From the IMG/VR virus record IMGVR_UViG_3300036768_000756, positions 1 through 64,000 of that record: DNA of 64,000 nt; one strand, given 5' to 3'. The stretch comes from a virus. The position numbers were made by a program, and so were the translations under genes. Under the pieces are notes generated by a model. It saw only the letters and a list, made by a program, of their open reading frames with translations, was not told the DNA's origin and searched no databases. Positions 1-64,000 of this stretch are shown here, in pieces; position 1 is the first letter of the stretch; every line of letters starts with the position of its first letter.

Positions 1-445
1 CATTCCGGTTTGAATATTCTCTCGTAGTAGGATGTCGGGGGGATAAAGGAAGGGGGTTATAGGGGGGAACCATCAAGGGGGGTCCAGCGCACAAAATTTC
101 TGTTGACGGTTCCCTGTGTACAAATGTACACACCCCCTGTGTACGTTTGTACACACCCCCTGTGTACGTTTGTACACACCCCCCCTGTGTACGTTTGTAC
201 ACAGGGGGCGGGCCGTCCGCGCCGGAACTGAGCCCCCACGAGCCGTGTTCCTGTTTGGCTATCAGCCCGCTGGTTGCCAGCCGCTTGAGTGCGGAATGGA
301 TGCGCGTCCGACTGGTGCGGAACATGCGGGCAAGCTGGCTCGTAGAGCTTGGTCCGCCAACCGCCAGCGCCAGTGCGACCGCGATGTCTGCCCGCGACAT
401 GCCTCGCGATGCTAGGCTCTGAATCAGCCCCTGGATGTCTGTCAC
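1..445 (-). CDS. Replication initiator, N-terminal part (cut by left window edge)
   Basis: This is the homologue of the initiator at 33136-34428. It starts at GTG 445, 8 bases after an AGGAGG site, and its start overlaps the stop of the upstream gene (GTGA). The first 75 residues or so form a winged-helix-like region of the same layout as the right copy ('SLASRGMSRADIAVALALA'), but the recognition part is clearly diverged. The next stretch is encoded by the TGTGTAC iterons and reads as a VYKRTQGG-like linker. After it the frame rejoins the right copy at STEILCAGPP, which confirms that the frame is open through the repeats. The C-terminal replication domain lies beyond the window. The role is inferred from the right copy and the iterons: origin binding and replisome recruitment. 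Confidence 0.75.
   Translation of the reverse strand, partial: MTDIQGLIQSLASRGMSRADIAVALALAVGGPSSTSQLARMFRTSRTRIHSALKRLATSGLIAKQEHGSWGLSSGADGPPPVYKRTQGGCVQTYTGGVYKRTQGVCTFVHREPSTEILCAGPPLMVPPYNPLPLSPRHPTTREYSNRN
87..108. other. Conserved A/T-rich element beside the iterons
   Basis: The 22 bases from 87 to 108 (core CACAAAATTTCTGTTGAC) are identical at 34028-34049 in the right unit, although the adjacent iterons are completely different. It is the most A/T-rich short stretch near either iteron array, so it could be the unwinding element of the origin. It also encodes STEILCAG of the initiator, so protein conservation could explain part of the identity. The origin role is inference. Confidence 0.4.
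115..203. repeat. Origin iterons, TGTGTAC family (4 copies)
   Basis: Four 18-bp units of the form TGTGTAC-NNNN-GTACACA lie at 115-132, 138-155, 161-178 and 186-203. Spacing is 23, 23 and 25 bp, separated by C-tracts. Each unit is itself an inverted repeat, as expected for a dimeric or two-headed binding protein. They lie inside the initiator coding sequence, as the lambda origin iterons lie inside gene O. The right unit has an unrelated iteron family at the same place. Not a CRISPR array: units are palindromic and spacers are only 5-7 bp. Confidence 0.8.
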
Positions 446-1089
446 GATCCACCTCCTAGTGCGCGCTCAATATCACGGAGGGCCAGGGCAGCCAACAACC
501 CGACGCTGCCGATCACCTCGTCTGCCACGACGTTCCGCTGCCCTCCTAGTCCACGAATCCGTTCCCGCCACACGAGCCACCTCCACTGGCACCGCGCGAG
601 CCTATTCGCCGCAGCGAGCAGCCACCTGGGCCGGACGTAACGCACGGCGTGATCCAGCCAGTGCGTCGGTGCCCATGCCCCAGGCCCCCATCGTGTCCGT
701 CGCAGTGCGAGGTATCGCCGGGCCGGCTCGACCATCCAGGGGTGCTCGATGCGCACGTCGGCCAGGTGCCGCGCATGCTCGGCGGTGATGCTGCGGATGG
801 TGGTATCGAACTCCTCCGGCTGCATCCGCATGCCTGCAGCCATGGCCTGCACGGCCCACGGGTCCCACTGGTCGATCTCCGCGGCGTCGGTGTAGCCGAG
901 GGCCGCGTCCAGCAGCGCTGTGTGTGCCATGGCATGCCAGAGCTCCTCGTACTCCGATCTGTGGCGTGGCCGCGGGGGCACGATGTCGCCCTCGTAGTGC
1001 TGATATCGCGGCCCGATGCGGGATGGCTTGGGGCCGAATTTTCCGAGCCGGAGGCCGTAGCTACGTCGTGATTGCGGTTTGCCCATCAT
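442..1089 (-). CDS. Conserved protein of the replication operon, function unknown
   Basis: A 215-residue protein rich in Trp and Arg (DQWDPWAVQAMAAGMRM, WRWLVWRER). I do not recognise its family. It is first in a minus-strand operon, and its TGA overlaps the initiator start (GTGA), so the two are translationally coupled. A partner of similar sequence is at 34425-35069. The frame is open back to an ATG at 1119, but both copies align from M-x-GKP (1089 here), and a weak promoter would start transcription at about 1091. No Shine-Dalgarno precedes any candidate start, so the mRNA may be leaderless. No membrane segment or signal peptide is visible. It may be a replication accessory or regulator, from position only. 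Confidence 0.75.
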   Translation of the reverse strand: MMGKPQSRRSYGLRLGKFGPKPSRIGPRYQHYEGDIVPPRPRHRSEYEELWHAMAHTALLDAALGYTDAAEIDQWDPWAVQAMAAGMRMQPEEFDTTIRSITAEHARHLADVRIEHPWMVEPARRYLALRRTRWGPGAWAPTHWLDHAVRYVRPRWLLAAANRLARCQWRWLVWRERIRGLGGQRNVVADEVIGSVGLLAALALRDIERALGGGS

Positions 1090-1097
1090 GGCGCGGC

Positions 1098-1126
1098 CAA
1101 ATGCCACGATTCGCAGCAATCGTCAA
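1098..1126 (-). promoter_or_regulatory. Minus-strand promoter of the replication operon (weak -10)
   Basis: TTGACG (1126-1121), a 17-base spacer, then CATTTG (1103-1098). The right unit has TTGACC-17-CATTGC at the matching place. The predicted start is at about 1091, 2 bases before ATG 1089. The -35 is good and the -10 poor, so activation or a different start is possible. It is back to back with the plus-strand early promoter. Confidence 0.4.
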
Positions 1127-1145
1127 CGCTCGATTCAGGGCGCGC

Positions 1146-1174
1146 TTGACATATGTCACGCGTTGGGGTATGTT
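1146..1174 (+). promoter_or_regulatory. Early plus-strand promoter
   Basis: TTGACA (1146-1151), a 17-base spacer and TATGTT (1169-1174) form a strong sigma70-type promoter. The same TTGACA-17-TATGTT is present at 35126-35154 in the right unit despite sequence change in the spacer. It would start transcription at about 1181, directly upstream of a palindromic element and the RBS of the first early gene. Confidence 0.8.
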
Positions 1175-1184
1175 TCTGCCAACG

Positions 1185-1204
1185 ATTGGCGCCAATGTTG
1201 GCGC
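1185..1204. promoter_or_regulatory. Candidate operator: ATTGGCGCCAAT palindrome plus half-site
   Basis: A perfect 12-bp palindrome ATTGGCGCCAAT (1185-1196) is followed one base later by a second TTGGCGC half-site. It lies between the early promoter and the AAAGGAGGT ribosome site. The right unit keeps the palindrome and half-site (35165-35185) while the surrounding bases vary. A repressor bound here would block early transcription. The regulator is unknown; the HTH/RHH protein of this operon is one candidate. Confidence 0.5.
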
Positions 1205-1219
1205 AAAAGGAGGTTGGTT

Positions 1220-1972
1220 ATGAGTGACGAGAGAGAGGTTCAACCATTGGAGCCGGCAGCACCACCGGCTCCCCCGCCGGTGATCGGCGGCGGCGTGGCC
1301 ACGATCGAGCAAGCCAGGGCCGTCGCCAAAGAGCTGGCACGTGTGATCGAGGAGTGCCAGCTCTACGTTACGCTCCGTGGGAGCCAGCGCCACGTGCGCG
1401 TCGAGGGCTGGCTCACCCTCGGCGCGATGCTGGGATTGACCGCCAGGGAGGTGAGCTGCGACGAGCGCGACGGTGTGTACGTGGCCACCGTCGAGGTGGT
1501 GAATTCCCGCGGCCACGTGCTGGCCAGGGCATCGGCGGAATGCGGCGCGCCCGACGAGCTCGACCGCCACGGGCAACCCGTGTGGGCGAACCGGCCGCGA
1601 TACGCCAGGCGCGGCATGGCGGTGACGCGGGCGACATCGCGGGCACTGCGCATGGCTTTGGGCTGGATTATGCCCTTGGCCGGGTACTCGGGCACACCGG
1701 CCGAGGACATCGAGCCCATCCGCGACGACATCGAACGAGAGGCCGAGCGGCCGCAGCGGCCCCAGAAGCCGAAGCCGCAACCGCGGCCCGCACCAGCGGC
1801 CACTGGCGACGACGAACGCCGCTGGGAGACGGCCATTAGCGCCATCCACGAGGCCGAGCGCCTCGTGGGGATGAAGGAGACGCCGGAGGCCACACTCCGG
1901 CAGCGGGGCCTGGAGTGGTGCCGGCGCTACTACGCCGAGCTGCGTGCTCGGCTTGAGGCGATGGAGGTGTAG
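1220..1972 (+). CDS. Early recombination-type protein (annealing or ssDNA-binding candidate)
   Basis: A 250-residue protein starting at ATG 1220 after AAAGGAGGTTGGTT. After a Pro-rich N-terminus it has a conserved core with GWLTLGAMLG, then YARRGMAVTRATSRALRMAL and GWIMPLAGYSGTPAED. I recognise this pattern from early proteins of other phages, where it sits near exonucleases, but I cannot name the family firmly. Two genes downstream is a Cas4-like nuclease, an arrangement typical of phage exonuclease/annealing pairs. The C-terminal 70 residues are Pro/Lys-rich and then helical. First gene of the early operon. The annealing role is inferred from context and could instead be ssDNA binding. Confidence 0.55.
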   Translation: MSDEREVQPLEPAAPPAPPPVIGGGVATIEQARAVAKELARVIEECQLYVTLRGSQRHVRVEGWLTLGAMLGLTAREVSCDERDGVYVATVEVVNSRGHVLARASAECGAPDELDRHGQPVWANRPRYARRGMAVTRATSRALRMALGWIMPLAGYSGTPAEDIEPIRDDIEREAERPQRPQKPKPQPRPAPAATGDDERRWETAISAIHEAERLVGMKETPEATLRQRGLEWCRRYYAELRARLEAMEV

Positions 1973-1974
1973 CC

Positions 1975-2253
1975 ATGACCCGGCCCAGGAGTTTCCCGGA
2001 GCTACCGATGTACGTCAAGCAGATCCTGCGGGATCGCGACATTGCGGCGTATATGGAGCGACACCCCGATGCGGAGCCGCACGACGCGATGCTGGCGGTC
2101 ATTGACCGCCTGCGTCGTGAGATCGAGATCCTGATCGACGCGCTGCACCACGCGCAGCACGCCATCGACGCGCTGGCGAAACCCTACATCGAGGCGTCGC
2201 GCGCGATCGACCGAGTTTTCCAAGAAATAGCCGAAATGGAGAGGGAGGTGTGA
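1975..2253 (+). CDS. Small helical early protein, function unknown
   Basis: A 92-residue acidic/helical protein beginning two bases after the previous stop. Residues from about 40 to the end (AVIDRLRREIEILIDALHHA) look like a coiled coil, so it probably oligomerises. The right-unit partner (35970-36200) is 76 residues and keeps the pattern 'REYLRQHPDES...IDAILAV' and the C-terminal EMEREV. No known domain recognised. Confidence 0.65.
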   Translation: MTRPRSFPELPMYVKQILRDRDIAAYMERHPDAEPHDAMLAVIDRLRREIEILIDALHHAQHAIDALAKPYIEASRAIDRVFQEIAEMEREV

Positions 2254-2254
2254 C

Positions 2255-2437
2255 ATGAGGATAACTTTCATCACGTTGACGTTCTGTCCCGTCTGCGGTA
2301 CTTGGCACGCGACGACCAGCGGCCACATCAGCTGGCGCGAGCACCAATTCTGGTGCTCTGCGCACCCGGAGCCAGTCAAGTGCACCGGAACGGCGTCGTT
2401 CCCGCGGATCGATTTCTCAGGAGGTGACGAATGCTAG
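2255..2437 (+). CDS. Small Cys-rich (zinc-ribbon-like) protein
   Basis: A 60-residue protein with CPVC near the N-terminus (residues 11-14), then single Cys and His residues (TWHA, REHQFWCSAH, VKC). The pattern suggests a small zinc-binding fold, but the spacing fits no family I can name. RBS GGGAGGTGTGAC overlaps the end of the upstream gene. It is strongly conserved in the right unit (36202-36384), including HQFWCS and KCTGT. Confidence 0.65.
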   Translation: MRITFITLTFCPVCGTWHATTSGHISWREHQFWCSAHPEPVKCTGTASFPRIDFSGGDEC

Positions 2438-3327
2438 TCGAGCGACTTATCTCACATGCAGAGTCAAGCCGTGCGGCACGGCCCGCCAAGCCGGCCGCGT
2501 GGAACATTGGTCGCTGCGTACGGATGCTGTGGGCGGGCGCCCACGGCATCCCGCCGAGCGACCCGCCAAGCGGGCGGCAGGTCATGTCATTTGACCTGGG
2601 GAGCCGCATCGAGGACGCAGTGATGGACTACCTGCAGCAGGCCGGGATCGGCCACATCCGGCCCCTCGGCCGTGAGGATGCGGTGCACGTGCCCTGGCTC
2701 GATGCGGACGTGCGACCGGATGCGCTCATCGAGCTCGATCGTGAGCTCACGTGGCCAGACGAACTGGGGCTCGTGACGGTTGCGGGCATCGACTACCAGC
2801 AGCCGCCCAAGCCAGGTGAGATCGTGGTGCTCGAGGTTAAGTCGATGTCTGACTACAGTTTTGATAGGGCCTGTCGAGGCGTAGTTGATGACGCATACCT
2901 AGCACAATGTCAGGTTTATATGCACGCCCTCGACTGCCGCTGGGCCTTGCTTGTCGCCTACCGCAAGGAAACCAGCCACCTAACGGAGGTCTGGATCCCG
3001 CGGAGCAAGCTCATCATCGACGGCTTGCGGGCCAAGGCGGAATGGGCCTTTGCTGACCGATGCCCCTCGCGGCCCTACGAGCTGGAATCCGCCTGCCCGG
3101 GCATTGCCGAGGGCCGCTGCATCAATGGCCGCACGCCAGGCCGCGGACAGCCGCACTCCGAGTGCGGCGGAACGGGGCTCATGCCTGGCGGACCATACAT
3201 CCCGGCATACCCGTGCGGCTACTGTGATTACCGCACCTGGTGCTGGGGCGACCTGGAGCCGGTCGTGGCGCGCATCGGGTCGCGATGGGTGCCGCGGTTC
3301 CGGCCGCGGAACGGAGGTGCATCATGA
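2431..3327 (+). CDS. Cas4/RecB-like PD-(D/E)XK nuclease with Fe-S cysteines
   Basis: A 298-residue nuclease. The active site reads D97 in RPDALIE, E135-x-K137 in VLEVKS, and a Gln-rich QCQVY at about 159-163, the order of the RecB/Cas4 PD-(D/E)XK superfamily. One Cys near the N-terminus (C29) and a C-terminal trio (C262, C265, C271 in PCGYCDYRTWC) match the four-cysteine iron-sulfur arrangement of Cas4 and AddB. It most likely processes DNA ends for phage recombination together with the protein at 1220-1972. ATG 2431 follows AGGAGGTGACGA and overlaps the upstream stop by 7 bases. No CRISPR array or other cas gene is nearby, so a CRISPR role is not indicated. Confidence 0.85.
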   Translation: MLVERLISHAESSRAARPAKPAAWNIGRCVRMLWAGAHGIPPSDPPSGRQVMSFDLGSRIEDAVMDYLQQAGIGHIRPLGREDAVHVPWLDADVRPDALIELDRELTWPDELGLVTVAGIDYQQPPKPGEIVVLEVKSMSDYSFDRACRGVVDDAYLAQCQVYMHALDCRWALLVAYRKETSHLTEVWIPRSKLIIDGLRAKAEWAFADRCPSRPYELESACPGIAEGRCINGRTPGRGQPHSECGGTGLMPGGPYIPAYPCGYCDYRTWCWGDLEPVVARIGSRWVPRFRPRNGGAS

Positions 3328-3572
3328 GGATCGACACGCGAGACATTCGGCTGGCGCGCGGGCTCGTGCGCCGATGGGCGCGCGACCTGGCAACGGCCAT
3401 GCTCCGCCGCGCCGAGCACGATCCGCGCGTGCTCGCTGGCAGGCGGGAGCACTACCTGGCGCGGATCGGGCACGACGTGATCATCTGCACGGACGTGATC
3501 GACGAGTGCGGCGAACTCGTGTGGGTGTATCGGTACGCCCTACAGGGAGGCGACTATGCCTGGGTCAACTGA
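3324..3572 (+). CDS. Small basic early protein, function unknown
   Basis: An 82-residue protein. ATG 3324 overlaps the nuclease stop (ATGA) and is preceded by GGAGGTGC. The N-terminal half is Arg-rich and helical (RGLVRRWARDLATAMLRRAEHD); the C-terminal half looks like beta strand (HDVIICTDVIDE, LVWVYRYAL). The right partner at 37274-37522 has the same length. No family recognised. Confidence 0.7.
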   Translation: MRIDTRDIRLARGLVRRWARDLATAMLRRAEHDPRVLAGRREHYLARIGHDVIICTDVIDECGELVWVYRYALQGGDYAWVN

Positions 3573-3855
3573 ATGGCTCACGTACCCCGAGGCCGCAGCA
3601 CGCCTCGGTACTACGGTGCAGGGCGTTCAACGGCTCGTGCGATTGGGCCTCATCGAGGCGCGGGAGCGGCGTATCCGCGCGTCGAGCGTGGAGGACTACA
3701 TCCGGCAGGGACATGCAGTGCTGCCTGGCGTGTTCCGCAGGCTGATCGTGCAATTGCCGCCGGATCTCGCCGAACGGCTGCGGCAGACGGCACAGCAGCG
3801 GCACACATCGATGTCCGAGGTGATCCGGCAGGCCCTCAGGGAGGTGCTATCATGA
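3556..3855 (+). CDS. Fused helix-turn-helix / ribbon-helix-helix DNA-binding protein
   Basis: A 99-residue protein with two DNA-binding folds. Residues 6-50 (WLTYPEAAARLGTTVQGVQRL... ending SSVEDYI) match the excisionase/MerR-like HTH that reads 'tyPEAAarLGts...v..lvr.G.i'. Residues 61-98 (RLIVQLPPDLAERL, then TSMSEVIRQALREVL) match an Arc/CopG-type ribbon-helix-helix. This pairing in one chain is uncommon. It overlaps the previous gene by 17 bases and is translationally coupled to the next (ATGA). It is the only clear transcription-factor-like protein in the window, so it is a candidate regulator of the early operator. An excisionase role is less likely, as no integrase is present. Confidence 0.8.
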   Translation: MPGSTEWLTYPEAAARLGTTVQGVQRLVRLGLIEARERRIRASSVEDYIRQGHAVLPGVFRRLIVQLPPDLAERLRQTAQQRHTSMSEVIRQALREVLS

Positions 3856-4187
3856 CGCGATGTGATCTCTGCTGGGCGGGCCTCGGGCTCTGGGTGCACC
3901 TATACACCGACCCAGAGCACGCCAACGTGCTCGATGACATGACGCTCAGCCTCGCAACCCTCGTGGTGCACGCCGTCTGCGGCTCGATGGTGCCCCCATG
4001 GGGCAAGGATCCGGCTAAGCTGCTCGACGAGATCCACGGCATGGCCCACCGCATGGTGGAGCGGTATGCGCGACTGCTGCTGGAGCGCGCGGAGATCGCA
4101 TGCCGCGAGGCGCGCGAGGCGGGCGACCAGGCGCGAGCGCGGGGAATCCAAACCAACATCGATCTCTTGCAGCTAGCGAGGGAGTGA
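3852..4187 (+). CDS. Small CxxC helical protein (paralogue of 5125-5484)
   Basis: A 111-residue protein starting at ATG 3852 (overlapping the upstream stop as ATGA). The N-terminus has RCDLCW, then a helical body with VVHAVCGSMV and DEIHGMAHRMV. The gene two positions downstream (5125-5484) has the same plan (QCKLCA, MAVCSWIV, AIHGDMHQVM), so the two look like ancient duplicates. Function unknown; metal binding through the CxxC is possible. The right partner is 37802-38137. Confidence 0.7.
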   Translation: MTRCDLCWAGLGLWVHLYTDPEHANVLDDMTLSLATLVVHAVCGSMVPPWGKDPAKLLDEIHGMAHRMVERYARLLLERAEIACREAREAGDQARARGIQTNIDLLQLARE

Positions 4188-4197
4188 GGAGGGGGAG

Positions 4198-5112
4198 ATG
4201 CGATCGGTAGTGCGATGGTATGGCGGCAAAGGGCGCATGATCGCAAAGCTCCTGCGCCATGTTCCGCAAGGGGGGCGACCGTACTGCGAGCCCTACATGG
4301 GAGGGGCGTCGCTGTTTTTTGCCCGAAAGCCGGCGGCCGTCGAAGTATTGAATGACTTGAACGGTGATCTCGTGAATCTGTTCCGCTGCTTACAGGATCC
4401 GAAGACGTTTCCGGAGCTTCAGCATCGGATCCGGTACACGCTCTATTCGCGGGCCGAGTTTGGCCGGGCGATTGACATTTTAAACGGCGATGAGACCGAC
4501 CCCGTGCTGCGCGCATGGGCCATGTTTGTTGCGGCTAATCAGAGTTTTGCCGGAAAATATGATGTCATCGGGAATTGGGGGAAGGCGATTCACGAAAGCG
4601 CTAGGGGCATTGCCGCAGAGAACAACAAGTGGATCATGAGGCTGTCCATGCTGGAGGATTGGCATCGCCGGCTCCTGATGGTGCAGATTGATAACCGCGA
4701 TGCGCTTGAGGTGATCCGATACTACGACAACCTAGATGCCGTGTTTTACCTTGACCCGCCCCATCATCCAGATACGTGGGATGTGAGCCAGGGCTATGAT
4801 CACGTGGCGGACGCGAGTCACCACGAGCAGTTGGTTGAGCTTATTCTGCAATGTAAGGGCACTGTCGTGCTGTCTGGGTACGACCATCCGATATATCAGT
4901 CGCTCATAGAGAACGGCTGGACAGTGACGACATACGAAACTGTCGCCTATGCCGCCGGGCGCGTTCGGGGTTCCGGTCTCCAAGGTGCCGGCGCCGCAAT
5001 GGCAAAGGTTCCGCGCATCGAATGTATCTGGTCAAACCCGCGCGCACAGGAGATGCTCGCGGCGCAGCGTGGCATGTTGCCACTCGGAGAAATGGGGAAC
5101 GGTGAGAATTGA
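4198..5112 (+). CDS. Dam-type (D12 class) DNA adenine-N6 methyltransferase
   Basis: A 304-residue protein with the D12-class layout: an N-terminal WYGGKG (residues 8-13), the S-adenosylmethionine loop EPYMGGASLFF, LNDLNGDLVNLFR, catalytic motif IV as LDPPH, and the C-terminal SGYDHPIYQSL and ECIWSNP signatures of phage enzymes. Motif IV is normally DPPY; here the aromatic Tyr is His. The gene is present only in the left unit: the right unit goes straight from 38137 to 38152. Its base composition is less GC-rich and its codons are unlike its neighbours (many -t and -a endings), so it looks like a late insertion. It probably methylates adenines in phage DNA to escape host restriction; the target site is unknown. 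Confidence 0.9.
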   Translation: MRSVVRWYGGKGRMIAKLLRHVPQGGRPYCEPYMGGASLFFARKPAAVEVLNDLNGDLVNLFRCLQDPKTFPELQHRIRYTLYSRAEFGRAIDILNGDETDPVLRAWAMFVAANQSFAGKYDVIGNWGKAIHESARGIAAENNKWIMRLSMLEDWHRRLLMVQIDNRDALEVIRYYDNLDAVFYLDPPHHPDTWDVSQGYDHVADASHHEQLVELILQCKGTVVLSGYDHPIYQSLIENGWTVTTYETVAYAAGRVRGSGLQGAGAAMAKVPRIECIWSNPRAQEMLAAQRGMLPLGEMGNGEN

Positions 5113-5124
5113 GGAGGTGGAATC

Positions 5125-5484
5125 ATGCAATGCAAACTATGTGCTGACGCCATCATGCTGATGGACGCGGTCACAGGTCCGGATCGCAGGTTGCTGCGGC
5201 CCATCTACGACGCCCTGAACGAGGCAGTCACCATGGCGGTGTGCTCGTGGATCGTGAATGGCGCAAGGCTAGGCGAGCTGGGAGAGGTCGTGTCTGCCAT
5301 CCACGGAGACATGCACCAGGTCATGTGCGCCCACTCCGGAGAGCTATTGACCCTGGCGGGCATGGCCGAGGCCCGGTTGCGCACTGCCGGCAACCACCAG
5401 GCGGCTGACTTCATCTCGGTCCGCATCCAGTCGGTAGCGCGGGCCCTAGTGCACGAGCCGTCTGCCACCGGTACGGAGCAGTGA
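5125..5484 (+). CDS. Small CxxC helical protein (paralogue of 3852-4187)
   Basis: A 119-residue protein after GGAGGTGGAATC. It has an N-terminal QCKLCADA, then helices with MAVCSWIVNGARL and AIHGDMHQVM. It resembles the protein at 3852-4187 in the placement of CxxC, the central Cys and the IHG-x-xH motif. In the left unit the methylase separates the pair; in the right unit they are adjacent. No family recognised. Confidence 0.7.
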   Translation: MQCKLCADAIMLMDAVTGPDRRLLRPIYDALNEAVTMAVCSWIVNGARLGELGEVVSAIHGDMHQVMCAHSGELLTLAGMAEARLRTAGNHQAADFISVRIQSVARALVHEPSATGTEQ

Positions 5485-5487
5485 CCC

Positions 5488-5826
5488 ATGCAGATCCGGT
5501 CCATCTATCTGGCACGCCGAGACGGACGCTACCGGCTATGGCTATGCCCGATCCATACATCGCACACGATGCCGCAGGGGCCCCAGGTGATCTGGACGCA
5601 GCACGGACATCCGCCCCGTTTCCGCGTGCTGGGTATCCGTCAGGAGTTCACGACGCTCGAGGACGCTATCCGCGCGGCCGCATCGGACTGGCGGGCTAAG
5701 CGTAGCTACGGGCCGGCCACGGTGCACGTGATAGCCGCATGGGCGCTACCACCCACGGATCGGAGCGTCGAGGCGGCCATCCAGGCTGCTAGGGCGCTCC
5801 TGGCAGCGCGCGGCATTGAGCTCTGA
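5488..5826 (+). CDS. Conserved early protein, function unknown
   Basis: A 112-residue protein starting 3 bases after the previous stop. The N-terminus looks like beta strands (IRSIYLARRDGRYRLWLCP), followed by TLEDAIRAAASDWRAK and a C-terminal helix with PPTDRSVEAAIQAARALLAAR. It is the last gene before the terminator in the left unit. The right-unit partner is 38511-38858. Confidence 0.65.
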   Translation: MQIRSIYLARRDGRYRLWLCPIHTSHTMPQGPQVIWTQHGHPPRFRVLGIRQEFTTLEDAIRAAASDWRAKRSYGPATVHVIAAWALPPTDRSVEAAIQAARALLAARGIEL

Positions 5827-5854
5827 TGTCCGCGGGCCGATGCTCTGCGGCCAC

Positions 5855-5887
5855 AAAAAAGCCCCCGCGGGCGACCACGGGGGCTTT
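5855..5887. terminator. Bidirectional terminator between early and late operons
   Basis: GCCCCCG (5861-5867) pairs with CGGGGGC (5878-5884) around a 10-base loop. On the minus strand the stem is followed by six T, a strong rho-independent signal for the late operon; on the plus strand by TTT only. The same element is at 39726-39758. Confidence 0.85.
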
Positions 5888-5921
5888 GGGTGGCGGGGTG
5901 GGGGGCGGGCCGTCTAGGCGG

Positions 5922-6167
5922 TCACGAGCCGATGATGGGGCCGGAAATGACGCTCACCATGCCCGGCTCGTCAAAGTGCGGCTCGAGGATCTCCCAACCG
6001 AGGAACCGGTACGTCCCGGCATCTGGCTCGTCGGCCTCCAGGGCCCGGATGTGCGGCATAATCGCCAGCCAGGCCTCGCCGGGGGTCCCGGCGTACGTGT
6101 AATGCACGAAGTACCGGTCGTTGACGAACCGGTAGCGGGCTACTGCGCTGCGTGGAAACTGTCCCAT
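5922..6167 (-). CDS. Accessory protein found only in the left unit, function unknown
   Basis: An 81-residue protein on the minus strand, between the TPT-repeat gene and the terminator. ATG 6167 is chosen because the upstream bases (GCGCGAAAGGAGGTTGGTT) almost match the ribosome-site cassette of the first early genes (1201-1219, 35183-35199). Aromatic-rich sequence (YRFVNDRYFVHYTYAG, RFLGWEILEPHF). No domain recognised. A weak TTGATT-17-CATATC lies upstream, so it may have its own promoter. The right unit has no counterpart here; 39760-39830 holds only a hairpin. Confidence 0.6.
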   Translation of the reverse strand: MGQFPRSAVARYRFVNDRYFVHYTYAGTPGEAWLAIMPHIRALEADEPDAGTYRFLGWEILEPHFDEPGMVSVISGPIIGS

Positions 6168-6247
6168 AACCAACCTCCTTTCGCGCCCAGATATGCCACG
6201 CAAGCCCGCACGAATCAAGCCGATATATGCGTGAAATAATCTAATGC

Positions 6248-6275
6248 GTCGCGCGCGACACTAGCAGCCCGGGCT
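6248..6275. other. Two short palindromes after the TPT-repeat gene
   Basis: GTCGCGCGCGAC (6248-6259) and AGCCCGGGCT (6266-6275) are perfect palindromes between the late gene ending at 6291 and the accessory gene. They may be hairpin signals or protein sites. No T-run follows, so a standalone terminator is unlikely. Confidence 0.3.
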
Positions 6276-6290
6276 GATGCCTGTGCCCGG

Positions 6291-7226
6291 CTACTGCACC
6301 ACTACCGTCGGCATCGGCGCCACGCGGATCTGCCTGGGTGGTGGCAGCTCGACCCGACGCGGCCCGGGCACGATGATGATCGCGCGCGGTGTGCCCTCAG
6401 CCGGTGGCTTCGTGGGCGTGATCGTGCGCGTCGGTGTGTGTGTCGGCGGGTTCGTCGGCGTAAACGTCGGAGTGCGAGTCGGAGTCGCGGTGGGCGTATC
6501 TGTCGGAGTCCGAGTCGGTGTGTCAGTCGGTATGGGCGTCGGCGTATGAGTGGGCGTGAACGTGGGCGTGGCGGTCGGAGTCTCCGTCGGAGTATGTGCC
6601 GGCGTCTCGGTGACCGTCGGTGTATGGGTCACCGTCGGCGTGTGAGTGGGCGTGTGTGTCACCGTTGGAGTGTGTGTCGGCGTGTTTGTGACGGTCGGAG
6701 TCTGCGTCGGCGTGTGGGTCACCGTCGGAGTGTGGGTCACGGTGGGCGTGTGAGTTGGGGTGTTGGTGATGGTCGGCGTGTTGGTTCGAGTCGGCGTGTT
6801 GGTCGGCGTCGGAGTGCGAGTCGGCGTGTTCGTGATCGTGGGCGTCCTGGTTGGCGTGTTGGTGATGGTCGGCGTGTTCGTGACCGTCGGAGTGTGGGTT
6901 GGTGTCGGAGTGTGTGTCGGCGTGTCCGTCGGTGTATGGGTCACCGTCGGTGTCTCAGTAGGCGTCCTAGTCACCGTCGGCGTATGCGTTGCGGTGGCGG
7001 TATGCGTGGGTGTCGGAGTGCGAGTTGGGGTCTCCGTCGGCGTGCTGGTCGGACTCTCTGTCGGCGTTGACGTAGGCGTCGGCGTGGGCGTGCTCGTCGG
7101 TGTTGGCGTCGGCACGCTAAACCATAACGGGCGAGGATACGCGCCGACTGTACTCGGGCGCACGACGAATACATAAGTCGCTAGTGCGACAACGACACAG
7201 ATCAGTATCCCGACTGCCCGCTTCAA
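6291..7226 (-). CDS. Membrane-anchored Thr-Pro repeat (stalk-like) protein
   Basis: A 311-residue protein starting at TTG 7226, 7 bases after AGGAG. The right unit uses the same TTG, and the neighbouring ATG is out of frame. Residues 5-22 are a hydrophobic signal/anchor segment after a basic start (MKR). Residues from about 40 to 262 are tandem TPT-x units ([13 protein letters not shown]), a rigid extended and probably glycosylatable stalk. The conserved tail includes [11 protein letters not shown] and ends in PMPTVVVQ. It is last in the late operon, with a probable surface or host-facing role. Such TPT stalks are known in exported bacterial proteins, and the gene may derive from a host. Confidence 0.75.
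6408..7115. repeat. Degenerate tandem DNA repeats encoding TPT units (left)
   Basis: Imperfect 12-24 bp repeats built from GTCGGCGTGTGNGTC on the plus strand encode the Thr-Pro stalk of the 6291-7226 gene. Repeat number differs from the right unit (39950-40797), giving a protein 51 residues shorter. Long open frames on the other strands (VGVSVGV-type) are by-products. Confidence 0.85.
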
Positions 7227-7237
7227 TCATCTGCTCC

Positions 7238-7957
7238 TCAGTCAGTTGTTGCGATCCACCCCGCCATGCCGCGCTTGAGGCACAAGCGATAGACAATCGC
7301 CACCCATGTCGCAGATACCGACAGCGTGCCACTGAATGCACCGCTGCCGTCGTACGCATGCTGGAAGGTCGCGCGATGCGTCGCGGAGACAAAGTTGTTT
7401 ATGCCGCAGAGCTGCGTCCCAGTGCCTGTTAGCGTCGGCGCGGTGCTCGAATACGTCATTACGGACACGATCGTCGCCATACCATAACCAGCGGGACAGG
7501 CAGTGGTGGCCGCAGGTACGGAGACAGTCGTACCGCTACCGGTCGCTGTCTGCGTTTGAGCGAGCGCAATATCTTTCGTATGCGCTACGTGCGACACACA
7601 TATGTTCTTGACACGAACACTGCTTGAAAATGATCCTGTCCATGTTACCCCGGTTTGCGCTCCGGGCACGGTGAACGGTCGCCCAACTCCGTCAAGATTG
7701 GCACTGTTGTTGACCTCGATCGTACTGCTCAATGGACTGGCGCTGGCCCATGATGATGTGATGCTGTACCCGGTCGTATCGTCAGAGGAATGAGCGACAA
7801 CGACCGCCCCCATGCCAGGAACATCGCCGGTACAACTGACGCTCGTCGTAAAGGTAGTGCTCCCGGCATTGCAGACCTGCGAGTACGTATAGGCGAGAGC
7901 CTCGCTGACCACGAGTGACAGGCATGCCGCACTAATCAGAATGCGCCGACCGATCAT
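7238..7957 (-). CDS. Exported small virion or surface protein with signal peptide
   Basis: A 239-residue protein after GGAGGTGCGGT. Residues 1-22 are a classic Sec signal peptide: basic MIGRR, a hydrophobic core, and ALA before Tyr23. The mature part is Ser/Thr/Gly-rich and predicted beta (SYSITSSWASASPL-like), with spaced Cys residues and a conserved C-terminal beta region ending FSGTLSVSATWVAIVYRLC. It overlaps the upstream fibre gene by 26 bases. It resembles a beta-sandwich of phage head or tail decoration, but no family is recognised. The right partner at 40931-41653 is strongly similar. Confidence 0.7.
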   Translation of the reverse strand: MIGRRILISAACLSLVVSEALAYTYSQVCNAGSTTFTTSVSCTGDVPGMGAVVVAHSSDDTTGYSITSSWASASPLSSTIEVNNSANLDGVGRPFTVPGAQTGVTWTGSFSSSVRVKNICVSHVAHTKDIALAQTQTATGSGTTVSVPAATTACPAGYGMATIVSVMTYSSTAPTLTGTGTQLCGINNFVSATHRATFQHAYDGSGAFSGTLSVSATWVAIVYRLCLKRGMAGWIATTD

Positions 7958-10900
7958 ACCGCACCTCCACGCCGAGAATGCGCGGATCGTTGGTCCAGCT
8001 ACTGCTGGTGGTGTTCACGATCCCATGCAACGCCACGGTTGATGCACCGCTACATGTGCCCGCGCAGGTAATGTTGGTGAGCGTTGCCTGCGTTACAGTA
8101 TCTGCACTTGACGCCGTTTGTGACGTCGTGGCTGCCGTACCATAGGCAGCGGTAATTGCAGACCCCGAGGAGATACATTTACAGCTCCAATCGATCGCAA
8201 GCGTGTTGCTTGCGGAATCGCGGTGCAATGCAACGGGCGCTATTGCAAGCGCCGACCCCGACCATCCGCCTGGCATCGCGAAAACTGCCGAAAATTCAGA
8301 ACCGGACGCATCAGGGCAAGACAGATAGCTATACCCTGGAGTATTCCCGCTTGGTGCGACGACGTCCTGTGTGCACGCAGTGGCAGCGGTGAATGCCATC
8401 GGCGAAAGCAGGAGCGTGCGCTTGCTAGTGTCCACGTACGACTTGTTAACGATATGGTTTGCCGAGGTCGGTGCATTCGCAACTGAACATCTGTTGCTAT
8501 CTAACGCGCTGCATGTCAACATGCCGGTACCGTTAACGCCAAGGGATATGGCACCGCGATTGCCTTCATATCGTGTCCCAGCAAAAGCCGGTAGGTCTAC
8601 AATTGACGCGAACTTCGTTCCATCTGGCGCAAAGACTCCGACTGTTCCGCCATTGCTGCCTCCATCGCCAGTCTGCCCGATTGGGATTGAATAAGTCGTG
8701 CCACCCGAGCGGTAACGCGGGATGTATCGTGTACCGACTTTTGACATCCACAGTTCGCCATCAATTGGATTTGATTGCGCAGAGCTATCGGTAGTAGGCG
8801 GCACGGCTCCAGGTGTACCGCTACCAGTGTCTGTCCATGTATTTGAAGACCAGCCAGAAAGCGTCTGCAAAAGCCCGAATGTGCCCCCGGATGTCGGTGG
8901 TCGCCCGTAAACCTTCCATCCAGTGGCACCATGAACCTGGTTCACTATAATTGCCACAGCGCAATTAGAGCTGCAGCCACTGAGCGTTATACATGCAGCG
9001 TCGCCAGCGACAGTCTCCCCAAACTCGCTTACAGCGGTCGCACGATAGCAGTAAGTCCCATTGCCAAGCGTACCGCCTGTAGTTTGCGAGAGCGTCACGG
9101 TCGGTGAAGCAAGCGTGCTTGTCTGCGGTTGGTCACAGTCAAGTACACCAAGATAACCGCCAGCATTGCCACCAAAGCGCTGGCTAATGTCAGCGGTCTT
9201 GGCGATTGGATCAACATATCTAATCGTGCCTGTGCCCTCAATACGCCGGCGACACGCGTTATACGCAACATTACCAGAGTAGTTAAAATTAACCTTGTCG
9301 CCGATAATCAAATCATACAATGGCGGTCTATCCGGAATCGAACGCAACTTTGCAACAGTTATATCTCGTACTGACAGCTCGGGTAGATTCGCAGATATAA
9401 GAGCATTGTTTGTCTGACACGGACCACGAATAACTACAAAAGCGGCGTGTTTGTACGGCGACGGGGCCGAGGATGCATTAATCAAGCTGCGCATGATGCC
9501 GGTGTTAAAGCCAGTCGCGCAACGATTAAACACAAACTCGACTTGCCCTTCATAATCTCCTGTTACTTTCGAGCCACCCTGAATAAATGCAAGATCGACT
9601 ATAAAGTCAGCAGACCCCCCAGATACGCGTGGAGATAGAACAGATTTGATCGCACCGCTTGACCCAAAGCGTCTATTCGCAATGCACGATGACCCAGGAC
9701 AATCGGCATCAGACAAACACGCAAGTTGCGTATTGTTAGCACATACCGCCGGGTGGTCCCCCTCGAGATGAATAGAATGAAACGATGCATTCCAGCCGAG
9801 GCCGTATGTCCAAATATCGTCAAAACCTACTGTCACATTGCCTGGGCCAGAAATAATGCCGTCGTATCCATTACCCCAATGAACCAGCCCAGCGTGCGTT
9901 GCGCCTGCGGCAACTACATCCCCAGCAAACCATAACGCATGCCCGTCGCCCATATTCGTTATTTGCAAACGCCGGAACGCAAGAGTGGCCCTGTTGGAAA
10001 CGTACACCGTTGCAATGCTTGATCCAGAACGGATGATCGCTGATTGTCTGTCCGGTCCGATATACGTAATTGAGCCAGGGGATGGTATCGATTTTACCGT
10101 GGTATCAATACACGGACCATTCGCTCCACAGTCCGCATCGGTGTGACATTGGACATTCTGATTCCCCTGGCACGCAAAGCCGATCCATTCATCGTACTGG
10201 CCTGCAGCTAAGTTAACCGCATAGTACTTGGTTGCGAACAAATTACATGACCCACCGCCGCACCAACTCCTGGGGCCATTGATACATGACGCCGCCGCAC
10301 ACGGCGACAATGGGTGAGTACGAGAGCACGTTTCATTCGATGGGCAATCATTGTCCACTGAGCACCCGATATCGCTTACCGAGCAATATTTCATGCACGG
10401 CGTGTCCGTGCCGCTGCACACAAGTGTTGAGCAGACGCCCCCGCCGGTGCAATCGCGATGCTCGTTGCACGTTGCCCCCGCGTTCGTGCCGCCCGCGCAG
10501 CGCATGCAATTCTTGGCATTGTCGTTCGAGCATGTGTAAGCCCCATTGTCATTATTCGCGAGAATCCGCGCATGCACACCTTGCGGCCCCGTGATCGTTT
10601 TGCAGGGCTTATTGATTGGGCCGCACTCCGGACCGTCGGTGCCAGCTGGGTCAACATACAGGGCGAACGCACTTGCAATATCAGCCTGCGGAACCGGCGC
10701 ATTGACGACCTGGCCGCCCACTACACGCAGCACCTGGCCGGTTGGGCTATCTGACAGTGCTCCGTTATTTGTGCCGCCCCAGGTAAGCGGCCACACTGTT
10801 TGTGGTAATGACATCGTGCCGCTGGACGGGTCATAAGATAGCGGCGGAGAAGCCTGAATCGATCTGCGCGCTTCGCTGTCCGAGTAGGCATCATCTACAC

Positions 10901-10970
10901 GCGGTTGCGCATAGACCACAGGCGCGCATACCAGACCGACAAGCCCAATTGAGATTACTGCATGTCGCAT
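7932..10970 (-). CDS. Cys-rich beta-helix tail fibre/adhesin with signal peptide
   Basis: A 1,012-residue protein. ATG 10970 is chosen for the AGGAGA site and because residues 1-21 then form a signal peptide (basic, hydrophobic, VYA before Gln22). Residues 120-470 contain YVDPAGTDGPECGP...CKTI, typical of right-handed beta-helix spikes, interrupted by Cys-rich motifs of the CxxDADC type (HRDCTGGGVC, DNDCPSNETC, CLSDADCPGSSC). A fibronectin-like segment (GNGTYCYRATAVSEFGET) follows, then a fibre-type HIVNKSYVDT and a C-terminal beta domain. It is probably the receptor-binding or polysaccharide-degrading protein. Both the signal peptide and the many cysteines suggest folding outside the cytoplasm, which is odd for a tail fibre. 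Confidence 0.75.
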   Translation of the reverse strand: MRHAVISIGLVGLVCAPVVYAQPRVDDAYSDSEARRSIQASPPLSYDPSSGTMSLPQTVWPLTWGGTNNGALSDSPTGQVLRVVGGQVVNAPVPQADIASAFALYVDPAGTDGPECGPINKPCKTITGPQGVHARILANNDNGAYTCSNDNAKNCMRCAGGTNAGATCNEHRDCTGGGVCSTLVCSGTDTPCMKYCSVSDIGCSVDNDCPSNETCSRTHPLSPCAAASCINGPRSWCGGGSCNLFATKYYAVNLAAGQYDEWIGFACQGNQNVQCHTDADCGANGPCIDTTVKSIPSPGSITYIGPDRQSAIIRSGSSIATVYVSNRATLAFRRLQITNMGDGHALWFAGDVVAAGATHAGLVHWGNGYDGIISGPGNVTVGFDDIWTYGLGWNASFHSIHLEGDHPAVCANNTQLACLSDADCPGSSCIANRRFGSSGAIKSVLSPRVSGGSADFIVDLAFIQGGSKVTGDYEGQVEFVFNRCATGFNTGIMRSLINASSAPSPYKHAAFVVIRGPCQTNNALISANLPELSVRDITVAKLRSIPDRPPLYDLIIGDKVNFNYSGNVAYNACRRRIEGTGTIRYVDPIAKTADISQRFGGNAGGYLGVLDCDQPQTSTLASPTVTLSQTTGGTLGNGTYCYRATAVSEFGETVAGDAACITLSGCSSNCAVAIIVNQVHGATGWKVYGRPPTSGGTFGLLQTLSGWSSNTWTDTGSGTPGAVPPTTDSSAQSNPIDGELWMSKVGTRYIPRYRSGGTTYSIPIGQTGDGGSNGGTVGVFAPDGTKFASIVDLPAFAGTRYEGNRGAISLGVNGTGMLTCSALDSNRCSVANAPTSANHIVNKSYVDTSKRTLLLSPMAFTAATACTQDVVAPSGNTPGYSYLSCPDASGSEFSAVFAMPGGWSGSALAIAPVALHRDSASNTLAIDWSCKCISSGSAITAAYGTAATTSQTASSADTVTQATLTNITCAGTCSGASTVALHGIVNTTSSSWTNDPRILGVEVRYDRSAHSD

Positions 10971-11446
10971 CGTACGTAGTCTCCTGCGTTCTGCCTGGTT
11001 ACGTACAAGTCTGAACAATCGCCTGTTGCCGGCGCCGGATAGCGCACGCAATCCCCATCAGACAGGTAGATGCCAGGACCGCCCCACGGTTGCGGTCCAA
11101 CGGACACCAAGATTCGTCCCGTATTCGGCGTGGGTCCCCTAGCGCAGCAATAGCACCATGCAGCGGGGATTGGCGTGGGAGTACCAGCTCCGACCGTCGG
11201 CGTCGGCGGGATCGCTGGCGTAGGTGTGCCCGGCGTGCCGCCTACGAATGGGCCTTGGTGGATGCGGTTCCAGCGCGGGGAGTCAACGATCTTATCAGCG
11301 CACCGTTGCTCTCCGTCATAGCTGTAACAATGAGCGTCGATCACTGCCGTTGGCGTCGCAGCCGTCTGGATGCCTAGGCCGCGATCGACCTGCGCAGACG
11401 CCGCAGTAGCAAACAACCAGATACACGCAGACAACAGATACATCAT
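10955..11446 (-). CDS. Small exported Cys-rich protein
   Basis: A 163-residue protein starting at ATG 11446 after GAGAGGAGA. Residues 1-18 are a signal peptide with ASA before Gln19. The mature chain has Cys pairs (HCYSYDGEQRC, WCYCCARG, a C-terminal CDMQ) and a short Pro/Thr linker (GGTPGTPTPAIPPTPT). It overlaps the fibre gene by 16 bases, so it is probably made with it. It may be a fibre partner or a periplasmic folding/anchoring factor. No family recognised. Confidence 0.7.
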   Translation of the reverse strand: MMYLLSACIWLFATAASAQVDRGLGIQTAATPTAVIDAHCYSYDGEQRCADKIVDSPRWNRIHQGPFVGGTPGTPTPAIPPTPTVGAGTPTPIPAAWCYCCARGPTPNTGRILVSVGPQPWGGPGIYLSDGDCVRYPAPATGDCSDLYVTRQNAGDYVRCDMQ

Positions 11447-11462
11447 GGCACGATGTCTCCTC

Positions 11463-12791
11463 TCATGGTAGACCATCACAGCCGCACGTCACGTACGCGC
11501 GGCGGATGTACTCACAAGAATCCGCTGGACAGCGCGCGAGAGCCGGTGTCGGCGAGGCGTCGGGTGTCGCGGTATGCGTCCAGGTCGCCGTAGCCCGCGC
11601 GGTCGCGGTGGCCGTGTGCCGCGCCGTGGCCGTGGGCGTGGGTTCCGATGCAACTGCTGCACTCCAGGCCTGCTGCCCCAGTACATCGAGCACCCATGCG
11701 CGTGTCGCTGACATGGCTACCCGTCGCACCTGCGAGCCGCCAGGATACCCGCGCACGACATCGCGCACCACGAGCTGCTGATCGAGTACATAGAGGTCAC
11801 TACCGGACAGCAGCGCCACCCGCCCCGCACGCGAATCGACCACAGGCCCCTGGAGAGCCCGCCCTCGGATCGGGGCGCCGACCGCTGGCGCATCGCCGCT
11901 CCACGCAGTCAGCCGCTCGGCACCCGCCGGGCCATAGGTCCAAAGCGCGCCGCGCCCGTAGCAGACGGTGTCAGCGAGCAAATAGCCGCCGTCATAGACC
12001 GCGATGCTGGATGCGAGCGGGAGCCGTGTGGTGGACGTGTCACACGTGTGCATGCCGTCGCCCGCGATGCGGGCGGCTGCACCCGTGTCCCCGACGGAAT
12101 AGATCGAGGCATAGTCGAGCACAACGCGATCCAGCAGCGCCTGCGGCTGATTGAGGCCCGTGACTCGGACGTCGGGATCGATGCCGTCCAGGTCGCGGAG
12201 CACCGTCATCGCCCCGCACCGGGCAAGCACGCGCCGCCTGCCCGCGTGCATCGAGAGCCAGCCTGAGCAACCGACGCCTTGCTGCTCCGACATGATCCGC
12301 GTCACGAGCGTCGTAGTCCGACCCGACACGCGCCACACGGCGAGCGAGCCGCGCTGGTCCGCGTCGAGCCCATACGTCGAGAGCGCGTAGAGCGCGCCGT
12401 CCGCGTCGACCGCGATGCCTGTCACTCGGCCAGAGACCGCGGCACCATCCACGCCACCGATGTCCTGGTGCCACTGTGCGGGCGCAGTGCAAGCCAGGAG
12501 CAGCATCAGTACTGGCAGGAGCGTCTCAATCGGTTTCCGCGCACCTCGTGGCCAATAATGCAGCGCCGCGCGCCATGGAGCGCCCAGATACCGCGCGAGC
12601 TCTGCGGCACGCGTCGCCCGCCGCTGTGCCCGGCCACTACGCACCTCAACCAGTAGCGCATCGCCAGGCCGGATGGCCACGATGTCCGCCGGCCCTTTGC
12701 TCGCCGCCGCGCGAAAACAGATGTAGCCGCACGCTCGTAGATACTCGATGCTGCGTCGCTCGTAGTACACGCCTCGCCGATAGTTGGTCAT
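11463..12791 (-). CDS. Resolvase-like domain fused to membrane segment and exported repeat domain
   Basis: A 442-residue protein. Residues 1-85 resemble Hjc-type PD-(D/E)XK enzymes: E11, SKGPADIVAI with D36, and E49-V-R51, where the usual Lys is Arg. Residues 86-101 are a basic stretch plus hydrophobic segment ending LLLAC, a lipobox-like signal. Residues 108-360 hold repeated beta units (ALYALSTYGLDADQRGSL, DLYVLDQQLVVRDVVRGYPGG), propeller-like. A TATATA-type Thr/Ala/Pro linker and a Cys-rich tail (CPADSCEY, CGCDG) close the chain. Both copies keep the fusion in one frame, so it is not a frameshift. The topology would put the nuclease-like part inside the cell and the rest outside. Function unclear. 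Confidence 0.65.
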   Translation of the reverse strand: MTNYRRGVYYERRSIEYLRACGYICFRAAASKGPADIVAIRPGDALLVEVRSGRAQRRATRAAELARYLGAPWRAALHYWPRGARKPIETLLPVLMLLLACTAPAQWHQDIGGVDGAAVSGRVTGIAVDADGALYALSTYGLDADQRGSLAVWRVSGRTTTLVTRIMSEQQGVGCSGWLSMHAGRRRVLARCGAMTVLRDLDGIDPDVRVTGLNQPQALLDRVVLDYASIYSVGDTGAAARIAGDGMHTCDTSTTRLPLASSIAVYDGGYLLADTVCYGRGALWTYGPAGAERLTAWSGDAPAVGAPIRGRALQGPVVDSRAGRVALLSGSDLYVLDQQLVVRDVVRGYPGGSQVRRVAMSATRAWVLDVLGQQAWSAAVASEPTPTATARHTATATARATATWTHTATPDASPTPALARCPADSCEYIRRAYVTCGCDGLP

Positions 12792-13480
12792 CGGTCACCT
12801 CCCTGGAGCGTCCAATCACCCCACATGGTCCAGTAGTCCAATCGCCGCTGGCGCACGTAGACACCGTCGCCCTCGCGGCTGCCTGATACATCCGTGTTTC
12901 CCTCGACGGTTTCCCCGGCTCGCAGCACGATCGCCATGTGCCCGCCGGTGCGGCCGACTCGCAATGCGAGGCATCCGCGATACATGCGAGTGACGCGCTG
13001 TCCGCGCGCATCGATCTCGATGGCGTGGTCGAGCACGCGCGCCGAGCGAATCCAGGTCCGTTGGCACCCAGTCCACCGCCGCACCGTCTCCAGGCACCAC
13101 ACGACAAATGCCGCGCACCAGGGATGCTCGCCCGTCGGGTCAAGCCCGGTCGCGCTGATATACTCGTCGATCTCGGGCCCGCGATTGGGCGCGTCCTCTC
13201 GCACTCCGAGCTGCGAGAGGCCAACGAGGCAGAGGAGCCCCCTAAGTGCCGACGTCGTGGCTCCGAGTGGCCGATGCAACGTGAGCTCCGTGATGCGCCC
13301 GATGGTCGGCATCTCGCCGCCGCCGAGCGCGCGCAGCGCGGCCTCTGTACGTGGCCCGAAGATCCCGTCGACAGGCCCCGGATCCGCGTCCTGCCGGACG
13401 GCGAGCTCCTGCAGCCAGCGCACTTCGGCGCCGCTGTGACCCCCGGAGAGTCTGAGCTGTCGCTGCTGTGCCGCGACCAT
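12788..13480 (-). CDS. Endolysin: peptidoglycan-binding plus CHAP domain
   Basis: A 230-residue lysis enzyme. Residues 17-52 form a PG_binding_1 domain (EVRWLQELAV, DGIFGPRTEAALR). Residues 90-225 form a CHAP amidase/endopeptidase, with catalytic Cys122 in PWCAAFV, His181 in GGHMAIVL and a polar residue in VEGNT (193-196). It cleaves cell-wall peptide bonds at the end of infection. It follows a membrane protein by one base and overlaps the next gene by 4, so lysis and host-facing genes are coupled. No signal peptide is visible, so export needs a holin. Confidence 0.9.
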   Translation of the reverse strand: MVAAQQRQLRLSGGHSGAEVRWLQELAVRQDADPGPVDGIFGPRTEAALRALGGGEMPTIGRITELTLHRPLGATTSALRGLLCLVGLSQLGVREDAPNRGPEIDEYISATGLDPTGEHPWCAAFVVWCLETVRRWTGCQRTWIRSARVLDHAIEIDARGQRVTRMYRGCLALRVGRTGGHMAIVLRAGETVEGNTDVSGSREGDGVYVRQRRLDYWTMWGDWTLQGGDR

Positions 13481-13481
13481 G

Positions 13482-13754
13482 TCACACCCTATGCCACGAG
13501 AGCGCCAAGAATGCCACCTGTGAGATCACCCCGATGGCCGCCGCCAGGGCCGCCCAGGCCACCCGCGTGGCGAATGCACGCATCGCAGCGCGATCCTCCG
13601 CAATCTCTCGCGCGAGCGCATCAACTGCAGCCCGCAAGTGCTCGATCTCGGTCTCCAGGGACGCGAGCCGCTCCAGGAGCCCACGGGTCGTACCGTCGCC
13701 ATACACAATTCGGTGGATATCCTCGTCGTCGCGTCTCATCTCGGTGCACTCCAT
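13482..13754 (-). CDS. XhlA/holin-like coiled-coil membrane protein
   Basis: A 90-residue protein. ATG 13754 overlaps the stop of the tail-tip gene (TAATG). Residues 20-60 are a coiled coil (RLASLETEIEHLRAAVDALA) and residues 66-86 one membrane segment. This is the plan of XhlA-type hemolysin/holin proteins, and the gene lies directly before the endolysin. Probable role: membrane anchoring or permeabilising for lysis. A spanin-like role is less likely, as there is no second partner. Confidence 0.65.
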   Translation of the reverse strand: MECTEMRRDDEDIHRIVYGDGTTRGLLERLASLETEIEHLRAAVDALAREIAEDRAAMRAFATRVAWAALAAAIGVISQVAFLALSWHRV

Positions 13755-16700
13755 TATCGACTCCATGGCGGTACCCCGACAGCGCGGGAGTCCACGCGGT
13801 ATAGCGCTGGGGCATCGATGCTCACGGATTGCCCGGTCTGGATCCTGAGCCACACTTGCACGTACGCCACGGCCTGCGCCGTTACCCGAGCGGTTGCATA
13901 ATACCTCAGCCACCCGAGCCCGTTGCGCTCTGCTGTGGGTCGTAGTGCCACCTGCAGGTCGGTGCCGATGATGTTGCCCGCCGAATCCATCTGCCGCACT
14001 ACAACACTCGTGCGCTGTGTCGTGGATAGCCAGGCAGCCCACAGGAACGTCCAGCCCGGGCGGGCGACATGCAGTCGCGCCGCAGCGTCGGTATCACCGA
14101 GTGTTGGTGTATCGAAGAACGACGCTGTGGTGGTCGCGCTGAGCGTGACATATCGGTCGCCGACACAATTCTGGTCGACGGTGACGGTCGCCGTGGCACC
14201 GTTGTACCACCAGCCGGCGGGGAAGCCGCCCGATCGGAGCTGCGAAAAATCCGAATTGCGAAACCGGTTGCTCGTAGCTCTCGGTGCATCCGCGATCGCT
14301 GGCGCGAGATCGAGCACGCCCGGCTGCAATGTCGCCTGCGGTGTGCCGGTCTGCACATAGGCCATGTTGGCGCGCCACGGAGCAAGCTCAACCTCGGTCT
14401 CGTCGCCGATCTGGAGCCCGCGCACGATCCAGTCGCCGCTATGGCGGCCCGTGGAGTCCGCCACACGCACGACGTCGTGCGGGCGGACATGCCAGAGCTC
14501 TGGTCCCCAGCCGCTTCGGATCGCAAGGCGATCTCTATCCGCAAGCTCGTGCGCGGCGATCCGGTACGCCATCGTGTCCACTGTCTGGCGATCCATGAGC
14601 AGCGGCGCAGTCACGACGAGCTCGGGCCCGGTGTCGCTAAGCTGCAGCGCTAGGTCTCCCGGATACTCGTCGAGCTGATCCAGCACGGGCTCGTCGCTCG
14701 TGCCGCGTGCCCTGATGAGCGGCCCGAATCGCACGCGGAGACGTGCGGGGGCGGGCCCAATCTCCGGGCGTCCGCTCGCCTCGTCGTAGCCGCCCGCGTC
14801 CGGGCCGAGTAGGAGCGTGTGCTTCCGCGTCCGCTCGGCCTCCCATGTCGCATGCCGGTCTCCGAGATCACGGATGGCCGCGCAGGTCGTCTTGGCGAGC
14901 TCCTCCAGCACGAACTGCGCGCTCTGGCGTTGCAAGGACGCACCGAGCGCGCCGTCGATGCGCCGCGACGGCCGCGCTGCGAGTATGCTCGCCGCCTGGT
15001 CCGAGCTCTGAAGCCCGAGCCCCATCGTCGAGTGTGCGAGCACGTCATGGATTGCCTGCGCATAGCTCGCGCGTGCGCGTTGCACGCGAGCCATGACGGC
15101 ACCACGAGCCTGCCCGGGTAGGCGGACAATAGTAAGCCCCGTGCGGTAGTCCGCACCGTCGAGCACGACAGCATCGCCCGACACCTCGCAACCAGGCCCC
15201 ACCTCCAGCACGGTCACGCCGCCGTAGGTGGAGCCCGCCGTGTAGCCGCGCCCAGGAGTGACTAGCGCGACCTCGGTGGCGTACCCGCCGGACGCCCGCA
15301 GGATCACCACGCGCGCGCCACCGGAGCCGATGGAGACGATGTCGCCAGGCGAGCCGGCAATCGTGTTGGCTGCCGGTGTGGCGAGGATTGTCTTGACGAC
15401 GCCGCTCGCAGTCGTGCCGCTGAACGCGATGCCGGACACGGTGACCTGCGTGTCGGAGCCCGATAGCTGCACGGCCGTCACTTGGCCGTACCGCCACATC
15501 GTGTCGGTCGACGACATCCAGCGGAGCGTCGTGCCGGGCACCACGAGCCCGCGCTGGTCTCCGGAGACAACGATGGTGTCACTCGCCGTGATACTCACTA
15601 CGGTCAGGCTTGCCCACGACGACGCGCGCTCCAAGCCGGCCTGCTGCGGAGCAATGTCCCACCACACATCTCGCACTGCGAGAACGTCCGGCGTGCTCGA
15701 ACCCGCCGGCCGCGCATCCGCCAGGGCAAAGTCGGTCCCGCCGTCCAGTGTCCGGGATTCACCGATGTGCGACAGCGCGTAGATCGCGTCGCCGTACGGC
15801 ATCGGGATCGCCGCGCCCGGCTGGCTCGATAGCGGATACCGCCACGGCCACACGGCATCGGCTGGGATCGGATCCTGCGCGCGGTACGTGAGCCAGTCGG
15901 ACAGCGTCACCGCCGTCCCGTCGCGACCGTCTGCGACGGATGTGATGACCATGCGCGGCACGCGCGCAAGCGCGCCGCCCGAATCGAGCACGTAGACATC
16001 GACCGTCCGCCCGATGAGCGCGCGGCCTGCGCCCGAGTATTTCCCCAGCGATGCTCGTGATAGCTCCCGCATATCAATGTCCGATAGCTCGCGCGGGATG
16101 ATGGCGACGTCCGCCACGGAGCCGTTGAAGTTATTCAGATTACTGGCCGCAGCCATGATATACGCCGGCAGCGAACCAGCGCCGAGCGTGAACGACCGCG
16201 TGACATCCATTTGCAGAACGCCATCACGCCACGAGCGCCACCGGCCCGTGGTCGAGTCGTACGTATACGCAATCATGGTCCACGTATCGGACGGGATTGC
16301 GATTTGCGAGTTGGGGCGCGGATCGCTGCCCGTATAACTCGCGGCAAAGAATTCCACCTGGCCGCTAACGTAGCCGTAGATGATTGCCCAGGATCCGGCC
16401 TGGAGCAGATATTTTTGGGTCTGCGAACCGACTGGCCGCACCCACATGAGTACGGTCCATGCCCCCGTGAGCGACGGGGCGGGACCGCCGGTCACCTGCA
16501 CGTAGCTCCCGCTCGCGCCACTTCCGCGCCATGCTTCCCGCGCACGCTCGGAAAGATGGGGCCATGTGTCGTCGTGCGAGATCGACGACGCCGAGCACAC
16601 ATAATTGCGCGTTACGTCGCTATCGCCGGACGTCTCATGGCCACGCCACCACATCGTGGGCCGATAGCTGGCGATAAGCTCGCCCACCGTGCGCCGGTCC

Positions 16701-17548
16701 GTCGGATCGAGCACCACGGTCGCCGGAGTCGCCTGCTCGATGCCGTAGTAGCCGCGTGAGAGCTCGGCGCCGATGCCCGTGATGCGCTGAATCCGCGTGC
16801 GCGGCACGTTAGCCCCTAGGGCCAGCAGCCGGTCGTCTGGCTCGTCTGTGGTCCAGGCCTGCTCGCTGGTGTCTCCCCTCGCGACGTGGCACACGTAGAC
16901 TATGCGGCTCTCCCGTGTGGCGCGCGGTGAGCGGCCCACGCGCGGGTGCAGATAGAGTGCGGGTATGGCCGTGCTGGTGTATGTCCCCATGCTGCCCACG
17001 ATGTCGCGCTCCACGCCACCACCGCCGCGGAGTGGCATATACGACGTGGGCCCATAGTCGAGTGCCGTGCGGCCCTGAGAGAGCTCGATGCAATCCGCAT
17101 CGGAGAGAGCCCGCTGCCACAAAGCGACCTCGGCGACCACGCCGTCCAGCGTCTCCGTCCCGTTTGCGTGCCGCCCGATCCACATCGCGCCCGTCTGCGT
17201 GCCCATGGCGCCGACAGTCGCCTCCACGTATCGCACACCGTCATAGAATCCCGTCGCCGTGCTGCCCTGGCGTCGCATCACGACCCATCCGCCATACGCC
17301 CGATGGTATGGTTCTGCCAACTGCACGAGATAGACGTCATAGCTAGGCACGACGAGCCGGAAGCCAGTTGGGTCCACGCGCACCTGCCACGAGACGGTCG
17401 TGGCACTGCCTGCGTAGAGCACGGTCTGTGCCGCTGACCCGGTCGAGTCCCACCGGCACCAAAATGCGATGGTCCACTCGCTGAGCCCCGCCAGAGGATG
17501 CTGGCCACTGCTGACCAGGTAGCGGATGCTGCTGCAGATGACCGCCAT
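13754..17548 (-). CDS. Large tail-tip protein with two LamG domains
   Basis: A 1,264-residue protein. Residues 1-175 form a concanavalin/LamG fold (EWTIAFWCRWDSTG, ALWQRALSDADCIEL). Residues 350-500 form a second LamG (AWTVLMWVRPVGSQ, SVADVAIIPRELSDIDM). The middle 500-1050 has hub-like beta segments, and the last 200 residues resemble a carbohydrate-binding module (SGGFPAGWWYNGATATVTV). Position directly after tape measure and distal tail protein matches the central tip/fibre gene of siphoviruses. It probably binds host surface glycans. Its first 170 residues are identical in the right unit, and the rest differs at scattered sites. Confidence 0.75.
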   Translation of the reverse strand: MAVICSSIRYLVSSGQHPLAGLSEWTIAFWCRWDSTGSAAQTVLYAGSATTVSWQVRVDPTGFRLVVPSYDVYLVQLAEPYHRAYGGWVVMRRQGSTATGFYDGVRYVEATVGAMGTQTGAMWIGRHANGTETLDGVVAEVALWQRALSDADCIELSQGRTALDYGPTSYMPLRGGGGVERDIVGSMGTYTSTAIPALYLHPRVGRSPRATRESRIVYVCHVARGDTSEQAWTTDEPDDRLLALGANVPRTRIQRITGIGAELSRGYYGIEQATPATVVLDPTDRRTVGELIASYRPTMWWRGHETSGDSDVTRNYVCSASSISHDDTWPHLSERAREAWRGSGASGSYVQVTGGPAPSLTGAWTVLMWVRPVGSQTQKYLLQAGSWAIIYGYVSGQVEFFAASYTGSDPRPNSQIAIPSDTWTMIAYTYDSTTGRWRSWRDGVLQMDVTRSFTLGAGSLPAYIMAAASNLNNFNGSVADVAIIPRELSDIDMRELSRASLGKYSGAGRALIGRTVDVYVLDSGGALARVPRMVITSVADGRDGTAVTLSDWLTYRAQDPIPADAVWPWRYPLSSQPGAAIPMPYGDAIYALSHIGESRTLDGGTDFALADARPAGSSTPDVLAVRDVWWDIAPQQAGLERASSWASLTVVSITASDTIVVSGDQRGLVVPGTTLRWMSSTDTMWRYGQVTAVQLSGSDTQVTVSGIAFSGTTASGVVKTILATPAANTIAGSPGDIVSIGSGGARVVILRASGGYATEVALVTPGRGYTAGSTYGGVTVLEVGPGCEVSGDAVVLDGADYRTGLTIVRLPGQARGAVMARVQRARASYAQAIHDVLAHSTMGLGLQSSDQAASILAARPSRRIDGALGASLQRQSAQFVLEELAKTTCAAIRDLGDRHATWEAERTRKHTLLLGPDAGGYDEASGRPEIGPAPARLRVRFGPLIRARGTSDEPVLDQLDEYPGDLALQLSDTGPELVVTAPLLMDRQTVDTMAYRIAAHELADRDRLAIRSGWGPELWHVRPHDVVRVADSTGRHSGDWIVRGLQIGDETEVELAPWRANMAYVQTGTPQATLQPGVLDLAPAIADAPRATSNRFRNSDFSQLRSGGFPAGWWYNGATATVTVDQNCVGDRYVTLSATTTASFFDTPTLGDTDAAARLHVARPGWTFLWAAWLSTTQRTSVVVRQMDSAGNIIGTDLQVALRPTAERNGLGWLRYYATARVTAQAVAYVQVWLRIQTGQSVSIDAPALYRVDSRAVGVPPWSR

Positions 17549-18450
17549 CTCTAGCGCACCTCCCGCAGTACGACGCGCCCGACCTCGATGAGCGTGGACG
17601 CGCGGTGCTGGATGCGGACCGGCTCCACGAGCCGGCAGACGTACGGCGTCGTGACTGGTACCACGAGCACTGGGTTCGGCCGCGCCTGCCCCAGTGCCTG
17701 CCAGATCGAAAGCTGCGACGCGGGGAGCGCACCGCCGCCCATCTCCAGAATGACCGCCTGCCGCGACGTGAGACGAGGCCTAAGCCCGTCGATCGTGCGC
17801 GCCGAGTCAATCGTGTAGCTGAGCGTGGGTGAGCCGTACGCCGCCTCTAGGCGTGTGCGCGCGAAGCCCATGGCACCGATGTACAGCATCCCAGAGCCAT
17901 CGTCCGTCGTACTCGTCATTCCCCGGATCCGCCAGTAGCGACGCTGCACGCCGCCGCTGCCATAATCGACAAAGAGTTTCCGCCGTCCGGAGTACGCATC
18001 CACAGCCGCTGTATACGTGGTCGCGGTCCACGTTGTGGCGTCGGTCGAGTAGGCCACCTCGATCGACGAGAGATTCGGGGCATCGATCCACACGCCAAAC
18101 ACCGTCAGGTTGCTGCCCAGGTCGATCTGGATGCCTGCCCCATTCGCGCTCGTGGCTCGCCATCCGACATATGGACGATCGAGATCAAGCACGTCCCGAA
18201 TGTCATAGCCGCCCGCAGTAGTGCCAACAGCAATGAGCGCGATCGGCGCATGCCAGTCGGTGATGACGATCATGCCGTGGCCCTCCCCGTGCGGTGCCCT
18301 GGCCGTCGCACAGGCAGCTGCGCCCGCAGGGCGGCGGTATTCTCCCTGAGCGCGGCGGTATTCTCGGCCTGCGCGCGGATCTGCTCCTCGAAGCGCTGCT
18401 GCTCGATCGCGGCCTGCTCACGGAGCACACGCTCGGATTCGCGGAGCCCT
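17033..18450. repeat. Near-identical block shared by both units (left copy)
   Basis: 1,418 bp matching 50729-52146 with one difference, at 18330 (g here, c at 52026). It covers the N-terminus of the tip protein, the whole distal-tail gene and the C-terminus of the tape measure. The flanks resume normal divergence at once (17032 and 18451 are mismatches). Lines were compared by eye. Confidence 0.9.
17551..18273 (-). CDS. Distal-tail-like protein with discoidin-type domain
   Basis: A 240-residue protein. Residues 30-140 resemble an F5/8 type C (discoidin) jelly roll (GWRATSANGAGIQIDLGSN, VAYSTDATTWTAT, RRYWRIRGM). The C-terminal 90 residues are beta-rich. Position between tape measure and tip protein matches the distal tail protein of siphoviruses. 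Start ATG 18273 overlaps the tape-measure stop by 4 bases. The whole gene is identical to 51247-51969, unlike almost every other pair in the window. Confidence 0.7.
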   Translation of the reverse strand: MIVITDWHAPIALIAVGTTAGGYDIRDVLDLDRPYVGWRATSANGAGIQIDLGSNLTVFGVWIDAPNLSSIEVAYSTDATTWTATTYTAAVDAYSGRRKLFVDYGSGGVQRRYWRIRGMTSTTDDGSGMLYIGAMGFARTRLEAAYGSPTLSYTIDSARTIDGLRPRLTSRQAVILEMGGGALPASQLSIWQALGQARPNPVLVVPVTTPYVCRLVEPVRIQHRASTLIEVGRVVLREVR

Positions 18451-21400
18451 ACCAGCGCCTGCTGCTCCAAGACGCGCCGCTGCATGCTGCCCGCCGCAAA
18501 CTGCGAGGCGAGCTGCAAGAGCTCCGTGCTACGCTGCTCCACGATGCGCGCGCGGTCGATGGCCGCCACACCGGAGGCCTGACGGAGTGCTGCGAGCGCC
18601 TGCTGCTGCTCCTGTAGGAGCGTCGCCCGCTGGGCTGCCGGGCTCATGCGTGCAAGCTCGATCTGCCGAATGCGCTCCCGCTGGCGGTCGGCCTCAGCCA
18701 ATAATGCCTGGGCGCGTGCTGGGCCTTGAAGCGCATCGAGTACGGCCCGGAGTTGCGGCGGGATCAACCGCAAGCCGCGCGCAAAATCGAACAGTGCTTG
18801 TGTCGCGGAGCGCACTGCCTGCGCGTCGCCTGCTTGAATCGCGGCGAACACGTCGCCCACGACGCGCCGCATCTGGTCGGTAATGCCAGCGAGCGAGACG
18901 TCCGCGATGGCATCTGTGAGCACCTGCCCGATCCGCTCCGCAAATGCCGTCTGCGCGTCGCGGAGCTGGTCATCTGGGACAATGGCGAGTGCTCGGATGG
19001 CGCCAGCAAGCCCTCCCGCTGCCCGGGCGCCGGCCTGGGATATCTGTTCGAGCTGCTGAATGAACCGCCGGAAATCGAGGCTCTGGCTCCCCGCATCGAG
19101 CTGTCGCATCGCGATGCGCGCGACATCGAGCCCTGGCGGCAGCTCGTCGCCAAACAACCGCGCAATCTCCGCGATCGCGAGTTCTAGCTGCGAGGCGGAC
19201 AATTGGCCGCGTTCGAACTGGTCATGCAGCGCAAGGAGCGCCCCGCGGAAATCGATACCAGCCGCCTGCGCAGCACGAAGCAGCCACTCCTCTGCTTCGC
19301 GCGCACCACGCCCGAGGGCGAGGGTCATGTTGGCAATCGTGTTGCCCAATGCCTCGACATCCGGGAGACCCAGCATGCGGCCAAATACGAGCCCAGGCGC
19401 CTGTACTGCCGCCTGAACTGCGCGGATGTCCTCTTGCGTGCGCCGTCTAATGGCGGCGACGAATCCAGTATCCCCGGGATATTGCGCAAGCAGCCGAAAT
19501 GCCTCGCGACCCGCAGTCGTGTCCGCCAATCGCGGCCCCTCGATAATGCGGCCGGACTCGTCTCGGAATACGATCCGACCGGGAAGCCCGGCCTTGCCGA
19601 ACAGCTTCTCCAGCGCCCGCAGCGCGCGATCCTCAGCTGTCGGCAGCGACACGCCAAACAGAGACGTTATGCCACCAATTAGCGCTCCGATTGCCGCGCC
19701 AATCGCAGTCCCAATGCCGGGTATGATGCTACCTATGGCCGCGCCCGCTGCAGCTCCGGCAGCGACGCTGAGGGCGGTCCGACCCGCATCGAACTGCCCA
19801 AAGCGCGTTGTGCCGGGTCCCGTCGCCATCATGATCGGACCCGCGATCAGAGCAGCGAGGCCTGCGCCACCCGCTGCCGCTCCAAGCGTGGAGAGCGAGA
19901 TCCCGAGGGTGGAGGCGAGACTGCTTGCGCCCGTGATCGTGGCGAGGGTGCCGCCCGTGATGGCCCCGAGCCCGAGTGTACCGGCAAGCGCTGCGAGCAC
20001 CGGTGCAGCAGACGCCGCGCCGGACACCATGCCTGCCAGAGCCTGGGCGATCCCACCCTGCACGAGAGCGCCGGTGATCCCAGCGCCGAGCCGTGTGAGC
20101 ACGCCCGCGCCCTGGGCCTTGAGTGTGCGCGACTGCTCGGCGAGCGCGCTGCCGACAATGTCGGACACCGACACTAGCAGGCTATCTCGGAGCACGAGGC
20201 CAATGTCTCCCACACCGCCGCCTGCGATGCGCGCCGTAACCGCGCGAGAGAACGAACCACCGATGATCTCGACCACGTCCACCGCTGCTGCGCGCGATCG
20301 ATCTAGGCCTTCTAGCGTCCGGTCCACGCGCTCGCGGAGAATGTCCATCGTGGCGTCGATTTGCTCGATGCGTGCGGCCCATGCTTCAACCATGCGCGGA
20401 TCGAAGACCGTCGGCATCACCTGGGCGAGCTGGATCGCCGTCTCTAGCCGCTCTCGCTCTGCCTGTAGCAACGACTCCTCGACGCGGAGCTGCTGCTCCA
20501 TTGCTTCGCGCACCGCGGCCATTGCCGCGCGCTGCTCCTCAGGGCCCATTGTTTGCGCGCGTTCGAGAAGCGCCCGGGCGCGCTCGACGTCCGCCGCCGC
20601 GATCTCACGTGCGGTCTCAGCTCGGATCCGGTCGGCCTGCGAGATGACGTCAGTGACCTGCTCCCACTGGATTCGCAAGTCCTCTGCGGCCTTCGCCGCA
20701 TCGGTCGATCGCACGCGGATGCCCGCAAGCGCGTCCGCAAACCGGCTCGTGTCCTGCGCCGCCTCTGCTGCTACTGCGCCGGCGCGCTGGAAGCTGGCCG
20801 CAACCGTCTCCGGCACTGGTGACATGGGCGCGACGGGCGTGAATGGCGGTGGCTCTATCGGGCGCGGCGCTTGCTGCATGCTGCCGGGCAGGAACAATGC
20901 CAACGGCGCGCTGATGCCGAGACCGCTGAGCCCGCCCACGAGCGCGCCAGCTGGGCCGCCGATCAGGCCGCCAAGCACTGCGCCGGACAACGCGCCCGTC
21001 CCAACTGCCGCCAGCGCGCCAAATGCCGGGCTCGACACGACCGACGCGATCCGTTCGACAGCGACCATGACCCTGGCGAGCCCGGTCGCCAGGTTCTCTG
21101 CGGCCACAACCGCACGTTCGAGGCCGGCCACAATGCTCTGCGGATCCTGCGCGATCTGTGCAGCTACGCCGCGCACCGCGTCCGCCACCCGCCCGAGCGT
21201 GCGCGCAAGCACCTCGTCGATACGGCCACGCTCGCCCGTCACCGCCCGCGAGATAGCGTCCGCCAAGCCGAAGAACGCATCGCGGATCTGTGCGAGCGCG
21301 CCCGTGACCGTTGTGGATCGTGTTACGATGGCACCGATCTGCTCCAGTGCTTCGGCGATGGCGCCGCGCACTTGTGCCATCCGGCCTCCGAACGTGGAGG

Positions 21401-22037
21401 CCTCCGCTTCGGCCTGCCCCATCGTACGCCGCCACGCGTCGACGACCAGTGCCCACTTCTCTTGCGCGCTCGCACCCTCGTCGGCGCGGAGCCTCAGCGT
21501 GCGGAGTAGACCATCGAGCCTACCGCCAAGAGCACCGCCCACGAGCTCGGCCATCGCATCAATGGACATGTCGTAGGCCGATGCCAAGTCCAACACCATG
21601 CGCGTGAGTGGCTCGATCTGCTGCCTCTGCGCACCGAATTGGATCAGGAGCCGCTGGACATTGTTGATGGCCTCATCGCCGTGGATGGTTAGACGTTGGT
21701 AGGCCGCTGCCTGCTCCTGGAGCTGCCGCAGATAGTCCGCGCTCGCCTGGCCCGTCGCGCGCAACGTTGCAGCGAGCCGCGCCGTAGCGCGGTCCTGCTC
21801 GTCGGCTGCGGCAATCGTGGCCCTAAGCGCACTCGTCACCACACCAGAGACCCGCCCGAGTAGCTCCCAGGCCTGGTTTGCAACGATGACGCCGCGCGCA
21901 AGCCGGCTAAACGACCCCTCGGCTGCGCTCGTCGTGCCAGAGAGCCGCTCGATGGCCTGGCGCGTGCTCTCGACGACACGCACTGCGCCGTCGTCTTCGA
22001 CCCGCAGTCGAATCGAGATATCAGAGATCGGCGGCAT
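18270..22037 (-). CDS. Tape measure protein
   Basis: A 1,255-residue protein starting at ATG 22037 by homology with the right copy and a GGAG site 8 bases upstream (an ATG at 22055 is also open). It has long helical stretches with heptads, Ala/Gly-rich hydrophobic segments around residues 640-760 (APVLAALAGTLGLGAITGG, GLAALIAGPIMMATG) and a Gln/Arg-rich coiled-coil C-terminus. This is typical of the protein that sets tail length and crosses the membrane during injection. At about 0.15 nm per residue the tail would be near 190 nm. It follows the G/GT chaperones, as in most siphoviruses. Confidence 0.92.
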   Translation of the reverse strand: MPPISDISIRLRVEDDGAVRVVESTRQAIERLSGTTSAAEGSFSRLARGVIVANQAWELLGRVSGVVTSALRATIAAADEQDRATARLAATLRATGQASADYLRQLQEQAAAYQRLTIHGDEAINNVQRLLIQFGAQRQQIEPLTRMVLDLASAYDMSIDAMAELVGGALGGRLDGLLRTLRLRADEGASAQEKWALVVDAWRRTMGQAEAEASTFGGRMAQVRGAIAEALEQIGAIVTRSTTVTGALAQIRDAFFGLADAISRAVTGERGRIDEVLARTLGRVADAVRGVAAQIAQDPQSIVAGLERAVVAAENLATGLARVMVAVERIASVVSSPAFGALAAVGTGALSGAVLGGLIGGPAGALVGGLSGLGISAPLALFLPGSMQQAPRPIEPPPFTPVAPMSPVPETVAASFQRAGAVAAEAAQDTSRFADALAGIRVRSTDAAKAAEDLRIQWEQVTDVISQADRIRAETAREIAAADVERARALLERAQTMGPEEQRAAMAAVREAMEQQLRVEESLLQAERERLETAIQLAQVMPTVFDPRMVEAWAARIEQIDATMDILRERVDRTLEGLDRSRAAAVDVVEIIGGSFSRAVTARIAGGGVGDIGLVLRDSLLVSVSDIVGSALAEQSRTLKAQGAGVLTRLGAGITGALVQGGIAQALAGMVSGAASAAPVLAALAGTLGLGAITGGTLATITGASSLASTLGISLSTLGAAAGGAGLAALIAGPIMMATGPGTTRFGQFDAGRTALSVAAGAAAGAAIGSIIPGIGTAIGAAIGALIGGITSLFGVSLPTAEDRALRALEKLFGKAGLPGRIVFRDESGRIIEGPRLADTTAGREAFRLLAQYPGDTGFVAAIRRRTQEDIRAVQAAVQAPGLVFGRMLGLPDVEALGNTIANMTLALGRGAREAEEWLLRAAQAAGIDFRGALLALHDQFERGQLSASQLELAIAEIARLFGDELPPGLDVARIAMRQLDAGSQSLDFRRFIQQLEQISQAGARAAGGLAGAIRALAIVPDDQLRDAQTAFAERIGQVLTDAIADVSLAGITDQMRRVVGDVFAAIQAGDAQAVRSATQALFDFARGLRLIPPQLRAVLDALQGPARAQALLAEADRQRERIRQIELARMSPAAQRATLLQEQQQALAALRQASGVAAIDRARIVEQRSTELLQLASQFAAGSMQRRVLEQQALVGLRESERVLREQAAIEQQRFEEQIRAQAENTAALRENTAALRAQLPVRRPGHRTGRATA

Positions 22038-22829
22038 CTTGGTCGTCTCCGTCAAGTAGGGCCAATTCCCTCACCGAGTACACGCGCCCCGAACTGCGCA
22101 CGCCGGCCACCGCGTGCATGAGCTCGATCACATCGGCGTGCGAGTAGACGCGATCGAGCACAATCATTGGTCGCGTCATGGCGCGGAGCTCAGCGAGCAG
22201 CGCCCCGGTCTCCACGCGCCAGTACTCGCGCGTGATGCCCGAGTCGTCGCGCCACGCCTTACCGCGCAAGCATCGGGATGCGAGTTCAGCTAATGCCCAT
22301 GCTTCGGCAGGATACCGCTCTCGCCAGCACCCGCCCTCGCACGCCTCGTGCGCGCAGCAATCCTCACACGATGCCGGGAGTAGCTGCGATCGATGTGCCG
22401 CTATGAGTCGGCAGGCGAGCTCGGGGAGCCGAACTTTTTTTTCTCCCACTCCTCCCGGAGCTCCTCCAGGCTGCGCACAACTGCATCTTGCGCGGACGGC
22501 ACGGCCAATAGGAGCTCGATGAGCTGTTCCTGCCACGTGGGCGGCACATCGTCGAGGTCTGCGAGATCCCTGAGCATCTGTGGATCGCACCCCGAGAAGT
22601 CGACGACCACTGGCGGCGTGGCAATGTCCCGATCCGGCACGCCCGAGACCAGTGCCTGGATGTAGGCTCGCAGGATGTCGCCCTGTCGCGCGCGCACGCG
22701 ATCGAGATACATCGCGATCCGACGTCCGGCATGCACCGTGATACGCCGCACCGTGACGCGCCACCCGGCGCATGGCGGCGGCAGCTCCACGACGCGCGTC
22801 TCCTGGGCCTCCAGTTTCTCGTACCGCAT
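22021..22829 (-). CDS. Tail assembly chaperone GT fusion by -1 frameshift
   Basis: The G frame (from 22829) meets eight A on the coding strand (22442-22435, GAG-AAAAAAAA-G). Slipping back one base changes EKKKFGSP to EKKVRLPEL and opens a frame to 22021, giving about 269 residues. This is the lambda gpG/gpGT arrangement directly before a tape measure. The T part has a Cys cluster (ASCEDCCAHEACEGGCW) that could bind metal, unusual for this family. The run and both frames are conserved at 56155-56162. Confidence 0.8.
22401..22829 (-). CDS. Tail assembly chaperone G
   Basis: A 142-residue protein starting at ATG 22829, which overlaps the upstream stop (TGATG). Beta-rich N-terminus (RVVELPPPCAGWRVTVRRI), then a helical part ending EELREEWEKKKFGS. 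Small size, position before the tape measure and the slippery A-run identify it as the G-type chaperone that coats the tape measure during tail assembly. Confidence 0.78.
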   Translation of the reverse strand: MRYEKLEAQETRVVELPPPCAGWRVTVRRITVHAGRRIAMYLDRVRARQGDILRAYIQALVSGVPDRDIATPPVVVDFSGCDPQMLRDLADLDDVPPTWQEQLIELLLAVPSAQDAVVRSLEELREEWEKKKFGSPSSPADS

Positions 22830-23008
22830 CACGGCGTATCGATGCGCACCCAGACGGGCGAGATGCCCTCGTCCGAGGTGCACCGGATGCAGTCGTACGC
22901 ATCACCATGCACGACCTCGGTGACCCGATAATAGAGCTCGCCATCCGGGTCATACTCCACCCCGCCGCCGGGCAGGCTGCGGAACCGTACAATGTCACCG
23001 ACCTGCAT
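22829..23008 (-). CDS. Small conserved protein of the tail operon
   Basis: A 59-residue protein after GAGGTGAGCC, easily missed because of its size. It begins MQVGDIVRFRSLPGGG and reads as a small beta barrel (ELYYRVTEVVHGDAYDCIRC, then GISPVWVRIDTP). Its stop overlaps the G chaperone start. The right partner is 56555-56731 with the same plan. Function unknown; the DIVRFRS...YRVTEV pattern resembles small SH3-like proteins. Confidence 0.75.
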   Translation of the reverse strand: MQVGDIVRFRSLPGGGVEYDPDGELYYRVTEVVHGDAYDCIRCTSDEGISPVWVRIDTP

Positions 23009-23011
23009 GGC

Positions 23012-23251
23012 TCACCTCTTGGCGGCCTTCGCGGCCTGGTCTACGACCTCTCGTACGCCGATGGCCGCAAGCCCACTCAGTGCTGCGCTCGTGGTGGTGT
23101 CGGCCTGGCCGCTTAGCGCGGCACCAATGGCACCGATGACCGTGGCCAGGATCGGCACGAGCGGCTTCGGGATCAGCGGCATCACTCGCCTCACGAGGCT
23201 CGTGAGGATCGCCGCAGCTGCAGGAATCGCAATGCGAAGAATGTCATCCAT
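23012..23251 (-). CDS. Small membrane protein, holin-like
   Basis: A 79-residue protein after AGGAGGTGCCCC. Two hydrophobic segments (about 5-20 LRIAIPAAAAILTSLV and 32-48 VPILATVIGAIGAALS) are separated by RRVMPLIPKP; the C-terminus is charged. Size and topology fit a small two-segment holin, though it lies between tube and chaperone genes, away from the endolysin. The right partner is 56735-56971. It may instead be a virion membrane protein. Confidence 0.6.
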   Translation of the reverse strand: MDDILRIAIPAAAAILTSLVRRVMPLIPKPLVPILATVIGAIGAALSGQADTTTSAALSGLAAIGVREVVDQAAKAAKR

Positions 23252-23264
23252 GGGGCACCTCCTA

Positions 23265-24533
23265 CTACTCGACCCAGATTGCGTACTCAGACTCGATGCC
23301 GCCAGTGCAGCGGCCTTGGATCGTCTGCATGATGATGTTCTCGCGCTCCGAGTATTCCATTGTGATCGCCATGCGCGGGAAATGGAAGATCCATTTGTTC
23401 CCGGTCACTGAGCCGACATCGATCCGCATGCAGAATTTCGTGCCGGCGAACATTTCGCTCAGCATCGTGGCGTCCGGGATCGCACGGTTAGGTGCTATCG
23501 TATCACGGTCCACCGCCATCGTCGCGCGCACGACCGGGTTGCGGCCCGTGATGATCGGACGCAGCGCACCCTGCGAGACAGTGGCATCGTTCACGATCTG
23601 GCGCTCGTTCCCGCTGTCGAAGCTGAATTCTCGGAGTACGATGGTTTGGCCGCCAGACGTGGCACCGTCGAACGAGCCGCCGCCGGCTTGGCCGTCGCCC
23701 GTAAGTGCACCAAAGCCCGTCGAGTCGTAGGCGATAGTAAACTGCGTGGCCGTAGGCGCACCGGTCACGAGGTGGCACCCGTTCACGACCTGCCACGATC
23801 CGGTCAATCCAGTGATTGCCACGAGATGCCCGGTCGACAGACCGTGCGCCGCATCGGTCGTGAACGTGGTCGTGGTGCCGGCCGTAGCGGATGTGAGCCG
23901 CACCGGTGTCGTGATGCGAGCGATGCGGAGCGTGATGTTCCTGAATGCGACTGGACGGATGATCCCGCCGGTGTAGCCGGTGAAGCTACCCTCGTCCTGC
24001 GAGTCCCAGACACCCGCGCCATCGAAGGTCCCCTCCAGGAATCCCTCAGGCCGGCCAGAGATTGTCAGCGACCCGACGACGTCGCGCGCGAACACCCTCG
24101 CCTTGCCATTCTTCGCACCGACCGTTGGCGGGTGGCATCTTGCTGGCGTAGTGGCTCCGTCGATTAGCTCTGTCGGTGTCGCAGGGCGATATATCACCCG
24201 TGCCGTCTGCGTGTGCCGCGCCATGCCAGCGGCAATGAGCATTGCGTCGATCGCGCTCGCGCCATTGCCGGTCACCGAGCCCGCAGTGCCCGAGCCGAAC
24301 ACGGGGAATCGAGCCCGCACGTCCGCGAGCTGCGGACCCACGACCGCATCGATTGGAGACAGCGACCCGCGGATCACGCTGATGGGAATGAGCTGCGGCC
24401 GGGGCTGGATGACGACCGGCTCCAAGAGCGGGAGATCATCGGTGCCGCCAGTGCCGTAGGCCGGGGCGCCTGGGTTGGATTGTAGTTTTGCGACTGCCTG
24501 AACAGATTGGCTGATGGTGACCTGCTTCGCCAT
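23265..24533 (-). CDS. Major tail tube protein
   Basis: A 422-residue beta-rich protein upstream of the chaperones and after the tail-completion genes, the place of the tube subunit. It carries an inserted domain at about 205-290 (TTFTTDAAHGLSTGHLVAI, TQFTIAYDSTGF), a fold common in phage structural proteins that read 'aHGLstGd.V.ItG'. The C-terminus (FPRMAITMEYSERENIIMQT) is conserved. It polymerises around the tape measure to form the tail. Large for a tube protein because of the insertion. Confidence 0.75.
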   Translation of the reverse strand: MAKQVTISQSVQAVAKLQSNPGAPAYGTGGTDDLPLLEPVVIQPRPQLIPISVIRGSLSPIDAVVGPQLADVRARFPVFGSGTAGSVTGNGASAIDAMLIAAGMARHTQTARVIYRPATPTELIDGATTPARCHPPTVGAKNGKARVFARDVVGSLTISGRPEGFLEGTFDGAGVWDSQDEGSFTGYTGGIIRPVAFRNITLRIARITTPVRLTSATAGTTTTFTTDAAHGLSTGHLVAITGLTGSWQVVNGCHLVTGAPTATQFTIAYDSTGFGALTGDGQAGGGSFDGATSGGQTIVLREFSFDSGNERQIVNDATVSQGALRPIITGRNPVVRATMAVDRDTIAPNRAIPDATMLSEMFAGTKFCMRIDVGSVTGNKWIFHFPRMAITMEYSERENIIMQTIQGRCTGGIESEYAIWVE

Positions 24534-24535
24534 GA

Positions 24536-24949
24536 TTATACCTCCGTCCTAATTACGCCCTCGACGGTCAGCATGTCGCGGTGATATAGGATGCGGTATT
24601 CTCTAAGTACGAGATATCCACCGCTATCCGCGCGGAGCACACGCGCCATGAGCGGCGTCGCACCGTATTCGCCAAGGACGCCCATGATCTCCGCATCGAG
24701 GGCAGCTAGCTGCGCGTGATAATCGAGCTCGGACCAGGGCCCGCGCGGCATCCACTCGATGTCGATGTTCGCGGCAATGATGGCCGATCTACCCGCCTGC
24801 GGCTCGTACTCGACCTGATCCATCCAGACGATGCACTCGCCAGGATCCAGCGCGGTCTCGTCGCGGTCGAATCGCACTCGTGTCGCGATACGAGCAGCCA
24901 CTACGGCATCGGCCGCATCACGCAGAATGTCATGCTCCACCGTAGACAC
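24536..24949 (-). CDS. Tail terminator/completion-type protein
   Basis: A 137-residue protein starting at GTG 24949 after AGAGGAGGCAGCCC; the frame continues to an ATG at 24979, but without an RBS. Mixed alpha/beta sequence (DILRDAADAVVAARI, AIIAANIDIEWMPRG). Position just before the tube protein and length near 140 fit the tail terminator that caps the tube and joins the head. It overlaps the upstream gene by 20 bases. The assignment rests on synteny. Confidence 0.6.
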   Translation of the reverse strand: MSTVEHDILRDAADAVVAARIATRVRFDRDETALDPGECIVWMDQVEYEPQAGRSAIIAANIDIEWMPRGPWSELDYHAQLAALDAEIMGVLGEYGATPLMARVLRADSGGYLVLREYRILYHRDMLTVEGVIRTEV

Positions 24950-25526
24950 GGGCTGCCTCCTCTGCGACTCGCGATACAAGCTCGGGCGCGATCTTGCGCA
25001 GCGCGGGTCGCGCCGGCACCGTCACCGACCGCACGAGCCGATATAGCGGCACGATCGTCTTGCCGCGGCGTTGACAGATGATGCCCTTGCGCACGAACGT
25101 GTTGCGGTACGCCCGTGGGGGCCGCCGCTCGACGCCTGCGGCGGTCAGCGCCGCAGGCAGTGGAATCGCCAGATACTGCCCGCGCCGCGGCCGAATCACC
25201 GTCTCGTCTACCGGTCGCCCCTGGGCATCGATGCCCTCGTGCACTCCGGCGTACACCAAAGCCGCGCTGCCTGCCTCGACACCGACGCTCAATCCAACTG
25301 GGCGCCGCTCGACCTGGTAGCCGTACGAACCCATGAGTCGCCCGGTTCGCACGGCCGTACGCTCTGCCGTCGTGCCACCGCGCCGGTATCGCGTCACGAT
25401 GTCCTGCACTGCGCGCCGCCCCTCACGCTCCAGTGCGCGCGCCATCCGCTCACGCCGCTCGGCGCCGTAGCCGGTCATCCACCGGAGCGTGTCCGCGATA
25501 CCGCGCGCGGAGATCGAGAGCCTCAT
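24930..25526 (-). CDS. HK97 gp10-like neck/tail completion protein
   Basis: A 198-residue basic protein after GGAGGGGCGC. ERMARALEREGRRAVQD followed by RTGRLMGSYGYQVE is the pattern of the HK97 gp10/minor tail family, where a helix precedes 'TGrL..S'. The C-terminal extension is Arg-rich. The family sits between the head-tail connector and tail terminator, as here. Start overlaps the upstream stop by 4 bases. Confidence 0.7.
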   Translation of the reverse strand: MRLSISARGIADTLRWMTGYGAERRERMARALEREGRRAVQDIVTRYRRGGTTAERTAVRTGRLMGSYGYQVERRPVGLSVGVEAGSAALVYAGVHEGIDAQGRPVDETVIRPRRGQYLAIPLPAALTAAGVERRPPRAYRNTFVRKGIICQRRGKTIVPLYRLVRSVTVPARPALRKIAPELVSRVAEEAARVYGGA

Positions 25527-26026
25527 GCGCCCCTCCCGAGTTGCTGCCGGAGCACGTCCGGCGGCCCGAATGCCTGCTCGCCCGCGGCCTCCCGCGTCCG
25601 GATCCACCGCGCTGCGGACACGATCGCAGCACGGATCTCCTTGGGCACGCTCGCGACGTCAGCCGCGATGCCCACAGTCGCCGTGATGCGGTACCAGCCG
25701 GGCGGCCAATACCCACTAGCACGTGTCACCAGCCCAGCCTGCGAGTCGACGACGTACGTCGCGGCGTCGACGATGGTCCAGGCCTGGGCGTCGGTGGAGT
25801 ACTCGACTGTGACCGACTGCACCGGACGGCCCGGCACGCGGAGCACATCGAATTCGCCCACGATGTACTGCGTCTGGACGCGCGACGTCGCCACGATGGT
25901 GCGACCAAGCATGCGCTCGACCAGCTCCGTGGCCTGCGCCGCTAGGCGATGCGCCCCGAGGGCATCCTCAAGGCGCATCCCCAGCGCCTGCGCTAGCTCA
26001 GCATCCGTGATCGCGGGCGTGATCAT
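25523..26026 (-). CDS. Head-tail connector (gp6-like)
   Basis: A 167-residue protein beginning MITPAITDAELAQALGM. The N-terminal helices (LAAQATELVERMLGR) and following beta part (VPGRPVQSVTVEYSTDAQAW, GWYRITATVGI) match head-completion/connector proteins that follow the capsid gene ('...a.liE..lgR.i...t'). It probably forms a ring under the portal. The Shine-Dalgarno is weak. Confidence 0.65.
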   Translation of the reverse strand: MITPAITDAELAQALGMRLEDALGAHRLAAQATELVERMLGRTIVATSRVQTQYIVGEFDVLRVPGRPVQSVTVEYSTDAQAWTIVDAATYVVDSQAGLVTRASGYWPPGWYRITATVGIAADVASVPKEIRAAIVSAARWIRTREAAGEQAFGPPDVLRQQLGRGA

Positions 26027-26040
26027 GTCGTGCCCCGATA

Positions 26041-27315
26041 TTACGCCATCTCCAGTACCGCGACCGCCTCGGGCTCCATCAATTTGCCGCCCTTCCGCGA
26101 CCAGATCGCGAAGCCCATGTGCGGCGCGTAGCGTTCTCGCAACGGGATGAGCAGCAGATCGGATCGGTCCACGATGTAATACTGCGCGAGATCCCCGAAC
26201 AGCATGGGCCGCTGCCCCGACGCGACAGCGGGAACGAAGCCGCTTCGGAAAATCGGCCGATCGAAAAGCGTGAGCACGTTCTGCCCCGGCATGAAGATCG
26301 GCCGCTGGGCAGCGTCCTTGAACCGGAGCATTTGCGCGAGCGCGCTGCGGTGAATCAACCACACACCCTGCTCCGCGTACTCTTCGCGCACGGCCGTATA
26401 CAGGTTGACCACATCGTCGTACGAGATGTTGGTCGCGGATCCGGCCGTCACCACGGGCGTGCTTGCATCCGTGAACACGCCTTGCGGCTTTTGGCTCCCA
26501 TCGCCGACGATGAAGGCCTTGTCTTCCGAGAGGGCCTCCTGGCGGGAAATGATATCGGCCAACACGCCCTCCAGATCCACCTCCGCGTCTTCAATCGTGG
26601 CACGAGACGCCACGACATGCCCCGGCTCCCACGGCCATACGCGAATCTCGCGCCGTTGGAATTGCTGTTGCAGTGCCGTGCGCGCTGCGACCGGGTCAAG
26701 GCCTGCATTGCCGGGCCATGTGTCGGTGATCTGCCCGGATACATACTCGCCCGACGGTGCAACGTAGGGCTCTTGATACACATCGCGGCTCGTGCGCCGC
26801 ACCGTGCAGAGTTGCCGCATGAGCCCCGTGCGTCGCCGTGCGATACGTACGGTCGGAGTAAGCTGCGGCGGCACAAGCAAGTCTTCTCCGGTCGCCGACG
26901 GCGGCGCCGCTGTCCATTGCAGCCGCCACCCGACCCCGCTGTCTCCAGCGGCGAGATAGGTCTGCCGCTCTGCTTGGGTCAGCCCGGCCTCGCCCTGCGA
27001 ACACCATGCCCGGAATGCCTCGCCCCACGGGCGCACCGGCTCCTGGGGCTGCATCACGTGCGTGCGCGCCGGGACGGACGCCGTCAACGTCGCCGCCGGC
27101 TGCGGCTGCGTGAGCGCCTCGGCCTGCTGGCGACGCTCTTCGTATTGCCTCAAGCGCGCAGCCCGTGCCTGTGCGGCCTCCATGGCCTGATCGAGCTCCG
27201 CGACCGCGCGCTCGAACTGCTCGACCGCGTCGGATGGCCATTGCTCCCCATAGCGCTGATCGAGCTCGGCCCGCAGCGCGTCCACTTTCGCGACTGCCTC
27301 AGCTAGCATGCTCAT
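26041..27315 (-). CDS. Major capsid protein, HK97 fold
   Basis: A 424-residue protein starting at ATG 27315 after AGGAGGTAACT. Residues 1-75 are a coiled-coil delta domain removed by the protease; the body contains the family signature around FIVGDGSQKPQGVFTD, followed by the strand/helix pattern VNLYTAVREEYAEQGVWL and LFDRPIFRS. Gene order protease-capsid-connector is standard. The right copy (59758-61032) has equal length and very few changes. Confidence 0.92.
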   Translation of the reverse strand: MSMLAEAVAKVDALRAELDQRYGEQWPSDAVEQFERAVAELDQAMEAAQARAARLRQYEERRQQAEALTQPQPAATLTASVPARTHVMQPQEPVRPWGEAFRAWCSQGEAGLTQAERQTYLAAGDSGVGWRLQWTAAPPSATGEDLLVPPQLTPTVRIARRRTGLMRQLCTVRRTSRDVYQEPYVAPSGEYVSGQITDTWPGNAGLDPVAARTALQQQFQRREIRVWPWEPGHVVASRATIEDAEVDLEGVLADIISRQEALSEDKAFIVGDGSQKPQGVFTDASTPVVTAGSATNISYDDVVNLYTAVREEYAEQGVWLIHRSALAQMLRFKDAAQRPIFMPGQNVLTLFDRPIFRSGFVPAVASGQRPMLFGDLAQYYIVDRSDLLLIPLRERYAPHMGFAIWSRKGGKLMEPEAVAVLEMA

Positions 27316-27886
27316 AGTTACCTCCTCTGACCTTCACACGGCGCCAAAGCGCCAGTGCCCGCCGCCTGGCGAGCGTTGTATCGGATGCCGATGCGCCTGC
27401 ACCGGCGTCTGTTGCAATCTGTTCCGCAATCTGTTCAGCGGCCTGCTGCATCTCCGCCGCAATCAACTGCACACGTGCCTGGGAATTCGCGCCCCACGGC
27501 ACGAGCGAAATCTCCTGCAAAAGCGCCTGCTCCACGACCCACGTGCCCATGACGTATTGGGCCGTGATCGGGGCAAAGCCAATCGATGCCTCGCCGATAA
27601 CTCCTCGCGTCACGAGCTCAGATAGGTCCGAGCCGTCGCGCGTATCGGTGAGCGTGGCCTCGAAGTATAGCCCGCGGTCGTCCTGCCGCAGGACATCCGG
27701 GCGTGCGATTGCACGTGTCGCATCGTGATATGCGAGCACCAGGATGCGATCGCGGATCGCTGGCAAAGTGAGCGAACTGGTGAAGGCATTGGGCAACAAA
27801 ACGACCGGCCCCACCGCCTGGCCGTTCGCGCCGGCCGGCCAAAATGGCGTGTTCCACGTTGCGGCATACCCGCCGACTCGGGCCAC
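27299..27886 (-). CDS. Prohead maturation protease (U35 family)
   Basis: A 195-residue serine protease. GTG 27886 is chosen because GAGGA lies 8 bases upstream in both copies; the frame is open to GTG 27916, but that codon lies in the -10 region of a promoter. Catalytic residues are His54 in LAYHD and Ser101 in IGEASIGF, the standard H...S spacing of HK97-type proteases. It cleaves the capsid delta domain. The C-terminal 60 residues are Ala/Gln-rich. It overlaps the capsid start by 17 bases. Confidence 0.88.
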   Translation of the reverse strand: MARVGGYAATWNTPFWPAGANGQAVGPVVLLPNAFTSSLTLPAIRDRILVLAYHDATRAIARPDVLRQDDRGLYFEATLTDTRDGSDLSELVTRGVIGEASIGFAPITAQYVMGTWVVEQALLQEISLVPWGANSQARVQLIAAEMQQAAEQIAEQIATDAGAGASASDTTLARRRALALWRRVKVRGGNYEHAS

Positions 27887-27906
27887 GATAGATATCCTCG
27901 CGGCGC

Positions 27907-27935
27907 GATATTGCACGACAAGTGTGCGTTGTCAA
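27907..27935 (-). promoter_or_regulatory. Internal promoter for protease and capsid genes
   Basis: TTGACA (27935-27930), 17 bases, then AATATC (27912-27907). The -35 overlaps the TGA of the upstream minor head gene. The right unit keeps TTGACA-17-GATATC at 61652-61624 although the spacer sequence differs. It would boost capsid transcription inside the late operon. Confidence 0.5.
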
Positions 27936-28705
27936 GATTTCCCCGAGACGACTGTACGACACCGGCAGTTGGGATGCGCCGGCGGCTCTTCACTTCGGGC
28001 CCACTCGTCGTCGAGGCTCTGCACCTCACGATCGCGCGGCTCGCAGACGGGGCACACGTGCTCGTCGTCCGCCGTGATCCACATGATCTGCGCATTCGGC
28101 CGCGCCTCCCGGAGTGTCTCGTGCCGCGAGATATTCACCGCGCGTGCGGCCTCGGTGCGGGCAATCGTAAGCGCCCGCGAGTACGCCAGCGCCTGCGCGT
28201 AGTCTGCCTGCTCTGCGGGCGAGAGCGTCTCTGCCCTGCGTGCGAGCGCCGCCACCTGCCGCGGGTGTAGCGGCACGATGCGCACGAGCCCGTCGCGGAG
28301 CGCCCGCGGAGATAGGCCCTGGTCGAGTGCATCTACCACTGCCGACCGGATCTCCGTGCGTGTCTCGTCGTCGATGGCGGTCACGAGATCGGCACCGCGC
28401 CGCTCGGCCCAGTCGATCGCGCGCCGGCTGGGAAGGGCGACGCCGCCACCCAGGTCCACTCGCAACGAGCGGATGCCTAGCTTTGCGGCCTTGATGAGCT
28501 GGGCTTGCAGGGCCGCGATGCGCATCCGCGACACTCCGGCCCGTTCGAGCTCGCGCCTCAGTGCCTCGATGTCGCGCGCGGCGAGAGCATCGTCAATACG
28601 CTGCATGTCGACGCGCTGCAGGAGCACCCGGTCGTAGCTCCCCACGGCGCGCCGGATGGCTCGTTCGACGAGGTCGATCGTCTGCCCGACGTGCTCGCCC
28701 GCCAT
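27932..28705 (-). CDS. Minor head protein (SPP1 gp7 / Mu F-like)
   Basis: A 257-residue protein. The N-terminal two thirds are helical and charged. The C-terminal MuF-type domain contains ALTIARTEAARAVNISRHE and the metal-like cluster CPVCEPRD...AHPNCRCRT, hallmarks of the phage head morphogenesis family. It lies between portal and protease in many phages and is packaged in the head, often injected. The right partner at 61649-62422 is nearly identical in the C-terminal domain. Confidence 0.88.
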   Translation of the reverse strand: MAGEHVGQTIDLVERAIRRAVGSYDRVLLQRVDMQRIDDALAARDIEALRRELERAGVSRMRIAALQAQLIKAAKLGIRSLRVDLGGGVALPSRRAIDWAERRGADLVTAIDDETRTEIRSAVVDALDQGLSPRALRDGLVRIVPLHPRQVAALARRAETLSPAEQADYAQALAYSRALTIARTEAARAVNISRHETLREARPNAQIMWITADDEHVCPVCEPRDREVQSLDDEWARSEEPPAHPNCRCRTVVSGKS

Positions 28706-28706
28706 G

Positions 28707-29057
28707 TCATGCCACGGTGATGAGGCCCGCGAGCCCGACGCCGCTTAAGTCGCCGACGGTGAGCTCGACGCGATAGAACCACCGTCCTACTGGGATCGTA
28801 GCGAGTGCCGCGCTTCCCCACTCTGCCTGCGGCGGGTCGGCTGACACTGTGGCCGGTAGCGACGTGCCGGAGCCGCCCACGCTCGCGGAGCAAATAAGCA
28901 CCGCGCTGTCGACGGCGACGGCCTCGCCTGCATCGTCTCGCACCGCGATCACGAGCGAGCCGGGGGCGCTCGGGTGCATGACCAGTGCTCGCCACTCTGG
29001 CGGCTCGCCGCGCAACGCTGACATCGGAATTTCAATCACTCCAGGTCGCGCGCGCAT
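28707..29057 (-). CDS. Small conserved beta-rich protein of the head operon
   Basis: A 116-residue protein after GGTGAGCC. The chain looks like one beta sandwich (GSLVIAVRDDAGEAVAVDSA, ATIPVGRWFYRVELTV). It has one-base spacing to the minor head gene. It may be a decoration or accessory head protein; no family recognised. The right partner is 62424-62774. Confidence 0.65.
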   Translation of the reverse strand: MRARPGVIEIPMSALRGEPPEWRALVMHPSAPGSLVIAVRDDAGEAVAVDSAVLICSASVGGSGTSLPATVSADPPQAEWGSAALATIPVGRWFYRVELTVGDLSGVGLAGLITVA

Positions 29058-29060
29058 GGC

Positions 29061-29420
29061 TCACCTCGTCGGGTAGGTGACACGGATCAGGATCTCCGCG
29101 GTCGGAGTATTGCCCATGGTGTCTGTCGCCTTGACGCGGCAATGGTACGTGTTGCCAAGCCGCTGCGTGCCCGGCAGCACTGCCACGGTCACCGTGTCGC
29201 TCGCGATCACAGTCGGCCCGCCGGCGAGCATGCCCGACGGGTCCGCATCGGTCCGCTTGGCATCGATCACGCGGCACGACCATGTCGCGGACGTCACCGT
29301 GCGCGCCGGATAGACGACCCAGTATGTGTCCCGCACGTCGGGCACGTGCTCGATCGTCGCGTGGTAGTCGAGCGCCCATGCGGGTGTGGCGAGCAGTAGC
29401 ATCAGCAGCATGCGCATCAT
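29061..29420 (-). CDS. Small exported protein within the head operon
   Basis: A 119-residue protein starting at ATG 29420, whose first three bases overlap the portal stop region. Residues 1-16 form a signal peptide (MMRMLLMLLL core, AWA before Leu17). The mature part is a short beta sandwich (YHATIEHVPDVRDTYWVVYP, IASDTVTVAV, NTYHCRVKATD), Ig-like in pattern, with two Cys that could form a disulfide. Export of a protein encoded between portal and minor head genes is unexpected; it may act on the host surface, for example in exclusion. The right partner keeps the signal peptide. Confidence 0.7.
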   Translation of the reverse strand: MMRMLLMLLLATPAWALDYHATIEHVPDVRDTYWVVYPARTVTSATWSCRVIDAKRTDADPSGMLAGGPTVIASDTVTVAVLPGTQRLGNTYHCRVKATDTMGNTPTAEILIRVTYPTR

Positions 29421-30679
29421 GGCTGTGCCTCCACCTGTGTCGGCTCCGTGAGCTCCGAGAGCCCCGACCGCAAGACATCGCCGTCCGATACCCGCGGGAG
29501 CCCCATCATCGAGCGCGCCTCGTTGCGCGTGATCAAGCCAGCGCCCCAGGCTCGTTCCGCGAGCTGCCACTGTGTCGCGCGATGCTCGTCGGCCCCGGCT
29601 AGCTCGGAGAAATCCCACCACAGCTCGACCTGCGATGGGTCCAGTCCATAGAGCGGCGCTAGCTGCGTCTCCAGCATCTGGCCGACGCGGCCCACGAACG
29701 GAATGATCACATCGTGCACCAGGTGCTGCCTCGCTTCACGATAGTTGGCGTACGTCGCGCGCTTGAGTCCGATCACGGCGCTCACCATGATCGGCGGGAC
29801 ACCGAGCACGGAGCAGATGCGAGCCTCCACGTGCGCGAGCAGGTCCGCGACATCGATCTCTTGCGGAGATACGCCGACCTCGCGGACATCGACGCGCGAT
29901 TGCTGGAGCAGCGGGATACCCGCCTGCCGGCCAGATGAGTCGCGCTTGAGTGCTGCCTCGACGCGCATGCGCACGGCCTCAGCCTCCTCGTCGTCGAGGT
30001 CGTCGCGTGTCGTCAGCACGATCTGCCGGAGTCCGCTCCGCGCCACGTCTCCGACATAGCCCATGAGCGCCCGATCGAGCGCGACCTCAGACGCAATCAT
30101 GGTCCATCGCGCGCGCGGCACGAGCGGGTCATCAGTGGCCGGCACGATCGCCCAGAGGAACGTGCCAGGCAGCATGACTTTCGGCCTGCCGGTCGTCGGC
30201 TCACCGTACTCGATCGCTTCGAGAGCGCCCGTCGCGGAATAGCGCTCCTGGGCGAATTGCGACGGCCGCGGCAGAATGTACGCAGGCGTGCCGTCGCCTC
30301 GGAGTACGAGCTCGGCGAAGATGCGCCCCACAAGCCGCTCCTGCGCCACCCACGTGCGGAGCAGCGTGGCGTAGTCGATGTCCGGCGTCGGGTGCCAAAT
30401 CAGGTCCAGGATGGGGTGCTGCTCGACGGGCTGGCCAGCGATCCGGAGTGTAGGTCTCGCGGATGCGGCCACCGTCGCGATGGCCTCGATGCACGCCTCG
30501 ACCAGCGGATGCGTGGCGACGTCGAGATATGATGCCTTCGCCTGGCGGATGGGCTCAGCTAGGCGGAGCACCCGTACTCCGCGGCCCGGCAACGTTGCTG
30601 CCGGCTGCACCGGAGATGCAGCGCGACCACGCCGACCCACCGCGGCGCGGAACCGGTCGAGCCAGGACACCGTCGCCAT
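29417..30679 (-). CDS. Portal protein (HK97 family)
   Basis: A 420-residue protein with the family features: VATHPLVEACIEAIA near the N-terminus, LIWHPTPDIDY, LELVLRGDGTPAYILPR-like wing region, and the C-terminal ICSVLGVPPIMVSA followed by ATYANYREARQH. It forms the ring through which DNA enters and leaves the head. It starts the late operon at ATG 30679; a TATGAT (30697-30692) upstream could be its -10. It diverges from the terminase genes. Confidence 0.93.
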   Translation of the reverse strand: MATVSWLDRFRAAVGRRGRAASPVQPAATLPGRGVRVLRLAEPIRQAKASYLDVATHPLVEACIEAIATVAASARPTLRIAGQPVEQHPILDLIWHPTPDIDYATLLRTWVAQERLVGRIFAELVLRGDGTPAYILPRPSQFAQERYSATGALEAIEYGEPTTGRPKVMLPGTFLWAIVPATDDPLVPRARWTMIASEVALDRALMGYVGDVARSGLRQIVLTTRDDLDDEEAEAVRMRVEAALKRDSSGRQAGIPLLQQSRVDVREVGVSPQEIDVADLLAHVEARICSVLGVPPIMVSAVIGLKRATYANYREARQHLVHDVIIPFVGRVGQMLETQLAPLYGLDPSQVELWWDFSELAGADEHRATQWQLAERAWGAGLITRNEARSMMGLPRVSDGDVLRSGLSELTEPTQVEAQP

Positions 30680-30705
30680 GTGGGCCCGTCTATCATATCG
30701 CCGCG

Positions 30706-30731
30706 CGACATGCTAGTGTTCGGGCATGTCG
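30706..30731. promoter_or_regulatory. Inverted repeat over the small terminase start
   Basis: CGACATGC (30706-30713) and GCATGTCG (30724-30731) are perfect arms around 10 bases. The right arm contains the ATG of the small terminase gene (30726). An extended -10 (TGCTAGTGT, 30711-30719) lies inside it. It could be an operator for terminase and portal transcription or a translation-controlling hairpin. The matching region of the right unit is outside the window. Confidence 0.45.
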
Positions 30732-31073
30732 TTCCGCGATGCACTAACCGAGCATGCCGGTCGTCTCGGGCTCCGAGAGATTGCGGGGCTCTCGGGCACC
30801 TCGAAATCCGAGGCCCGCGAAGCGCTGGCGGACCCGGCCGTACGGCGCGAGTATGAGGCCGCCCGGGCACGCTACATCGACGGGCTCGTGCAGCAGCTAG
30901 AGCGAGCCGCCCGTGCTGGCAATCTCCGGGCCGTACGGGAGCTGATCCGCTTCGCCCGCGGCATCGAGCGGCGCACGTCTCGACGCGAGCGCCGACGTGA
31001 GCGCAGAGACGTGCCCGCGTCGCTACGGAAGTGGCCGCATGCAGTCGTTCTCCCAGGCCGCCGGCCGAGCTGA
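30726..31073 (+). CDS. Small terminase subunit candidate
   Basis: A 115-residue basic helical protein directly before the large terminase, overlapping it by 35 bases. The N-terminus (LGLREIAGLSGTSKSEAREAL) looks like a short HTH, followed by an Arg-rich region (ERRTSRRERRRERRD). Position, size and charge fit the DNA-recognition subunit that selects packaging sites. No Shine-Dalgarno precedes ATG 30726, so a leaderless mRNA is possible. The assignment rests on context more than sequence. Confidence 0.6.
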   Translation: MSFRDALTEHAGRLGLREIAGLSGTSKSEAREALADPAVRREYEAARARYIDGLVQQLERAARAGNLRAVRELIRFARGIERRTSRRERRRERRDVPASLRKWPHAVVLPGRRPS

Positions 31074-32385
31074 CGCGGAATTCGCCGTCCCGCTCCGGTC
31101 GGCACGCGAGCTCCGGCGCTACATGGAGCACGCCTGGGGTGTGCGCCTGGGTGGTCGTGCGGCCTGTCCGCATCACGTGGCACCACTAGCCGTCGCGTGG
31201 GATGCGTACCGCGCCACCCAGCCAGTGATCATCGTGCGCGGTGCGCGCGGCACGGGCAAGACCTACATGGTCGCCGCCCTCGGGCTCACCATGGCTACCA
31301 CGCTTGGGGCGTCGGTGACCATCCTTGGCGGCTCGGGCGAGCAGAGCAACCGCGTGCATGACCACATGCGCCGGATGTGGCTACACCCGACGGCGCCCAT
31401 CGACATGCTGCTAGATGAGCCGACGCATCGTGTGACGAGGCTCATCACGGGCGCCACCATCACCGCGCTGCTCGCCTCGTCGCGGAGCGTGCGCGGGCCG
31501 CACCCAGAGCGGCTCATTCTCGATGAGGCCGATGAGATCGACGTCGATTTGATCGATGCGGCCCTGGGACAACCGCAGTCTCGCGGGCCGATCCGTGCCG
31601 GCGTGCTGGCAGTATCCACCGAGCACCGCACCGACGGCGGCATGGCGTACCTGCGGCGGCTGGCCCAGGATCGCGGCTGGCCTGTCGTCGAGTGGTGCTG
31701 GCGCGATGTGATGTGGCCGCACGGGTGGATGCGGCGCGACCAGCTAGAGCGCGTGCGGGCTACCGTGCCCGAGAGTGTCTGGCGCGTCGAGTACGAGATG
31801 GGGCAGGTGGTATCCCGAGACGCCGCCATCGACCCCGAGGCGCTCGCTGGCGTACTCGACGGTCCAGAGATCCGGGACGCTGGGCGCGCGGTTGAGGTCG
31901 AGCCACCAGAGAGTTCGGGGCAGTACGCCTGCGGCGTCGACTGGGCGCGGAGCGAGCATGCGACCGTGGCGGTCGTGATTCGGTGCGATGTGCGACCGCG
32001 GCGGGTCGTGGCCTATCTCCGGATGCGGCGGCAACCATGGGCGAGACAAGTGGAGCGCGTGGCGGAGCTCGCGACACGATACCGCGCGCGGGTGTGGCAT
32101 GATGCAACCGGGCTCGGCGACGTAGTGCACTCGCTGCTCGCGGTGCCGGCCGTGCCCATCGTCTGGGCACCGAAGACCCGCGAGCGGCTCATCACTGGCT
32201 ATGTGCGAGCCCTCGAAACGCGGGCGCTACTACTGCCCCGCATCGACACGCTGGTGTCGGAGCACACGCAGGCCACCTGGGATGATCTCTGGGGCCGCGG
32301 CCACTTGCCGGACTCGCTCGCCGCCTGCGCGATGGCGTGGTACGGGGCCGAGCGGATGCGCGGCGTGGGCGGCATCTACGTGTGA
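31039..32385 (+). CDS. Large terminase subunit
   Basis: A 448-residue packaging ATPase/nuclease. Walker A is GARGTGKT (68-75), Walker B RLILDEADE (158-166). The RNase H-like nuclease has D301 in GVDWA, D355 and D361 in HDATGLGD, and D425 in LPDSLAAC. It drives DNA into the prohead and cuts it. ATG 31039 has GGAAG 8 bases upstream; an ATG at 30997 is also open. It is transcribed opposite to portal and head genes, which is less common in siphoviruses. The right copy is outside the window. Confidence 0.95.
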   Translation: MQSFSQAAGRADAEFAVPLRSARELRRYMEHAWGVRLGGRAACPHHVAPLAVAWDAYRATQPVIIVRGARGTGKTYMVAALGLTMATTLGASVTILGGSGEQSNRVHDHMRRMWLHPTAPIDMLLDEPTHRVTRLITGATITALLASSRSVRGPHPERLILDEADEIDVDLIDAALGQPQSRGPIRAGVLAVSTEHRTDGGMAYLRRLAQDRGWPVVEWCWRDVMWPHGWMRRDQLERVRATVPESVWRVEYEMGQVVSRDAAIDPEALAGVLDGPEIRDAGRAVEVEPPESSGQYACGVDWARSEHATVAVVIRCDVRPRRVVAYLRMRRQPWARQVERVAELATRYRARVWHDATGLGDVVHSLLAVPAVPIVWAPKTRERLITGYVRALETRALLLPRIDTLVSEHTQATWDDLWGRGHLPDSLAACAMAWYGAERMRGVGGIYV

Positions 32386-32409
32386 GCCGCCAGCTGCTCT
32401 GGAGGGAGT

Positions 32410-32441
32410 GGGGCCGGCGGAAAGGAGTAAACGCCGGCCCC
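32410..32441 (+). terminator. Hairpin after the large terminase gene
   Basis: GGGGCCGGCG (32410-32419) pairs perfectly with CGCCGGCCCC (32432-32441) around 12 bases, a very stable stem. It is not followed by a T-run, so it may act as an mRNA 3' end or attenuator and not as a complete terminator. Confidence 0.55.
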
Positions 32442-32506
32442 TCGGGCAGGAGGTTGGTGAACGGGCGATGACCGTGTGCCATATCGGACCGTGGTTGTCA
32501 AGTGCG

Positions 32507-32535
32507 TTGACTTTTATGCTTGCGTTCGGTATTGA
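32507..32535 (+). promoter_or_regulatory. Promoter in the terminase-replication intergenic region
   Basis: TTGACT (32507-32512), 17 bases, TATTGA (32530-32535), in an A/T-richer patch than the surroundings. Predicted start is about 32542. It points at a strong terminator only 40-70 bases on, so it would make a very short RNA. Confidence 0.5.
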
Positions 32536-32541
32536 AATGCG

Positions 32542-32619
32542 CTGAAGGCATGTGATGGGCAATCATGAAGCCTTCTTTGCCCCTGTGGCTGTTCCCGGCA
32601 GCCGCAGGGGCTTTTCTTT
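32542..32619 (+). ncRNA. Candidate small RNA
   Basis: About 78 nt between the promoter at 32507-32535 and the terminator at 32579-32619. The 5' half can fold as GAAGGC...GCCTTC with inner TGAT/ATCA; the 3' half is the terminator hairpin. No convincing ORF with an RBS fits. Its end lies just past the 3' end of the loader-like gene on the other strand. There is no second copy in the window to test conservation. Confidence 0.4.
32579..32619 (+). terminator. Rho-independent terminator
   Basis: GCCCCTGTGGCTG (32579-32591) pairs with CAGCCGCAGGGGC (32599-32611), 13 bp with one G-U pair, loop TTCCCGG, followed by TTTTCTTT. It ends plus-strand transcription from the terminase side before the minus-strand replication genes. 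The minus direction lacks a T-run. Confidence 0.85.
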
Positions 32620-32624
32620 GCCGT

Positions 32625-33161
32625 CTAGTTTCCCGGCTCATCATCCGGCATCGGCCGCCCGAGCCGGTACGCAAGCCGCTGCAGGGCACCCAGTATCTCC
32701 TGGCGATCCTCGTCGCTCGGGCCGGGTGGCGGAAGCTGCGGAGTGCTCGGCTCCAGCTCGACCCATTCGCACCGGATGCGGCCCTCGACCAGGGCCTCGG
32801 CGACTAGGCGGTCGTAGACGCGCCGGAATGTGCGGTAGAGCTCGTCATCACGGAGACGTGTGCCCTCGGCCAGGCGCATCGCCTGGAGGGCGAGTGATGG
32901 CATGCGCTTCCCGCGCCGCGCCAGCTCCCAGGCCTCCTCTGGGCCGGGCCAAGCATCGTCGAGCGCGCGCACGATCGCGATCCAGGACACGCGCTCTCCT
33001 CGCGCTGCGATGCGGGTGATGGCATTGCGCAATTCGAGCGGTCCGAGCCCGTACGGCGCGAGTTGGGCGCCGATGAGAACCGCGGTCTGGCGCTCGACCT
33101 GGATGCCGTGGAACGATGCCGCGGCCATGATTGCGTCAGCCAGCGTGTCTACCGTTGCCAT
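32625..33161 (-). CDS. Replication partner protein, helicase-loader position
   Basis: A 178-residue protein starting at ATG 33161 after AGGAGGTCACA. Sequence includes GPLELRNAITRIAARGE, DAWPGPEEAWELARRG and FRRVYDRLVAEALVEG, a pattern I associate with proteins paired with HTH initiators in phages and integrative elements. It overlaps the initiator by 26 bases. By order it corresponds to lambda P, so helicase loading is a reasonable inference, but no loader motif is visible. The left-unit homologue is off the window. Confidence 0.55.
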   Translation of the reverse strand: MATVDTLADAIMAAASFHGIQVERQTAVLIGAQLAPYGLGPLELRNAITRIAARGERVSWIAIVRALDDAWPGPEEAWELARRGKRMPSLALQAMRLAEGTRLRDDELYRTFRRVYDRLVAEALVEGRIRCEWVELEPSTPQLPPPGPSDEDRQEILGALQRLAYRLGRPMPDDEPGN

Positions 33162-34428
33162 TGTGACCTCCTGTCTGCTTCGGTTGCGGGCCAAAGACAA
33201 GCCCGTGCTGGATGGCCCATTCAATCCCCTCCACGATCTCGCGCCGTTGCTGTTCCCATTCCCTGGCAAATGCGGGCTTCCAATCCCGCATCTCGACCAG
33301 CAGCACCTCGCAGTCCCTGAGCAGCAGCGAGAGCGGATGCCGGGCCCGCACGTGGATGCCACCAGCGCGCTCGACGTACCAGCGGGCGAGCCGCGGCGCG
33401 TCCTCGATGCCGACGCGCTTGACCAGCTGCAGGCACATCGAGTTGGTCCGGGCGTTTCGCGGCGGGCGGGAGCCGTATCGCTGCTCATAGGCCGATGCGT
33501 ACGCCTCCCAGGTCTCCGAGCCTGGGGCCCCCTGGGGTTGCGCAGGTGGGTGGTGTATTTCCGGGTTGACAGCCGGCAGATTTTCGTGACACGCGCTAGA
33601 CGCGCAAGAATCGGTTATAAGCGACGTTTGGGGCCTGCTGGCTACCATGGTACTGGTCGGGGTGCGTCTTAGCTTCCTGGGCGAATTCTGGCGTTTTGGC
33701 GGCGTGGTTGGTTGTGCGGCCGTTTCTGGTGATGCATGGGTAGCTAGGTGATCAGTGTCTGTGGTGGCAGTAGGATCACTCGTGCTGCGAGCCCTAGCTA
33801 CCCTGGGATCGTGATCCGAGTTGGGCTGAGTTTCGCTGCGCGAAAAATTGTGGCGCGTCCCGCTGAGCTTTAGCTCAGCGGGAACATTCAAACCTACTAG
33901 CGATAGATTATTCTCGCTATTGCGGCTTGTTAGATCTATCGTAGTAGGATGTTGGGGGTGAGAGAGATTAGGAAGAGATAGGGGGTTATAGGGGGGAAGA
34001 GGAACCTCAAGAGAGAGCGGGGGGCCGGCGCACAAAATTTCTGTTGACGATACATGGGGGTCATTTGCCCCCCATGTGGGGGTCATTTGCCCCCCGTGTG
34101 GGTGGCTTTTGCCCCCCATATGGGGGGCATTTGCCCCCGGGGCTTTTGCCCCCCATATGGGGGTCATTTGCCCCCCATCCCAGTTCGTGGCGTGGGTGGC
34201 ATTCGCCCCCCATGCGAGCGCCCACGTTGTACCAGCCTGCTCGATTGCGCCGATCTCTTTTAGCCGTGCAATGCTGCGGCGGATGCGCTTACGGTCCGCA
34301 CGGAACAATCGCCTAAGCCGATACACCGACATGGGCCCGCCCAGTGCCAATGCCAGCGCAACGGCAATGTCCGCCCGCGACATGCCTCGCGATGCGAGGC
34401 CCCGAATGAGTCCCATGATCTCTCTCAT
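33136..34428 (-). CDS. Replication initiator with internal origin
   Basis: A 430-residue protein. Residues 1-75 are a winged-helix-like DNA-binding domain (GLASRGMSRADIAVALALAL, RKRIRRSIARLKEIGAIEQ). Residues 76-127 are encoded by the iterons (GGQMTPIWGAK-type repeats). A long Ser/Thr/Pro linker follows, then a C-terminal domain (WEAYASAYEQRYGSRPPRNA, HPLSLLLRDCEVLL) of a type seen in phage and mobile-element replication proteins. It should bind the iterons at its own gene and recruit the host helicase through the next protein. ATG 34428 follows AGGAGGTGGATC and overlaps the upstream stop (ATGA). Confidence 0.8.
   Translation of the reverse strand: MREIMGLIRGLASRGMSRADIAVALALALGGPMSVYRLRRLFRADRKRIRRSIARLKEIGAIEQAGTTWALAWGANATHATNWDGGQMTPIWGAKAPGANAPHMGGKSHPHGGQMTPTWGANDPHVSSTEILCAGPPLSLEVPLPPYNPLSLPNLSHPQHPTTIDLTSRNSENNLSLVGLNVPAELKLSGTRHNFSRSETQPNSDHDPRVARARSTSDPTATTDTDHLATHASPETAAQPTTPPKRQNSPRKLRRTPTSTMVASRPQTSLITDSCASSACHENLPAVNPEIHHPPAQPQGAPGSETWEAYASAYEQRYGSRPPRNARTNSMCLQLVKRVGIEDAPRLARWYVERAGGIHVRARHPLSLLLRDCEVLLVEMRDWKPAFAREWEQQRREIVEGIEWAIQHGLVFGPQPKQTGGHNGNGRHAG
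34028..34049. other. Conserved A/T-rich element beside the iterons (right)
   Basis: Identical over 22 bases to 87-108 and at the same distance from the iteron array, while the iterons differ completely. Candidate DNA-unwinding element; also coding. Confidence 0.4.
34054..34213. repeat. Origin iterons, CATTTGCCCCCC family (about 7 copies)
   Basis: Units of ATGGGGGTCATTTGCCCCCCAT and variants, with cores at 34062, 34084, 34106, 34129, 34143, 34165 and 34200. The main period is 22 bp, about two helical turns. Each unit has GGGGG/CCCCC arms. They lie in frame in the initiator gene. No resemblance to the TGTGTAC iterons of the left unit. Confidence 0.8.
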
Positions 34429-35069
34429 GATCCACCTCCTAGTGTGTGCTCAATATCACGGAGAGCGATCGCAACCAACAGCCCGACCTTGCCCAGCACC
34501 TCCGGCGCCCTGCGATGCCTGAGTCGCCGCGGCTGCGCCCTCTCGCGCCAGACAAGCCACCGCCACTCACCGCAACCAAGCCGATTGGCCGCGGCGATCA
34601 ACCACCCGGGTCGGACACGTTCGGCCGCCTGGTTGAGCCAATAACTCGGGACAGACGCACTGGGCGCCCATCGTGTCCGTCGCATCGCGATATATCGCTG
34701 GGCCGGTTCAACCATCCACGGGTACTCGCTGCGCACATCGGCCAGATGCCGCGCATGTTCCGCGGTGATGCTGCGGATGGTGGCCTCGAACTCCTCTGGC
34801 TGCATCCGCATGCCTGCGGCCATGGCCTGCATGGCCCAAGGATCCCATTGGTCAATCTCCGCGGCATCGACGTAGCCGAGGGCGGCATCGAGCAGCGCGG
34901 TGTGTGCCATAGCATGCCAGAGCTCCTCGTACTGCGACCTGTGGCTAGGCCGTATGGGCAGGATGTCGCCCTCATGATGCTGATATCGCGGCCCGATGCG
35001 AGCCGGCTTGGGTCCGAACTTGCCTAACCGGAGACCGTAGATGCGTCGTGGCTTCGGTTTGCCTGTCAT
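34425..35069 (-). CDS. Conserved protein of the replication operon, function unknown (right)
   Basis: A 214-residue partner of 442-1089, roughly three quarters identical by eye; the middle (YEELWHAMAHTALLDAALGY) is almost unchanged and the C-terminal third most diverged. The start is taken at ATG 35069 by alignment; an upstream in-frame ATG is at 35087. No Shine-Dalgarno. TGA overlaps the initiator ATG. Confidence 0.75.
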   Translation of the reverse strand: MTGKPKPRRIYGLRLGKFGPKPARIGPRYQHHEGDILPIRPSHRSQYEELWHAMAHTALLDAALGYVDAAEIDQWDPWAMQAMAAGMRMQPEEFEATIRSITAEHARHLADVRSEYPWMVEPAQRYIAMRRTRWAPSASVPSYWLNQAAERVRPGWLIAAANRLGCGEWRWLVWRERAQPRRLRHRRAPEVLGKVGLLVAIALRDIEHTLGGGS

Positions 35070-35077
35070 GCCGTCGC

Positions 35078-35106
35078 GCAATGCCATGATTCGCCGCGAT
35101 GGTCAA
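35078..35106 (-). promoter_or_regulatory. Minus-strand promoter of the replication operon (right)
   Basis: TTGACC (35106-35101), 17 bases, CATTGC (35083-35078). Predicted start is about 35071, 2 bases before ATG 35069, the same geometry as the left unit. Confidence 0.4.
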
Positions 35107-35125
35107 CGCTCGATTCAGGCCGCTC

Positions 35126-35154
35126 TTGACATGTGTCACGGATTGGAGTATGTT
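35126..35154 (+). promoter_or_regulatory. Early plus-strand promoter (right)
   Basis: TTGACA (35126-35131), 17 bases, TATGTT (35149-35154). Both hexamers are unchanged relative to 1146-1174, while five of the 17 spacer bases differ. Confidence 0.8.
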
Positions 35155-35164
35155 GTTGCCAACG

Positions 35165-35185
35165 ATTGGCGCCAATGGTTGGCGC
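35165..35185. promoter_or_regulatory. Candidate operator (right)
   Basis: ATTGGCGCCAAT (35165-35176) plus GTTGGCGC (35178-35185), between the early promoter and RBS, as at 1185-1204. Palindrome and half-site are intact; one base between them has been gained. Confidence 0.5.
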
Positions 35186-35199
35186 GAAAGGAGGTTGGT

Positions 35200-35967
35200 A
35201 TGAGCGACGAGATGAAATCTGAGGTTCAGATTCCGGAGCCGGCACCGCCGGCTCCACCGCCCGTAATCGGCGGCGGCGTGGCCACCATCGAGCAGGCCCG
35301 CACCGTCGCCAGAGAGCTGGCGCGCGTAGTGGAGGAGTGCGGCCTGTATGTCGTACTCCGGGGCGGCCAAAGACACGTGAAGGTCGAGGGCTGGCTCACC
35401 CTCGGCGCGATGCTGGGGCTCACGGCCAGGGAGGTCTCATGCACCGAGTCAGACGGCGTCTACACTGCCGTCGTCGAGGTCGTGAATTCCCGCGGCCACG
35501 TGCTTGCCCGCGCGTCGGCGGAATGCGGCGCACCCGACGAGCTCGACAGGCACGGGCAACCCGTTTGGGCGAACCGGCCGCGATACGCCCGGCGGGGCAT
35601 GGCGGTGACCAGAGCCACGTCGCGGGCCCTCCGCATGGCCCTCGGGTGGATCATGCCCCTGGCGGGGTACAGTGGCACACCCGCCGAGGATGTGGAGCCC
35701 ATTCGCGACCAGATCGAGGCCGAGTCCGAGCGGCCGCCGCGGCCCCAGAAGCCGAAGCCGCGGCCGCAGCCGCAGCCGTGCCCTGCAGCGACGCAACCCG
35801 TCGACGACGAGCACCGCTGGGAGACGGCGGTGTCGGCAATCCACGAGGCGGAGCGCATGGCGGGATTGCAACAGACACCGGAGACCACCCTGCGCAAGCA
35901 GGGCCTGGAGTGGTGCCGCCGGTACTACGCCGAGCTGCGCGCTCGGCTTGAGGCGATGGAGGTCTAG
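35200..35967 (+). CDS. Early recombination-type protein (right)
   Basis: A 255-residue partner of 1220-1972, starting after AAAGGAGGTTGGT. The core from VEGWLTLGAMLGLTAREVS to GWIMPLAGYSGTPAED is nearly unchanged; the Pro/Arg-rich linker is 5 residues longer. The same caution on function applies. Confidence 0.55.
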   Translation: MSDEMKSEVQIPEPAPPAPPPVIGGGVATIEQARTVARELARVVEECGLYVVLRGGQRHVKVEGWLTLGAMLGLTAREVSCTESDGVYTAVVEVVNSRGHVLARASAECGAPDELDRHGQPVWANRPRYARRGMAVTRATSRALRMALGWIMPLAGYSGTPAEDVEPIRDQIEAESERPPRPQKPKPRPQPQPCPAATQPVDDEHRWETAVSAIHEAERMAGLQQTPETTLRKQGLEWCRRYYAELRARLEAMEV

Positions 35968-35969
35968 CC

Positions 35970-36200
35970 ATGGCTGTGAGGCGTGGTCGAGATACCATCG
36001 GGCTGCGCGTACTCACGCGCGACCCACAGATCCGGGAGTACCTACGGCAGCACCCGGATGAGAGCCTGATCGACGCGATCCTCGCGGTCATGGACCAGCT
36101 GCAGCAGGAGAATGCCCTCCTGCGGGCAGCCCTAGACGACGCGCAGCGGGCCTATGACAGAGTATGCGCTGCGATCCGAGACATGGAGAGGGAGGTGTGA
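35970..36200 (+). CDS. Small helical early protein (right)
   Basis: A 76-residue coiled-coil-like protein (LQQENALLRAALDDAQRAY), partner of 1975-2253 but 16 residues shorter and well diverged, so this slot evolves quickly. Confidence 0.65.
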   Translation: MAVRRGRDTIGLRVLTRDPQIREYLRQHPDESLIDAILAVMDQLQQENALLRAALDDAQRAYDRVCAAIRDMEREV

Positions 36201-36201
36201 C

Positions 36202-36384
36202 ATGAGAATGACTTTCATCACGTTGACGTTCTGTCCCGCATGCAAGACTTGGCACAACAGAGATGCGGGTGCCGTCATCTGGCGCGAGCACCAATTCTGG
36301 TGCTCGAAGCACGCGGAGCCGGTGAAGTGCACCGGGACGACGTCTTTCCCGCGACTCGACTTTTCGGAGGGCGAGCAATGCTGA
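36202..36384 (+). CDS. Small Cys-rich protein (right)
   Basis: A 60-residue partner of 2255-2437. All Cys positions are kept (CPAC, FWCS, VKC, a C-terminal Cys), which supports a metal site or disulfides. Confidence 0.65.
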   Translation: MRMTFITLTFCPACKTWHNRDAGAVIWREHQFWCSKHAEPVKCTGTTSFPRLDFSEGEQC

Positions 36385-37277
36385 TCGAACAACTTATCTC
36401 CCACGTCGAATCAAGCCGCGCGGTCCGGCCATCCAAACCTGGCGCGTGGAACATCGGGCGGTGCGTGCGGATGCTGTGGGCTGGTGCCCACGGCATCCCG
36501 CCGAGCGACCCACCGAGCGGGCGGCAGGTAATGTCCTTCGACCTCGGCAGCCGCATCGAGGACGCGATTATGTCGTATATCGAGCAGGCCGGCATCGGGC
36601 ACATCCGCCCGCTCGGGCGCGAGGATGCGGTGCACGTGCCCTGGCTCCAGGCGTACGTGCGGCCGGATGCGCTCGTCGAGCTCGACCGTGAGCTCACGTG
36701 GCCAGACGAGCTCGGGCTCGTGACGGTTGCGGGCATCGAGTACCAGCAGCCGCCGCAGCCGGGCGAGCTAGTGGTGCTCGAGGTCAAGTCGATGTCGGAT
36801 TATGCGTTCGATCGGGCCTGTCGAGGCATAGTCGACGACGCATATCTTGCCCAATGTCAGGTCTACCTGGATGCGCTGGACTGCCGGTGGGCGCTGCTGC
36901 TGGCCTACCGCAAGGAGACGAGTCACCTCACCGAGGTCTGGATCCCGCGGAGCGAGCTGATCATTGATGGCTTGCGCGCCAAGGCGGAATGGGCCTTTGC
37001 TGACCGATGTCCCTCACGGCCCTACGAGCTCGAAGGGGCCTGCCCAGGGATCGCCGAGGGCCGCTGCATGGGTGGCCGCACACCAGGCCGCGGGCAGCCA
37101 CACTCGGAGTGTGGCGGCACTGGGCTCATGCCGGGCGGACCGTACATCCCGGCATATCCATGCGGCTACTGCGATTACCGCACCTGGTGCTGGGGCGAGC
37201 TAGAGCCGGTCGTGGCGCGCATCGGGTCACGATGGGTGCCGCGATTCCGCCCGCGCGACAATGGAGGTGCATCATGA
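36378..37277 (+). CDS. Cas4/RecB-like nuclease (right)
   Basis: A 299-residue partner of 2431-3327. The active site (RPDALVE, LEVKSMS, QCQVY) and the PCGYCDYRTWC cysteines are unchanged. Start ATG 36378 follows GGAGGGCGAGC and overlaps the small Cys-rich gene by 7 bases. Confidence 0.85.
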   Translation: MLIEQLISHVESSRAVRPSKPGAWNIGRCVRMLWAGAHGIPPSDPPSGRQVMSFDLGSRIEDAIMSYIEQAGIGHIRPLGREDAVHVPWLQAYVRPDALVELDRELTWPDELGLVTVAGIEYQQPPQPGELVVLEVKSMSDYAFDRACRGIVDDAYLAQCQVYLDALDCRWALLLAYRKETSHLTEVWIPRSELIIDGLRAKAEWAFADRCPSRPYELEGACPGIAEGRCMGGRTPGRGQPHSECGGTGLMPGGPYIPAYPCGYCDYRTWCWGELEPVVARIGSRWVPRFRPRDNGGAS

Positions 37278-37522
37278 GAATCGACACGCGAGACATCCGA
37301 CTAGCCCGCGGGCTCGTACGCCGATGGGCGCGAGACCTGGCAACGGCCATGCTCCGCCGCGCCGAACACGACCCGCGGGTGCTCGCTGGTAGGCGGGAGC
37401 ACTATCTCCTCAGGATCGAGCACGATGTGGTCATTTGCACCGACGTGCTCGACGACGATGGCGATCTCGTGTGGGTCTATCGATACTTGCTAGACGGAGG
37501 CGACTATGCCTGGGTGCAATGA
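37274..37522 (+). CDS. Small basic early protein (right)
   Basis: An 82-residue partner of 3324-3572, start overlapping the nuclease stop (ATGA). The first 45 residues are nearly identical and the C-terminal strand region differs. Confidence 0.7.
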   Translation: MRIDTRDIRLARGLVRRWARDLATAMLRRAEHDPRVLAGRREHYLLRIEHDVVICTDVLDDDGDLVWVYRYLLDGGDYAWVQ

Positions 37523-37805
37523 GTGGCTCACATACCCCGAGGCCGCAGCACGCCTTGGCACGACCGTGCAGGGCGTGCAACGGCTCGTGCGGCTCGGATT
37601 TATCGAGGCGCGGGACCGGCGCATCCGCGCGTCGAGCGTTGAGGACTACATCCGGCAGGGGCACACAATCCTTCCGGGTGTGTTCCGGCGGCTGATTGTG
37701 CAATTGCCACCGGACCTTGCTGAGCGGCTCAGGCGGGAGGCACAACAGCGGGGCACATCGATGTCCGAGGTGATCAGGCAGGCGCTGAGGGAGGTGCTGT
37801 TATGA
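37506..37805 (+). CDS. Fused HTH / ribbon-helix-helix protein (right)
   Basis: A 99-residue partner of 3556-3855 with both DNA-binding halves. Changes are few and lie mostly at the C-terminus (RREAQQRGTSMSEVIRQAL), so specificity is probably the same, in line with the conserved operator. Confidence 0.8.
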   Translation: MPGCNEWLTYPEAAARLGTTVQGVQRLVRLGFIEARDRRIRASSVEDYIRQGHTILPGVFRRLIVQLPPDLAERLRREAQQRGTSMSEVIRQALREVLL

Positions 37806-38137
37806 CGCGGTGCGATTTCTGTTGGGCCGGCCTCGCACTCTGGGCGTACCTATATGTCGACCCAAAGCACGCCGATGCACTCAACGACGTGACCATGAGC
37901 CTTGCGACCCTGGTGGTGCACGCCGTCTGCGGCTCGATGGTGCCAGGCCGGGGAAAGGACCCGACTGAGCTGATCGAGCACGTCCACGGGATGGCCCACC
38001 GTGTGGTCGAGGGATACGCACTGGTGCTGCTTGAGCGCGCCGAGATGGCGTGCCGCCAGGCGCGCGAGGCCGGCAATCACGCGCGGGCGCGGGGGATCCA
38101 GACCAATATCGATCTCCTGCAGCTCGCGATGGACTGA
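37802..38137 (+). CDS. Small CxxC helical protein (right)
   Basis: A 111-residue partner of 3852-4187, start ATGA-coupled. RCDFCW, VVHAVCGSMV and HVHGMAHRVV are kept. Here it is followed directly by its paralogue, with no methylase between. Confidence 0.7.
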   Translation: MTRCDFCWAGLALWAYLYVDPKHADALNDVTMSLATLVVHAVCGSMVPGRGKDPTELIEHVHGMAHRVVEGYALVLLERAEMACRQAREAGNHARARGIQTNIDLLQLAMD

Positions 38138-38151
38138 AAGGAGGTAGAATC

Positions 38152-38508
38152 ATGTGGTGCAAACTATGTGCTGATGCCATGATGCTGATGCACGCGATCA
38201 CGGGCCCGGATCGCAGGCTGCTCAGGCCCATCCACGAGGCCCTCAATCAGGCCGTCGCGATGGCCGTATGCTCATGGATCGTGAACGGCACGAGGCTTGA
38301 CGAGCTGGGCGAGGTGATCTCCGCCACCCACGGCGACATGCATCAGATCGTCTCCGCCCACTCCGGAGAGATATTGACACTGGCGGCAATGACCGAAGCC
38401 CGGTTGCGCGCCGATAATCCTAGGGCGGCTGACTTCATCGCAGTCCGGATCCAGTCGGTGACGCAGGCCCTGGCCCAGGAGCCGCCTGCCACCAACACGG
38501 AGGGATGA
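38152..38508 (+). CDS. Small CxxC helical protein, second paralogue (right)
   Basis: A 118-residue partner of 5125-5484, start ATG 38152 after AAAGGAGGTAGAATC. Only 14 bases separate it from the previous stop; in the left unit the methylase fills this gap. Confidence 0.7.
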   Translation: MWCKLCADAMMLMHAITGPDRRLLRPIHEALNQAVAMAVCSWIVNGTRLDELGEVISATHGDMHQIVSAHSGEILTLAAMTEARLRADNPRAADFIAVRIQSVTQALAQEPPATNTEG

Positions 38509-38510
38509 CC

Positions 38511-38858
38511 ATGCGGATCCGGTCTATCTATCTGGCGCGCACCCATCGGGCATACTACCACCTGTGGCTGTGCGGGATATGCAGACTAGAGGCGCTGCCG
38601 CGCGGGCCCAAGGTGGTCTGGTCGCAGTGCGGACCGCGCCGCTTCCGCGTGCCGGGGGTGGGGCATTTTTCGACTCTGGAGGATGCAATCCGCGCCGCCG
38701 CGTCGGACTGGCGGGCTAAGCGTAGCTACGGGCCGCGCACAGTGTATGTCCTGGCCGCCTGGGCGCTGCCGCCCACGGACCGAAGTGTCGAGGCGGCCAT
38801 CCAGGCCGCCCGGGCGCTCCTGGCAGCACGCGGCATCGAGATCGATGAGAGGAGATGA
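38511..38858 (+). CDS. Conserved early protein (right)
   Basis: A 115-residue partner of 5488-5826. ATG 38511 aligns with the left start; an ATG at 38505 overlapping the previous stop is also possible. The N-terminal third differs, while the WRAKRSYGP and PPTDRSVEAA regions are kept. Confidence 0.65.
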   Translation: MRIRSIYLARTHRAYYHLWLCGICRLEALPRGPKVVWSQCGPRRFRVPGVGHFSTLEDAIRAAASDWRAKRSYGPRTVYVLAAWALPPTDRSVEAAIQAARALLAARGIEIDERR

Positions 38859-38862
38859 TGAC

Positions 38863-39162
38863 ATGAAGCATGCCGACATCCAATTATACCCAGTCCGCTG
38901 CACCACGTGCGGCACGACCGGCACACTGCACGCCGTGCTGCTCCGGCACTGCGGCACATCGCCCAATCACCTAGGTACCGAGACCGTGCTGGTCGATGCC
39001 GAGACCGGCCACGTGGTCGATATCGACTACGACGTGGGCCATAAGCGCGGGCAGTATGATCACGCGGCTGATGAGTGCCACGGCTACTGGTGCCCGGAGA
39101 TGCTGCTGGTGGATCAGGCGACCGGCGAGGTGCTGGGGGCCGGGCTTTTGGCGTTCGATTGA
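38863..39162 (+). CDS. Accessory Cys-rich protein found only in the right unit
   Basis: A 99-residue protein after GAGAGGAGATGATGAC. It has CTTCG near the N-terminus, a central HLGTETVLVDAETGHVV and later CHGYWCPE and LLVDQATGEVL; the two half-repeats (VDAETGHV, VDQATGEV) suggest internal duplication. Possibly zinc-binding. No partner in the left unit. Function unknown. Confidence 0.6.
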   Translation: MKHADIQLYPVRCTTCGTTGTLHAVLLRHCGTSPNHLGTETVLVDAETGHVVDIDYDVGHKRGQYDHAADECHGYWCPEMLLVDQATGEVLGAGLLAFD

Positions 39163-39221
39163 TCCGGAGAATGTCAGAGTTTCGTCACTGCATGCGTCTA
39201 TGAGACTAGGAGGTGCGCTTT

Positions 39222-39713
39222 ATGGGTTACATGCGTTACATGTGTCTTGATGGCATTGAGTCCCTGATCAGTTCTGCCGAATTGACGATCGTGTTCGACC
39301 GCTGGCGGGTCCACTATCGCCGCGCGGTTCGTGGGAATCCCCCGGAGATTAGCTGTGAAGAACTCGAAGAGGAACATCCGGGCCTGACGATCGAGAACCG
39401 CAAGTTTGGGATTCACATTGTTCCCAAGAGCCTCGTGGAGAGATGCGACGGCAGATATTTGCCCTTGCCAATGCTCATTACGCAATCAAGACTATATCGC
39501 CTGCTCGGCAGATTGAGATACGCCGGCGTCCTGGCTGCCCCTGAGTGGGTCGAGGAGTGCTTGTATGCCTTCAAGTACCAATACGACCGTGGATCGGAGC
39601 TGTTTGCCCGCATCATCCGGTACGCGGCCAGCGCGGCAGACGATGCAGGCGATGCAGAGGGTGCTGATAGCTCCGACGGTCAGGGCGACCCGGCCGAGGT
39701 CGTCGGCGCCTGA
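39222..39713 (+). CDS. Accessory protein found only in the right unit
   Basis: A 163-residue protein. ATG 39222 is preceded by AGGAGG at a good distance. A helical, charged chain (ELTIVFDRWRVHYRRAVRG, CEELEEEHPGL) with a low-complexity Asp/Ala tail. GC content and codon choice are below those of its neighbours, as for the methylase in the left unit, suggesting recent gain. No family recognised. Last gene before the terminator. Confidence 0.6.
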   Translation: MGYMRYMCLDGIESLISSAELTIVFDRWRVHYRRAVRGNPPEISCEELEEEHPGLTIENRKFGIHIVPKSLVERCDGRYLPLPMLITQSRLYRLLGRLRYAGVLAAPEWVEECLYAFKYQYDRGSELFARIIRYAASAADDAGDAEGADSSDGQGDPAEVVGA

Positions 39714-39725
39714 TCTCGCGGCCAC

Positions 39726-39758
39726 AAAAAAGCCCCCGCGGGTGACCACGGGGGCTTT
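39726..39758. terminator. Bidirectional terminator (right)
   Basis: AAAAAAGCCCCCG (stem 39732-39738) with CGGGGGC (39749-39755), the same as 5855-5887 apart from one loop base. Confidence 0.85.
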
Positions 39759-39790
39759 GGTGGTGGGGGCGGAGCCGCCTAGCGGACCTG

Positions 39791-39823
39791 GTCCCGGAGG
39801 AGCTCCATCGGCTCCTCCGGGAC
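39791..39823 (-). terminator. Strong hairpin at the end of the late operon (right only)
   Basis: GTCCCGGAGGAGC (39791-39803) pairs perfectly with GCTCCTCCGGGAC (39811-39823), 13 bp and a 7-base loop, 8 bases beyond the TPT-gene stop. No T-run, so it may protect the mRNA 3' end or pause polymerase ahead of the real terminator. Absent from the left unit, where the accessory gene sits. Confidence 0.6.
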
Positions 39824-39830
39824 AGCGCCG

Positions 39831-40919
39831 CTACTGCACGACTACGGTCGGCATCGGCGCGACCCGGATCTGCCGTGGCGGTGACACATCGACCCGACGC
39901 GGACCAGGTACGATGATGATCGCGCGCGGCGTACCCTCCGCCGGTGGCTTCGTGGGCGTGATCGTGCGCGTCGGCGTGTGCGTCGGCGGGCTCGTGGGCG
40001 TAAATGTCGCAGTGCGAGTCGGAGTTGCCGTTGGCGTGTCTGTCGGAGTCCGAGTCGGCGTGTCCGTCGGTGTGAATGTCGGGGTTACGGTAGGAGCATG
40101 AGTCGGCGTCGGAGTCTCACTTGGCGTCGGCGTTGCGCTGGGTGTGTCCGTGCGCGTGTTGGTAGGCGTGTATGTCGGCGTGACTGTCAGAGTCTCGGTT
40201 GGCGTCTGAGTGACCGTCGGCGTCTCGGTCGGGGTATGGGTCACCGTTGGCGTGTCGGTCACAGTCGGGCTCTGTGTGGGCGTCTCGGTGATTGTTGGAG
40301 TGTGCGTCGGCGTGCTGGTCACCGTCGGGGTGTTTGTCACGGTGGGCGTGTGAGTAGCGGTGTTGATCATCGTCGGCGTCGGCGTTCCAGTCGATGTGTG
40401 CGTCGGCGTCGGAGTTCGACTCGGTGTCTCCGTCGGCGTAAACGTCGGAGTGACAGTCGCCGTATGAGCCGCTGTCCACGTCTCGGTGGGTGTAGGCGTC
40501 GAGGTAGAAGTCTCCGTTGGAGTGAACGTCGATGTTGCGGTCGGAGTGTGCGTGGGCGTGGATGTCGGCGTGTTACTCGGCGTGAATGTGGGGGTGACAG
40601 TGGCCGTATCCGTCGGTGTAGGTGTCACCGTCGGTGTCTCAGTCGGCGTCACGATCGCCGTCGGCGTATGCGTTGCAGTGGCGGTATGCGTGGGTGTCGG
40701 CGTGCGAGTCGGTGTCTCCGTCGGCGTAGTGGTCGACGTCTCCGTTGGTGTCGACGTAGGCGTCGGTGTGGGCGTGCTCGTCGGTGTCGGTGTCGGGACG
40801 CTAAACCATAACGGTCGGGGATACGCGTCGACGGCGCTCGGGCTCGCAACGAGTAGATAAATCGCTAATGCGATGATGACGGAGAGCGATACGTGTAATA
40901 TGCCGAGTGCTCGCCTCAA
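39831..40919 (-). CDS. Thr-Pro repeat stalk protein (right)
   Basis: A 362-residue partner of 6291-7226, again from TTG (40919) after AGGAG. The hydrophobic N-terminal anchor is diverged in sequence but not in character. The repeat region is longer and more varied ([19 protein letters not shown]). The post-repeat tail is conserved, so selection acts on the ends and the stalk length is free to change. Confidence 0.75.
39950..40797. repeat. Degenerate tandem DNA repeats encoding TPT units (right)
   Basis: GTCGGCGT-type repeats encode the Thr-Pro stalk. About 140-150 bp longer than the left array, with a different internal order. Confidence 0.85.
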
Positions 40920-40930
40920 CCATCTGCTCC

Positions 40931-41653
40931 TCAGTCAGTTGTTCCAACCCATCCCGCCATATTGCGTTTCAAGCAAAGGCGATAAACGATCGCGGCCCAT
41001 GTCGCAGACACTGAAAGCGTTCCGCTAAATGCACCGCCACCATCATAACCATGCTGAAACGTTGCGCGGCACGTTGCGGACACACAGTTGCTAATGCCGC
41101 AGAGTTGTGTCCCAGTACCTGTGAGCGTCGGTGCTGAATTAGTTGAGTACACCATCACAGATGCGATCGTTGCCGCACCATAGCCAGCAGGACAGCTTGC
41201 AGTAGCCGCAGGCACAGAAACAGATGTACCGCTACCAATCGCAGTCTGCGTTTGAGCAAGCGTGACATCTCTTGCCTGCGCTACATGCGACACACAGATA
41301 TTCTTAATCCGCACGTTGGTCGAGAAAGACCCTGTCCACGTCACCCCGGTTTGCGCTCCGGGCACGCTGAACGGCCTGCCAACCCCATCAAGATCGGCAC
41401 CGTTGTTGACCTCGACTCCGCTGCTCAGGGGAACAGAGCTAGCCCAAGACGAAGTGATACTGTACCCGGTCGTGTTATCGGAGGAGTGGGCAACGACGAC
41501 TGCTCCCTTAGTTGGGACATCGCCGATGCAGCTGATGGACGTAGTATAGGTCGTGCTTCCAGCGTTGCAGACCTGCGAGTATGTATACGCGAGGGCTCCC
41601 CTAGACACGATGGACAGGCACGCAACACTAATCAGAATGCGCCGACCGATCAT
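40931..41653 (-). CDS. Exported small virion or surface protein (right)
   Basis: A 240-residue partner of 7238-7957. The signal peptide is conserved in form (MIGRRILISVACLS, ALA before Tyr23). Cys positions are kept, and this copy has an extra Cys (NCVSATCRATF). Confidence 0.7.
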   Translation of the reverse strand: MIGRRILISVACLSIVSRGALAYTYSQVCNAGSTTYTTSISCIGDVPTKGAVVVAHSSDNTTGYSITSSWASSVPLSSGVEVNNGADLDGVGRPFSVPGAQTGVTWTGSFSTNVRIKNICVSHVAQARDVTLAQTQTAIGSGTSVSVPAATASCPAGYGAATIASVMVYSTNSAPTLTGTGTQLCGISNCVSATCRATFQHGYDGGGAFSGTLSVSATWAAIVYRLCLKRNMAGWVGTTD

Positions 41654-44600
41654 ACCGCACCTCTACCCCGAGAATGCGCGGATCGTTGGTCCAGCTACTA
41701 CTGGTGGCGTTCACGACTCCGCGCAATGCCACAGTTGATGCGCCGCTGCATGTCCCGGCACAGGTGACGTTAGTGAACGAAGCCTGAGTCACAGTATCTA
41801 CGCTCGATGCTGTCTGTGATGTTGCGGCTGCCGTACCATAGGCAGCAGTAATTGCAGACCCCGAGGAAATACATTTACAACTCCAATCAATCGCAAGCGT
41901 GTTGCTTGCTGAATCGCGATGCAATGCAACAGGCGCTACTGCGAGCGCTGACCCTGACCATCCGTCTGGCATGGAAAAAACGACCGAGAATTCCGATCCG
42001 GCGGCATCAGGGCAGGAAAGATAACTATATCCTGGGGTATTCCCACTTGGCGTGACGACGTCCTGCGTGCACGCGGTCGCAGCAGTGAATGCCAGCGGCG
42101 AGAGCAGGAGCGTGCGCTTGCTCGTGTCCACGTAGGACTTGTTAACGATATGGCTCGCCGAGGTTGGGGAATTAGAAACCGAACATCTGTTGCTGTCTAA
42201 CGCGCTGCATGTCAACATGCCGGTACCGTTAACGCCAAGGGATATGGCACCGCGATTGCCTTCATATCGTGTCACAGCAAAAGCCGGTAGGTCTACAATT
42301 GACGCGAACTTCGTTCCATCGGGCGCAAAGAATCCGACTATTCCGCCATTGCTGCCTCCATCGCCAATCTGCCCGATTGGCATTGAATAAGTCGTGCCAC
42401 TGGAGCGGTAACGCGGGATGTATCGCGTTCCGACCTTTGACATCCACAGCTCACCATCGATGGGATTTGGTTGTGCAGAACTATCGGTACTGGGTGGGCC
42501 GGCTCCAGGTGTATCACTGCCCGTATCTGTCCACGTATTTGACGACCAGCCAGAGAGCGTTTGCAAAAGCCCAAATGTGCCTCCGGATGTCGGTGGCCGT
42601 CCGTAGATTTTCCAACCGCTGGCGCCATGAACCTGGTTCACCGTAATTGCCACGCCGCAATCAGAGCTGCAGCCGCTAAGCGTGATACACGCAGCATCGC
42701 CAGCGACAGTCTCGCCGGACTCGCTCACCGCGGTCGCGCGATAGCAATAGGTCCCGTTGCTAAGCGTACCGCCCGTAGTCTGCGAGAGCGCTACGGTCGG
42801 TGAAGCGAGCGTCGTGGTTTGCGGTTGGTCACAGTCAAGCACACCAAGATAACCGCTAGCATTGCCACCCCAGCGCTGGGCAATATCAGCCGTCTTGGCG
42901 ATGGCATCGATATATCTAATCGTGCCTGTGCCCTCGATGCGCCGGCGACAAGCGTTGTACGCAACGTTACCAGAGTAGATAAGATTAACCTTGTCACCGA
43001 CAATCAAATCGTACAATGGTGGTCTGTCCGGAATCCCGCGCAACTTTGCAACAGTTATATCTCGTACTGACAGCTCGGGTAGATTTGCAGCTACAAAAGC
43101 ATTGTTTGTCTGGCATGGACCGCGAATAGCTACCAGGGCGGCGTGTTTGTATGGCGATGGAGACGAAGCCGGATTAATCAGGCTGCGCATGATGCCGGTG
43201 TTAAAGCCAGTAGCGCAGCGATTAAACACAAACTCGACTTGCCCTTCGTAATCTGCTGTTACTTTAGGTCCGCCCTGAATAAACGCAAGATCAACTATAA
43301 AATCAACAGACCCCCCGGATACACGTGGAGATAGAATCGATTTGATCGCACCGCTTGACCCAAAACGCCTATTCGTAACGCACGATGACCCAGGACAATC
43401 GGCATCAGACAAGCACGCAAGCTGCGTGTTATTAGCACATACCGCCGGGTGGTCCCCCTCAAGACGAATAGAGTGAAATGACGCATTCCAGCCAAAACCG
43501 TACGTCCAAATATCATCAAAACCTACTGTCACATTGCCTGGGCCGGAAATAATGCCGTCGTATCCGCTACCCCAGTGAACTAGCGCAGCGTGTGTTGCGC
43601 CTGAGGCGACCACATCACCAGCAAACCATAACGCATGCCCGTTGCCCATATTGGTTATTTGCAAACGCCGAAACGCAACAGTACTCCTGTTGGAAACATA
43701 CACCGTTGCAATGCTTGACGCAGAAAGAATTGTCGCCGATTGCCTATCTGGCCCAGCGTACGTAATTGAACCAGGGGACGGAATCGATTTTACCGTTGTA
43801 TCTATACATGGGCCGTTCGCTCCACAGTCCGCGTCAGTGTGACATTGGACATCCTGATTTCCTTGACAGGCAAAGCCAATCCATTCATTGTACTGGCCCG
43901 CAGCTAAGTTAACCGCATAGAACTTAGCTGCGAACAAATTACATGAACCACCGCCGCACCAACTCCTGGGGCCATTGATACACGATGATGCTACGCATGG
44001 CGACGATGGATGGGTACGGGAACATGTTTCATTTGATGGGCAATCATTGTCCACCGAGCAGCCGATATCGCTTACCGAGCAGTATTTCATGCACGGGGTA
44101 TCCGTGCCGCTACACACAAGCGTTGAGCACACACCGCCGCCGGTGCAGTCGCGATGCTCGTTGCATGCTGCGCCAGCATTCGTGCCGCCTGCACAGCGCA
44201 TGCAGTTTTTGGCGTTATCGTTGGAGCACGTATAAGCTCCATTGTCATTGTTCGCCAAAATCCGCGCGTGCACACCCTGCGGCCCTGTGATCGTTTTGCA
44301 TGGTTTGTTGATCGGGCCGCATTCCGGACCGTCGGTGCCAGCTGGGTCAACATACAACGCGAACGCACTGGCAATGTCGGCTTGCGGAACTGGCGCGTTG
44401 ACGACTTGGCCTCCGATCACGCGCAGCACTTGGCCAGTGGGGCTATCGGAGAGCGAGCCATTATTAGTGCCGCCCCAAGTAAGCGGCCATACGGTTTGCG
44501 GCAACGACATCGTGCCGGTGGAAGAATCATAAGACAGCGGAGAAGAAGCCTGAATCGATCTGCGCGCTTCGCTGTCTGAGTAAGCATTATCTACGCGCGG

Positions 44601-44666
44601 TTGCGCGTAGACCACGAGCGCGCACATTAGGCCGACAAGCCCAATCGAGATCATTGCATGTCGCAT
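41628..44666 (-). CDS. Cys-rich beta-helix tail fibre/adhesin (right)
   Basis: A 1,012-residue partner of 7932-10970, equal length. Signal peptide and all CxxDxDC motifs are kept. Changes are spread evenly, and a stretch at about 42190-42300 is almost base-identical to the left. ATG 44666 after AGGAGATTATGTGCG. Confidence 0.75.
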   Translation of the reverse strand: MRHAMISIGLVGLMCALVVYAQPRVDNAYSDSEARRSIQASSPLSYDSSTGTMSLPQTVWPLTWGGTNNGSLSDSPTGQVLRVIGGQVVNAPVPQADIASAFALYVDPAGTDGPECGPINKPCKTITGPQGVHARILANNDNGAYTCSNDNAKNCMRCAGGTNAGAACNEHRDCTGGGVCSTLVCSGTDTPCMKYCSVSDIGCSVDNDCPSNETCSRTHPSSPCVASSCINGPRSWCGGGSCNLFAAKFYAVNLAAGQYNEWIGFACQGNQDVQCHTDADCGANGPCIDTTVKSIPSPGSITYAGPDRQSATILSASSIATVYVSNRSTVAFRRLQITNMGNGHALWFAGDVVASGATHAALVHWGSGYDGIISGPGNVTVGFDDIWTYGFGWNASFHSIRLEGDHPAVCANNTQLACLSDADCPGSSCVTNRRFGSSGAIKSILSPRVSGGSVDFIVDLAFIQGGPKVTADYEGQVEFVFNRCATGFNTGIMRSLINPASSPSPYKHAALVAIRGPCQTNNAFVAANLPELSVRDITVAKLRGIPDRPPLYDLIVGDKVNLIYSGNVAYNACRRRIEGTGTIRYIDAIAKTADIAQRWGGNASGYLGVLDCDQPQTTTLASPTVALSQTTGGTLSNGTYCYRATAVSESGETVAGDAACITLSGCSSDCGVAITVNQVHGASGWKIYGRPPTSGGTFGLLQTLSGWSSNTWTDTGSDTPGAGPPSTDSSAQPNPIDGELWMSKVGTRYIPRYRSSGTTYSMPIGQIGDGGSNGGIVGFFAPDGTKFASIVDLPAFAVTRYEGNRGAISLGVNGTGMLTCSALDSNRCSVSNSPTSASHIVNKSYVDTSKRTLLLSPLAFTAATACTQDVVTPSGNTPGYSYLSCPDAAGSEFSVVFSMPDGWSGSALAVAPVALHRDSASNTLAIDWSCKCISSGSAITAAYGTAAATSQTASSVDTVTQASFTNVTCAGTCSGASTVALRGVVNATSSSWTNDPRILGVEVRYDRSAHSD

Positions 44667-45142
44667 CGCACATAATCTCCTACGTTTTGGCGTGTTACGT
44701 ACAGCTCGGAACACGAGCCCGTCGCCGGCGCCGGATAGCGCACGCAATCCCCATCAGACAGGTAGATGCCAGGACCGCCCCATGGTTGCGGTCCGACAGA
44801 GATCAACACCCGTCCCGCGTTGGGACTGGGCCCCCGCGCGCAACAGTAGCACCACGCAGCAGGGATTGGTGTGGGAGTGCCGGCCCCAACCGTCGGCGTC
44901 GGCGGGATTGCTGGCGTAGGCGTGCCCGGCGTGCCGCCTGCAAATGGTCCTTGGTAGATGCGGTTCCAGCGCGGCGAGTCAACAATTTTGTCAGCGCACC
45001 GTTGCTCTCCATCGTAGCTGTAACAATGAGCGTCGATGACTGCGGTCGGCGTCGCGGCCGTCTGGACACCTAGGCCGCGATCGACCTGCGCAGATGCGGC
45101 AGTAGCAAAGAACCAGATGCACGTAGACAACAGATACATCAT
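44651..45142 (-). CDS. Small exported Cys-rich protein (right)
   Basis: A 163-residue partner of 10955-11446 with signal peptide (ASA before Gln19) and every Cys conserved. Differences are mostly conservative. Confidence 0.7.
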   Translation of the reverse strand: MMYLLSTCIWFFATAASAQVDRGLGVQTAATPTAVIDAHCYSYDGEQRCADKIVDSPRWNRIYQGPFAGGTPGTPTPAIPPTPTVGAGTPTPIPAAWCYCCARGPSPNAGRVLISVGPQPWGGPGIYLSDGDCVRYPAPATGSCSELYVTRQNVGDYVRCDMQ

Positions 45143-45158
45143 GGCGCGATATCTCCTC

Positions 45159-46487
45159 TCATGGTAGACCATCGCAGCCGCACGTCACGTACGCACGGCG
45201 GATGTACTCGCATGCATCTGTCGGACAGCGCACGATAGCCGGCGTCGGTGAAGCTTTGGGCGTCGCCGTATACGTCCACGTCGCCGTGGCTCGTGCGGTC
45301 GCGGTGGCTGTGTGCCGTGCCGTGGCCGTCGGCGTGGGCTCCGGCGCGATTGCCGCACTCCACGCGGCCTGTCCCAGCACATCGAGCACCCAGGCGCGCG
45401 TGGCCGACATGGCTACTCGCCGCACCTGCGAGCCGCCAGGATACCCGCGCACGACATCGCGCACCACGAGCTGCTGGTCGAGCACGTAGAGATCGGATCC
45501 CGAGAGCAGCGCGATGCGCCCGGCGCGCGAGTCCAGTGCTGGGCCCTGCAGCGCCCGCCCACGGATCGAGGCGCCGACCGCTGGCGCGTCGCCACTCCAC
45601 CCCGTGAGCCGCTCGGCACCCGCAGCGCCGTAGGTCCACAGCGCGCCGCGCCCATAGCACACAGTGTCCGCCAGGAGATAGCCGCCATCGTATATCGCGA
45701 TGCTGCTCGCAAGCGGAAGCCGTGTGGTGGACGTATCGCACGTGTGCGTGCCGTCGCCAGCAATGCGAGCGGTTGCGCCCATGTCGGAGACCGAGTAGAT
45801 CGTGGCATAGTCAAGCACGATCCGGTCGAGTAGCGCCTGCGGTTGATTCAGGCCGCGCACCTGGACGTCGGGATCGATGCCGTCCAGGTCGCGGAGCACC
45901 GTCATTGTTCCGCACCGTGCGAGCACTCGCCGCCTGCCTGCGTGCATCGAGAGCCAGCCGGAGCATCCGACGCCCTGCTGGTCCGAGACAATCCGCGTCA
46001 CAAGCGTCGTGGTGCGGCCCGGCACGCGCCACACGGCGAGCGAGCCGCGCTGGTTCGCGTCGAGCCCATACGTCGACAGCGCATACAGCGCGCCTTCGGC
46101 ATCGACCGCAATGCCCGTCACACGGCCCGAGACCGCAGCACCATCCACGCCGCCGATGTCCTGGCGCCATTGAGCGCCGGCGGCACAAGCCAGGACCAGC
46201 ATCAGCACCGGTAGGAGCGTCTCGATCGGTTTTCGCGCGCCGCGTGGCCAGTAATGCAGCATCGCACGCCACGGAGCGCCTAGATACCGCGCGAGCTCTG
46301 CCGCGCGCGTGGCCCGCCGTTGTGCCCGGCCGCTACGCACCTCGACGAGCAGCGCATCGCCAGGCCGGATCGCCACGATGTCCGCAGGCCCCTTCGAGCC
46401 TGCCGCGCGGAAGCACGTGTATCCGCACGCTCGCAAGTGCTCGATGCTCCGCCGCTCGTAATACACTCCGCGCCGATAATTAGTCAT
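45159..46487 (-). CDS. Resolvase-like / exported domain fusion (right)
   Basis: A 442-residue partner of 11463-12791. The single-frame fusion, EVR in place of EVK, and the LVLAC lipobox-like segment are all conserved, which argues against a pseudogene or assembly fusion. ATG 46487 after AAGGAGGTGAGAA. Confidence 0.65.
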   Translation of the reverse strand: MTNYRRGVYYERRSIEHLRACGYTCFRAAGSKGPADIVAIRPGDALLVEVRSGRAQRRATRAAELARYLGAPWRAMLHYWPRGARKPIETLLPVLMLVLACAAGAQWRQDIGGVDGAAVSGRVTGIAVDAEGALYALSTYGLDANQRGSLAVWRVPGRTTTLVTRIVSDQQGVGCSGWLSMHAGRRRVLARCGTMTVLRDLDGIDPDVQVRGLNQPQALLDRIVLDYATIYSVSDMGATARIAGDGTHTCDTSTTRLPLASSIAIYDGGYLLADTVCYGRGALWTYGAAGAERLTGWSGDAPAVGASIRGRALQGPALDSRAGRIALLSGSDLYVLDQQLVVRDVVRGYPGGSQVRRVAMSATRAWVLDVLGQAAWSAAIAPEPTPTATARHTATATARATATWTYTATPKASPTPAIVRCPTDACEYIRRAYVTCGCDGLP

Positions 46488-47176
46488 TTCTCACCTCCTT
46501 GGAGCGTCCAATCGCCCCATAGTGTCCAGTAGTCAAGCCGCCGTTGGCGCACGTAGACGCCATCGCCCTCGCGGCTGCCGGATGCGTCCGTATTGCCCTC
46601 GATCGTCTCGCCGGCTCGCAAAACGATCCCCATGTGGCCACCAATGCGCCCAACTCGCAGTGCGAGGCATCCACGATACATGCGAGCGACCTTCTGGCCG
46701 CGCGCATCGATCTCGATGGCGTGGTCGAGCACCCGTGCTGAGCGGATCCAGGTCCGCGGGCATCCGGTCCACCGCCGCACCGTCTCCAGGCACCACACGA
46801 CGTACGCCGCACACCATGAGTGCTCTCCCGTCGGATCGAGCCCGGTCGTGCGCACGTACTCATCGATCTCCGGCCCGCGATTGCGCGCCTCCTCTCGCAC
46901 TCCGAGCTGGGAGAGTCCAACGAGGCAGAGCAATCCCCTGAGCACCGATGTCGTGGCCGCGAATGGCCGGTGTAGTGTGAGCTCCGTGATGCGCCCGATG
47001 GTCGGGAGCTCGCCGCCGCCAACGGCGCGCAGCGCGGCTTCGGTGCGCGGGCCAAAAATCCCGTCGATCGGCCCAGGATCTGCGCCCTGCCGCATGGCAA
47101 GCTCCTGCAGCCAGCGCACTTCAGCGCCGCTATGCCCCTGGGAGAGCCTGATCCGCCGCTGCTGCGCCGCGAACAT
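46484..47176 (-). CDS. Endolysin: peptidoglycan-binding plus CHAP (right)
   Basis: A 230-residue partner of 12788-13480. ATG 47176 is taken by homology; the frame is open further upstream. Catalytic Cys in SWCAAYV, His in GGHMGIVL and the binding-domain DGIFGPRTEAALR are kept. Confidence 0.9.
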   Translation of the reverse strand: MFAAQQRRIRLSQGHSGAEVRWLQELAMRQGADPGPIDGIFGPRTEAALRAVGGGELPTIGRITELTLHRPFAATTSVLRGLLCLVGLSQLGVREEARNRGPEIDEYVRTTGLDPTGEHSWCAAYVVWCLETVRRWTGCPRTWIRSARVLDHAIEIDARGQKVARMYRGCLALRVGRIGGHMGIVLRAGETIEGNTDASGSREGDGVYVRQRRLDYWTLWGDWTLQGGEK

Positions 47177-47177
47177 G

Positions 47178-47450
47178 CTACCCCCTATGCCACGAAAGCG
47201 CCAAGAATGCCACCTGCGACAGCAGCCCGACGGCCGCAGCCACGGCCGCCCACGCCACGCGCGTGGCGAACGCACGCATCGCAGCGCGATCCTCAGCGAT
47301 TTCGCGCGCAAGCGCGTCGACCGCAGCTCGCAAGTGCTCGATCTCGGTCTCCAGGGATGCGAGCCGCTCCAGGAGACCGCGGGTCGTGCCGTCGCCATAC
47401 ACAATGCGGTGAATGTCCTCTCCATCGTGTCTCATATCGCTGCACTCCAT
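47178..47450 (-). CDS. XhlA/holin-like protein (right)
   Basis: A 90-residue partner of 13482-13754. ATG 47450 overlaps the tail-tip stop (TGATG). Coiled coil unchanged; membrane segment with conservative changes (VAAAVGLLSQVAFLAL). Confidence 0.65.
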   Translation of the reverse strand: MECSDMRHDGEDIHRIVYGDGTTRGLLERLASLETEIEHLRAAVDALAREIAEDRAAMRAFATRVAWAAVAAAVGLLSQVAFLALSWHRG

Positions 47451-50400
47451 CATCTACTCCACGGCGGGACTCCGATAGTGCGGGAGTCCACGCGATATAG
47501 TGCCGGGGCATCGATGCTCACCGATTGCCCAGTCTGAATCCTTAGCCACACCTGCACATACGCCACAGCCTGCGCGGTCACCCGCGCGGTGGCGTAATAC
47601 CTGAGCCACCCGAGCCCGTTGCGCTCTGCGGTAGGTCGCAGTGCGATCTGGAGATCGGTGCCGATAATGTTGCCGGCCGAGTCCATCTGCCGCACCACGA
47701 CGCTAGTGCGCTGCGTCGTGGAAAGCCAGGCTGCCCACAAGAACGTCCAGCCCGGGCGAGCGACGTGCAGTCGTGCTGCAGCGTCGGTATCACCGAGTGT
47801 CGGTGTATCGAAGAACGAGGCCGTAGCCGTGGCGGTGAGCGTCACGTAGCGGTCGCCAACACAATTCTGGTCCACGGTAACACTAGCCGTGGCTCCGTTA
47901 TACCACCAACCGAGCGGGAATCCGCTCGACCGGAGCTGCGAGAAATCCGCGTTGCGGAACCTATTGCTGGTCGCGCGCGGCGCATCCGCGATCGCCGGCG
48001 CCAGGTCGATCACGCCCGGCTGCAATGTCGCCTGCGGCATGCCGGTCTGCACGTAGGCCATGTTGGATCGCCATGGAGCAAGCTCGACCTCGGTCTCGTC
48101 GCCGATCTGGAGCGCGCGCACGATCCAGTCTCCGCTATGGCGGCCCGTGGAGTCAGCCACGCGCACGACGTCGTGCGGGCGGAGATGCCAGAGCTCTGGC
48201 CCCCAGCCGCTCCGGATCGCAAGGCGATCCCTATCCGCAAGCTCGTGCGCTGCGATCCGGTACGCCATCGTGTCCACTGTCTGGCGATCGAGTAATAGAG
48301 GCGCCGTCACCACGAGCTCGGGCCCGCTGTCGCTGAGCTGCAGCGACAGGTCTCCCGGATACTCGTCGAGCTGGTCCAGGACTGTCTCGTCGCTCGTGCC
48401 GCGCGCGCGAATGAGGGGCCCGAACCGCACCCGCAGTCGTGCCGGAGCAGGCCCAATCTCTGGACGCCCGCTCGCATCGTCGTAGCCGCCGGCGTCCGGG
48501 CCGAGCAGCAGCGTGTGTCTGCGGGTCCGCTCGGCTTCCCATGTCGCATGTCGGTCTCCGAGATCACGGATGGCCGCGCACGTGACCTTGGCCAGCTCCT
48601 CCAGTACGAGCTGCGCGCTCTGCCGCTGGAGTGATGCACCGAGAGCGCCGTCGATCCTGCGCGACGGCCGAGCTGCCAGCATGCTCGCGGCCTGGTCGGA
48701 GCTCTGAAGTCCGAGCCCCATCGTCGAGTGCGCGAGCACGTCATGGATTGCCTGGGCATAGCTCGCCCGGGCGCGCTGCACCCGAGCCATGACGGCGCCG
48801 CGAGCCTGGCCGGGCAGCCGCACAATCGTGAGCCCCGTGCGGTAGTCCGCACCATCGAGCACCACGGCATCGCCCGACACCTCGCAGCCGGGCCCCACCT
48901 CGAGTACGGTCACGCCGCCGTAGGTCGAGCCCGCTGTGTAGCCGCGTCCAGGAGTGACGAGCGCGACCTCGGTCGCATAGCCGCCCGATGCCCTGAGGAT
49001 CGCCACGCGCGCCCCACCGGAACCGACGGAGACGATATCGCCCGGAGAGCCCGCGACCGTGTTGGCTGCCGGTGTGGCCAGGATCGACTTGATTATGCCG
49101 CTCGCTGTCGTGCCGGCGAATGAGATGCCCGACACGCTGACCTGCGTGTCGGAGCCCGATAACTGCACGGCCGTCACCTGCCCGTAGCGCCACATGGTAT
49201 CGGTCGACGACATCCAACGGAGCGTCATGCCTGGTACCACGAGCCCGCGCTGGTCTCCGGAGACGACAATCGTGTCGCTCGCGGTAATGCTCACCACGGC
49301 GAGGCTCGCCCACGAAGATGCGCGCTCGAGGCCCGCCTGCTGGGGCGCAATGTCCCACCACACGTCTCGCACTGCGAGGAAATCAGGCGTGCTCGATCCC
49401 GCAGGCCGCGCATCGGCCAGGGCAAAGTCGGTCCCGCCATCGAGCGTGCGTGATTCGCCAATGTGCGGCAGCGCATAGATCGCGTCGCCGTATGGCATCG
49501 GGATCGCCGCGCCCGGCTGGCTCGATAGCGGATACCGCCACGGCCACACGGCATCGGCTGGGATCGGATCCTGGGCGCGGTACGTGAGCCAGTCGGACAG
49601 CGTCACCGCTGTCCCGTCTCGACCATCGGCGACGGACGTGACGACCATGCGCGGCACGCGCGCGAGTGCGCCACCCGAGTCGAGCACGTAGACATCGACC
49701 GTCCGCCCGATGAGCGCGCGGCCTGCGCCGGAGTACTGTCCGAGCGATGCACGCCAGAGCTCGCGCATATCGATGTCCGACAGCTCGCGCGGGATAATGG
49801 CGACATCAGCCACTGAGCCGTTGAAATTGTTGAGGCTGCTGGCTGCGGCCATGATGTATGCTGGCAGCGAGCCAGCGCCGAGCGTGAACGATCGTGTGAC
49901 ATCCATCTGCACGACGCCCTCGCGCCAGGAGCGCCACCGGCCCGTGGTGGGCTCATAGGTGTACGCAATCATGGTCCAGGCGTCGGACGGGATCGCAATC
50001 TGCGAGTTGGGGCGCGGGTCGGTGCCTGTATAGCTTGCAGCGTAGAACTCGACCTGGCCGCTCACATAACCGTAGATGATCGCCCAGGAGCCAGCGTTGA
50101 GGAGATACTTTTGCACCTGCGAACCGATCGGGCGGACCCACATGAGCACGGTCCACGCCCCGGCGAGCGAGGGTGCGGGCCCGCCGGTCACCTGCACGTA
50201 GCTCCCGCTCGCACCATTCCCGCGCCACGCCTCACGGGCACGCTCGGAAAGATGGGGCCACGTGTCGTCATACGAGATCGACGACGTCGAGCACACGTAG
50301 TTGCGCGTGACGTCGGCATCGCCCGATACCTCGTGCCCACGCCACCACATCATGGGCCGATAACTGGCGATCAGCTCGCCCACCGTGCGCCGGTCCGTTG

Positions 50401-51244
50401 AGTCGAGCACCACGGTCGCCGGAGTCGCCTGCTCGAGGCCATAGTAGCCGCGCGAGAGCTCTGCGCCGATGCCCGTGATCCGCTGGATGCGCGTGCGCGG
50501 CACGTTAGCCGATAGCGTCAGCAGCCGGTCGTCGGGCTCGTCCGTGGTCCAAGCCTGCTCGCTCGTGTCTCCACGCGCCACGTGGCACACGTAGACGACA
50601 CGGCTCTCTCGTGTTGCGCGCGGTGATCGGCCTACGCGCGGGTGCAGGTGGAGTGCTGGTGTGGCAGTGCTGGTATACGTCCCCATGCTGCCGACGATGT
50701 CACGCTCCACGCCACCACCGCCGCGGAATGGCATATACGACGTGGGCCCATAGTCGAGTGCCGTGCGGCCCTGAGAGAGCTCGATGCAATCCGCATCGGA
50801 GAGAGCCCGCTGCCACAAAGCGACCTCGGCGACCACGCCGTCCAGCGTCTCCGTCCCGTTTGCGTGCCGCCCGATCCACATCGCGCCCGTCTGCGTGCCC
50901 ATGGCGCCGACAGTCGCCTCCACGTATCGCACACCGTCATAGAATCCCGTCGCCGTGCTGCCCTGGCGTCGCATCACGACCCATCCGCCATACGCCCGAT
51001 GGTATGGTTCTGCCAACTGCACGAGATAGACGTCATAGCTAGGCACGACGAGCCGGAAGCCAGTTGGGTCCACGCGCACCTGCCACGAGACGGTCGTGGC
51101 ACTGCCTGCGTAGAGCACGGTCTGTGCCGCTGACCCGGTCGAGTCCCACCGGCACCAAAATGCGATGGTCCACTCGCTGAGCCCCGCCAGAGGATGCTGG
51201 CCACTGCTGACCAGGTAGCGGATGCTGCTGCAGATGACCGCCAT
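47450..51244 (-). CDS. Large tail-tip protein with LamG domains (right)
   Basis: A 1,264-residue partner of 13754-17548. Residues 1-171 are identical because they lie in the shared block; beyond them substitutions are scattered, densest in the C-terminal carbohydrate-binding-like region. Confidence 0.75.
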   Translation of the reverse strand: MAVICSSIRYLVSSGQHPLAGLSEWTIAFWCRWDSTGSAAQTVLYAGSATTVSWQVRVDPTGFRLVVPSYDVYLVQLAEPYHRAYGGWVVMRRQGSTATGFYDGVRYVEATVGAMGTQTGAMWIGRHANGTETLDGVVAEVALWQRALSDADCIELSQGRTALDYGPTSYMPFRGGGGVERDIVGSMGTYTSTATPALHLHPRVGRSPRATRESRVVYVCHVARGDTSEQAWTTDEPDDRLLTLSANVPRTRIQRITGIGAELSRGYYGLEQATPATVVLDSTDRRTVGELIASYRPMMWWRGHEVSGDADVTRNYVCSTSSISYDDTWPHLSERAREAWRGNGASGSYVQVTGGPAPSLAGAWTVLMWVRPIGSQVQKYLLNAGSWAIIYGYVSGQVEFYAASYTGTDPRPNSQIAIPSDAWTMIAYTYEPTTGRWRSWREGVVQMDVTRSFTLGAGSLPAYIMAAASSLNNFNGSVADVAIIPRELSDIDMRELWRASLGQYSGAGRALIGRTVDVYVLDSGGALARVPRMVVTSVADGRDGTAVTLSDWLTYRAQDPIPADAVWPWRYPLSSQPGAAIPMPYGDAIYALPHIGESRTLDGGTDFALADARPAGSSTPDFLAVRDVWWDIAPQQAGLERASSWASLAVVSITASDTIVVSGDQRGLVVPGMTLRWMSSTDTMWRYGQVTAVQLSGSDTQVSVSGISFAGTTASGIIKSILATPAANTVAGSPGDIVSVGSGGARVAILRASGGYATEVALVTPGRGYTAGSTYGGVTVLEVGPGCEVSGDAVVLDGADYRTGLTIVRLPGQARGAVMARVQRARASYAQAIHDVLAHSTMGLGLQSSDQAASMLAARPSRRIDGALGASLQRQSAQLVLEELAKVTCAAIRDLGDRHATWEAERTRRHTLLLGPDAGGYDDASGRPEIGPAPARLRVRFGPLIRARGTSDETVLDQLDEYPGDLSLQLSDSGPELVVTAPLLLDRQTVDTMAYRIAAHELADRDRLAIRSGWGPELWHLRPHDVVRVADSTGRHSGDWIVRALQIGDETEVELAPWRSNMAYVQTGMPQATLQPGVIDLAPAIADAPRATSNRFRNADFSQLRSSGFPLGWWYNGATASVTVDQNCVGDRYVTLTATATASFFDTPTLGDTDAAARLHVARPGWTFLWAAWLSTTQRTSVVVRQMDSAGNIIGTDLQIALRPTAERNGLGWLRYYATARVTAQAVAYVQVWLRIQTGQSVSIDAPALYRVDSRTIGVPPWSR

Positions 51245-52146
51245 CTCTAGCGCACCTCCCGCAGTACGACGCGCCCGACCTCGATGAGCGTGGACGCGCG
51301 GTGCTGGATGCGGACCGGCTCCACGAGCCGGCAGACGTACGGCGTCGTGACTGGTACCACGAGCACTGGGTTCGGCCGCGCCTGCCCCAGTGCCTGCCAG
51401 ATCGAAAGCTGCGACGCGGGGAGCGCACCGCCGCCCATCTCCAGAATGACCGCCTGCCGCGACGTGAGACGAGGCCTAAGCCCGTCGATCGTGCGCGCCG
51501 AGTCAATCGTGTAGCTGAGCGTGGGTGAGCCGTACGCCGCCTCTAGGCGTGTGCGCGCGAAGCCCATGGCACCGATGTACAGCATCCCAGAGCCATCGTC
51601 CGTCGTACTCGTCATTCCCCGGATCCGCCAGTAGCGACGCTGCACGCCGCCGCTGCCATAATCGACAAAGAGTTTCCGCCGTCCGGAGTACGCATCCACA
51701 GCCGCTGTATACGTGGTCGCGGTCCACGTTGTGGCGTCGGTCGAGTAGGCCACCTCGATCGACGAGAGATTCGGGGCATCGATCCACACGCCAAACACCG
51801 TCAGGTTGCTGCCCAGGTCGATCTGGATGCCTGCCCCATTCGCGCTCGTGGCTCGCCATCCGACATATGGACGATCGAGATCAAGCACGTCCCGAATGTC
51901 ATAGCCGCCCGCAGTAGTGCCAACAGCAATGAGCGCGATCGGCGCATGCCAGTCGGTGATGACGATCATGCCGTGGCCCTCCCCGTGCGGTGCCCTGGCC
52001 GTCGCACAGGCAGCTGCGCCCGCAGCGCGGCGGTATTCTCCCTGAGCGCGGCGGTATTCTCGGCCTGCGCGCGGATCTGCTCCTCGAAGCGCTGCTGCTC
52101 GATCGCGGCCTGCTCACGGAGCACACGCTCGGATTCGCGGAGCCCT
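50729..52146. repeat. Near-identical block shared by both units (right copy)
   Basis: Matches 17033-18450 with one mismatch (52026). First flanking mismatches are at 50728 and 52147. Confidence 0.9.
51247..51969 (-). CDS. Distal-tail-like discoidin protein (right)
   Basis: 240 residues, identical to 17551-18273 at protein and DNA level, inside the shared block. Confidence 0.7.
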   Translation of the reverse strand: MIVITDWHAPIALIAVGTTAGGYDIRDVLDLDRPYVGWRATSANGAGIQIDLGSNLTVFGVWIDAPNLSSIEVAYSTDATTWTATTYTAAVDAYSGRRKLFVDYGSGGVQRRYWRIRGMTSTTDDGSGMLYIGAMGFARTRLEAAYGSPTLSYTIDSARTIDGLRPRLTSRQAVILEMGGGALPASQLSIWQALGQARPNPVLVVPVTTPYVCRLVEPVRIQHRASTLIEVGRVVLREVR

Positions 52147-55100
52147 GTCAGCGCCTGCTGCTCCAGGAATCGGCGCTGCGCGCTGCCCGCCGCGAACTGC
52201 CCGGCGAGTTGCAGCAGCTCCGTGCTTCGCTGCTCGACGATGCGCGCCCGGTCGATCGCAGCCACGCCCGACGCCTGACGCAGCGCGGCGAGCGCCTGCT
52301 GCTGCTCCTGCAGGATTGTCGCGCGCTGCGCCGCCGGGCTCATGCGCGCAAGCTCAATCTGCCGGATGCGCTCCCGCTGGCGATCGGCCTCCGCGAGTAA
52401 CGCCTGAGCACGCGCGGGGCCCTGCAGCGCATCGAGTATGGCGCGGAGCTGCGGCGGAATAAGCTGCAGCCCGCGCGCGAAGTCGAAGAGAGCCTGCGTC
52501 GCAGAGCGCACGGCCTCCGCGTCACCCGCCTGAATCGCAGCGAACACGTCGCCCACGACGCGCCGCATCTGGTCGGTGATGCCGGCGAGCGACACGTCGG
52601 CGATCGCATCGGTGAGCACCTGGCCGATGCGCTCCGCAAATGCCGTCTGCGCATCGCGGAGCTGGTCGTCTGGAGTGATGGCTAGCGCACGGATGGCACC
52701 GGCGAGCCCTTCCGCGGCGCGCGCCCCAGCCTGCGAGACCTGGTCGAGCTGCTGAATCAGCCGCCGCAAGTCAAGGCTCTGGCTTGCCGCATCGAGCTGT
52801 CGCATCGCGATGCGTGCGACGTCGAATCCGGGCGGCAACTCGTCCCCAAAGAGCCGCGCAATCTCTGCGACCGCGACCTCCAGTTGCGACGCGGAAAGCT
52901 GCCCGCGCTCGAACTGGTCGTGCACCGCGACGAGCGCGCCGCGGAAGTCAATGCCGGCTGCCTGTGCGGCGCGAAGCAGCCACTCCTCTGCCTCGCGCGC
53001 GCCGCGCCCGAGGGCGAGCGTCATGTTCGCGATCGTATTACCCAGCGCCGCTGGGTCCGCGAGTCCCATCGCCCGCCCGAACACCATTGCAGGCACCTGC
53101 ACGGCCGCTTGCACCGCGCCGATCTCTTGCGCAGGCCGCCGCTCGATGGCCGCAATGAGTCCGGCAAGATTCCCCCGATCTCGCATTCCAATAAGCCGCT
53201 CCACGTCGCGCCCGATCACCGTGTCCGCTAGCCGCGGCCCCTCAACGATACGGCCGGACTCGTCGCGGAATACGATTCGGCGCGAAAGTCCGGCCTTCTC
53301 CATCACTGTCTCGATCGCGCGCAGTGCACGGTCCTCTGCCGTAGTCTGCGAGGCCCCGAACAGCGACGTGAGCGCGCCGAGAAGTCCGCCGATCGCCGCG
53401 CCGATCGCGGTTCCGATGCCGGGAATGATGCTGCCAAGCGCCGCGCCTGCTGCAGCACCAGCACCGACACTCAGCACGCTCCGACCCGCGTCGAACTGCC
53501 CAAATCGCGTGGTGCCGGGCCCCGTCGCCATCATGATTGGGCCTGCGATCAGAGCAGCGAGACCTAGGCCACCAGCAGCCGCGCCGAGTGTGGAGAGCGA
53601 GATTCCGAGCGTGGATGCGAGGCTGCTTGCGCCCGTGAGCGTGGCGAGCGTGCCGCCCGTGATGGCGCCAAGCCCAAGCGCACCAGCGAGTGCTGCGAGC
53701 ACCGGTGCCGCGGATGCCGAGCCGGACACCATGCCCGCCAGAGCCTGCGCGATCCCGCCCTGCACGAGGGCGCCCGTGATGCCGGCGCCGAGCCGCGTGA
53801 GCACGCCCGCACCTTGGGCTTTGAGTGCGCGCGACTGCTCAGCCAGTGCGGATCCGACAATGTCGGACACCGATACGAGCAGGCTGTCTCGCAACACGAG
53901 CCCGATGTCTCCGACACCGCCGCCTGCGATGCGTGCCGTGACCGCGCGAGAGACCGAGCCGCCGATGATCTCGACCACGTCCACCGCAGCCGCGCGCGCT
54001 CGATCTAGGCCTTCGAGCGTGCGGTCCACCCGCTCGCGGAGAATGCCCATCGTGGCGTCGATCTGCTCCACGCGTGCGGCCCACGCCTCGACAACCCTCG
54101 GGTCGAACACGGTCGGCATGACCTGAGCAAGCTGGATCGCCGTCTCTAGCCGCTCGCGCTCGGCCTGTAGTAGCGACTCCTCAACGCGGAGCTGCTCCTC
54201 CATCGCTTGCCGGACTGCGGCCATTGCCGCGCGCTGCTCCTCGGGCCCCATCGTCTGCGCGCGCTCCAAGAGCGCCCGGGCGCGCTCGACGTGCGCAGCC
54301 GCGATCTCACGTGCGGTCTCAGCCCGGGTCCGGTCTGCCTGCGAGATCACATCCGTGACCTGCTCCCATTGCACGCGCAGGTCTTCTGCGGCTTTGGCCG
54401 CATCGGTAGACCGCACGCGAATTGCAGAGAGCGCATCGGCAAACCGGCTCGTGTCTTGCGCCGCCTCGGCTGCCGCCGCGCCAGTGCGCTGGATGCTGGC
54501 TGCTACCGCTTCGGGGATCGGCGACATCGGCGCGGCTGGCGTGAATGGCGGTGGCTCTGTCAGCGCCGGCTGTACCGGCTGCGCCGCGCCTGGCTGCATG
54601 CCGCCGCCGGGCAGAAACAACGCCAACGGCGCGCTAATCCCGAGACCGCTGAGCCCGCCCACGAGCGCGCCAGCAGGCCCACCAAACAAACCGCCGAGCA
54701 GCGCGCCTGTTAGGGACCCGCCGCCCAGTATGGCCAGGGAGCCAATTGCCGGACTCGACAGGGCCGCGCTGATTCGCTCGGCGGCAATCATTACCTTGCC
54801 GAGCGCCATGGCGAGGTTCTCCGCCGCAGCGACTGCACGTTCGAGGCCCGCAACGATGCTCTGCGGATCTTGCGCGATCTGGCTAGCTACACCGCGCACG
54901 GCTTCCGCAACCCGCCCGAGCGCGCGTGCAAGCACCTCGTCGATGCGGCCGCGCTCGCCAGTCACCGCCTGCGAGATTGCGTCCGCCAAGGTGAAGAACG
55001 CATCGCGGATTTGTGCGAGCGCGCCCGTCACCGCCGTGGATCGTGTCACGATAGCACCGATCTGCTCCAGTGCCTCGGCGATCGCGCCGCGCACCTGCGC

Positions 55101-55760
55101 CATTCTGCCCCCGAACGTGGACGCCTCGGCTTCTGCCTGCCCCATTGTGCGCCGCCAGGCATCGATGACCTGCGACCATTTTTCCTGCGCACTCGCACCC
55201 TCGTCGGCGCGGAGCCTCAGTGTGCGGAGTAGCCCATCGAGCCGGCCACCAAGCGCACCGCCCACGAGCTCGGCCATCGCGTCGATGGACATGTCATATG
55301 CCGATGCGAGATCGAGCACCATGCGCGTGAGCGGCTCGATCTGCTGCCTCTGCGCGCCGAACTGGACCAGGAGCCGCTGGACGTTGTTCACCGCCTCGTC
55401 GCCGTGAACCGTTAGCCGTTGGTACGCCGCGGCCTGTGCCTGCAGCTCGCGGAGATAATCCGCGCTCGCCTGGCCCGTCGCGCGCAACGTTGCGGCGAGC
55501 CGGGCAGTAGCCCGGTCTTGCTCGTCGGCTGCGGCGATTGTGGCCCGAAGCGCGCTCGTCACCACGCCGGAGACGCGCCCGAGTAGCTCCCATGCCTGGT
55601 TCGCGACAATGACGCCCCTGGCGAGACGGCTGAACGATCCCTCGGCAGCCGTAGTCGTGCCGGATAGCCGCTCGATCGCCTGGCGCGTGCTCTCGACCAC
55701 ACGCACCGCACCGTCGTCTTCGATGCGAAGTCGGATCGAAATGTCAGAGATCGGCGGCAT
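51966..55760 (-). CDS. Tape measure protein (right)
   Basis: A 1,264-residue partner of 18270-22037, 9 residues longer. ATG 55760 has GGAG 6 bases upstream. The segment at about 770-880 is the most diverged (DRGNLAGLIAAIERRPAQE against a different left sequence); hydrophobic segments and C-terminus are kept. Confidence 0.92.
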   Translation of the reverse strand: MPPISDISIRLRIEDDGAVRVVESTRQAIERLSGTTTAAEGSFSRLARGVIVANQAWELLGRVSGVVTSALRATIAAADEQDRATARLAATLRATGQASADYLRELQAQAAAYQRLTVHGDEAVNNVQRLLVQFGAQRQQIEPLTRMVLDLASAYDMSIDAMAELVGGALGGRLDGLLRTLRLRADEGASAQEKWSQVIDAWRRTMGQAEAEASTFGGRMAQVRGAIAEALEQIGAIVTRSTAVTGALAQIRDAFFTLADAISQAVTGERGRIDEVLARALGRVAEAVRGVASQIAQDPQSIVAGLERAVAAAENLAMALGKVMIAAERISAALSSPAIGSLAILGGGSLTGALLGGLFGGPAGALVGGLSGLGISAPLALFLPGGGMQPGAAQPVQPALTEPPPFTPAAPMSPIPEAVAASIQRTGAAAAEAAQDTSRFADALSAIRVRSTDAAKAAEDLRVQWEQVTDVISQADRTRAETAREIAAAHVERARALLERAQTMGPEEQRAAMAAVRQAMEEQLRVEESLLQAERERLETAIQLAQVMPTVFDPRVVEAWAARVEQIDATMGILRERVDRTLEGLDRARAAAVDVVEIIGGSVSRAVTARIAGGGVGDIGLVLRDSLLVSVSDIVGSALAEQSRALKAQGAGVLTRLGAGITGALVQGGIAQALAGMVSGSASAAPVLAALAGALGLGAITGGTLATLTGASSLASTLGISLSTLGAAAGGLGLAALIAGPIMMATGPGTTRFGQFDAGRSVLSVGAGAAAGAALGSIIPGIGTAIGAAIGGLLGALTSLFGASQTTAEDRALRAIETVMEKAGLSRRIVFRDESGRIVEGPRLADTVIGRDVERLIGMRDRGNLAGLIAAIERRPAQEIGAVQAAVQVPAMVFGRAMGLADPAALGNTIANMTLALGRGAREAEEWLLRAAQAAGIDFRGALVAVHDQFERGQLSASQLEVAVAEIARLFGDELPPGFDVARIAMRQLDAASQSLDLRRLIQQLDQVSQAGARAAEGLAGAIRALAITPDDQLRDAQTAFAERIGQVLTDAIADVSLAGITDQMRRVVGDVFAAIQAGDAEAVRSATQALFDFARGLQLIPPQLRAILDALQGPARAQALLAEADRQRERIRQIELARMSPAAQRATILQEQQQALAALRQASGVAAIDRARIVEQRSTELLQLAGQFAAGSAQRRFLEQQALTGLRESERVLREQAAIEQQRFEEQIRAQAENTAALRENTAALRAQLPVRRPGHRTGRATA

Positions 55761-56549
55761 CGTCGTCTCCGTCGAGCAAGGCCAACTCCCTCACCGAATA
55801 AACGCGGCCGGAACTGCGCGCGCCCGCCACCGCGTGCATGAGCTCGATCACGTCTGCATGCGAGTAGACGCGATCGAGCACGATCACGGGTCTGGTCATG
55901 GCACGGAGCTCAGCCAGCAGCGCCCCCGTCTGCACGCGCCAATACTCGCGCGTGATGCCCGCATCGTCGCGCCATGCCTTGCCACGCAGGCATCGCGATG
56001 CGAGCTCTGCAAGCGCCCATGCCTCGGCGGGATACCGTTCCCGCCAGCACCCGCCCTCGCACGCCTCGTGCGCGCCGCACTCGTCACATGACGTCGGGAG
56101 TAGCTGCGATCGGTGTGCTGCTAGGAGCCTGCAGGCGAGCTCGGGGAGCCGAACTTTTTTTTCTCCCACTCCTCCCTGAGCTCTTCCAGCGCTCGCACCA
56201 CCGCATCTTGCGCGGACGGCACGGCCAATAGGAGCTCGATCAGCTGCTCCTGCCACGTGGGCGGCACATCGTCGAGGTCCGCGAGCTCTCGTAGCTGCTG
56301 CGGGTCGTGCCCCGAGAAGTCCGCCACCACAGGCGGTGTGGCGATGTCCCGATCCGGCACACCGGACACCAGCGCCTGAATGTACGCCCGGAGAATGTCG
56401 CCCTGTCGCGCGCGCACGCGGTCGAGATACATCGCAATCCGACGCCCGGCATGCACCGTGATGCGACGCACCGTGACACGCCACCCGGCACATGGCGGCG
56501 GAAGCTCCACGACGCGCGTCTCCTGGGCCTCCAGTTTCTCGTACCGCAT
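55744..56549 (-). CDS. Tail assembly chaperone GT fusion by -1 frameshift (right)
   Basis: The same eight-A run (56162-56155) and -1 switch to EKKVRLPEL. The T-frame Cys cluster is partly changed (TSCDECGAHEACEGGCW): one of the adjacent Cys is Gly, and the others are kept. Confidence 0.8.
56121..56549 (-). CDS. Tail assembly chaperone G (right)
   Basis: A 142-residue partner of 22401-22829. ATG 56549 matches the left start; a GTG at 56558 that overlaps the upstream stop (GTGA) would add three residues. Confidence 0.78.
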   Translation of the reverse strand: MRYEKLEAQETRVVELPPPCAGWRVTVRRITVHAGRRIAMYLDRVRARQGDILRAYIQALVSGVPDRDIATPPVVADFSGHDPQQLRELADLDDVPPTWQEQLIELLLAVPSAQDAVVRALEELREEWEKKKFGSPSSPAGS

Positions 56550-56554
56550 AGCGG

Positions 56555-56731
56555 TCACGTGTCGACGCGCACCCAGACGGGCGAGATGCCCTCATCGGAG
56601 ATGCAGCGGATGCAGTCATACGTGTCGCCATGCACAATCTCCGTGACGCGGTAGTAGAGCTCGCCGTCCGGATCGTACTCCACCCCGCCGCTAGGTAGGC
56701 TGCGGAACCGCACAATGTCACCGACTTGCAT
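56555..56731 (-). CDS. Small conserved protein of the tail operon (right)
   Basis: A 58-residue partner of 22829-23008, MQVGDIVRFRSLPSGG and VWVRVDT at the ends, one residue shorter. Confidence 0.72.
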   Translation of the reverse strand: MQVGDIVRFRSLPSGGVEYDPDGELYYRVTEIVHGDTYDCIRCISDEGISPVWVRVDT

Positions 56732-56734
56732 GGC

Positions 56735-56971
56735 TCACCTCCCGGCCTTGCTCACCTGGTCGACGATCTCTCGCACGCCGATAGCCGCGAGGCCGCTCAG
56801 TGCCGCACCCGTGGTAGTGTCGGCCTGGCCACTGAGCGCGGCGCCGATAGCGCCGATGACCGTGGCCAGGATCGGCACGAGCGGCTTCGGGATCAGCGGG
56901 ACCACTCGCCTCACGATAGCCGTGAGGATCGCGGCTGCTGCAGGGATCGCAATCCGCAGAATGTCGTCCAT
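56735..56971 (-). CDS. Small membrane protein, holin-like (right)
   Basis: A 78-residue partner of 23012-23251 after AGGAGGTGTCCC. The two hydrophobic segments and PLIPKPLVPI hinge are unchanged. Confidence 0.6.
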   Translation of the reverse strand: MDDILRIAIPAAAAILTAIVRRVVPLIPKPLVPILATVIGAIGAALSGQADTTTGAALSGLAAIGVREIVDQVSKAGR

Positions 56972-56981
56972 GGGACACCTC

Positions 56982-58250
56982 CTATTCGACCCAGATTGCA
57001 TACTCCGACTCGACGCCGCCAGTGCAGCGGCCCTGAATCGTTTGCATAATGATGTTCTCGCGCTCCGAGTATTCGAGCGTGATCGCCATCCGCGGGAAGT
57101 GGAAGATCCACTTGTTCCCCGTCGCTGAGCCGACATCGATCCGCATGCAGAACTTCGTGCCGGCGAACATCTCGCTGAGCATCGTGGCATCCGAAATGGC
57201 TCGGTTGGGCGTGAAGGAATCCCGATCCACTGCCATTGTCGCGCGCACGACCGGGTTGCGGCCCGTGATAATCGGGCGCAGCGCGCCTTGCGAGACGGTG
57301 GCGTCGTTCACGATCTGCCGCTCGTTCCCCGCATCGAAGCTGAACTCTCGGAGTACGATGGTTTGGCCGCTCGATGTGGCCCCGTCGAACGAGCCGCCAC
57401 CGGCTTGCCCGTCGCCCGTGAGAGAGCCGAAACCCGTCGAGTCGTACGCAATGGTGAATTGCGTGGCCGTGGGTGCGCCCGTCACAAGGTGGCAGCCGTT
57501 GACTACCTGCCACGAGCCCGTCAACCCGGTGATCGCCACGAGATGTCCAGTCGAGAGTCCGTGCGCCGCATCCGTCGTGAATGTGGTCGTAGTGCCCGCC
57601 GTGGCTGACGTGAGTCGCACGGGCGTCGTGATGCGAGCAATCCGGAGCGTGATGTTCCGGAATGCGAGCGGACGGATAGTGCCGCCGGTGTAGCCCGCGA
57701 TGCTGCTCTCGTCCTGCGTGTCCCAGACGCCCTGACCGTCGAACGTTCCTTCGAGAAACCCTTCGGGCCGGCCCGAGATTGTCAGCGACCCGACGACGTC
57801 GCGTGCGAAGATGCGCGCCTTGCCGTTTTTGGCACCGACGGTGACCGGATGGCATCGCGCCGGCGTCGTGGCGCCGTCGATGAGCTCTGTCGGTGTCGCA
57901 GGGCGGTATATCACCCGCGCCGACTGCGTATGCCGCGCCATACCACTCGCGATGAGCATCGCGTCGATCGCGCTCGCGCCGTTACCAGTCGCGGAGCCCG
58001 CGGTGCCGCTGCCAAACACGGGGAACCGAGCGCGCACATCCGCGAGCTGGGGCCCTACGACTGCGTCGATCGGCGACAACGATCCGCGGATCACGCTGAT
58101 CGGAATCAGCTGCGGCCGCGGCTGGATAACCACAGGCTCCAAGAGCGGGAGATCATCGGTTCCGCCTGTACCGTAGGCTGGTGCGCCTGGGTTGGCCTGC
58201 AACTTTGCGACCGCCTGAATAGATTGGCTGATGGTGACCTGCTTGGCCAT
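56982..58250 (-). CDS. Major tail tube protein (right)
   Basis: A 422-residue partner of 23265-24533, same length including the inserted domain; changes are few and conservative. Confidence 0.75.
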   Translation of the reverse strand: MAKQVTISQSIQAVAKLQANPGAPAYGTGGTDDLPLLEPVVIQPRPQLIPISVIRGSLSPIDAVVGPQLADVRARFPVFGSGTAGSATGNGASAIDAMLIASGMARHTQSARVIYRPATPTELIDGATTPARCHPVTVGAKNGKARIFARDVVGSLTISGRPEGFLEGTFDGQGVWDTQDESSIAGYTGGTIRPLAFRNITLRIARITTPVRLTSATAGTTTTFTTDAAHGLSTGHLVAITGLTGSWQVVNGCHLVTGAPTATQFTIAYDSTGFGSLTGDGQAGGGSFDGATSSGQTIVLREFSFDAGNERQIVNDATVSQGALRPIITGRNPVVRATMAVDRDSFTPNRAISDATMLSEMFAGTKFCMRIDVGSATGNKWIFHFPRMAITLEYSERENIIMQTIQGRCTGGVESEYAIWVE

Positions 58251-58252
58251 GA

Positions 58253-58666
58253 TTACACCTCCGTCCTAATCACGCCCTCGATCGTCAGCATGTCGCGGTG
58301 GTAGAGGATGCGGTACTCTCGCAGCACGAGATATCCGCCATTGTCTGCTCGGATCACTCGCGCCATGAGCGGCGTGGCACCATACTCGCCGAGCACGCCC
58401 ATGATCTCCGCGTCGAGGGCTGCAAGCTGCGTGTGGTAATCGAGCTCCGACCAGGGCCCGCGCGGCATCCACTCGATGTCGATGTTCGCCGCGATGACGG
58501 CGGACCGCCCGGCCTGCGGCTCGTACTCGACCTGGTCCATCCAGATAATGCAGTCTCCAGGATCGAGCGCTGTTTCGTCGCGATCGAACCGCACTCGTGC
58601 CGCGATACGAGCGGCGACTACGGCGTCAGCCGCATCATGCAGGATGTCATGCTCCACCGTAGACAC
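58253..58666 (-). CDS. Tail terminator-type protein (right)
   Basis: A 137-residue partner of 24536-24949. GTG 58666 after AGAGGAGGCAGCCC, conserved, supporting this start in both. Confidence 0.6.
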   Translation of the reverse strand: MSTVEHDILHDAADAVVAARIAARVRFDRDETALDPGDCIIWMDQVEYEPQAGRSAVIAANIDIEWMPRGPWSELDYHTQLAALDAEIMGVLGEYGATPLMARVIRADNGGYLVLREYRILYHRDMLTIEGVIRTEV

Positions 58667-59243
58667 GGGCTGCCTCCTCTGCGACTCGGGACACGAGCTC
58701 GGGCGCAATTTTGCGAAGCGCGGGCCGCGCCGGCACCGTCACCGAGCGCACGAGCCGATAGAGCGGCACGATCGCCTCGCCGCGCCGCTGAAAGATGATG
58801 CCCTTGCGCACGAACGTATTGCGGTACGCCCGCGCGGGCCGCCGTTCCACGCCGGCAGCAGTGAGCGCGGCCGGTAGCGGGATCGCGATATATTGCCCGC
58901 GCCGCGGCCGGATCACCGTCTCGTCTACCGGACGGCCCTGGGCATCGATGCCCTCGTGCACGGCCGCGTAGACGAGAGCCGCGCTCCCCGCCTCGACACC
59001 AACACTGAGCCCAATCGGGCGCCGCTCTACCTGGTAGCCGTACGAGCCCACGAGTCGCCCAGTACGCACGGCCGTCCGCTCTGCCGTGGTGCCGCCGCGC
59101 CGATATCGGAGCACGATGTCTTGCACAGCGCGCCGTCCCTCGCGCTCTAGCGCGCGCGCCATACGCTCCCGCCGCTCAGCGCCGTAGCCGGTCATCCACC
59201 TGAGCGTGTCAGCGATACCACGCGCGGAGACCGAGAGCCTCAT
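58647..59243 (-). CDS. HK97 gp10-like protein (right)
   Basis: A 198-residue partner of 24930-25526; RTGRLVGSYGYQVE and the basic C-terminus are kept. Confidence 0.7.
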   Translation of the reverse strand: MRLSVSARGIADTLRWMTGYGAERRERMARALEREGRRAVQDIVLRYRRGGTTAERTAVRTGRLVGSYGYQVERRPIGLSVGVEAGSAALVYAAVHEGIDAQGRPVDETVIRPRRGQYIAIPLPAALTAAGVERRPARAYRNTFVRKGIIFQRRGEAIVPLYRLVRSVTVPARPALRKIAPELVSRVAEEAARVYGGA

Positions 59244-59743
59244 GCGCCCCTCCCGAGCTGCTGTCGGAGCACGTCTGGTGGCCCGAATGCCTGCTCACCT
59301 GCCGCCTCCCGCATCCGGATCCACCGCGCTGCGGAGATGATCGCAGCGCGGATCTCCTTGGGCACGCCGTTAATGTCGGCCGCGATGCCAACGCTGGCGG
59401 TGATACGGTACCAGCCGGGTGGCCAGTGCCCACCAGCGCGCGTCACTAGCCCCGCTTGCGCATCGACGACGTACGTCGCGGCATCGATGGTGGTCCAGGT
59501 CTGGGCATCGGTCGAGTACTCGATGGTGACCGAACGCACGGGACGCCCGGGCACGCGGAGCACGTCGAACTCGCCCACGATGTACTGCGTCTGGACGCGC
59601 GACGTGGCGATGATCGTGCGGCCAAGCACGCGCTCGACAAGCTCGGTCGCCTGCGCCGCCAGGCGATGCGCACCGAGGGCATCCTCGAGGCGCATCCCCA
59701 GCGCCTGAGCGAGCTCTGCATCCGTGATCGCGGGCGTGATCAT
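59240..59743 (-). CDS. Head-tail connector (right)
   Basis: A 167-residue partner of 25523-26026, equal length, with conservative differences. Confidence 0.65.
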   Translation of the reverse strand: MITPAITDAELAQALGMRLEDALGAHRLAAQATELVERVLGRTIIATSRVQTQYIVGEFDVLRVPGRPVRSVTIEYSTDAQTWTTIDAATYVVDAQAGLVTRAGGHWPPGWYRITASVGIAADINGVPKEIRAAIISAARWIRMREAAGEQAFGPPDVLRQQLGRGA

Positions 59744-59757
59744 GTCGTGCCCCGATA

Positions 59758-61032
59758 TTATGCCATCTCCAGTACTGCGACCGCCTCGGGCTCCATGAGT
59801 TTGCCGCCCTTCCTAGACCAGATGGCAAAACCCATGTGCGGCGCGTAGCGTTCTCGCAGCGGAATCAGGAGCAGGTCGGATCGGTCCACGATATAGTACT
59901 GGGTCAAGTCGCCAAAGAGCATCGGCCGCTGTCCGGATGCGACCGCGGGAACGAAGCCGCTGCGGAAAATGGGCCTGTCGAACAGGGTCAATACGTTTTG
60001 GCCCGGCATGAAAATCGGCCGCTGGGCGCTGTCCTTGAACCGGAGCATCTGCGCGAGCGCGCTGCGGTGGATCAGCCACACGCCCTGCTCCGCATACTCT
60101 TCGCGCACGGCGGTGTAGAGATTCACCACGTCGTCATAGGTGATCTGTGTCGCCGATCCCGCAGTAACCACAGGCGTGCTCGTATCGGTGAACACGCCTT
60201 GCGGCTTTTGCGAACCGTCTCCGACAATGAACGCCTTGTCCTCGGACAAGGCCTCTTGCCGCGAGATGATATCCGCCAACACGGCCTCCAGATCCACCTC
60301 CGCGTCTTCAATCGTCGCACGAGACGCGACTACGTGGCCTGGCTCCCACGGCCACACGCGAATCTCGCGCCGTTGGAATTGCTGCTGTAGCGCCGTGCGA
60401 GCGGCGACCGGGTCGAGCCCCGCATTGCCCGGCCAGGTGTCCGTGATCTGCCCGGACACGTACTCGCCCGAGGGCGCCACGTATGGCTCCTGGTATACGT
60501 CGCGGCTCGTTCGTCGGACTGTGCAGAGTTGCCTCATCAGGCCCGTGCGTCGCCGTGCGATACGTACCGTCGCAGCAAGCTGTGGCGGGACCAGCAGATC
60601 TTCGCCCGTCGCCGACGGTGGCGCCGCAGTCCACTGGAGTCGCCAGCCGACCCCGCTGTCTCCAGCGGCCAGATAGGTCTGCCGCTCCGCGGGAGTCAAC
60701 GCGGCCTCGCCCTGCGAGCACCATGCGCGAAATGCCTCACCCCACGGGCGCACCGGCTCCTGGGGCTGCGCGACGTGCGTGCGCGCCGGAATCGACGCGG
60801 TCAACGTCGCCGCAGGTTGCGGCTGCGTAAGTGCCTCGGCTTGTTGACGGCGCTCCTCATACTGCTTGAGTCGTGCGGCCCGTGCCTGCGCGGCCTCCAT
60901 CGCATGATCGAGCTCCGCCACCGCGCGCTCGAACTGCTCGACCGCATCTGCGGGCCATTGTTCCCCGTAGCGCTGGTCGAGCTCGGCTCGGAGCGCATCT
61001 ACCTTCGCGACTGCCTCAGCTAGCATGCTCAT
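59758..61032 (-). CDS. Major capsid protein, HK97 fold (right)
   Basis: A 424-residue partner of 26041-27315. ATG 61032 after AGGAGGTAACT; the frame continues upstream without an RBS. By eye it is among the best-conserved proteins between the units. Confidence 0.92.
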   Translation of the reverse strand: MSMLAEAVAKVDALRAELDQRYGEQWPADAVEQFERAVAELDHAMEAAQARAARLKQYEERRQQAEALTQPQPAATLTASIPARTHVAQPQEPVRPWGEAFRAWCSQGEAALTPAERQTYLAAGDSGVGWRLQWTAAPPSATGEDLLVPPQLAATVRIARRRTGLMRQLCTVRRTSRDVYQEPYVAPSGEYVSGQITDTWPGNAGLDPVAARTALQQQFQRREIRVWPWEPGHVVASRATIEDAEVDLEAVLADIISRQEALSEDKAFIVGDGSQKPQGVFTDTSTPVVTAGSATQITYDDVVNLYTAVREEYAEQGVWLIHRSALAQMLRFKDSAQRPIFMPGQNVLTLFDRPIFRSGFVPAVASGQRPMLFGDLTQYYIVDRSDLLLIPLRERYAPHMGFAIWSRKGGKLMEPEAVAVLEMA

Positions 61033-61603
61033 AGTTACCTCCTCTGACCTTCGTGTGGCGCCACAGCGCCAGTGCCCGCCGCCTGGCGAGCGTCGTACCG
61101 GATGCCGATGCCGAAGCACCGGCGTCGGTTGCGATCTGTTCTGCGATTTGCTCCGCGGCCTCTTGCACTTCGGCCGCGATGAGCTGCACTCGCGCCTGGG
61201 AATTCGCGCCCCATGGCACAAGCGAAATCTCTTGCAGTAGCGCCTGCTCCACAACCCACGTGCCCATCACGTACTGGGCCGTGATCGGAGCAAAGCCAAT
61301 CGATGCCTCGCCAATCACGCCTCGCGTCACGAGCTCGGAGAGATCCGCGCCGTCGCGCGTATCGGTAAGCGAGGCCTCGAAGTAGAGCCCGCGGTCGTCT
61401 TGCCGGAGCACGTCCGGGCGCGCAATCGCACGTGTCGCATCGTGATACGCGAGCACGAGAATGCGGTCGCGGACCGCAGGGAGCGTGAGCGAGCTCGTGA
61501 ATGCATTGGGAAGCAAAACAACGGGGCCCACCGCCTGGCCGTTGGTGCCCGCCGGCCAGAATGGAGAATTCCATGTCGCTGCGTACCCGCCGACTCGGGC
61601 CAC
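61016..61603 (-). CDS. Prohead maturation protease (right)
   Basis: A 195-residue partner of 27299-27886. GTG 61603 follows GAGGACATCTATC. His in LAYHD and Ser in IGEASIGF are conserved. Confidence 0.88.
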   Translation of the reverse strand: MARVGGYAATWNSPFWPAGTNGQAVGPVVLLPNAFTSSLTLPAVRDRILVLAYHDATRAIARPDVLRQDDRGLYFEASLTDTRDGADLSELVTRGVIGEASIGFAPITAQYVMGTWVVEQALLQEISLVPWGANSQARVQLIAAEVQEAAEQIAEQIATDAGASASASGTTLARRRALALWRHTKVRGGNYEHAS

Positions 61604-61623
61604 GATAGATGTCCTCGCGGCGC

Positions 61624-61652
61624 GATATCGCACAACGAGACCGCGTTGTCAA
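61624..61652 (-). promoter_or_regulatory. Internal promoter for protease and capsid genes (right)
   Basis: TTGACA (61652-61647), 17 bases, GATATC (61629-61624); the -35 overlaps the upstream stop codon, as in the left unit. Confidence 0.5.
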
Positions 61653-62422
61653 GATTTGCCAGTCACCACCGTGCGGCACCGGCAATTAGGGTGCGCGGGC
61701 GGCTCTTCACTGCGGGCCCATTCGTCATCGAGGCTCTGCACCTCGCGGTCCCGCGGCTCGCAGATGGGGCAGACATGCTCGTCGTCGGCCGTGATCCACA
61801 TGATCTGCGCGTTGGGCCGCGCCTCGCGAAGTGTCTCGTGCCGCGAGATATTGACCGCGCGGGCCGCTTCCGTGCGAGCGATCGTGAGGGCCCGTGAGTA
61901 TGCCAGCGCCTGCGCGTAGTCGGCTTGCTCTGCGGGGGAGAGTGTCTCCGCCCTGCGTGCAAGTGCCGCCACCTGCCGCGGGTGCAGCGGCACGATGCGC
62001 ACGAGCCCATCGCGGAGCGCCTGCGGTGACAGGCCCTGGTCGAGCGCATCTACCACCGCCGACCGGATTTCCGTGCGCGCCTCCTCGTCGATCGCGGTCA
62101 CTAGCTCCGCACCACGCCGCTCTGCCCAGTCGATCGCGCGCTGGCTCGGGAGCGCGATACCGCCGCCCAGGTCGACCCGCAGCGAGCGGATGCCCAGCTT
62201 TGCGGCCTTGACGAGCTGCTGCTGCAGGGCCGCAATTCTCATGCGCGACACGCCCGCCCGTTCGAGCTCTCGTCTCAATGCCTCGACGTCGCGGGCGGCC
62301 AAGGCATCATCGATGCGCTGCATATCCACCCGCTGCAAGAGCACGCGGTCGTAGCTCCCCACGGCGCGCCGGATGGCTCGCTCGACGAGGTCGATCGTCT
62401 GCCCGACATGCTCGCCCGCCAT
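61649..62422 (-). CDS. Minor head protein, SPP1 gp7 / Mu F-like (right)
   Basis: A 257-residue partner of 27932-28705. ATG 62422 by homology. The Cys cluster (CPICEPRD, HPNCRCRT) is intact. Confidence 0.88.
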   Translation of the reverse strand: MAGEHVGQTIDLVERAIRRAVGSYDRVLLQRVDMQRIDDALAARDVEALRRELERAGVSRMRIAALQQQLVKAAKLGIRSLRVDLGGGIALPSQRAIDWAERRGAELVTAIDEEARTEIRSAVVDALDQGLSPQALRDGLVRIVPLHPRQVAALARRAETLSPAEQADYAQALAYSRALTIARTEAARAVNISRHETLREARPNAQIMWITADDEHVCPICEPRDREVQSLDDEWARSEEPPAHPNCRCRTVVTGKS

Positions 62423-62423
62423 G

Positions 62424-62774
62424 TCATGCCACGGTGACGAGCCCAGCAAGCCCCACGCCGCTTAGGCTGCCGACGGTGAGCTCGACGCGGTAGAACCACC
62501 GGCCTGCAGGGATCGTCGCAAGCGCTGCGCTGCCCCATTCCGCCTGCGGCGGGTCGGCTGAGACATTTGCCGGGAGCGCTGTCCCGGACCCGCCCACGCT
62601 CGCGGAGCAGATGAGCACGGCGCTGTCGATTGCGACGGCCTCGCCTGCATCGTCTCGCACCGCGATCACGAGCGAGCCAGGGGCGCTCCGGTGCATGACT
62701 AGTGCTCGCCACTCTGGCGGCTCGCCGCGCAACGCTGACATCGGAATTTCAATCACTCCAGGTCGCGCGCGCAT
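62424..62774 (-). CDS. Small beta-rich head-operon protein (right)
   Basis: A 116-residue partner of 28707-29057 with only a few changes (GSLSGVGLAGLVTVA at the end). Confidence 0.65.
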   Translation of the reverse strand: MRARPGVIEIPMSALRGEPPEWRALVMHRSAPGSLVIAVRDDAGEAVAIDSAVLICSASVGGSGTALPANVSADPPQAEWGSAALATIPAGRWFYRVELTVGSLSGVGLAGLVTVA

Positions 62775-62777
62775 GGC

Positions 62778-63137
62778 TCACCTCGTCGGGTAGGTGACAC
62801 GGATCAGGATCTCAGCGGTCGGAGTATTGCCCATGGTGTCCGTCGCCTTGACGCGGCAATGGTACGTGTTGCCAAGCCGCTGCGTGCCCGGCAACACCGC
62901 AACGGTCACCGTGTCGCTTGCGGTCACCGTCGGCCCGCCTGCGAGCATGCCTGACGGGTCCGCATCGGGCCTCTTGGCGTCGATCACGCGGCACGTCCAC
63001 GTCGCCGACGTTACCGTGCGCGCCGGGTAGACTACCCAGTATGTATCGCGCACATCGGGCACGTGCTCGATCGTGGCATGGTAGTCGAGCGCCCATGCGG
63101 GCGTGGCGAGCATTAGCATCAGCAGCATGCGCGTCAT
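62778..63137 (-). CDS. Small exported protein in the head operon (right)
   Basis: A 119-residue partner of 29061-29420. The signal peptide (MTRMLLMLMLATPAWA) is conserved, so export is probably real and selected. Confidence 0.7.
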   Translation of the reverse strand: MTRMLLMLMLATPAWALDYHATIEHVPDVRDTYWVVYPARTVTSATWTCRVIDAKRPDADPSGMLAGGPTVTASDTVTVAVLPGTQRLGNTYHCRVKATDTMGNTPTAEILIRVTYPTR

Positions 63138-64000
63138 GGCTGAGCCTCCACCTGCGCAGGTTCGGTGAGCTCCGACAACCCGGACTTGAGCACATCGCCA
63201 TCCGAGACTCGCGGGAGCCCCATCATCGAGCGCGCCTCATTGCGAGTCAGCAACCCAGCGCCCCAGGCTCGCTCTGCGAGTTGCCATTGCGTGGCGCGGT
63301 GCTCGTCGGCACCGGCGAGCTCCGAGAAGTCCCACACGAGCTCGACTTGCGACGGATCGAGTCCGTAGAGCGGCGCGAGCTGGGTTTCCAGCATCTGCCC
63401 AATGCGGCCGACGAACGGGATAATTACGTCGTGGACGAGGTGTTGCCTCGCCTCGCGGTAGTTGGCGTACGTGGCTCGTTTGAGCCCGATTACGGCGCTC
63501 ACCATGATCGGCGGCACGCCAAGCACCGAGCAGATGCGTGCCTCGACGTGCGCCAGCAGGTCCGCGACATCGATCTCCTGTGGCGACACGCCGACCTCCC
63601 GCACATCGACACGGGACTGCTGGAGCAGCGGGATGCCCGCTTGCCGACCAGATGAGTCCCGCTTGAGTGCTGCTTCGACCCGCATGCGCACGGCCTCGGC
63701 CTCTTCATCATCGAGGTCGTCGCGCGTAGTCAGCACGATCTGTCTGAGCCCGCTCCGCGCTACGTCTCCGACATAGCCCATGAGTGCCCGATCGAGTGCG
63801 ACCTCCGATGCAATCATGGTCCACCGTGCACGCGGCACGAGCGGGTCGTCGGTCGAGGGCACGAGCGTCCATAGGAACGTGCCCGGCAGCATCGTCTTTG
63901 GCCGCCCAGTAGTTGGCTCGCCATAGTCGATCGCTTCCAGGGCGCCAGTGGGCGAGTAGCGCTCCTGGGCAAACTGCGAGGGCCGCGGGAGGATGTATGC
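63134..64000 (-). CDS. Portal protein, C-terminal part (cut by right window edge)
   Basis: A partner of 29417-30679; the N-terminal third lies beyond 64000. The frame is open to the edge (AYILPRPSQFAQERYS). VPPIMVSAVIGLKRATYANY is identical. Confidence 0.92.
   Translation of the reverse strand, partial: AYILPRPSQFAQERYSPTGALEAIDYGEPTTGRPKTMLPGTFLWTLVPSTDDPLVPRARWTMIASEVALDRALMGYVGDVARSGLRQIVLTTRDDLDDEEAEAVRMRVEAALKRDSSGRQAGIPLLQQSRVDVREVGVSPQEIDVADLLAHVEARICSVLGVPPIMVSAVIGLKRATYANYREARQHLVHDVIIPFVGRIGQMLETQLAPLYGLDPSQVELVWDFSELAGADEHRATQWQLAERAWGAGLLTRNEARSMMGLPRVSDGDVLKSGLSELTEPAQVEAQP

Follow-up and report, generated by a model that had tools for sequence, protein, structure and literature searches.

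We report that the two genome units in this virus record very probably each carry a lambda-like replication origin embedded in the initiator's own gene, and that the DNA-binding N-terminal domain of this initiator is exchanged between phages together with its iterons as a specificity cassette. The 64,000-bp window analyzed spans positions 1-64000 of a virus record 68,186 bp long, in which two collinear units, ~85% identical to each other, are herein called X (left) and Y (right). In the mechanism we propose, the N-terminal winged helix of an O-like initiator would bind palindromic iterons that its own gene contains a few codons further on, with N-domain dimers sitting on the iterons and unwinding taking place at an adjoining pyrimidine-skewed, A/T-rich tract; the C-terminal domain, presumably together with the protein encoded by the adjacent downstream gene, would then recruit the host helicase at this tract. 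The exchanged block extends from the start codon (~codon 30 for the X/Y pair) to just past the last iteron, with conserved DNA on both sides, leaving the recruiting half of the initiator and the remaining genome in place. As key and lock lie within ~400 bp between conserved borders, a single recombination block could replace specificity while recruitment is undisturbed.

Each unit has one such gene on the minus strand, in which an iteron-coded linker joins a winged-helix N-terminal domain to a C-terminal domain. The Y initiator is complete (33136..34428, minus strand; 430 aa) and O-like; homologues match the O-like families phrog_391, phrog_11527, and phrog_9773 strongly (E-values to 1e-48), with Y itself matching weakly (phrog_11527, 4e-11; phrog_391, 0.0034). 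Its N-terminal domain (34204..34428, minus strand) is predicted to be a MarR-type winged helix, the structural model (pLDDT 88) having the MotA N-terminal domain and MarR proteins as best folds (Foldseek E ~4e-3), and its C-terminal domain (33199..33531, minus strand), common to the whole O-like family, was modelled as all-helical (pLDDT 92), with no match to PDB folds. The X gene is cut by the record start: its N-terminal half, i.e., winged helix plus iteron-coded linker, occupies 2..445 (minus strand; MarR_2, 32.9 bits against a cut-off of 27), and its C-terminal half is assigned, through a 41-bp overlap of the record ends (window 1-41, record 68146-68186; one T/C mismatch), to record positions 67397-68185 (L005:4397-5185), beyond the window. 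The Pfam Phage_rep_O N-terminal domain (PF04492) of lambda O proper was not detected and MarR_2 or HTH_36 is present instead; the initiator is therefore kept apart from lambda O proper. The gene immediately preceding the Y initiator (34425..35087, minus strand; X copy at 442-1119) borders the cassette with its end and the ribosome-binding site, and downstream, in the lambda P position, lies another (32625..33161, minus strand) that is a P analogue by position only. In F116-like phages, the initiator sits between cro and the next replication-type gene, the order in F116-like H66 being cI-cro-initiator-next gene-ninG. Queries with the X/Y N-terminal domain returned no relatives from IMG/VR or phage records, and those with the upstream gene and terminase added only the two nearest kin.

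The original prediction placed four iterons in the left unit and about seven in the right, at the same position of the same gene, and mapping of the repeats bore out both coordinates and counts. The X array (115..203) consists of four exact copies of the 18-bp palindrome TGTGTAC-AAAC-GTACACA (TGTGTACN4GTACACA at 115-132, 138-155, 161-178, and 186-203, spaced by 23, 23, and 25 bp). The Y array (34062..34211) consists of seven copies of CATTTGCCCCCC type, with up to 1 mismatch and mostly 22-bp spacing, the core of which reads GGGGGCAAATGACCCCC on the coding strand. None of 10 letter shuffles of the X region, and none of 10 of the Y region, reached the respective array score. Both arrays are situated in tandem within the gene, between the DNA-binding winged helix and the recruiting C-terminal domain, as in an origin of the ori-lambda type. 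All iteron types in close kin are palindromes, and those of X and Y have the centre CAAAYG in common but differ in their arms; a DNA search of viral contigs for X-type double iterons found none. The N-terminus had also been described as diverged, which holds for the recognition helix, wing, and iterons; the first ~30 residues are nearly identical between X and Y, and the left border for this pair falls inside the N-domain, near residue 30.

To the other side of the iterons, a 22-bp element (87..108 in X; 34028..34049 in Y), identical in the two units, forms the right border of the cassette. This conserved sequence was correctly anticipated; however, the STEILCA peptide and the element are one and the same DNA as opposed to two findings, and the element itself is only ~55% A/T, the truly A/T-rich zone beginning ~20 bp further on. 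There, in X, Y, and a relative from another metagenome (L012), a tract of 60-65% A/T (genome mean, 35%) and 80-85% pyrimidines adjoins the iterons on their C-terminal side, in the manner of ori-lambda. The candidate unwinding region in X (1..86) is pyrimidine-skewed and A/T-enriched and runs on across the record end, and that in Y (33881..34021) is pyrimidine-skewed, then A/T-rich (to 65%).

Whether N-domain and iteron types co-vary among homologues was the check proposed at the outset, and the answer is affirmative. Homologues were collected via the C-terminal domain alone, such that neither N-domain nor iterons were selected for, and 59 loci exceeded the iteron score threshold used (40 after dereplication); these mostly contain 4-8 in-gene repeats spaced by 21-24 bp, at a constant position within the gene, and in some other homologues an array was not detectable by this repeat-scoring method. 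N-domain identity was measured upstream of the first iteron, and iterons were compared for similarity at their best offset. Across the 59 loci, the two correlate with r = 0.86. In partial Mantel tests, the N-domain correlates with the iterons given the C-domain at 0.80 (p<0.0002 from 5,000 permutations, which is indicative as the loci are not independent), whereas the C-domain given the N-domain yields 0.01 (p = 0.39); the dereplicated loci give 0.80 and -0.06, respectively. For N-domain pairs <30% identical, iterons are dissimilar in 98%, and for pairs at least 70% identical, they are near-identical in 72% and dissimilar in 6%. The DNA-binding domain co-varies with the iterons and the C-domain does not, as expected of an exchangeable module of the PLE RepA kind. 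Two outliers (L025 and L026) arose from an insertion before the iterons, and local alignment of the whole N-terminal part resolved both. The insertion is a side observation in its own right: these O-like initiators (L025:2191-3384, L026:1990-3396) have, between the winged helix and the iterons, a stretch of ~90 additional residues that resembles GIY-YIG (HYVYRI...FYIGLR), matches phrog_314 'homing endonuclease' in L025 (E 7.6e-7), and recalls the ICP1 origin-directed nuclease, but within the initiator itself.

Direct swaps carry more weight as evidence than the permutation test. Between L051/L057 and L053/L060, C-domains are 98-100% identical, N-domains ~49%, and iterons different; between L023 and L024, the C-domains are 95% identical and the N-domains 18%, again with different iterons. 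Conversely, LASTA and Parlo (pair L014/L019) have the same iterons and N-domains 91% identical on C-domains of 40% identity. The same block is evident in two Klebsiella phage isolates, LASTA and SopranoGao: sequence identity is 92% as far as 9 nt beyond the start codon, alignment then fails throughout the iterons and the ~40 nt that follow them, and identity recovers to ~80% downstream. The predicted exchange of initiator specificity and origin as one cassette is thus upheld insofar as N-domain and iterons travel together, in the co-variation as in the swaps; for X and Y specifically, the N-terminus was only partly exchanged.

Four iteron types occur among close kin, namely those of X, Y, Y' (contig 3300035183_000683, hereafter contig 683), and L012. 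Contig 683 matches Y without a single difference between 18203 and 34011, then has two substitutions, the element (34025-34048), and unrelated iterons GGGTGTTAAAACCCACC at 22-bp spacing. Because the 15,809-bp flank is identical between Y and Y' while their iterons are completely different, the iteron exchange must be very recent. As the contig ends before the N-domain, Y' is known from its iterons alone, and a search for their N-terminal partner matched contig 683 itself and nothing else. L012, most of which shows ~85% identity to X as well as to Y, carries the fourth iteron type, GTGTCACCNGTGACAC, with a different N-domain; relative to X, it is identical at 40/40 bases at the ribosome-binding site, ~50% identical from start codon through iterons, and 92-96% identical directly after, in the tract past the element.

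Both predicted units are present in the record, though probably as two genomes joined in assembly. A 1,297-bp stretch occurs at 17033..18329 and, without mismatch, at 50729..52025, the runner-up exact match between the units being 120 bp. Contig 683 corresponds to record 18203-34011 without mismatch, the final 9,466 bp of contig 588 (from the same metagenome, 3300035183) are identical to record 58714-68179, and both contigs have their first base precisely 127 bp short of where the 1,297-bp stretch ends (the start of contig 588 being computed from contig coordinates, with sequence compared over its last 9,466 bp only). Such starts are the behaviour of a 127-mer assembly graph at an unresolved repeat, and the record is thus likely a chimera of two genomes. 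The simplest and most likely reading is a figure-of-eight of Y (~33.7 kb) and X (~34.4 kb), joined by the assembler via the 1,297-bp stretch, which is the likely joint; a genuine 68-kb double genome was judged less likely, and the physical linkage of the units probably arose in assembly. A distance of ~16 kb separates the joint from the cassettes, which are unaffected by it. Encoded in the repeated stretch are a protein resembling F5/8 type C (17551-18273) and the first part of another with a lectin domain (Laminin_G_3). For 1,297 identical bases between otherwise 85% identical genomes, a recent exchange of this adhesion region is possible, and the identity is compatible with recent X-Y recombination, which would entail co-infection. 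The occurrence of X-like and Y-like contigs (588 and 683) in one metagenome indicates a shared habitat only, not a shared cell. The record ends and two related contigs (L010 end, L009 end) all break at or beside the cassette; together with the T/C difference in the end overlap, this suggests that the population sampled harbours several cassette alleles. Elsewhere, imperfect internal repeats of 65-72% identity lie in a coding region of both units (6412-7113 and 40041-40796), and a D12-class adenine methyltransferase gene (Pfam; 4198-5109) in the X early region has little counterpart there in Y, the X/Y identity profile showing a gap at 4001-5000.

A rival account has the iterons and N-domain changing stepwise in place by mutation, through co-evolution without recombination. 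In its favour, X and Y keep the first ~30 residues and the iteron centre beside differing arms and recognition helix; these common residues mean that part of the difference could be in-place divergence. As an overall account this is nonetheless unlikely, as Y and Y' have unrelated iterons despite 15.8 kb of identical sequence, the borders between LASTA and SopranoGao and between X and L012 are abrupt, with >90% identity right to the start codon, and one N-domain-iteron pair is found on C-domains just 40% identical. An assembly artefact, whereby cassettes became attached to genomes of phages other than their own, would draw on the very likely chimeric nature of the record, with two contigs starting at k-mer length (127 bp) from the end of the repeat, and on the breaks of the record ends and contig 588 beside the cassette. 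Set against this are the distance of the joint from the cassettes, the open, in-frame state of both initiator genes, the common sequence of only ~36 bp at the cassette border, insufficient for joining by 127-mers, and the presence of the same pattern in isolated, fully sequenced phages, all of which render such an artefact highly improbable.

The repeats might also be read as operators for a winged-helix protein that represses the gene or operon encoding it, or as a partition site, and not as an origin at all. Consistent with this, the X N-domain scores as MarR_2, several homologues are annotated 'transcriptional regulator', and cumulative GC skew takes no turn at the iterons in either genome, following gene orientation instead. 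Yet the families matched, by the C-terminal part and by the full-length protein, are O-like ones of replication initiation, the in-gene sites are followed by a strand-asymmetric A/T-rich tract like that of ori-lambda (PMC4488673), and the gene order in F116-like phages resembles that around lambda O; we consider the regulatory or partition reading very unlikely. The skew, the weak phrog_391 match of Y, the lack of a PDB counterpart for the C-domain model, and the homologues in which no array was detected nevertheless count against the preferred explanation. Under the preferred explanation of an exchanged origin-specificity cassette, the N-domain would bind these iterons, the iteron site would be the replication origin, and exchange would alter which phages use, or are titrated by, each other's origin. 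By analogy with lambda and PLE biology, each N-domain may bind its own array only, and X and Y may replicate independently in one cell with plasmid-like compatibility, as originally proposed.

Ultimately, the classical type specificity of the lambda origin becomes a widespread and measurable pattern in wild phages, in which the exchanged unit is a ~400-bp block with fixed borders, in one case without substitution across a 15.8-kb flank. These natural matched pairs can serve both to study iteron choice by a winged helix and to ask whether origin type governs the coexistence of related phages. We tentatively suggest that origin specificities are kept as a polymorphism under selection, one replication type replacing another in genomes that are identical elsewhere, in the way of a serotype or incompatibility group, with ectopic origins, satellites, origin-directed nucleases, and interference by co-infecting kin as the possible selecting forces. 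The principle is already known from lambda/P22 hybrids and PLE satellites; new, as far as the literature was searched, are the phage group, the four iteron types, the very recent exchange beside an identical 15.8-kb flank, and the family-wide measurement.

Among known systems, the closest in design is phage lambda (with type-specific relatives such as P22 18/12), in which ori-lambda contains four 18-19-bp iterons within the initiator gene, bound by the N-terminal half of O and adjoined by an A/T-rich strand-asymmetric tract (PMC4488673, PMC3349717); the lambda iteron, ATCCCTCAAAACGAGGGA (PMC7466680), is built on the same plan as TGTGTACAAACGTACACA. Lambda growth is halted by ectopic copies of ori (PMC4488673), and ori-lambda plasmids have no effect on a lambda phage whose replication region comes from P22 (PMC3349717). 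In contrast to lambda O, the N-domain here is MarR-like or HTH_36, and several specificities exist inside one tight genome group; moreover, lambda/P22 hybrids have O-P swapped whole, whereas exchange here is confined to N-domain and iterons. In PLE satellites of Vibrio cholerae, the RepA_N domain co-varies with the ori and the C-domain is conserved through repeated swaps, with cognate pairing shown by hybrids and an origin-directed nuclease as the selecting agent (PMC8263062). Our initiators similarly combine a DNA-binding domain that co-varies with the iterons and a conserved C-terminal domain; however, the PLE origin is intergenic with a known selecting agent, while the origin here would be in the gene. 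Eru replication-region types of Stx phages (PMC8951638) also provide close relatives with alternative replication regions, but replace whole gene sets as opposed to a sub-gene specificity block. Finally, in extrachromosomal mycobacteriophage prophages with RepA (PMC7157519), phage origins act as compatibility groups in tests, though that RepA is of plasmid type, with no iterons found, and functions in prophage maintenance and not in lytic replication.

Follow-up and report, generated by a model that had tools for sequence, protein, structure and literature searches.

A single open reading frame of 442 codons in this phage DNA joins an N-terminal Hjc-like nuclease domain to an internal signal-like segment and a predicted exported part. 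At the level of sequence the fusion is real, as are its conservation and the purifying selection that acts on each side of the junction. We propose, with moderate confidence, that one chain is made, that its C-terminal part is exported and that the chain is cut by signal peptidase.

A conserved in-frame fusion

The window analysed is a stretch of 64,000 nucleotides from a virus record of 68,186 bp, and portal, HK97-type capsid and tape-measure matches in the record leave its phage nature clear. The initial annotation had placed a fusion at positions 11463-12791 without naming a strand; a single 442-aa frame does lie there, on the minus strand, the plus strand being interrupted by stops. The frame, its second variant and the parts discussed below are as follows.

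12791..11463, minus strand: fusion ORF, 442 aa, ATG start, TGA stop
46487..45159, minus strand: second variant of the fusion ORF (unit 2), 442 aa
12796..12804, minus strand: Shine-Dalgarno (SD) site AGGGAGGTG of the fusion ORF, 4 nt from the ATG, by anti-SD pairing
12528..12791, minus strand: Hjc-like PD-(D/E)XK nuclease domain, residues 1-88, by Pfam Hjc, the profile boundary of relatives and predicted fold
12477..12527, minus strand: internal Sec signal-like segment, residues 89-105, with the hydrophobic maximum and the invariant A103, A105 and adjoining Q106
11643..12476, minus strand: predicted exported domain, residues 106-383, probably beta-rich, with low-confidence strands
11541..11642, minus strand: Thr/Pro/Ala-rich stalk, residues 384-417, from sequence
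11466..11540, minus strand: C-terminal segment with 4 Cys, residues 418-442, conserved in all four variants

Each of the four variants, which come from three metagenomic records, keeps the fusion at 442 aa without a stop: the copies in unit 1 and unit 2 of the source record, 91% identical to each other at the protein level, and contigs L003 (91%) and L004 (89%) from two other metagenomes. The presence of the fusion in both units, pointed out at the outset, is borne out; the two units are strain-level variants within one record and are therefore weak as independent support, for which L003 and L004 serve better. A sequencing or assembly error behind the fusion is ruled out by its occurrence in 4/4 variants in three records. 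Among the variants, dN/dS was 0.04-0.09 over residues 1-88 (0.02-0.08 over residues 70-88), 0.10-0.37 over residues 89-106, 0.08-0.10 over residues 107-380 and 0.05-0.12 over the stalk and tail, with a high synonymous divergence (dS 0.44-1.04) in three long segments of the ORF. This combination of low dN/dS and high dS implies that a single frame is read, and maintained, across the join.

The N-terminal domain resembles Hjc

Residues 10-57 matched Pfam Hjc (PF01870) at 23.2 and 23.1 bits in the two copies against a cut-off of 21.1, and the L003 domain reached 30.2 bits against the same cut-off. The NCBIfam Hjc equivalog NF040854, with a cut-off of 70, was missed at 16.3 and 20.2 bits, for which reason we name the domain Hjc-like and not Hjc or a bona fide orthologue. 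A PDB profile search with the nuclease part returned five archaeal Hjc structures (E 0.0025-0.008) beneath an antibody chain that we took as a chance match (E=5.3e-4). The model built from seven sequences (mean pLDDT 64) has helices at residues 3-20 and 55-69 and strands at 24-27, 37-41, 44-49 and 74-79, so that the predicted order, H-E-E-E-H-E, is that of the PD-(D/E)XK core (alpha-beta-beta-beta-alpha-beta) up to residue 79. Foldseek placed Hjc/Hje first for this model, with Hjc 4tkk as best match (E=4.8e-4), and against BFVD the best rows include phage and archaeal-virus resolvases and VRR-NUC proteins. VIA-align Z scores to 1ob8, 1ob9 and 1gef were 8.6, 8.5 and 8.1, barely more than what the tool rates as 'commonplace'. 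Profile, model and fold matches agree with the earlier assignment of an Hjc-type nuclease with E11, D36 and E49 to the first ~88 residues, and the structure prediction proposed with that assignment gave an Hjc-like fold. We assign an Hjc-like nuclease fold to residues 1-88 with medium confidence on the strength of this modelling.

The likeness to archaeal Hjc/Hje (PF01870; 1gef, 1hh1, 1ob8) lies in the predicted core fold and in the active-site E, D and E at matching places; an excerpt of the 1gef literature gives E9, D33, E46 and K48 as active-site residues (PMC1913061). E11, D36 and E49 are unchanged in all four fusion variants. The replacement of the lysine by arginine (EVR) was correctly reported for both units but does not hold as a signature, since position 51 is Arg in three of the four variants and Lys in L003 (EVK). 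Unlike the archaeal enzymes, the present domain, a predicted nuclease, mostly carries Arg in place of this Lys, lacks the C-terminal part of the domain and is joined to a signal segment and another domain.

The join and the stand-alone relatives

When a full-length profile was run over eight records, it matched the whole protein in two, the nuclease part only in four distant phage records and nothing in two short contigs. The nuclease-only matches all begin at residue 1 and end at residues 88, 89, 89 and 65, and a profile of the C-terminal part matched only the two fused records of these eight and none of the four nuclease-only ones. The stand-alone protein of L017 runs on as RKPIEYRRLVG, whereas the fusion runs on as RKPIETLLPVLML. 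Because the stand-alone matches stop at this point and the two sequences diverge there, the join is at about residue 88-90; the C-terminal end of the nuclease domain that the stand-alone relatives possess is missing from the fusion.

These relatives (PHROG 6591; L016, L017, L018 and MT835531) are 35-46% identical to the fusion over the nuclease domain and share its N-terminal motif, but they are encoded by separate genes with open frames of 119-184 aa, in records without the C-terminal part, and have Q, Q, N and N at position 49 with Lys at position 51 in 4/4. We note that Q or N at position 49 goes with Lys51 in L016, L017, L018 and L006, and that the fused group shows the reverse tendency, with E49 kept and Lys51 mostly replaced by Arg.

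A probable single start at Met1

Anti-SD pairing ahead of Met1 amounts to -12.3, -12.6, -7.3 and -12.6 kcal/mol in unit 1, unit 2, L003 and L004, against a 5% quantile of -6.6 for random positions. The conserved internal Met96 lacks an SD in three of the four variants, and that of unit 2 is weak (-3.0). The ATT/ATC codon 88 is likewise without a conserved SD (-7.2 at 11 nt in unit 1, -1.7 in unit 2, -1.5 in L003 and -5.0 in L004). Codon 94 is ATG in L003 and L004 and GTA in unit 1. Synonymous variation is not reduced at the junction, with pS at 0.49-0.55 over codons 79-96. Given the strong SD at Met1, the lack of a conserved internal SD and the lack of synonymous constraint at the junction, internal initiation appears unlikely. 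The initial annotation had named an internal translation start as the finding that would divide the frame into two proteins; no good one was found, and the in-frame fusion stands.

An internal signal-like segment

Residues 91-101 form the most hydrophobic stretch of the fusion protein in 4/4 variants. The stretch is short, at about 11-13 residues, and its peak is only mildly unusual, as shuffles of the four proteins reached it in 102, 83, 266 and 509 of 2000 cases. The hydrophobicity is thus modest by comparison with shuffles, although a basic n-region (R82, R85, K86), a hydrophobic core and an A-x-A motif are visible in all four variants, and the argument for a signal therefore rests on the position of the segment and on the conserved A-x-A/Q (the slash marking the putative cut). 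A103, A105 and Q106 are invariant in 4/4 while residues 101, 102 and 104 vary; fixed site residues amid varying neighbours are the pattern expected from selection on a signal peptidase I site. We infer such a site at A103-x-A105/Q106. The membrane/lipobox segment of the initial annotation is upheld as to its hydrophobic stretch and not as to its lipobox, whose Cys101 is present in three variants and replaced by Gly in L004; a lipoprotein is ruled out on this ground, and the A-x-A/Q pattern also contradicts it.

The outer part, stalk and C-terminal segment

The outer part gave no Pfam match, and a PDB profile search returned three rows at E 0.5-0.9 that are not meaningful. The NCBIfam match to ScyD/ScyE is weak (E=0.016, 14.7 bits) and falls well short of the cut-off of 80. 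The repeat domain described earlier could not be recovered: self-alignment of residues 107-384 was no better than that of shuffles, 135 of 200 of which scored as high, and six 'blades' picked by eye for a repeat or beta-propeller reading failed a shuffle test. The Thr/Pro stretch, in contrast to the repeats, was confirmed, at about residues 384-417. The full-length model (mean pLDDT 36.8) was unusable. Comparison of the C-terminal part with phages and plasmids gave no match, and the genome-contig scan with this part yielded one 'relative' among 39 stretches, L030 (Rhodomicrobium; 31% over residues 160-301), which overlaps an ORF that reads as a membrane permease and was set aside as chance.

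The gene neighbourhood

The genes on either side of the fusion are the following.

12788..13480, minus strand: endolysin-like gene (PG_binding_1 plus CHAP-like), upstream, overlapping the fusion start, by Pfam and PHROG
10955..11446, minus strand: downstream gene with its own SD and an N-terminal signal-like segment (MMYLL...ATAASA/Q)

The upstream gene matched Pfam PG_binding_1 at 23.3 bits against a cut-off of 23 and a PHROG endolysin at E=2e-10. The SD of the downstream gene pairs at -9.1 kcal/mol in the three variants where the gene was found (unit 1, unit 2 and L003). Downstream of the fusion lie four genes (174, 1039, 240 and 311 aa; 6291-11446, minus strand), starting at about 11446, 10970, 7957 and 7226, that begin with signal-peptide-like hydrophobic segments; among their products are a spike-like protein of 1039 aa and one with TPT repeats. 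Such a run of apparently exported proteins beside a tailed-phage lysis gene is odd. Read by eye, the signal-like segments of the adjacent genes end in similar A/Q sites. Going by this neighbourhood, we guess that the outer part of the fusion might serve at the surface, or be secreted, late in infection. Just before the endolysin gene, a 94-aa protein (13485-13766, minus strand) has a coiled-coil-like stretch, a C-terminal hydrophobic segment and weak, uninformative matches; from its sequence it is possibly a holin.

Fate of the fusion protein

The reading we favour, export of the C-terminal part followed by cleavage, would begin with a phage Hjc-like resolvase gene, stand-alone elsewhere, that lost its usual C-terminal end and became fused, in frame, with an exported protein's signal segment. 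A single start would then yield a single chain. Its Hjc-like domain would fold in the cytoplasm and may act late in infection to debranch phage DNA, a role suggested by the adjoining endolysin gene; a late debranching nuclease would fit both this place after the endolysin and the Cas4/RecE-like exonuclease encoded at 2431-3324 in the same phage. The internal signal, with Arg and Lys ahead of it, would thread the rest through the Sec channel N-in/C-out, and host signal peptidase I would most likely cut between A105 and Q106. The products of the cut would be a membrane-stub nuclease, ~105 residues long, and an outer protein, now free, with its Thr/Pro stalk. Tail proteins, and tailed-phage neighbours with spike-like sequence, are normally assembled in the cytoplasm, which sits badly with export. 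By analogy with some animal-virus polyproteins, we suggest tentatively, and as something short of probable, that the host signal peptidase might allow one frame to supply two proteins, a DNA-branch nuclease in the cytoplasm and an exported one. If true, a tailed phage would here be using a simple polyprotein strategy, with a resolvase forced to a membrane location late in infection.

The same in-frame fusion under selection, with R82, R85 and K86 preceding the hydrophobic stretch, could instead yield an uncut membrane protein in which a signal anchor permanently tethers the nuclease to the outer domain and both act together, and there are PD-(D/E)XK proteins whose N-terminal segment is hydrophobic. 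This was the view of the initial annotation, which saw a nuclease tethered to the membrane and carrying a sensor or adhesin part on the outside. We now rate it as rather unlikely, since the A-x-A/Q that stays invariant amid varying neighbours favours release, the run of hydrophobic residues is short, the lipobox varies between variants and no relatives of the outer part were identified beyond this lineage. It is improbable, in our estimate, that nothing is exported at all, the hydrophobic stretch being a terminal helix and the C-terminal part a cytoplasmic or virion tail-appendage protein that carries the nuclease. The place of the gene between endolysin and spike-like genes, the modest hydrophobicity relative to shuffles and the usual cytoplasmic building of tail proteins would suit such a protein; conservation of A-x-A/Q, neighbours with N-terminal signal-like segments of their own and the Cys-containing C terminus argue against it.

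Internal initiation would produce a nuclease-containing chain and a separate exported protein, and the signal segment does start right at the domain boundary, with codon 94 an ATG in both L003 and L004. The GTA at that codon in unit 1, the absence of a conserved SD at Met96 or codon 88, the absence of synonymous constraint and the strong SD that the next gene has of its own all speak against two proteins, and a start at Met96 would leave only ~10 signal residues; we accord this arrangement little weight. A relic fusion, in which the nuclease is catalytically dead and retained solely to lead the exported protein, would account for Arg in place of Lys51 in three variants and for the missing C-terminal end, but is very improbable in view of the invariant E11, D36 and E49, the dN/dS of 0.04-0.09 over residues 1-88 and the Lys retained in L003.

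Precedents and searches for other fusions

Scans of viral contigs with the nuclease alone, with the C-terminal part alone and with P0004 each returned the same two known contigs, as did a DNA pattern for K-G-P-A-D-[IV]-V-A. A tail-protein scan found the L004 contig alone; a terminase scan found three contigs, two of which (15,982 and 16,281 bp) contain nothing that matches the fusion protein. The genome-contig scan with the nuclease alignment gave 60 stretches that fit the pattern, none of them confirmed. In a bacterial survey, 34 of 398 genomes from the phylum of L030 matched the nuclease profile at E<=0.001. The fusion was absent from the 20 matches examined, 16 of which read as small stand-alone proteins (most of them YraN-like) and four as Mrr-like with an N-terminal hydrophobic segment; among the 14 outside the examined set, three have long frames (562, 664 and 1251 aa).

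YraN/UPF0102 belongs to the same superfamily and matches the nuclease domain of the fusion weakly, but stands alone without a signal or outer domain. The four Mrr-like PD-(D/E)XK proteins (L031, L035, L038 and L049) combine a nuclease-type domain with a likely membrane segment, differing in that the hydrophobic segment comes before the nuclease and no outer domain follows. The fused cytochrome b/c1 of Bradyrhizobium is a precedent. A Streptomyces Rieske protein, as described in PMC13186574, has an internal signal peptide, which exports only the C-terminal domain; that protein differs in being Tat-dependent, polytopic, cellular and without a nuclease. We found no report of a fusion like the present one in our searches of the open-access literature. 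The remark that the arrangement has no obvious precedent was too strong for membrane tethering, given the four of 20 bacterial matches; the order nuclease, signal, exported domain was not seen elsewhere in our searches. Proteins of this fold that associate with membranes are known in kind; what is new here is the architecture, and the fusion is unusual while its parts are mostly of known kinds. It marks a phage lineage with a run of apparent export-signal genes beside a lysis gene, which is unusual and testable.

Structure of the source record

Units 351-32459 and 34334-66171 match piecewise at about 79-88% DNA identity, the 41 bp at either end of the record (1-41 and 68146-68186) match each other at 97.6%, and an identical 1297-bp block occurs in both units (17033-18329 and 50729-52025). 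In another metagenome, two separate contigs match 18203-34048 (unit 1, 99.99%) and 51899-68179 (unit 2, 100%); both begin inside the identical block, and the unit 1 contig leaves the record at 34048. From these matches the record is probably two strain variants of a ~34-kb circular or circularly permuted phage, joined by assembly. In appearance it is a circular dimer of variants that are about 86% identical, as an assembly join or recent recombination would give. Repeat arrays, mostly with 22-23 bp spacing, occur at 105-203 and 34036-34218 and at 15855-15973 of L053. They lie within a gene whose 430-aa product weakly matches O-like replication initiators (PHROG 391, E=0.0034), and the repeat sequence differs among the three variants, as it does in origin iterons changing along with their initiator.
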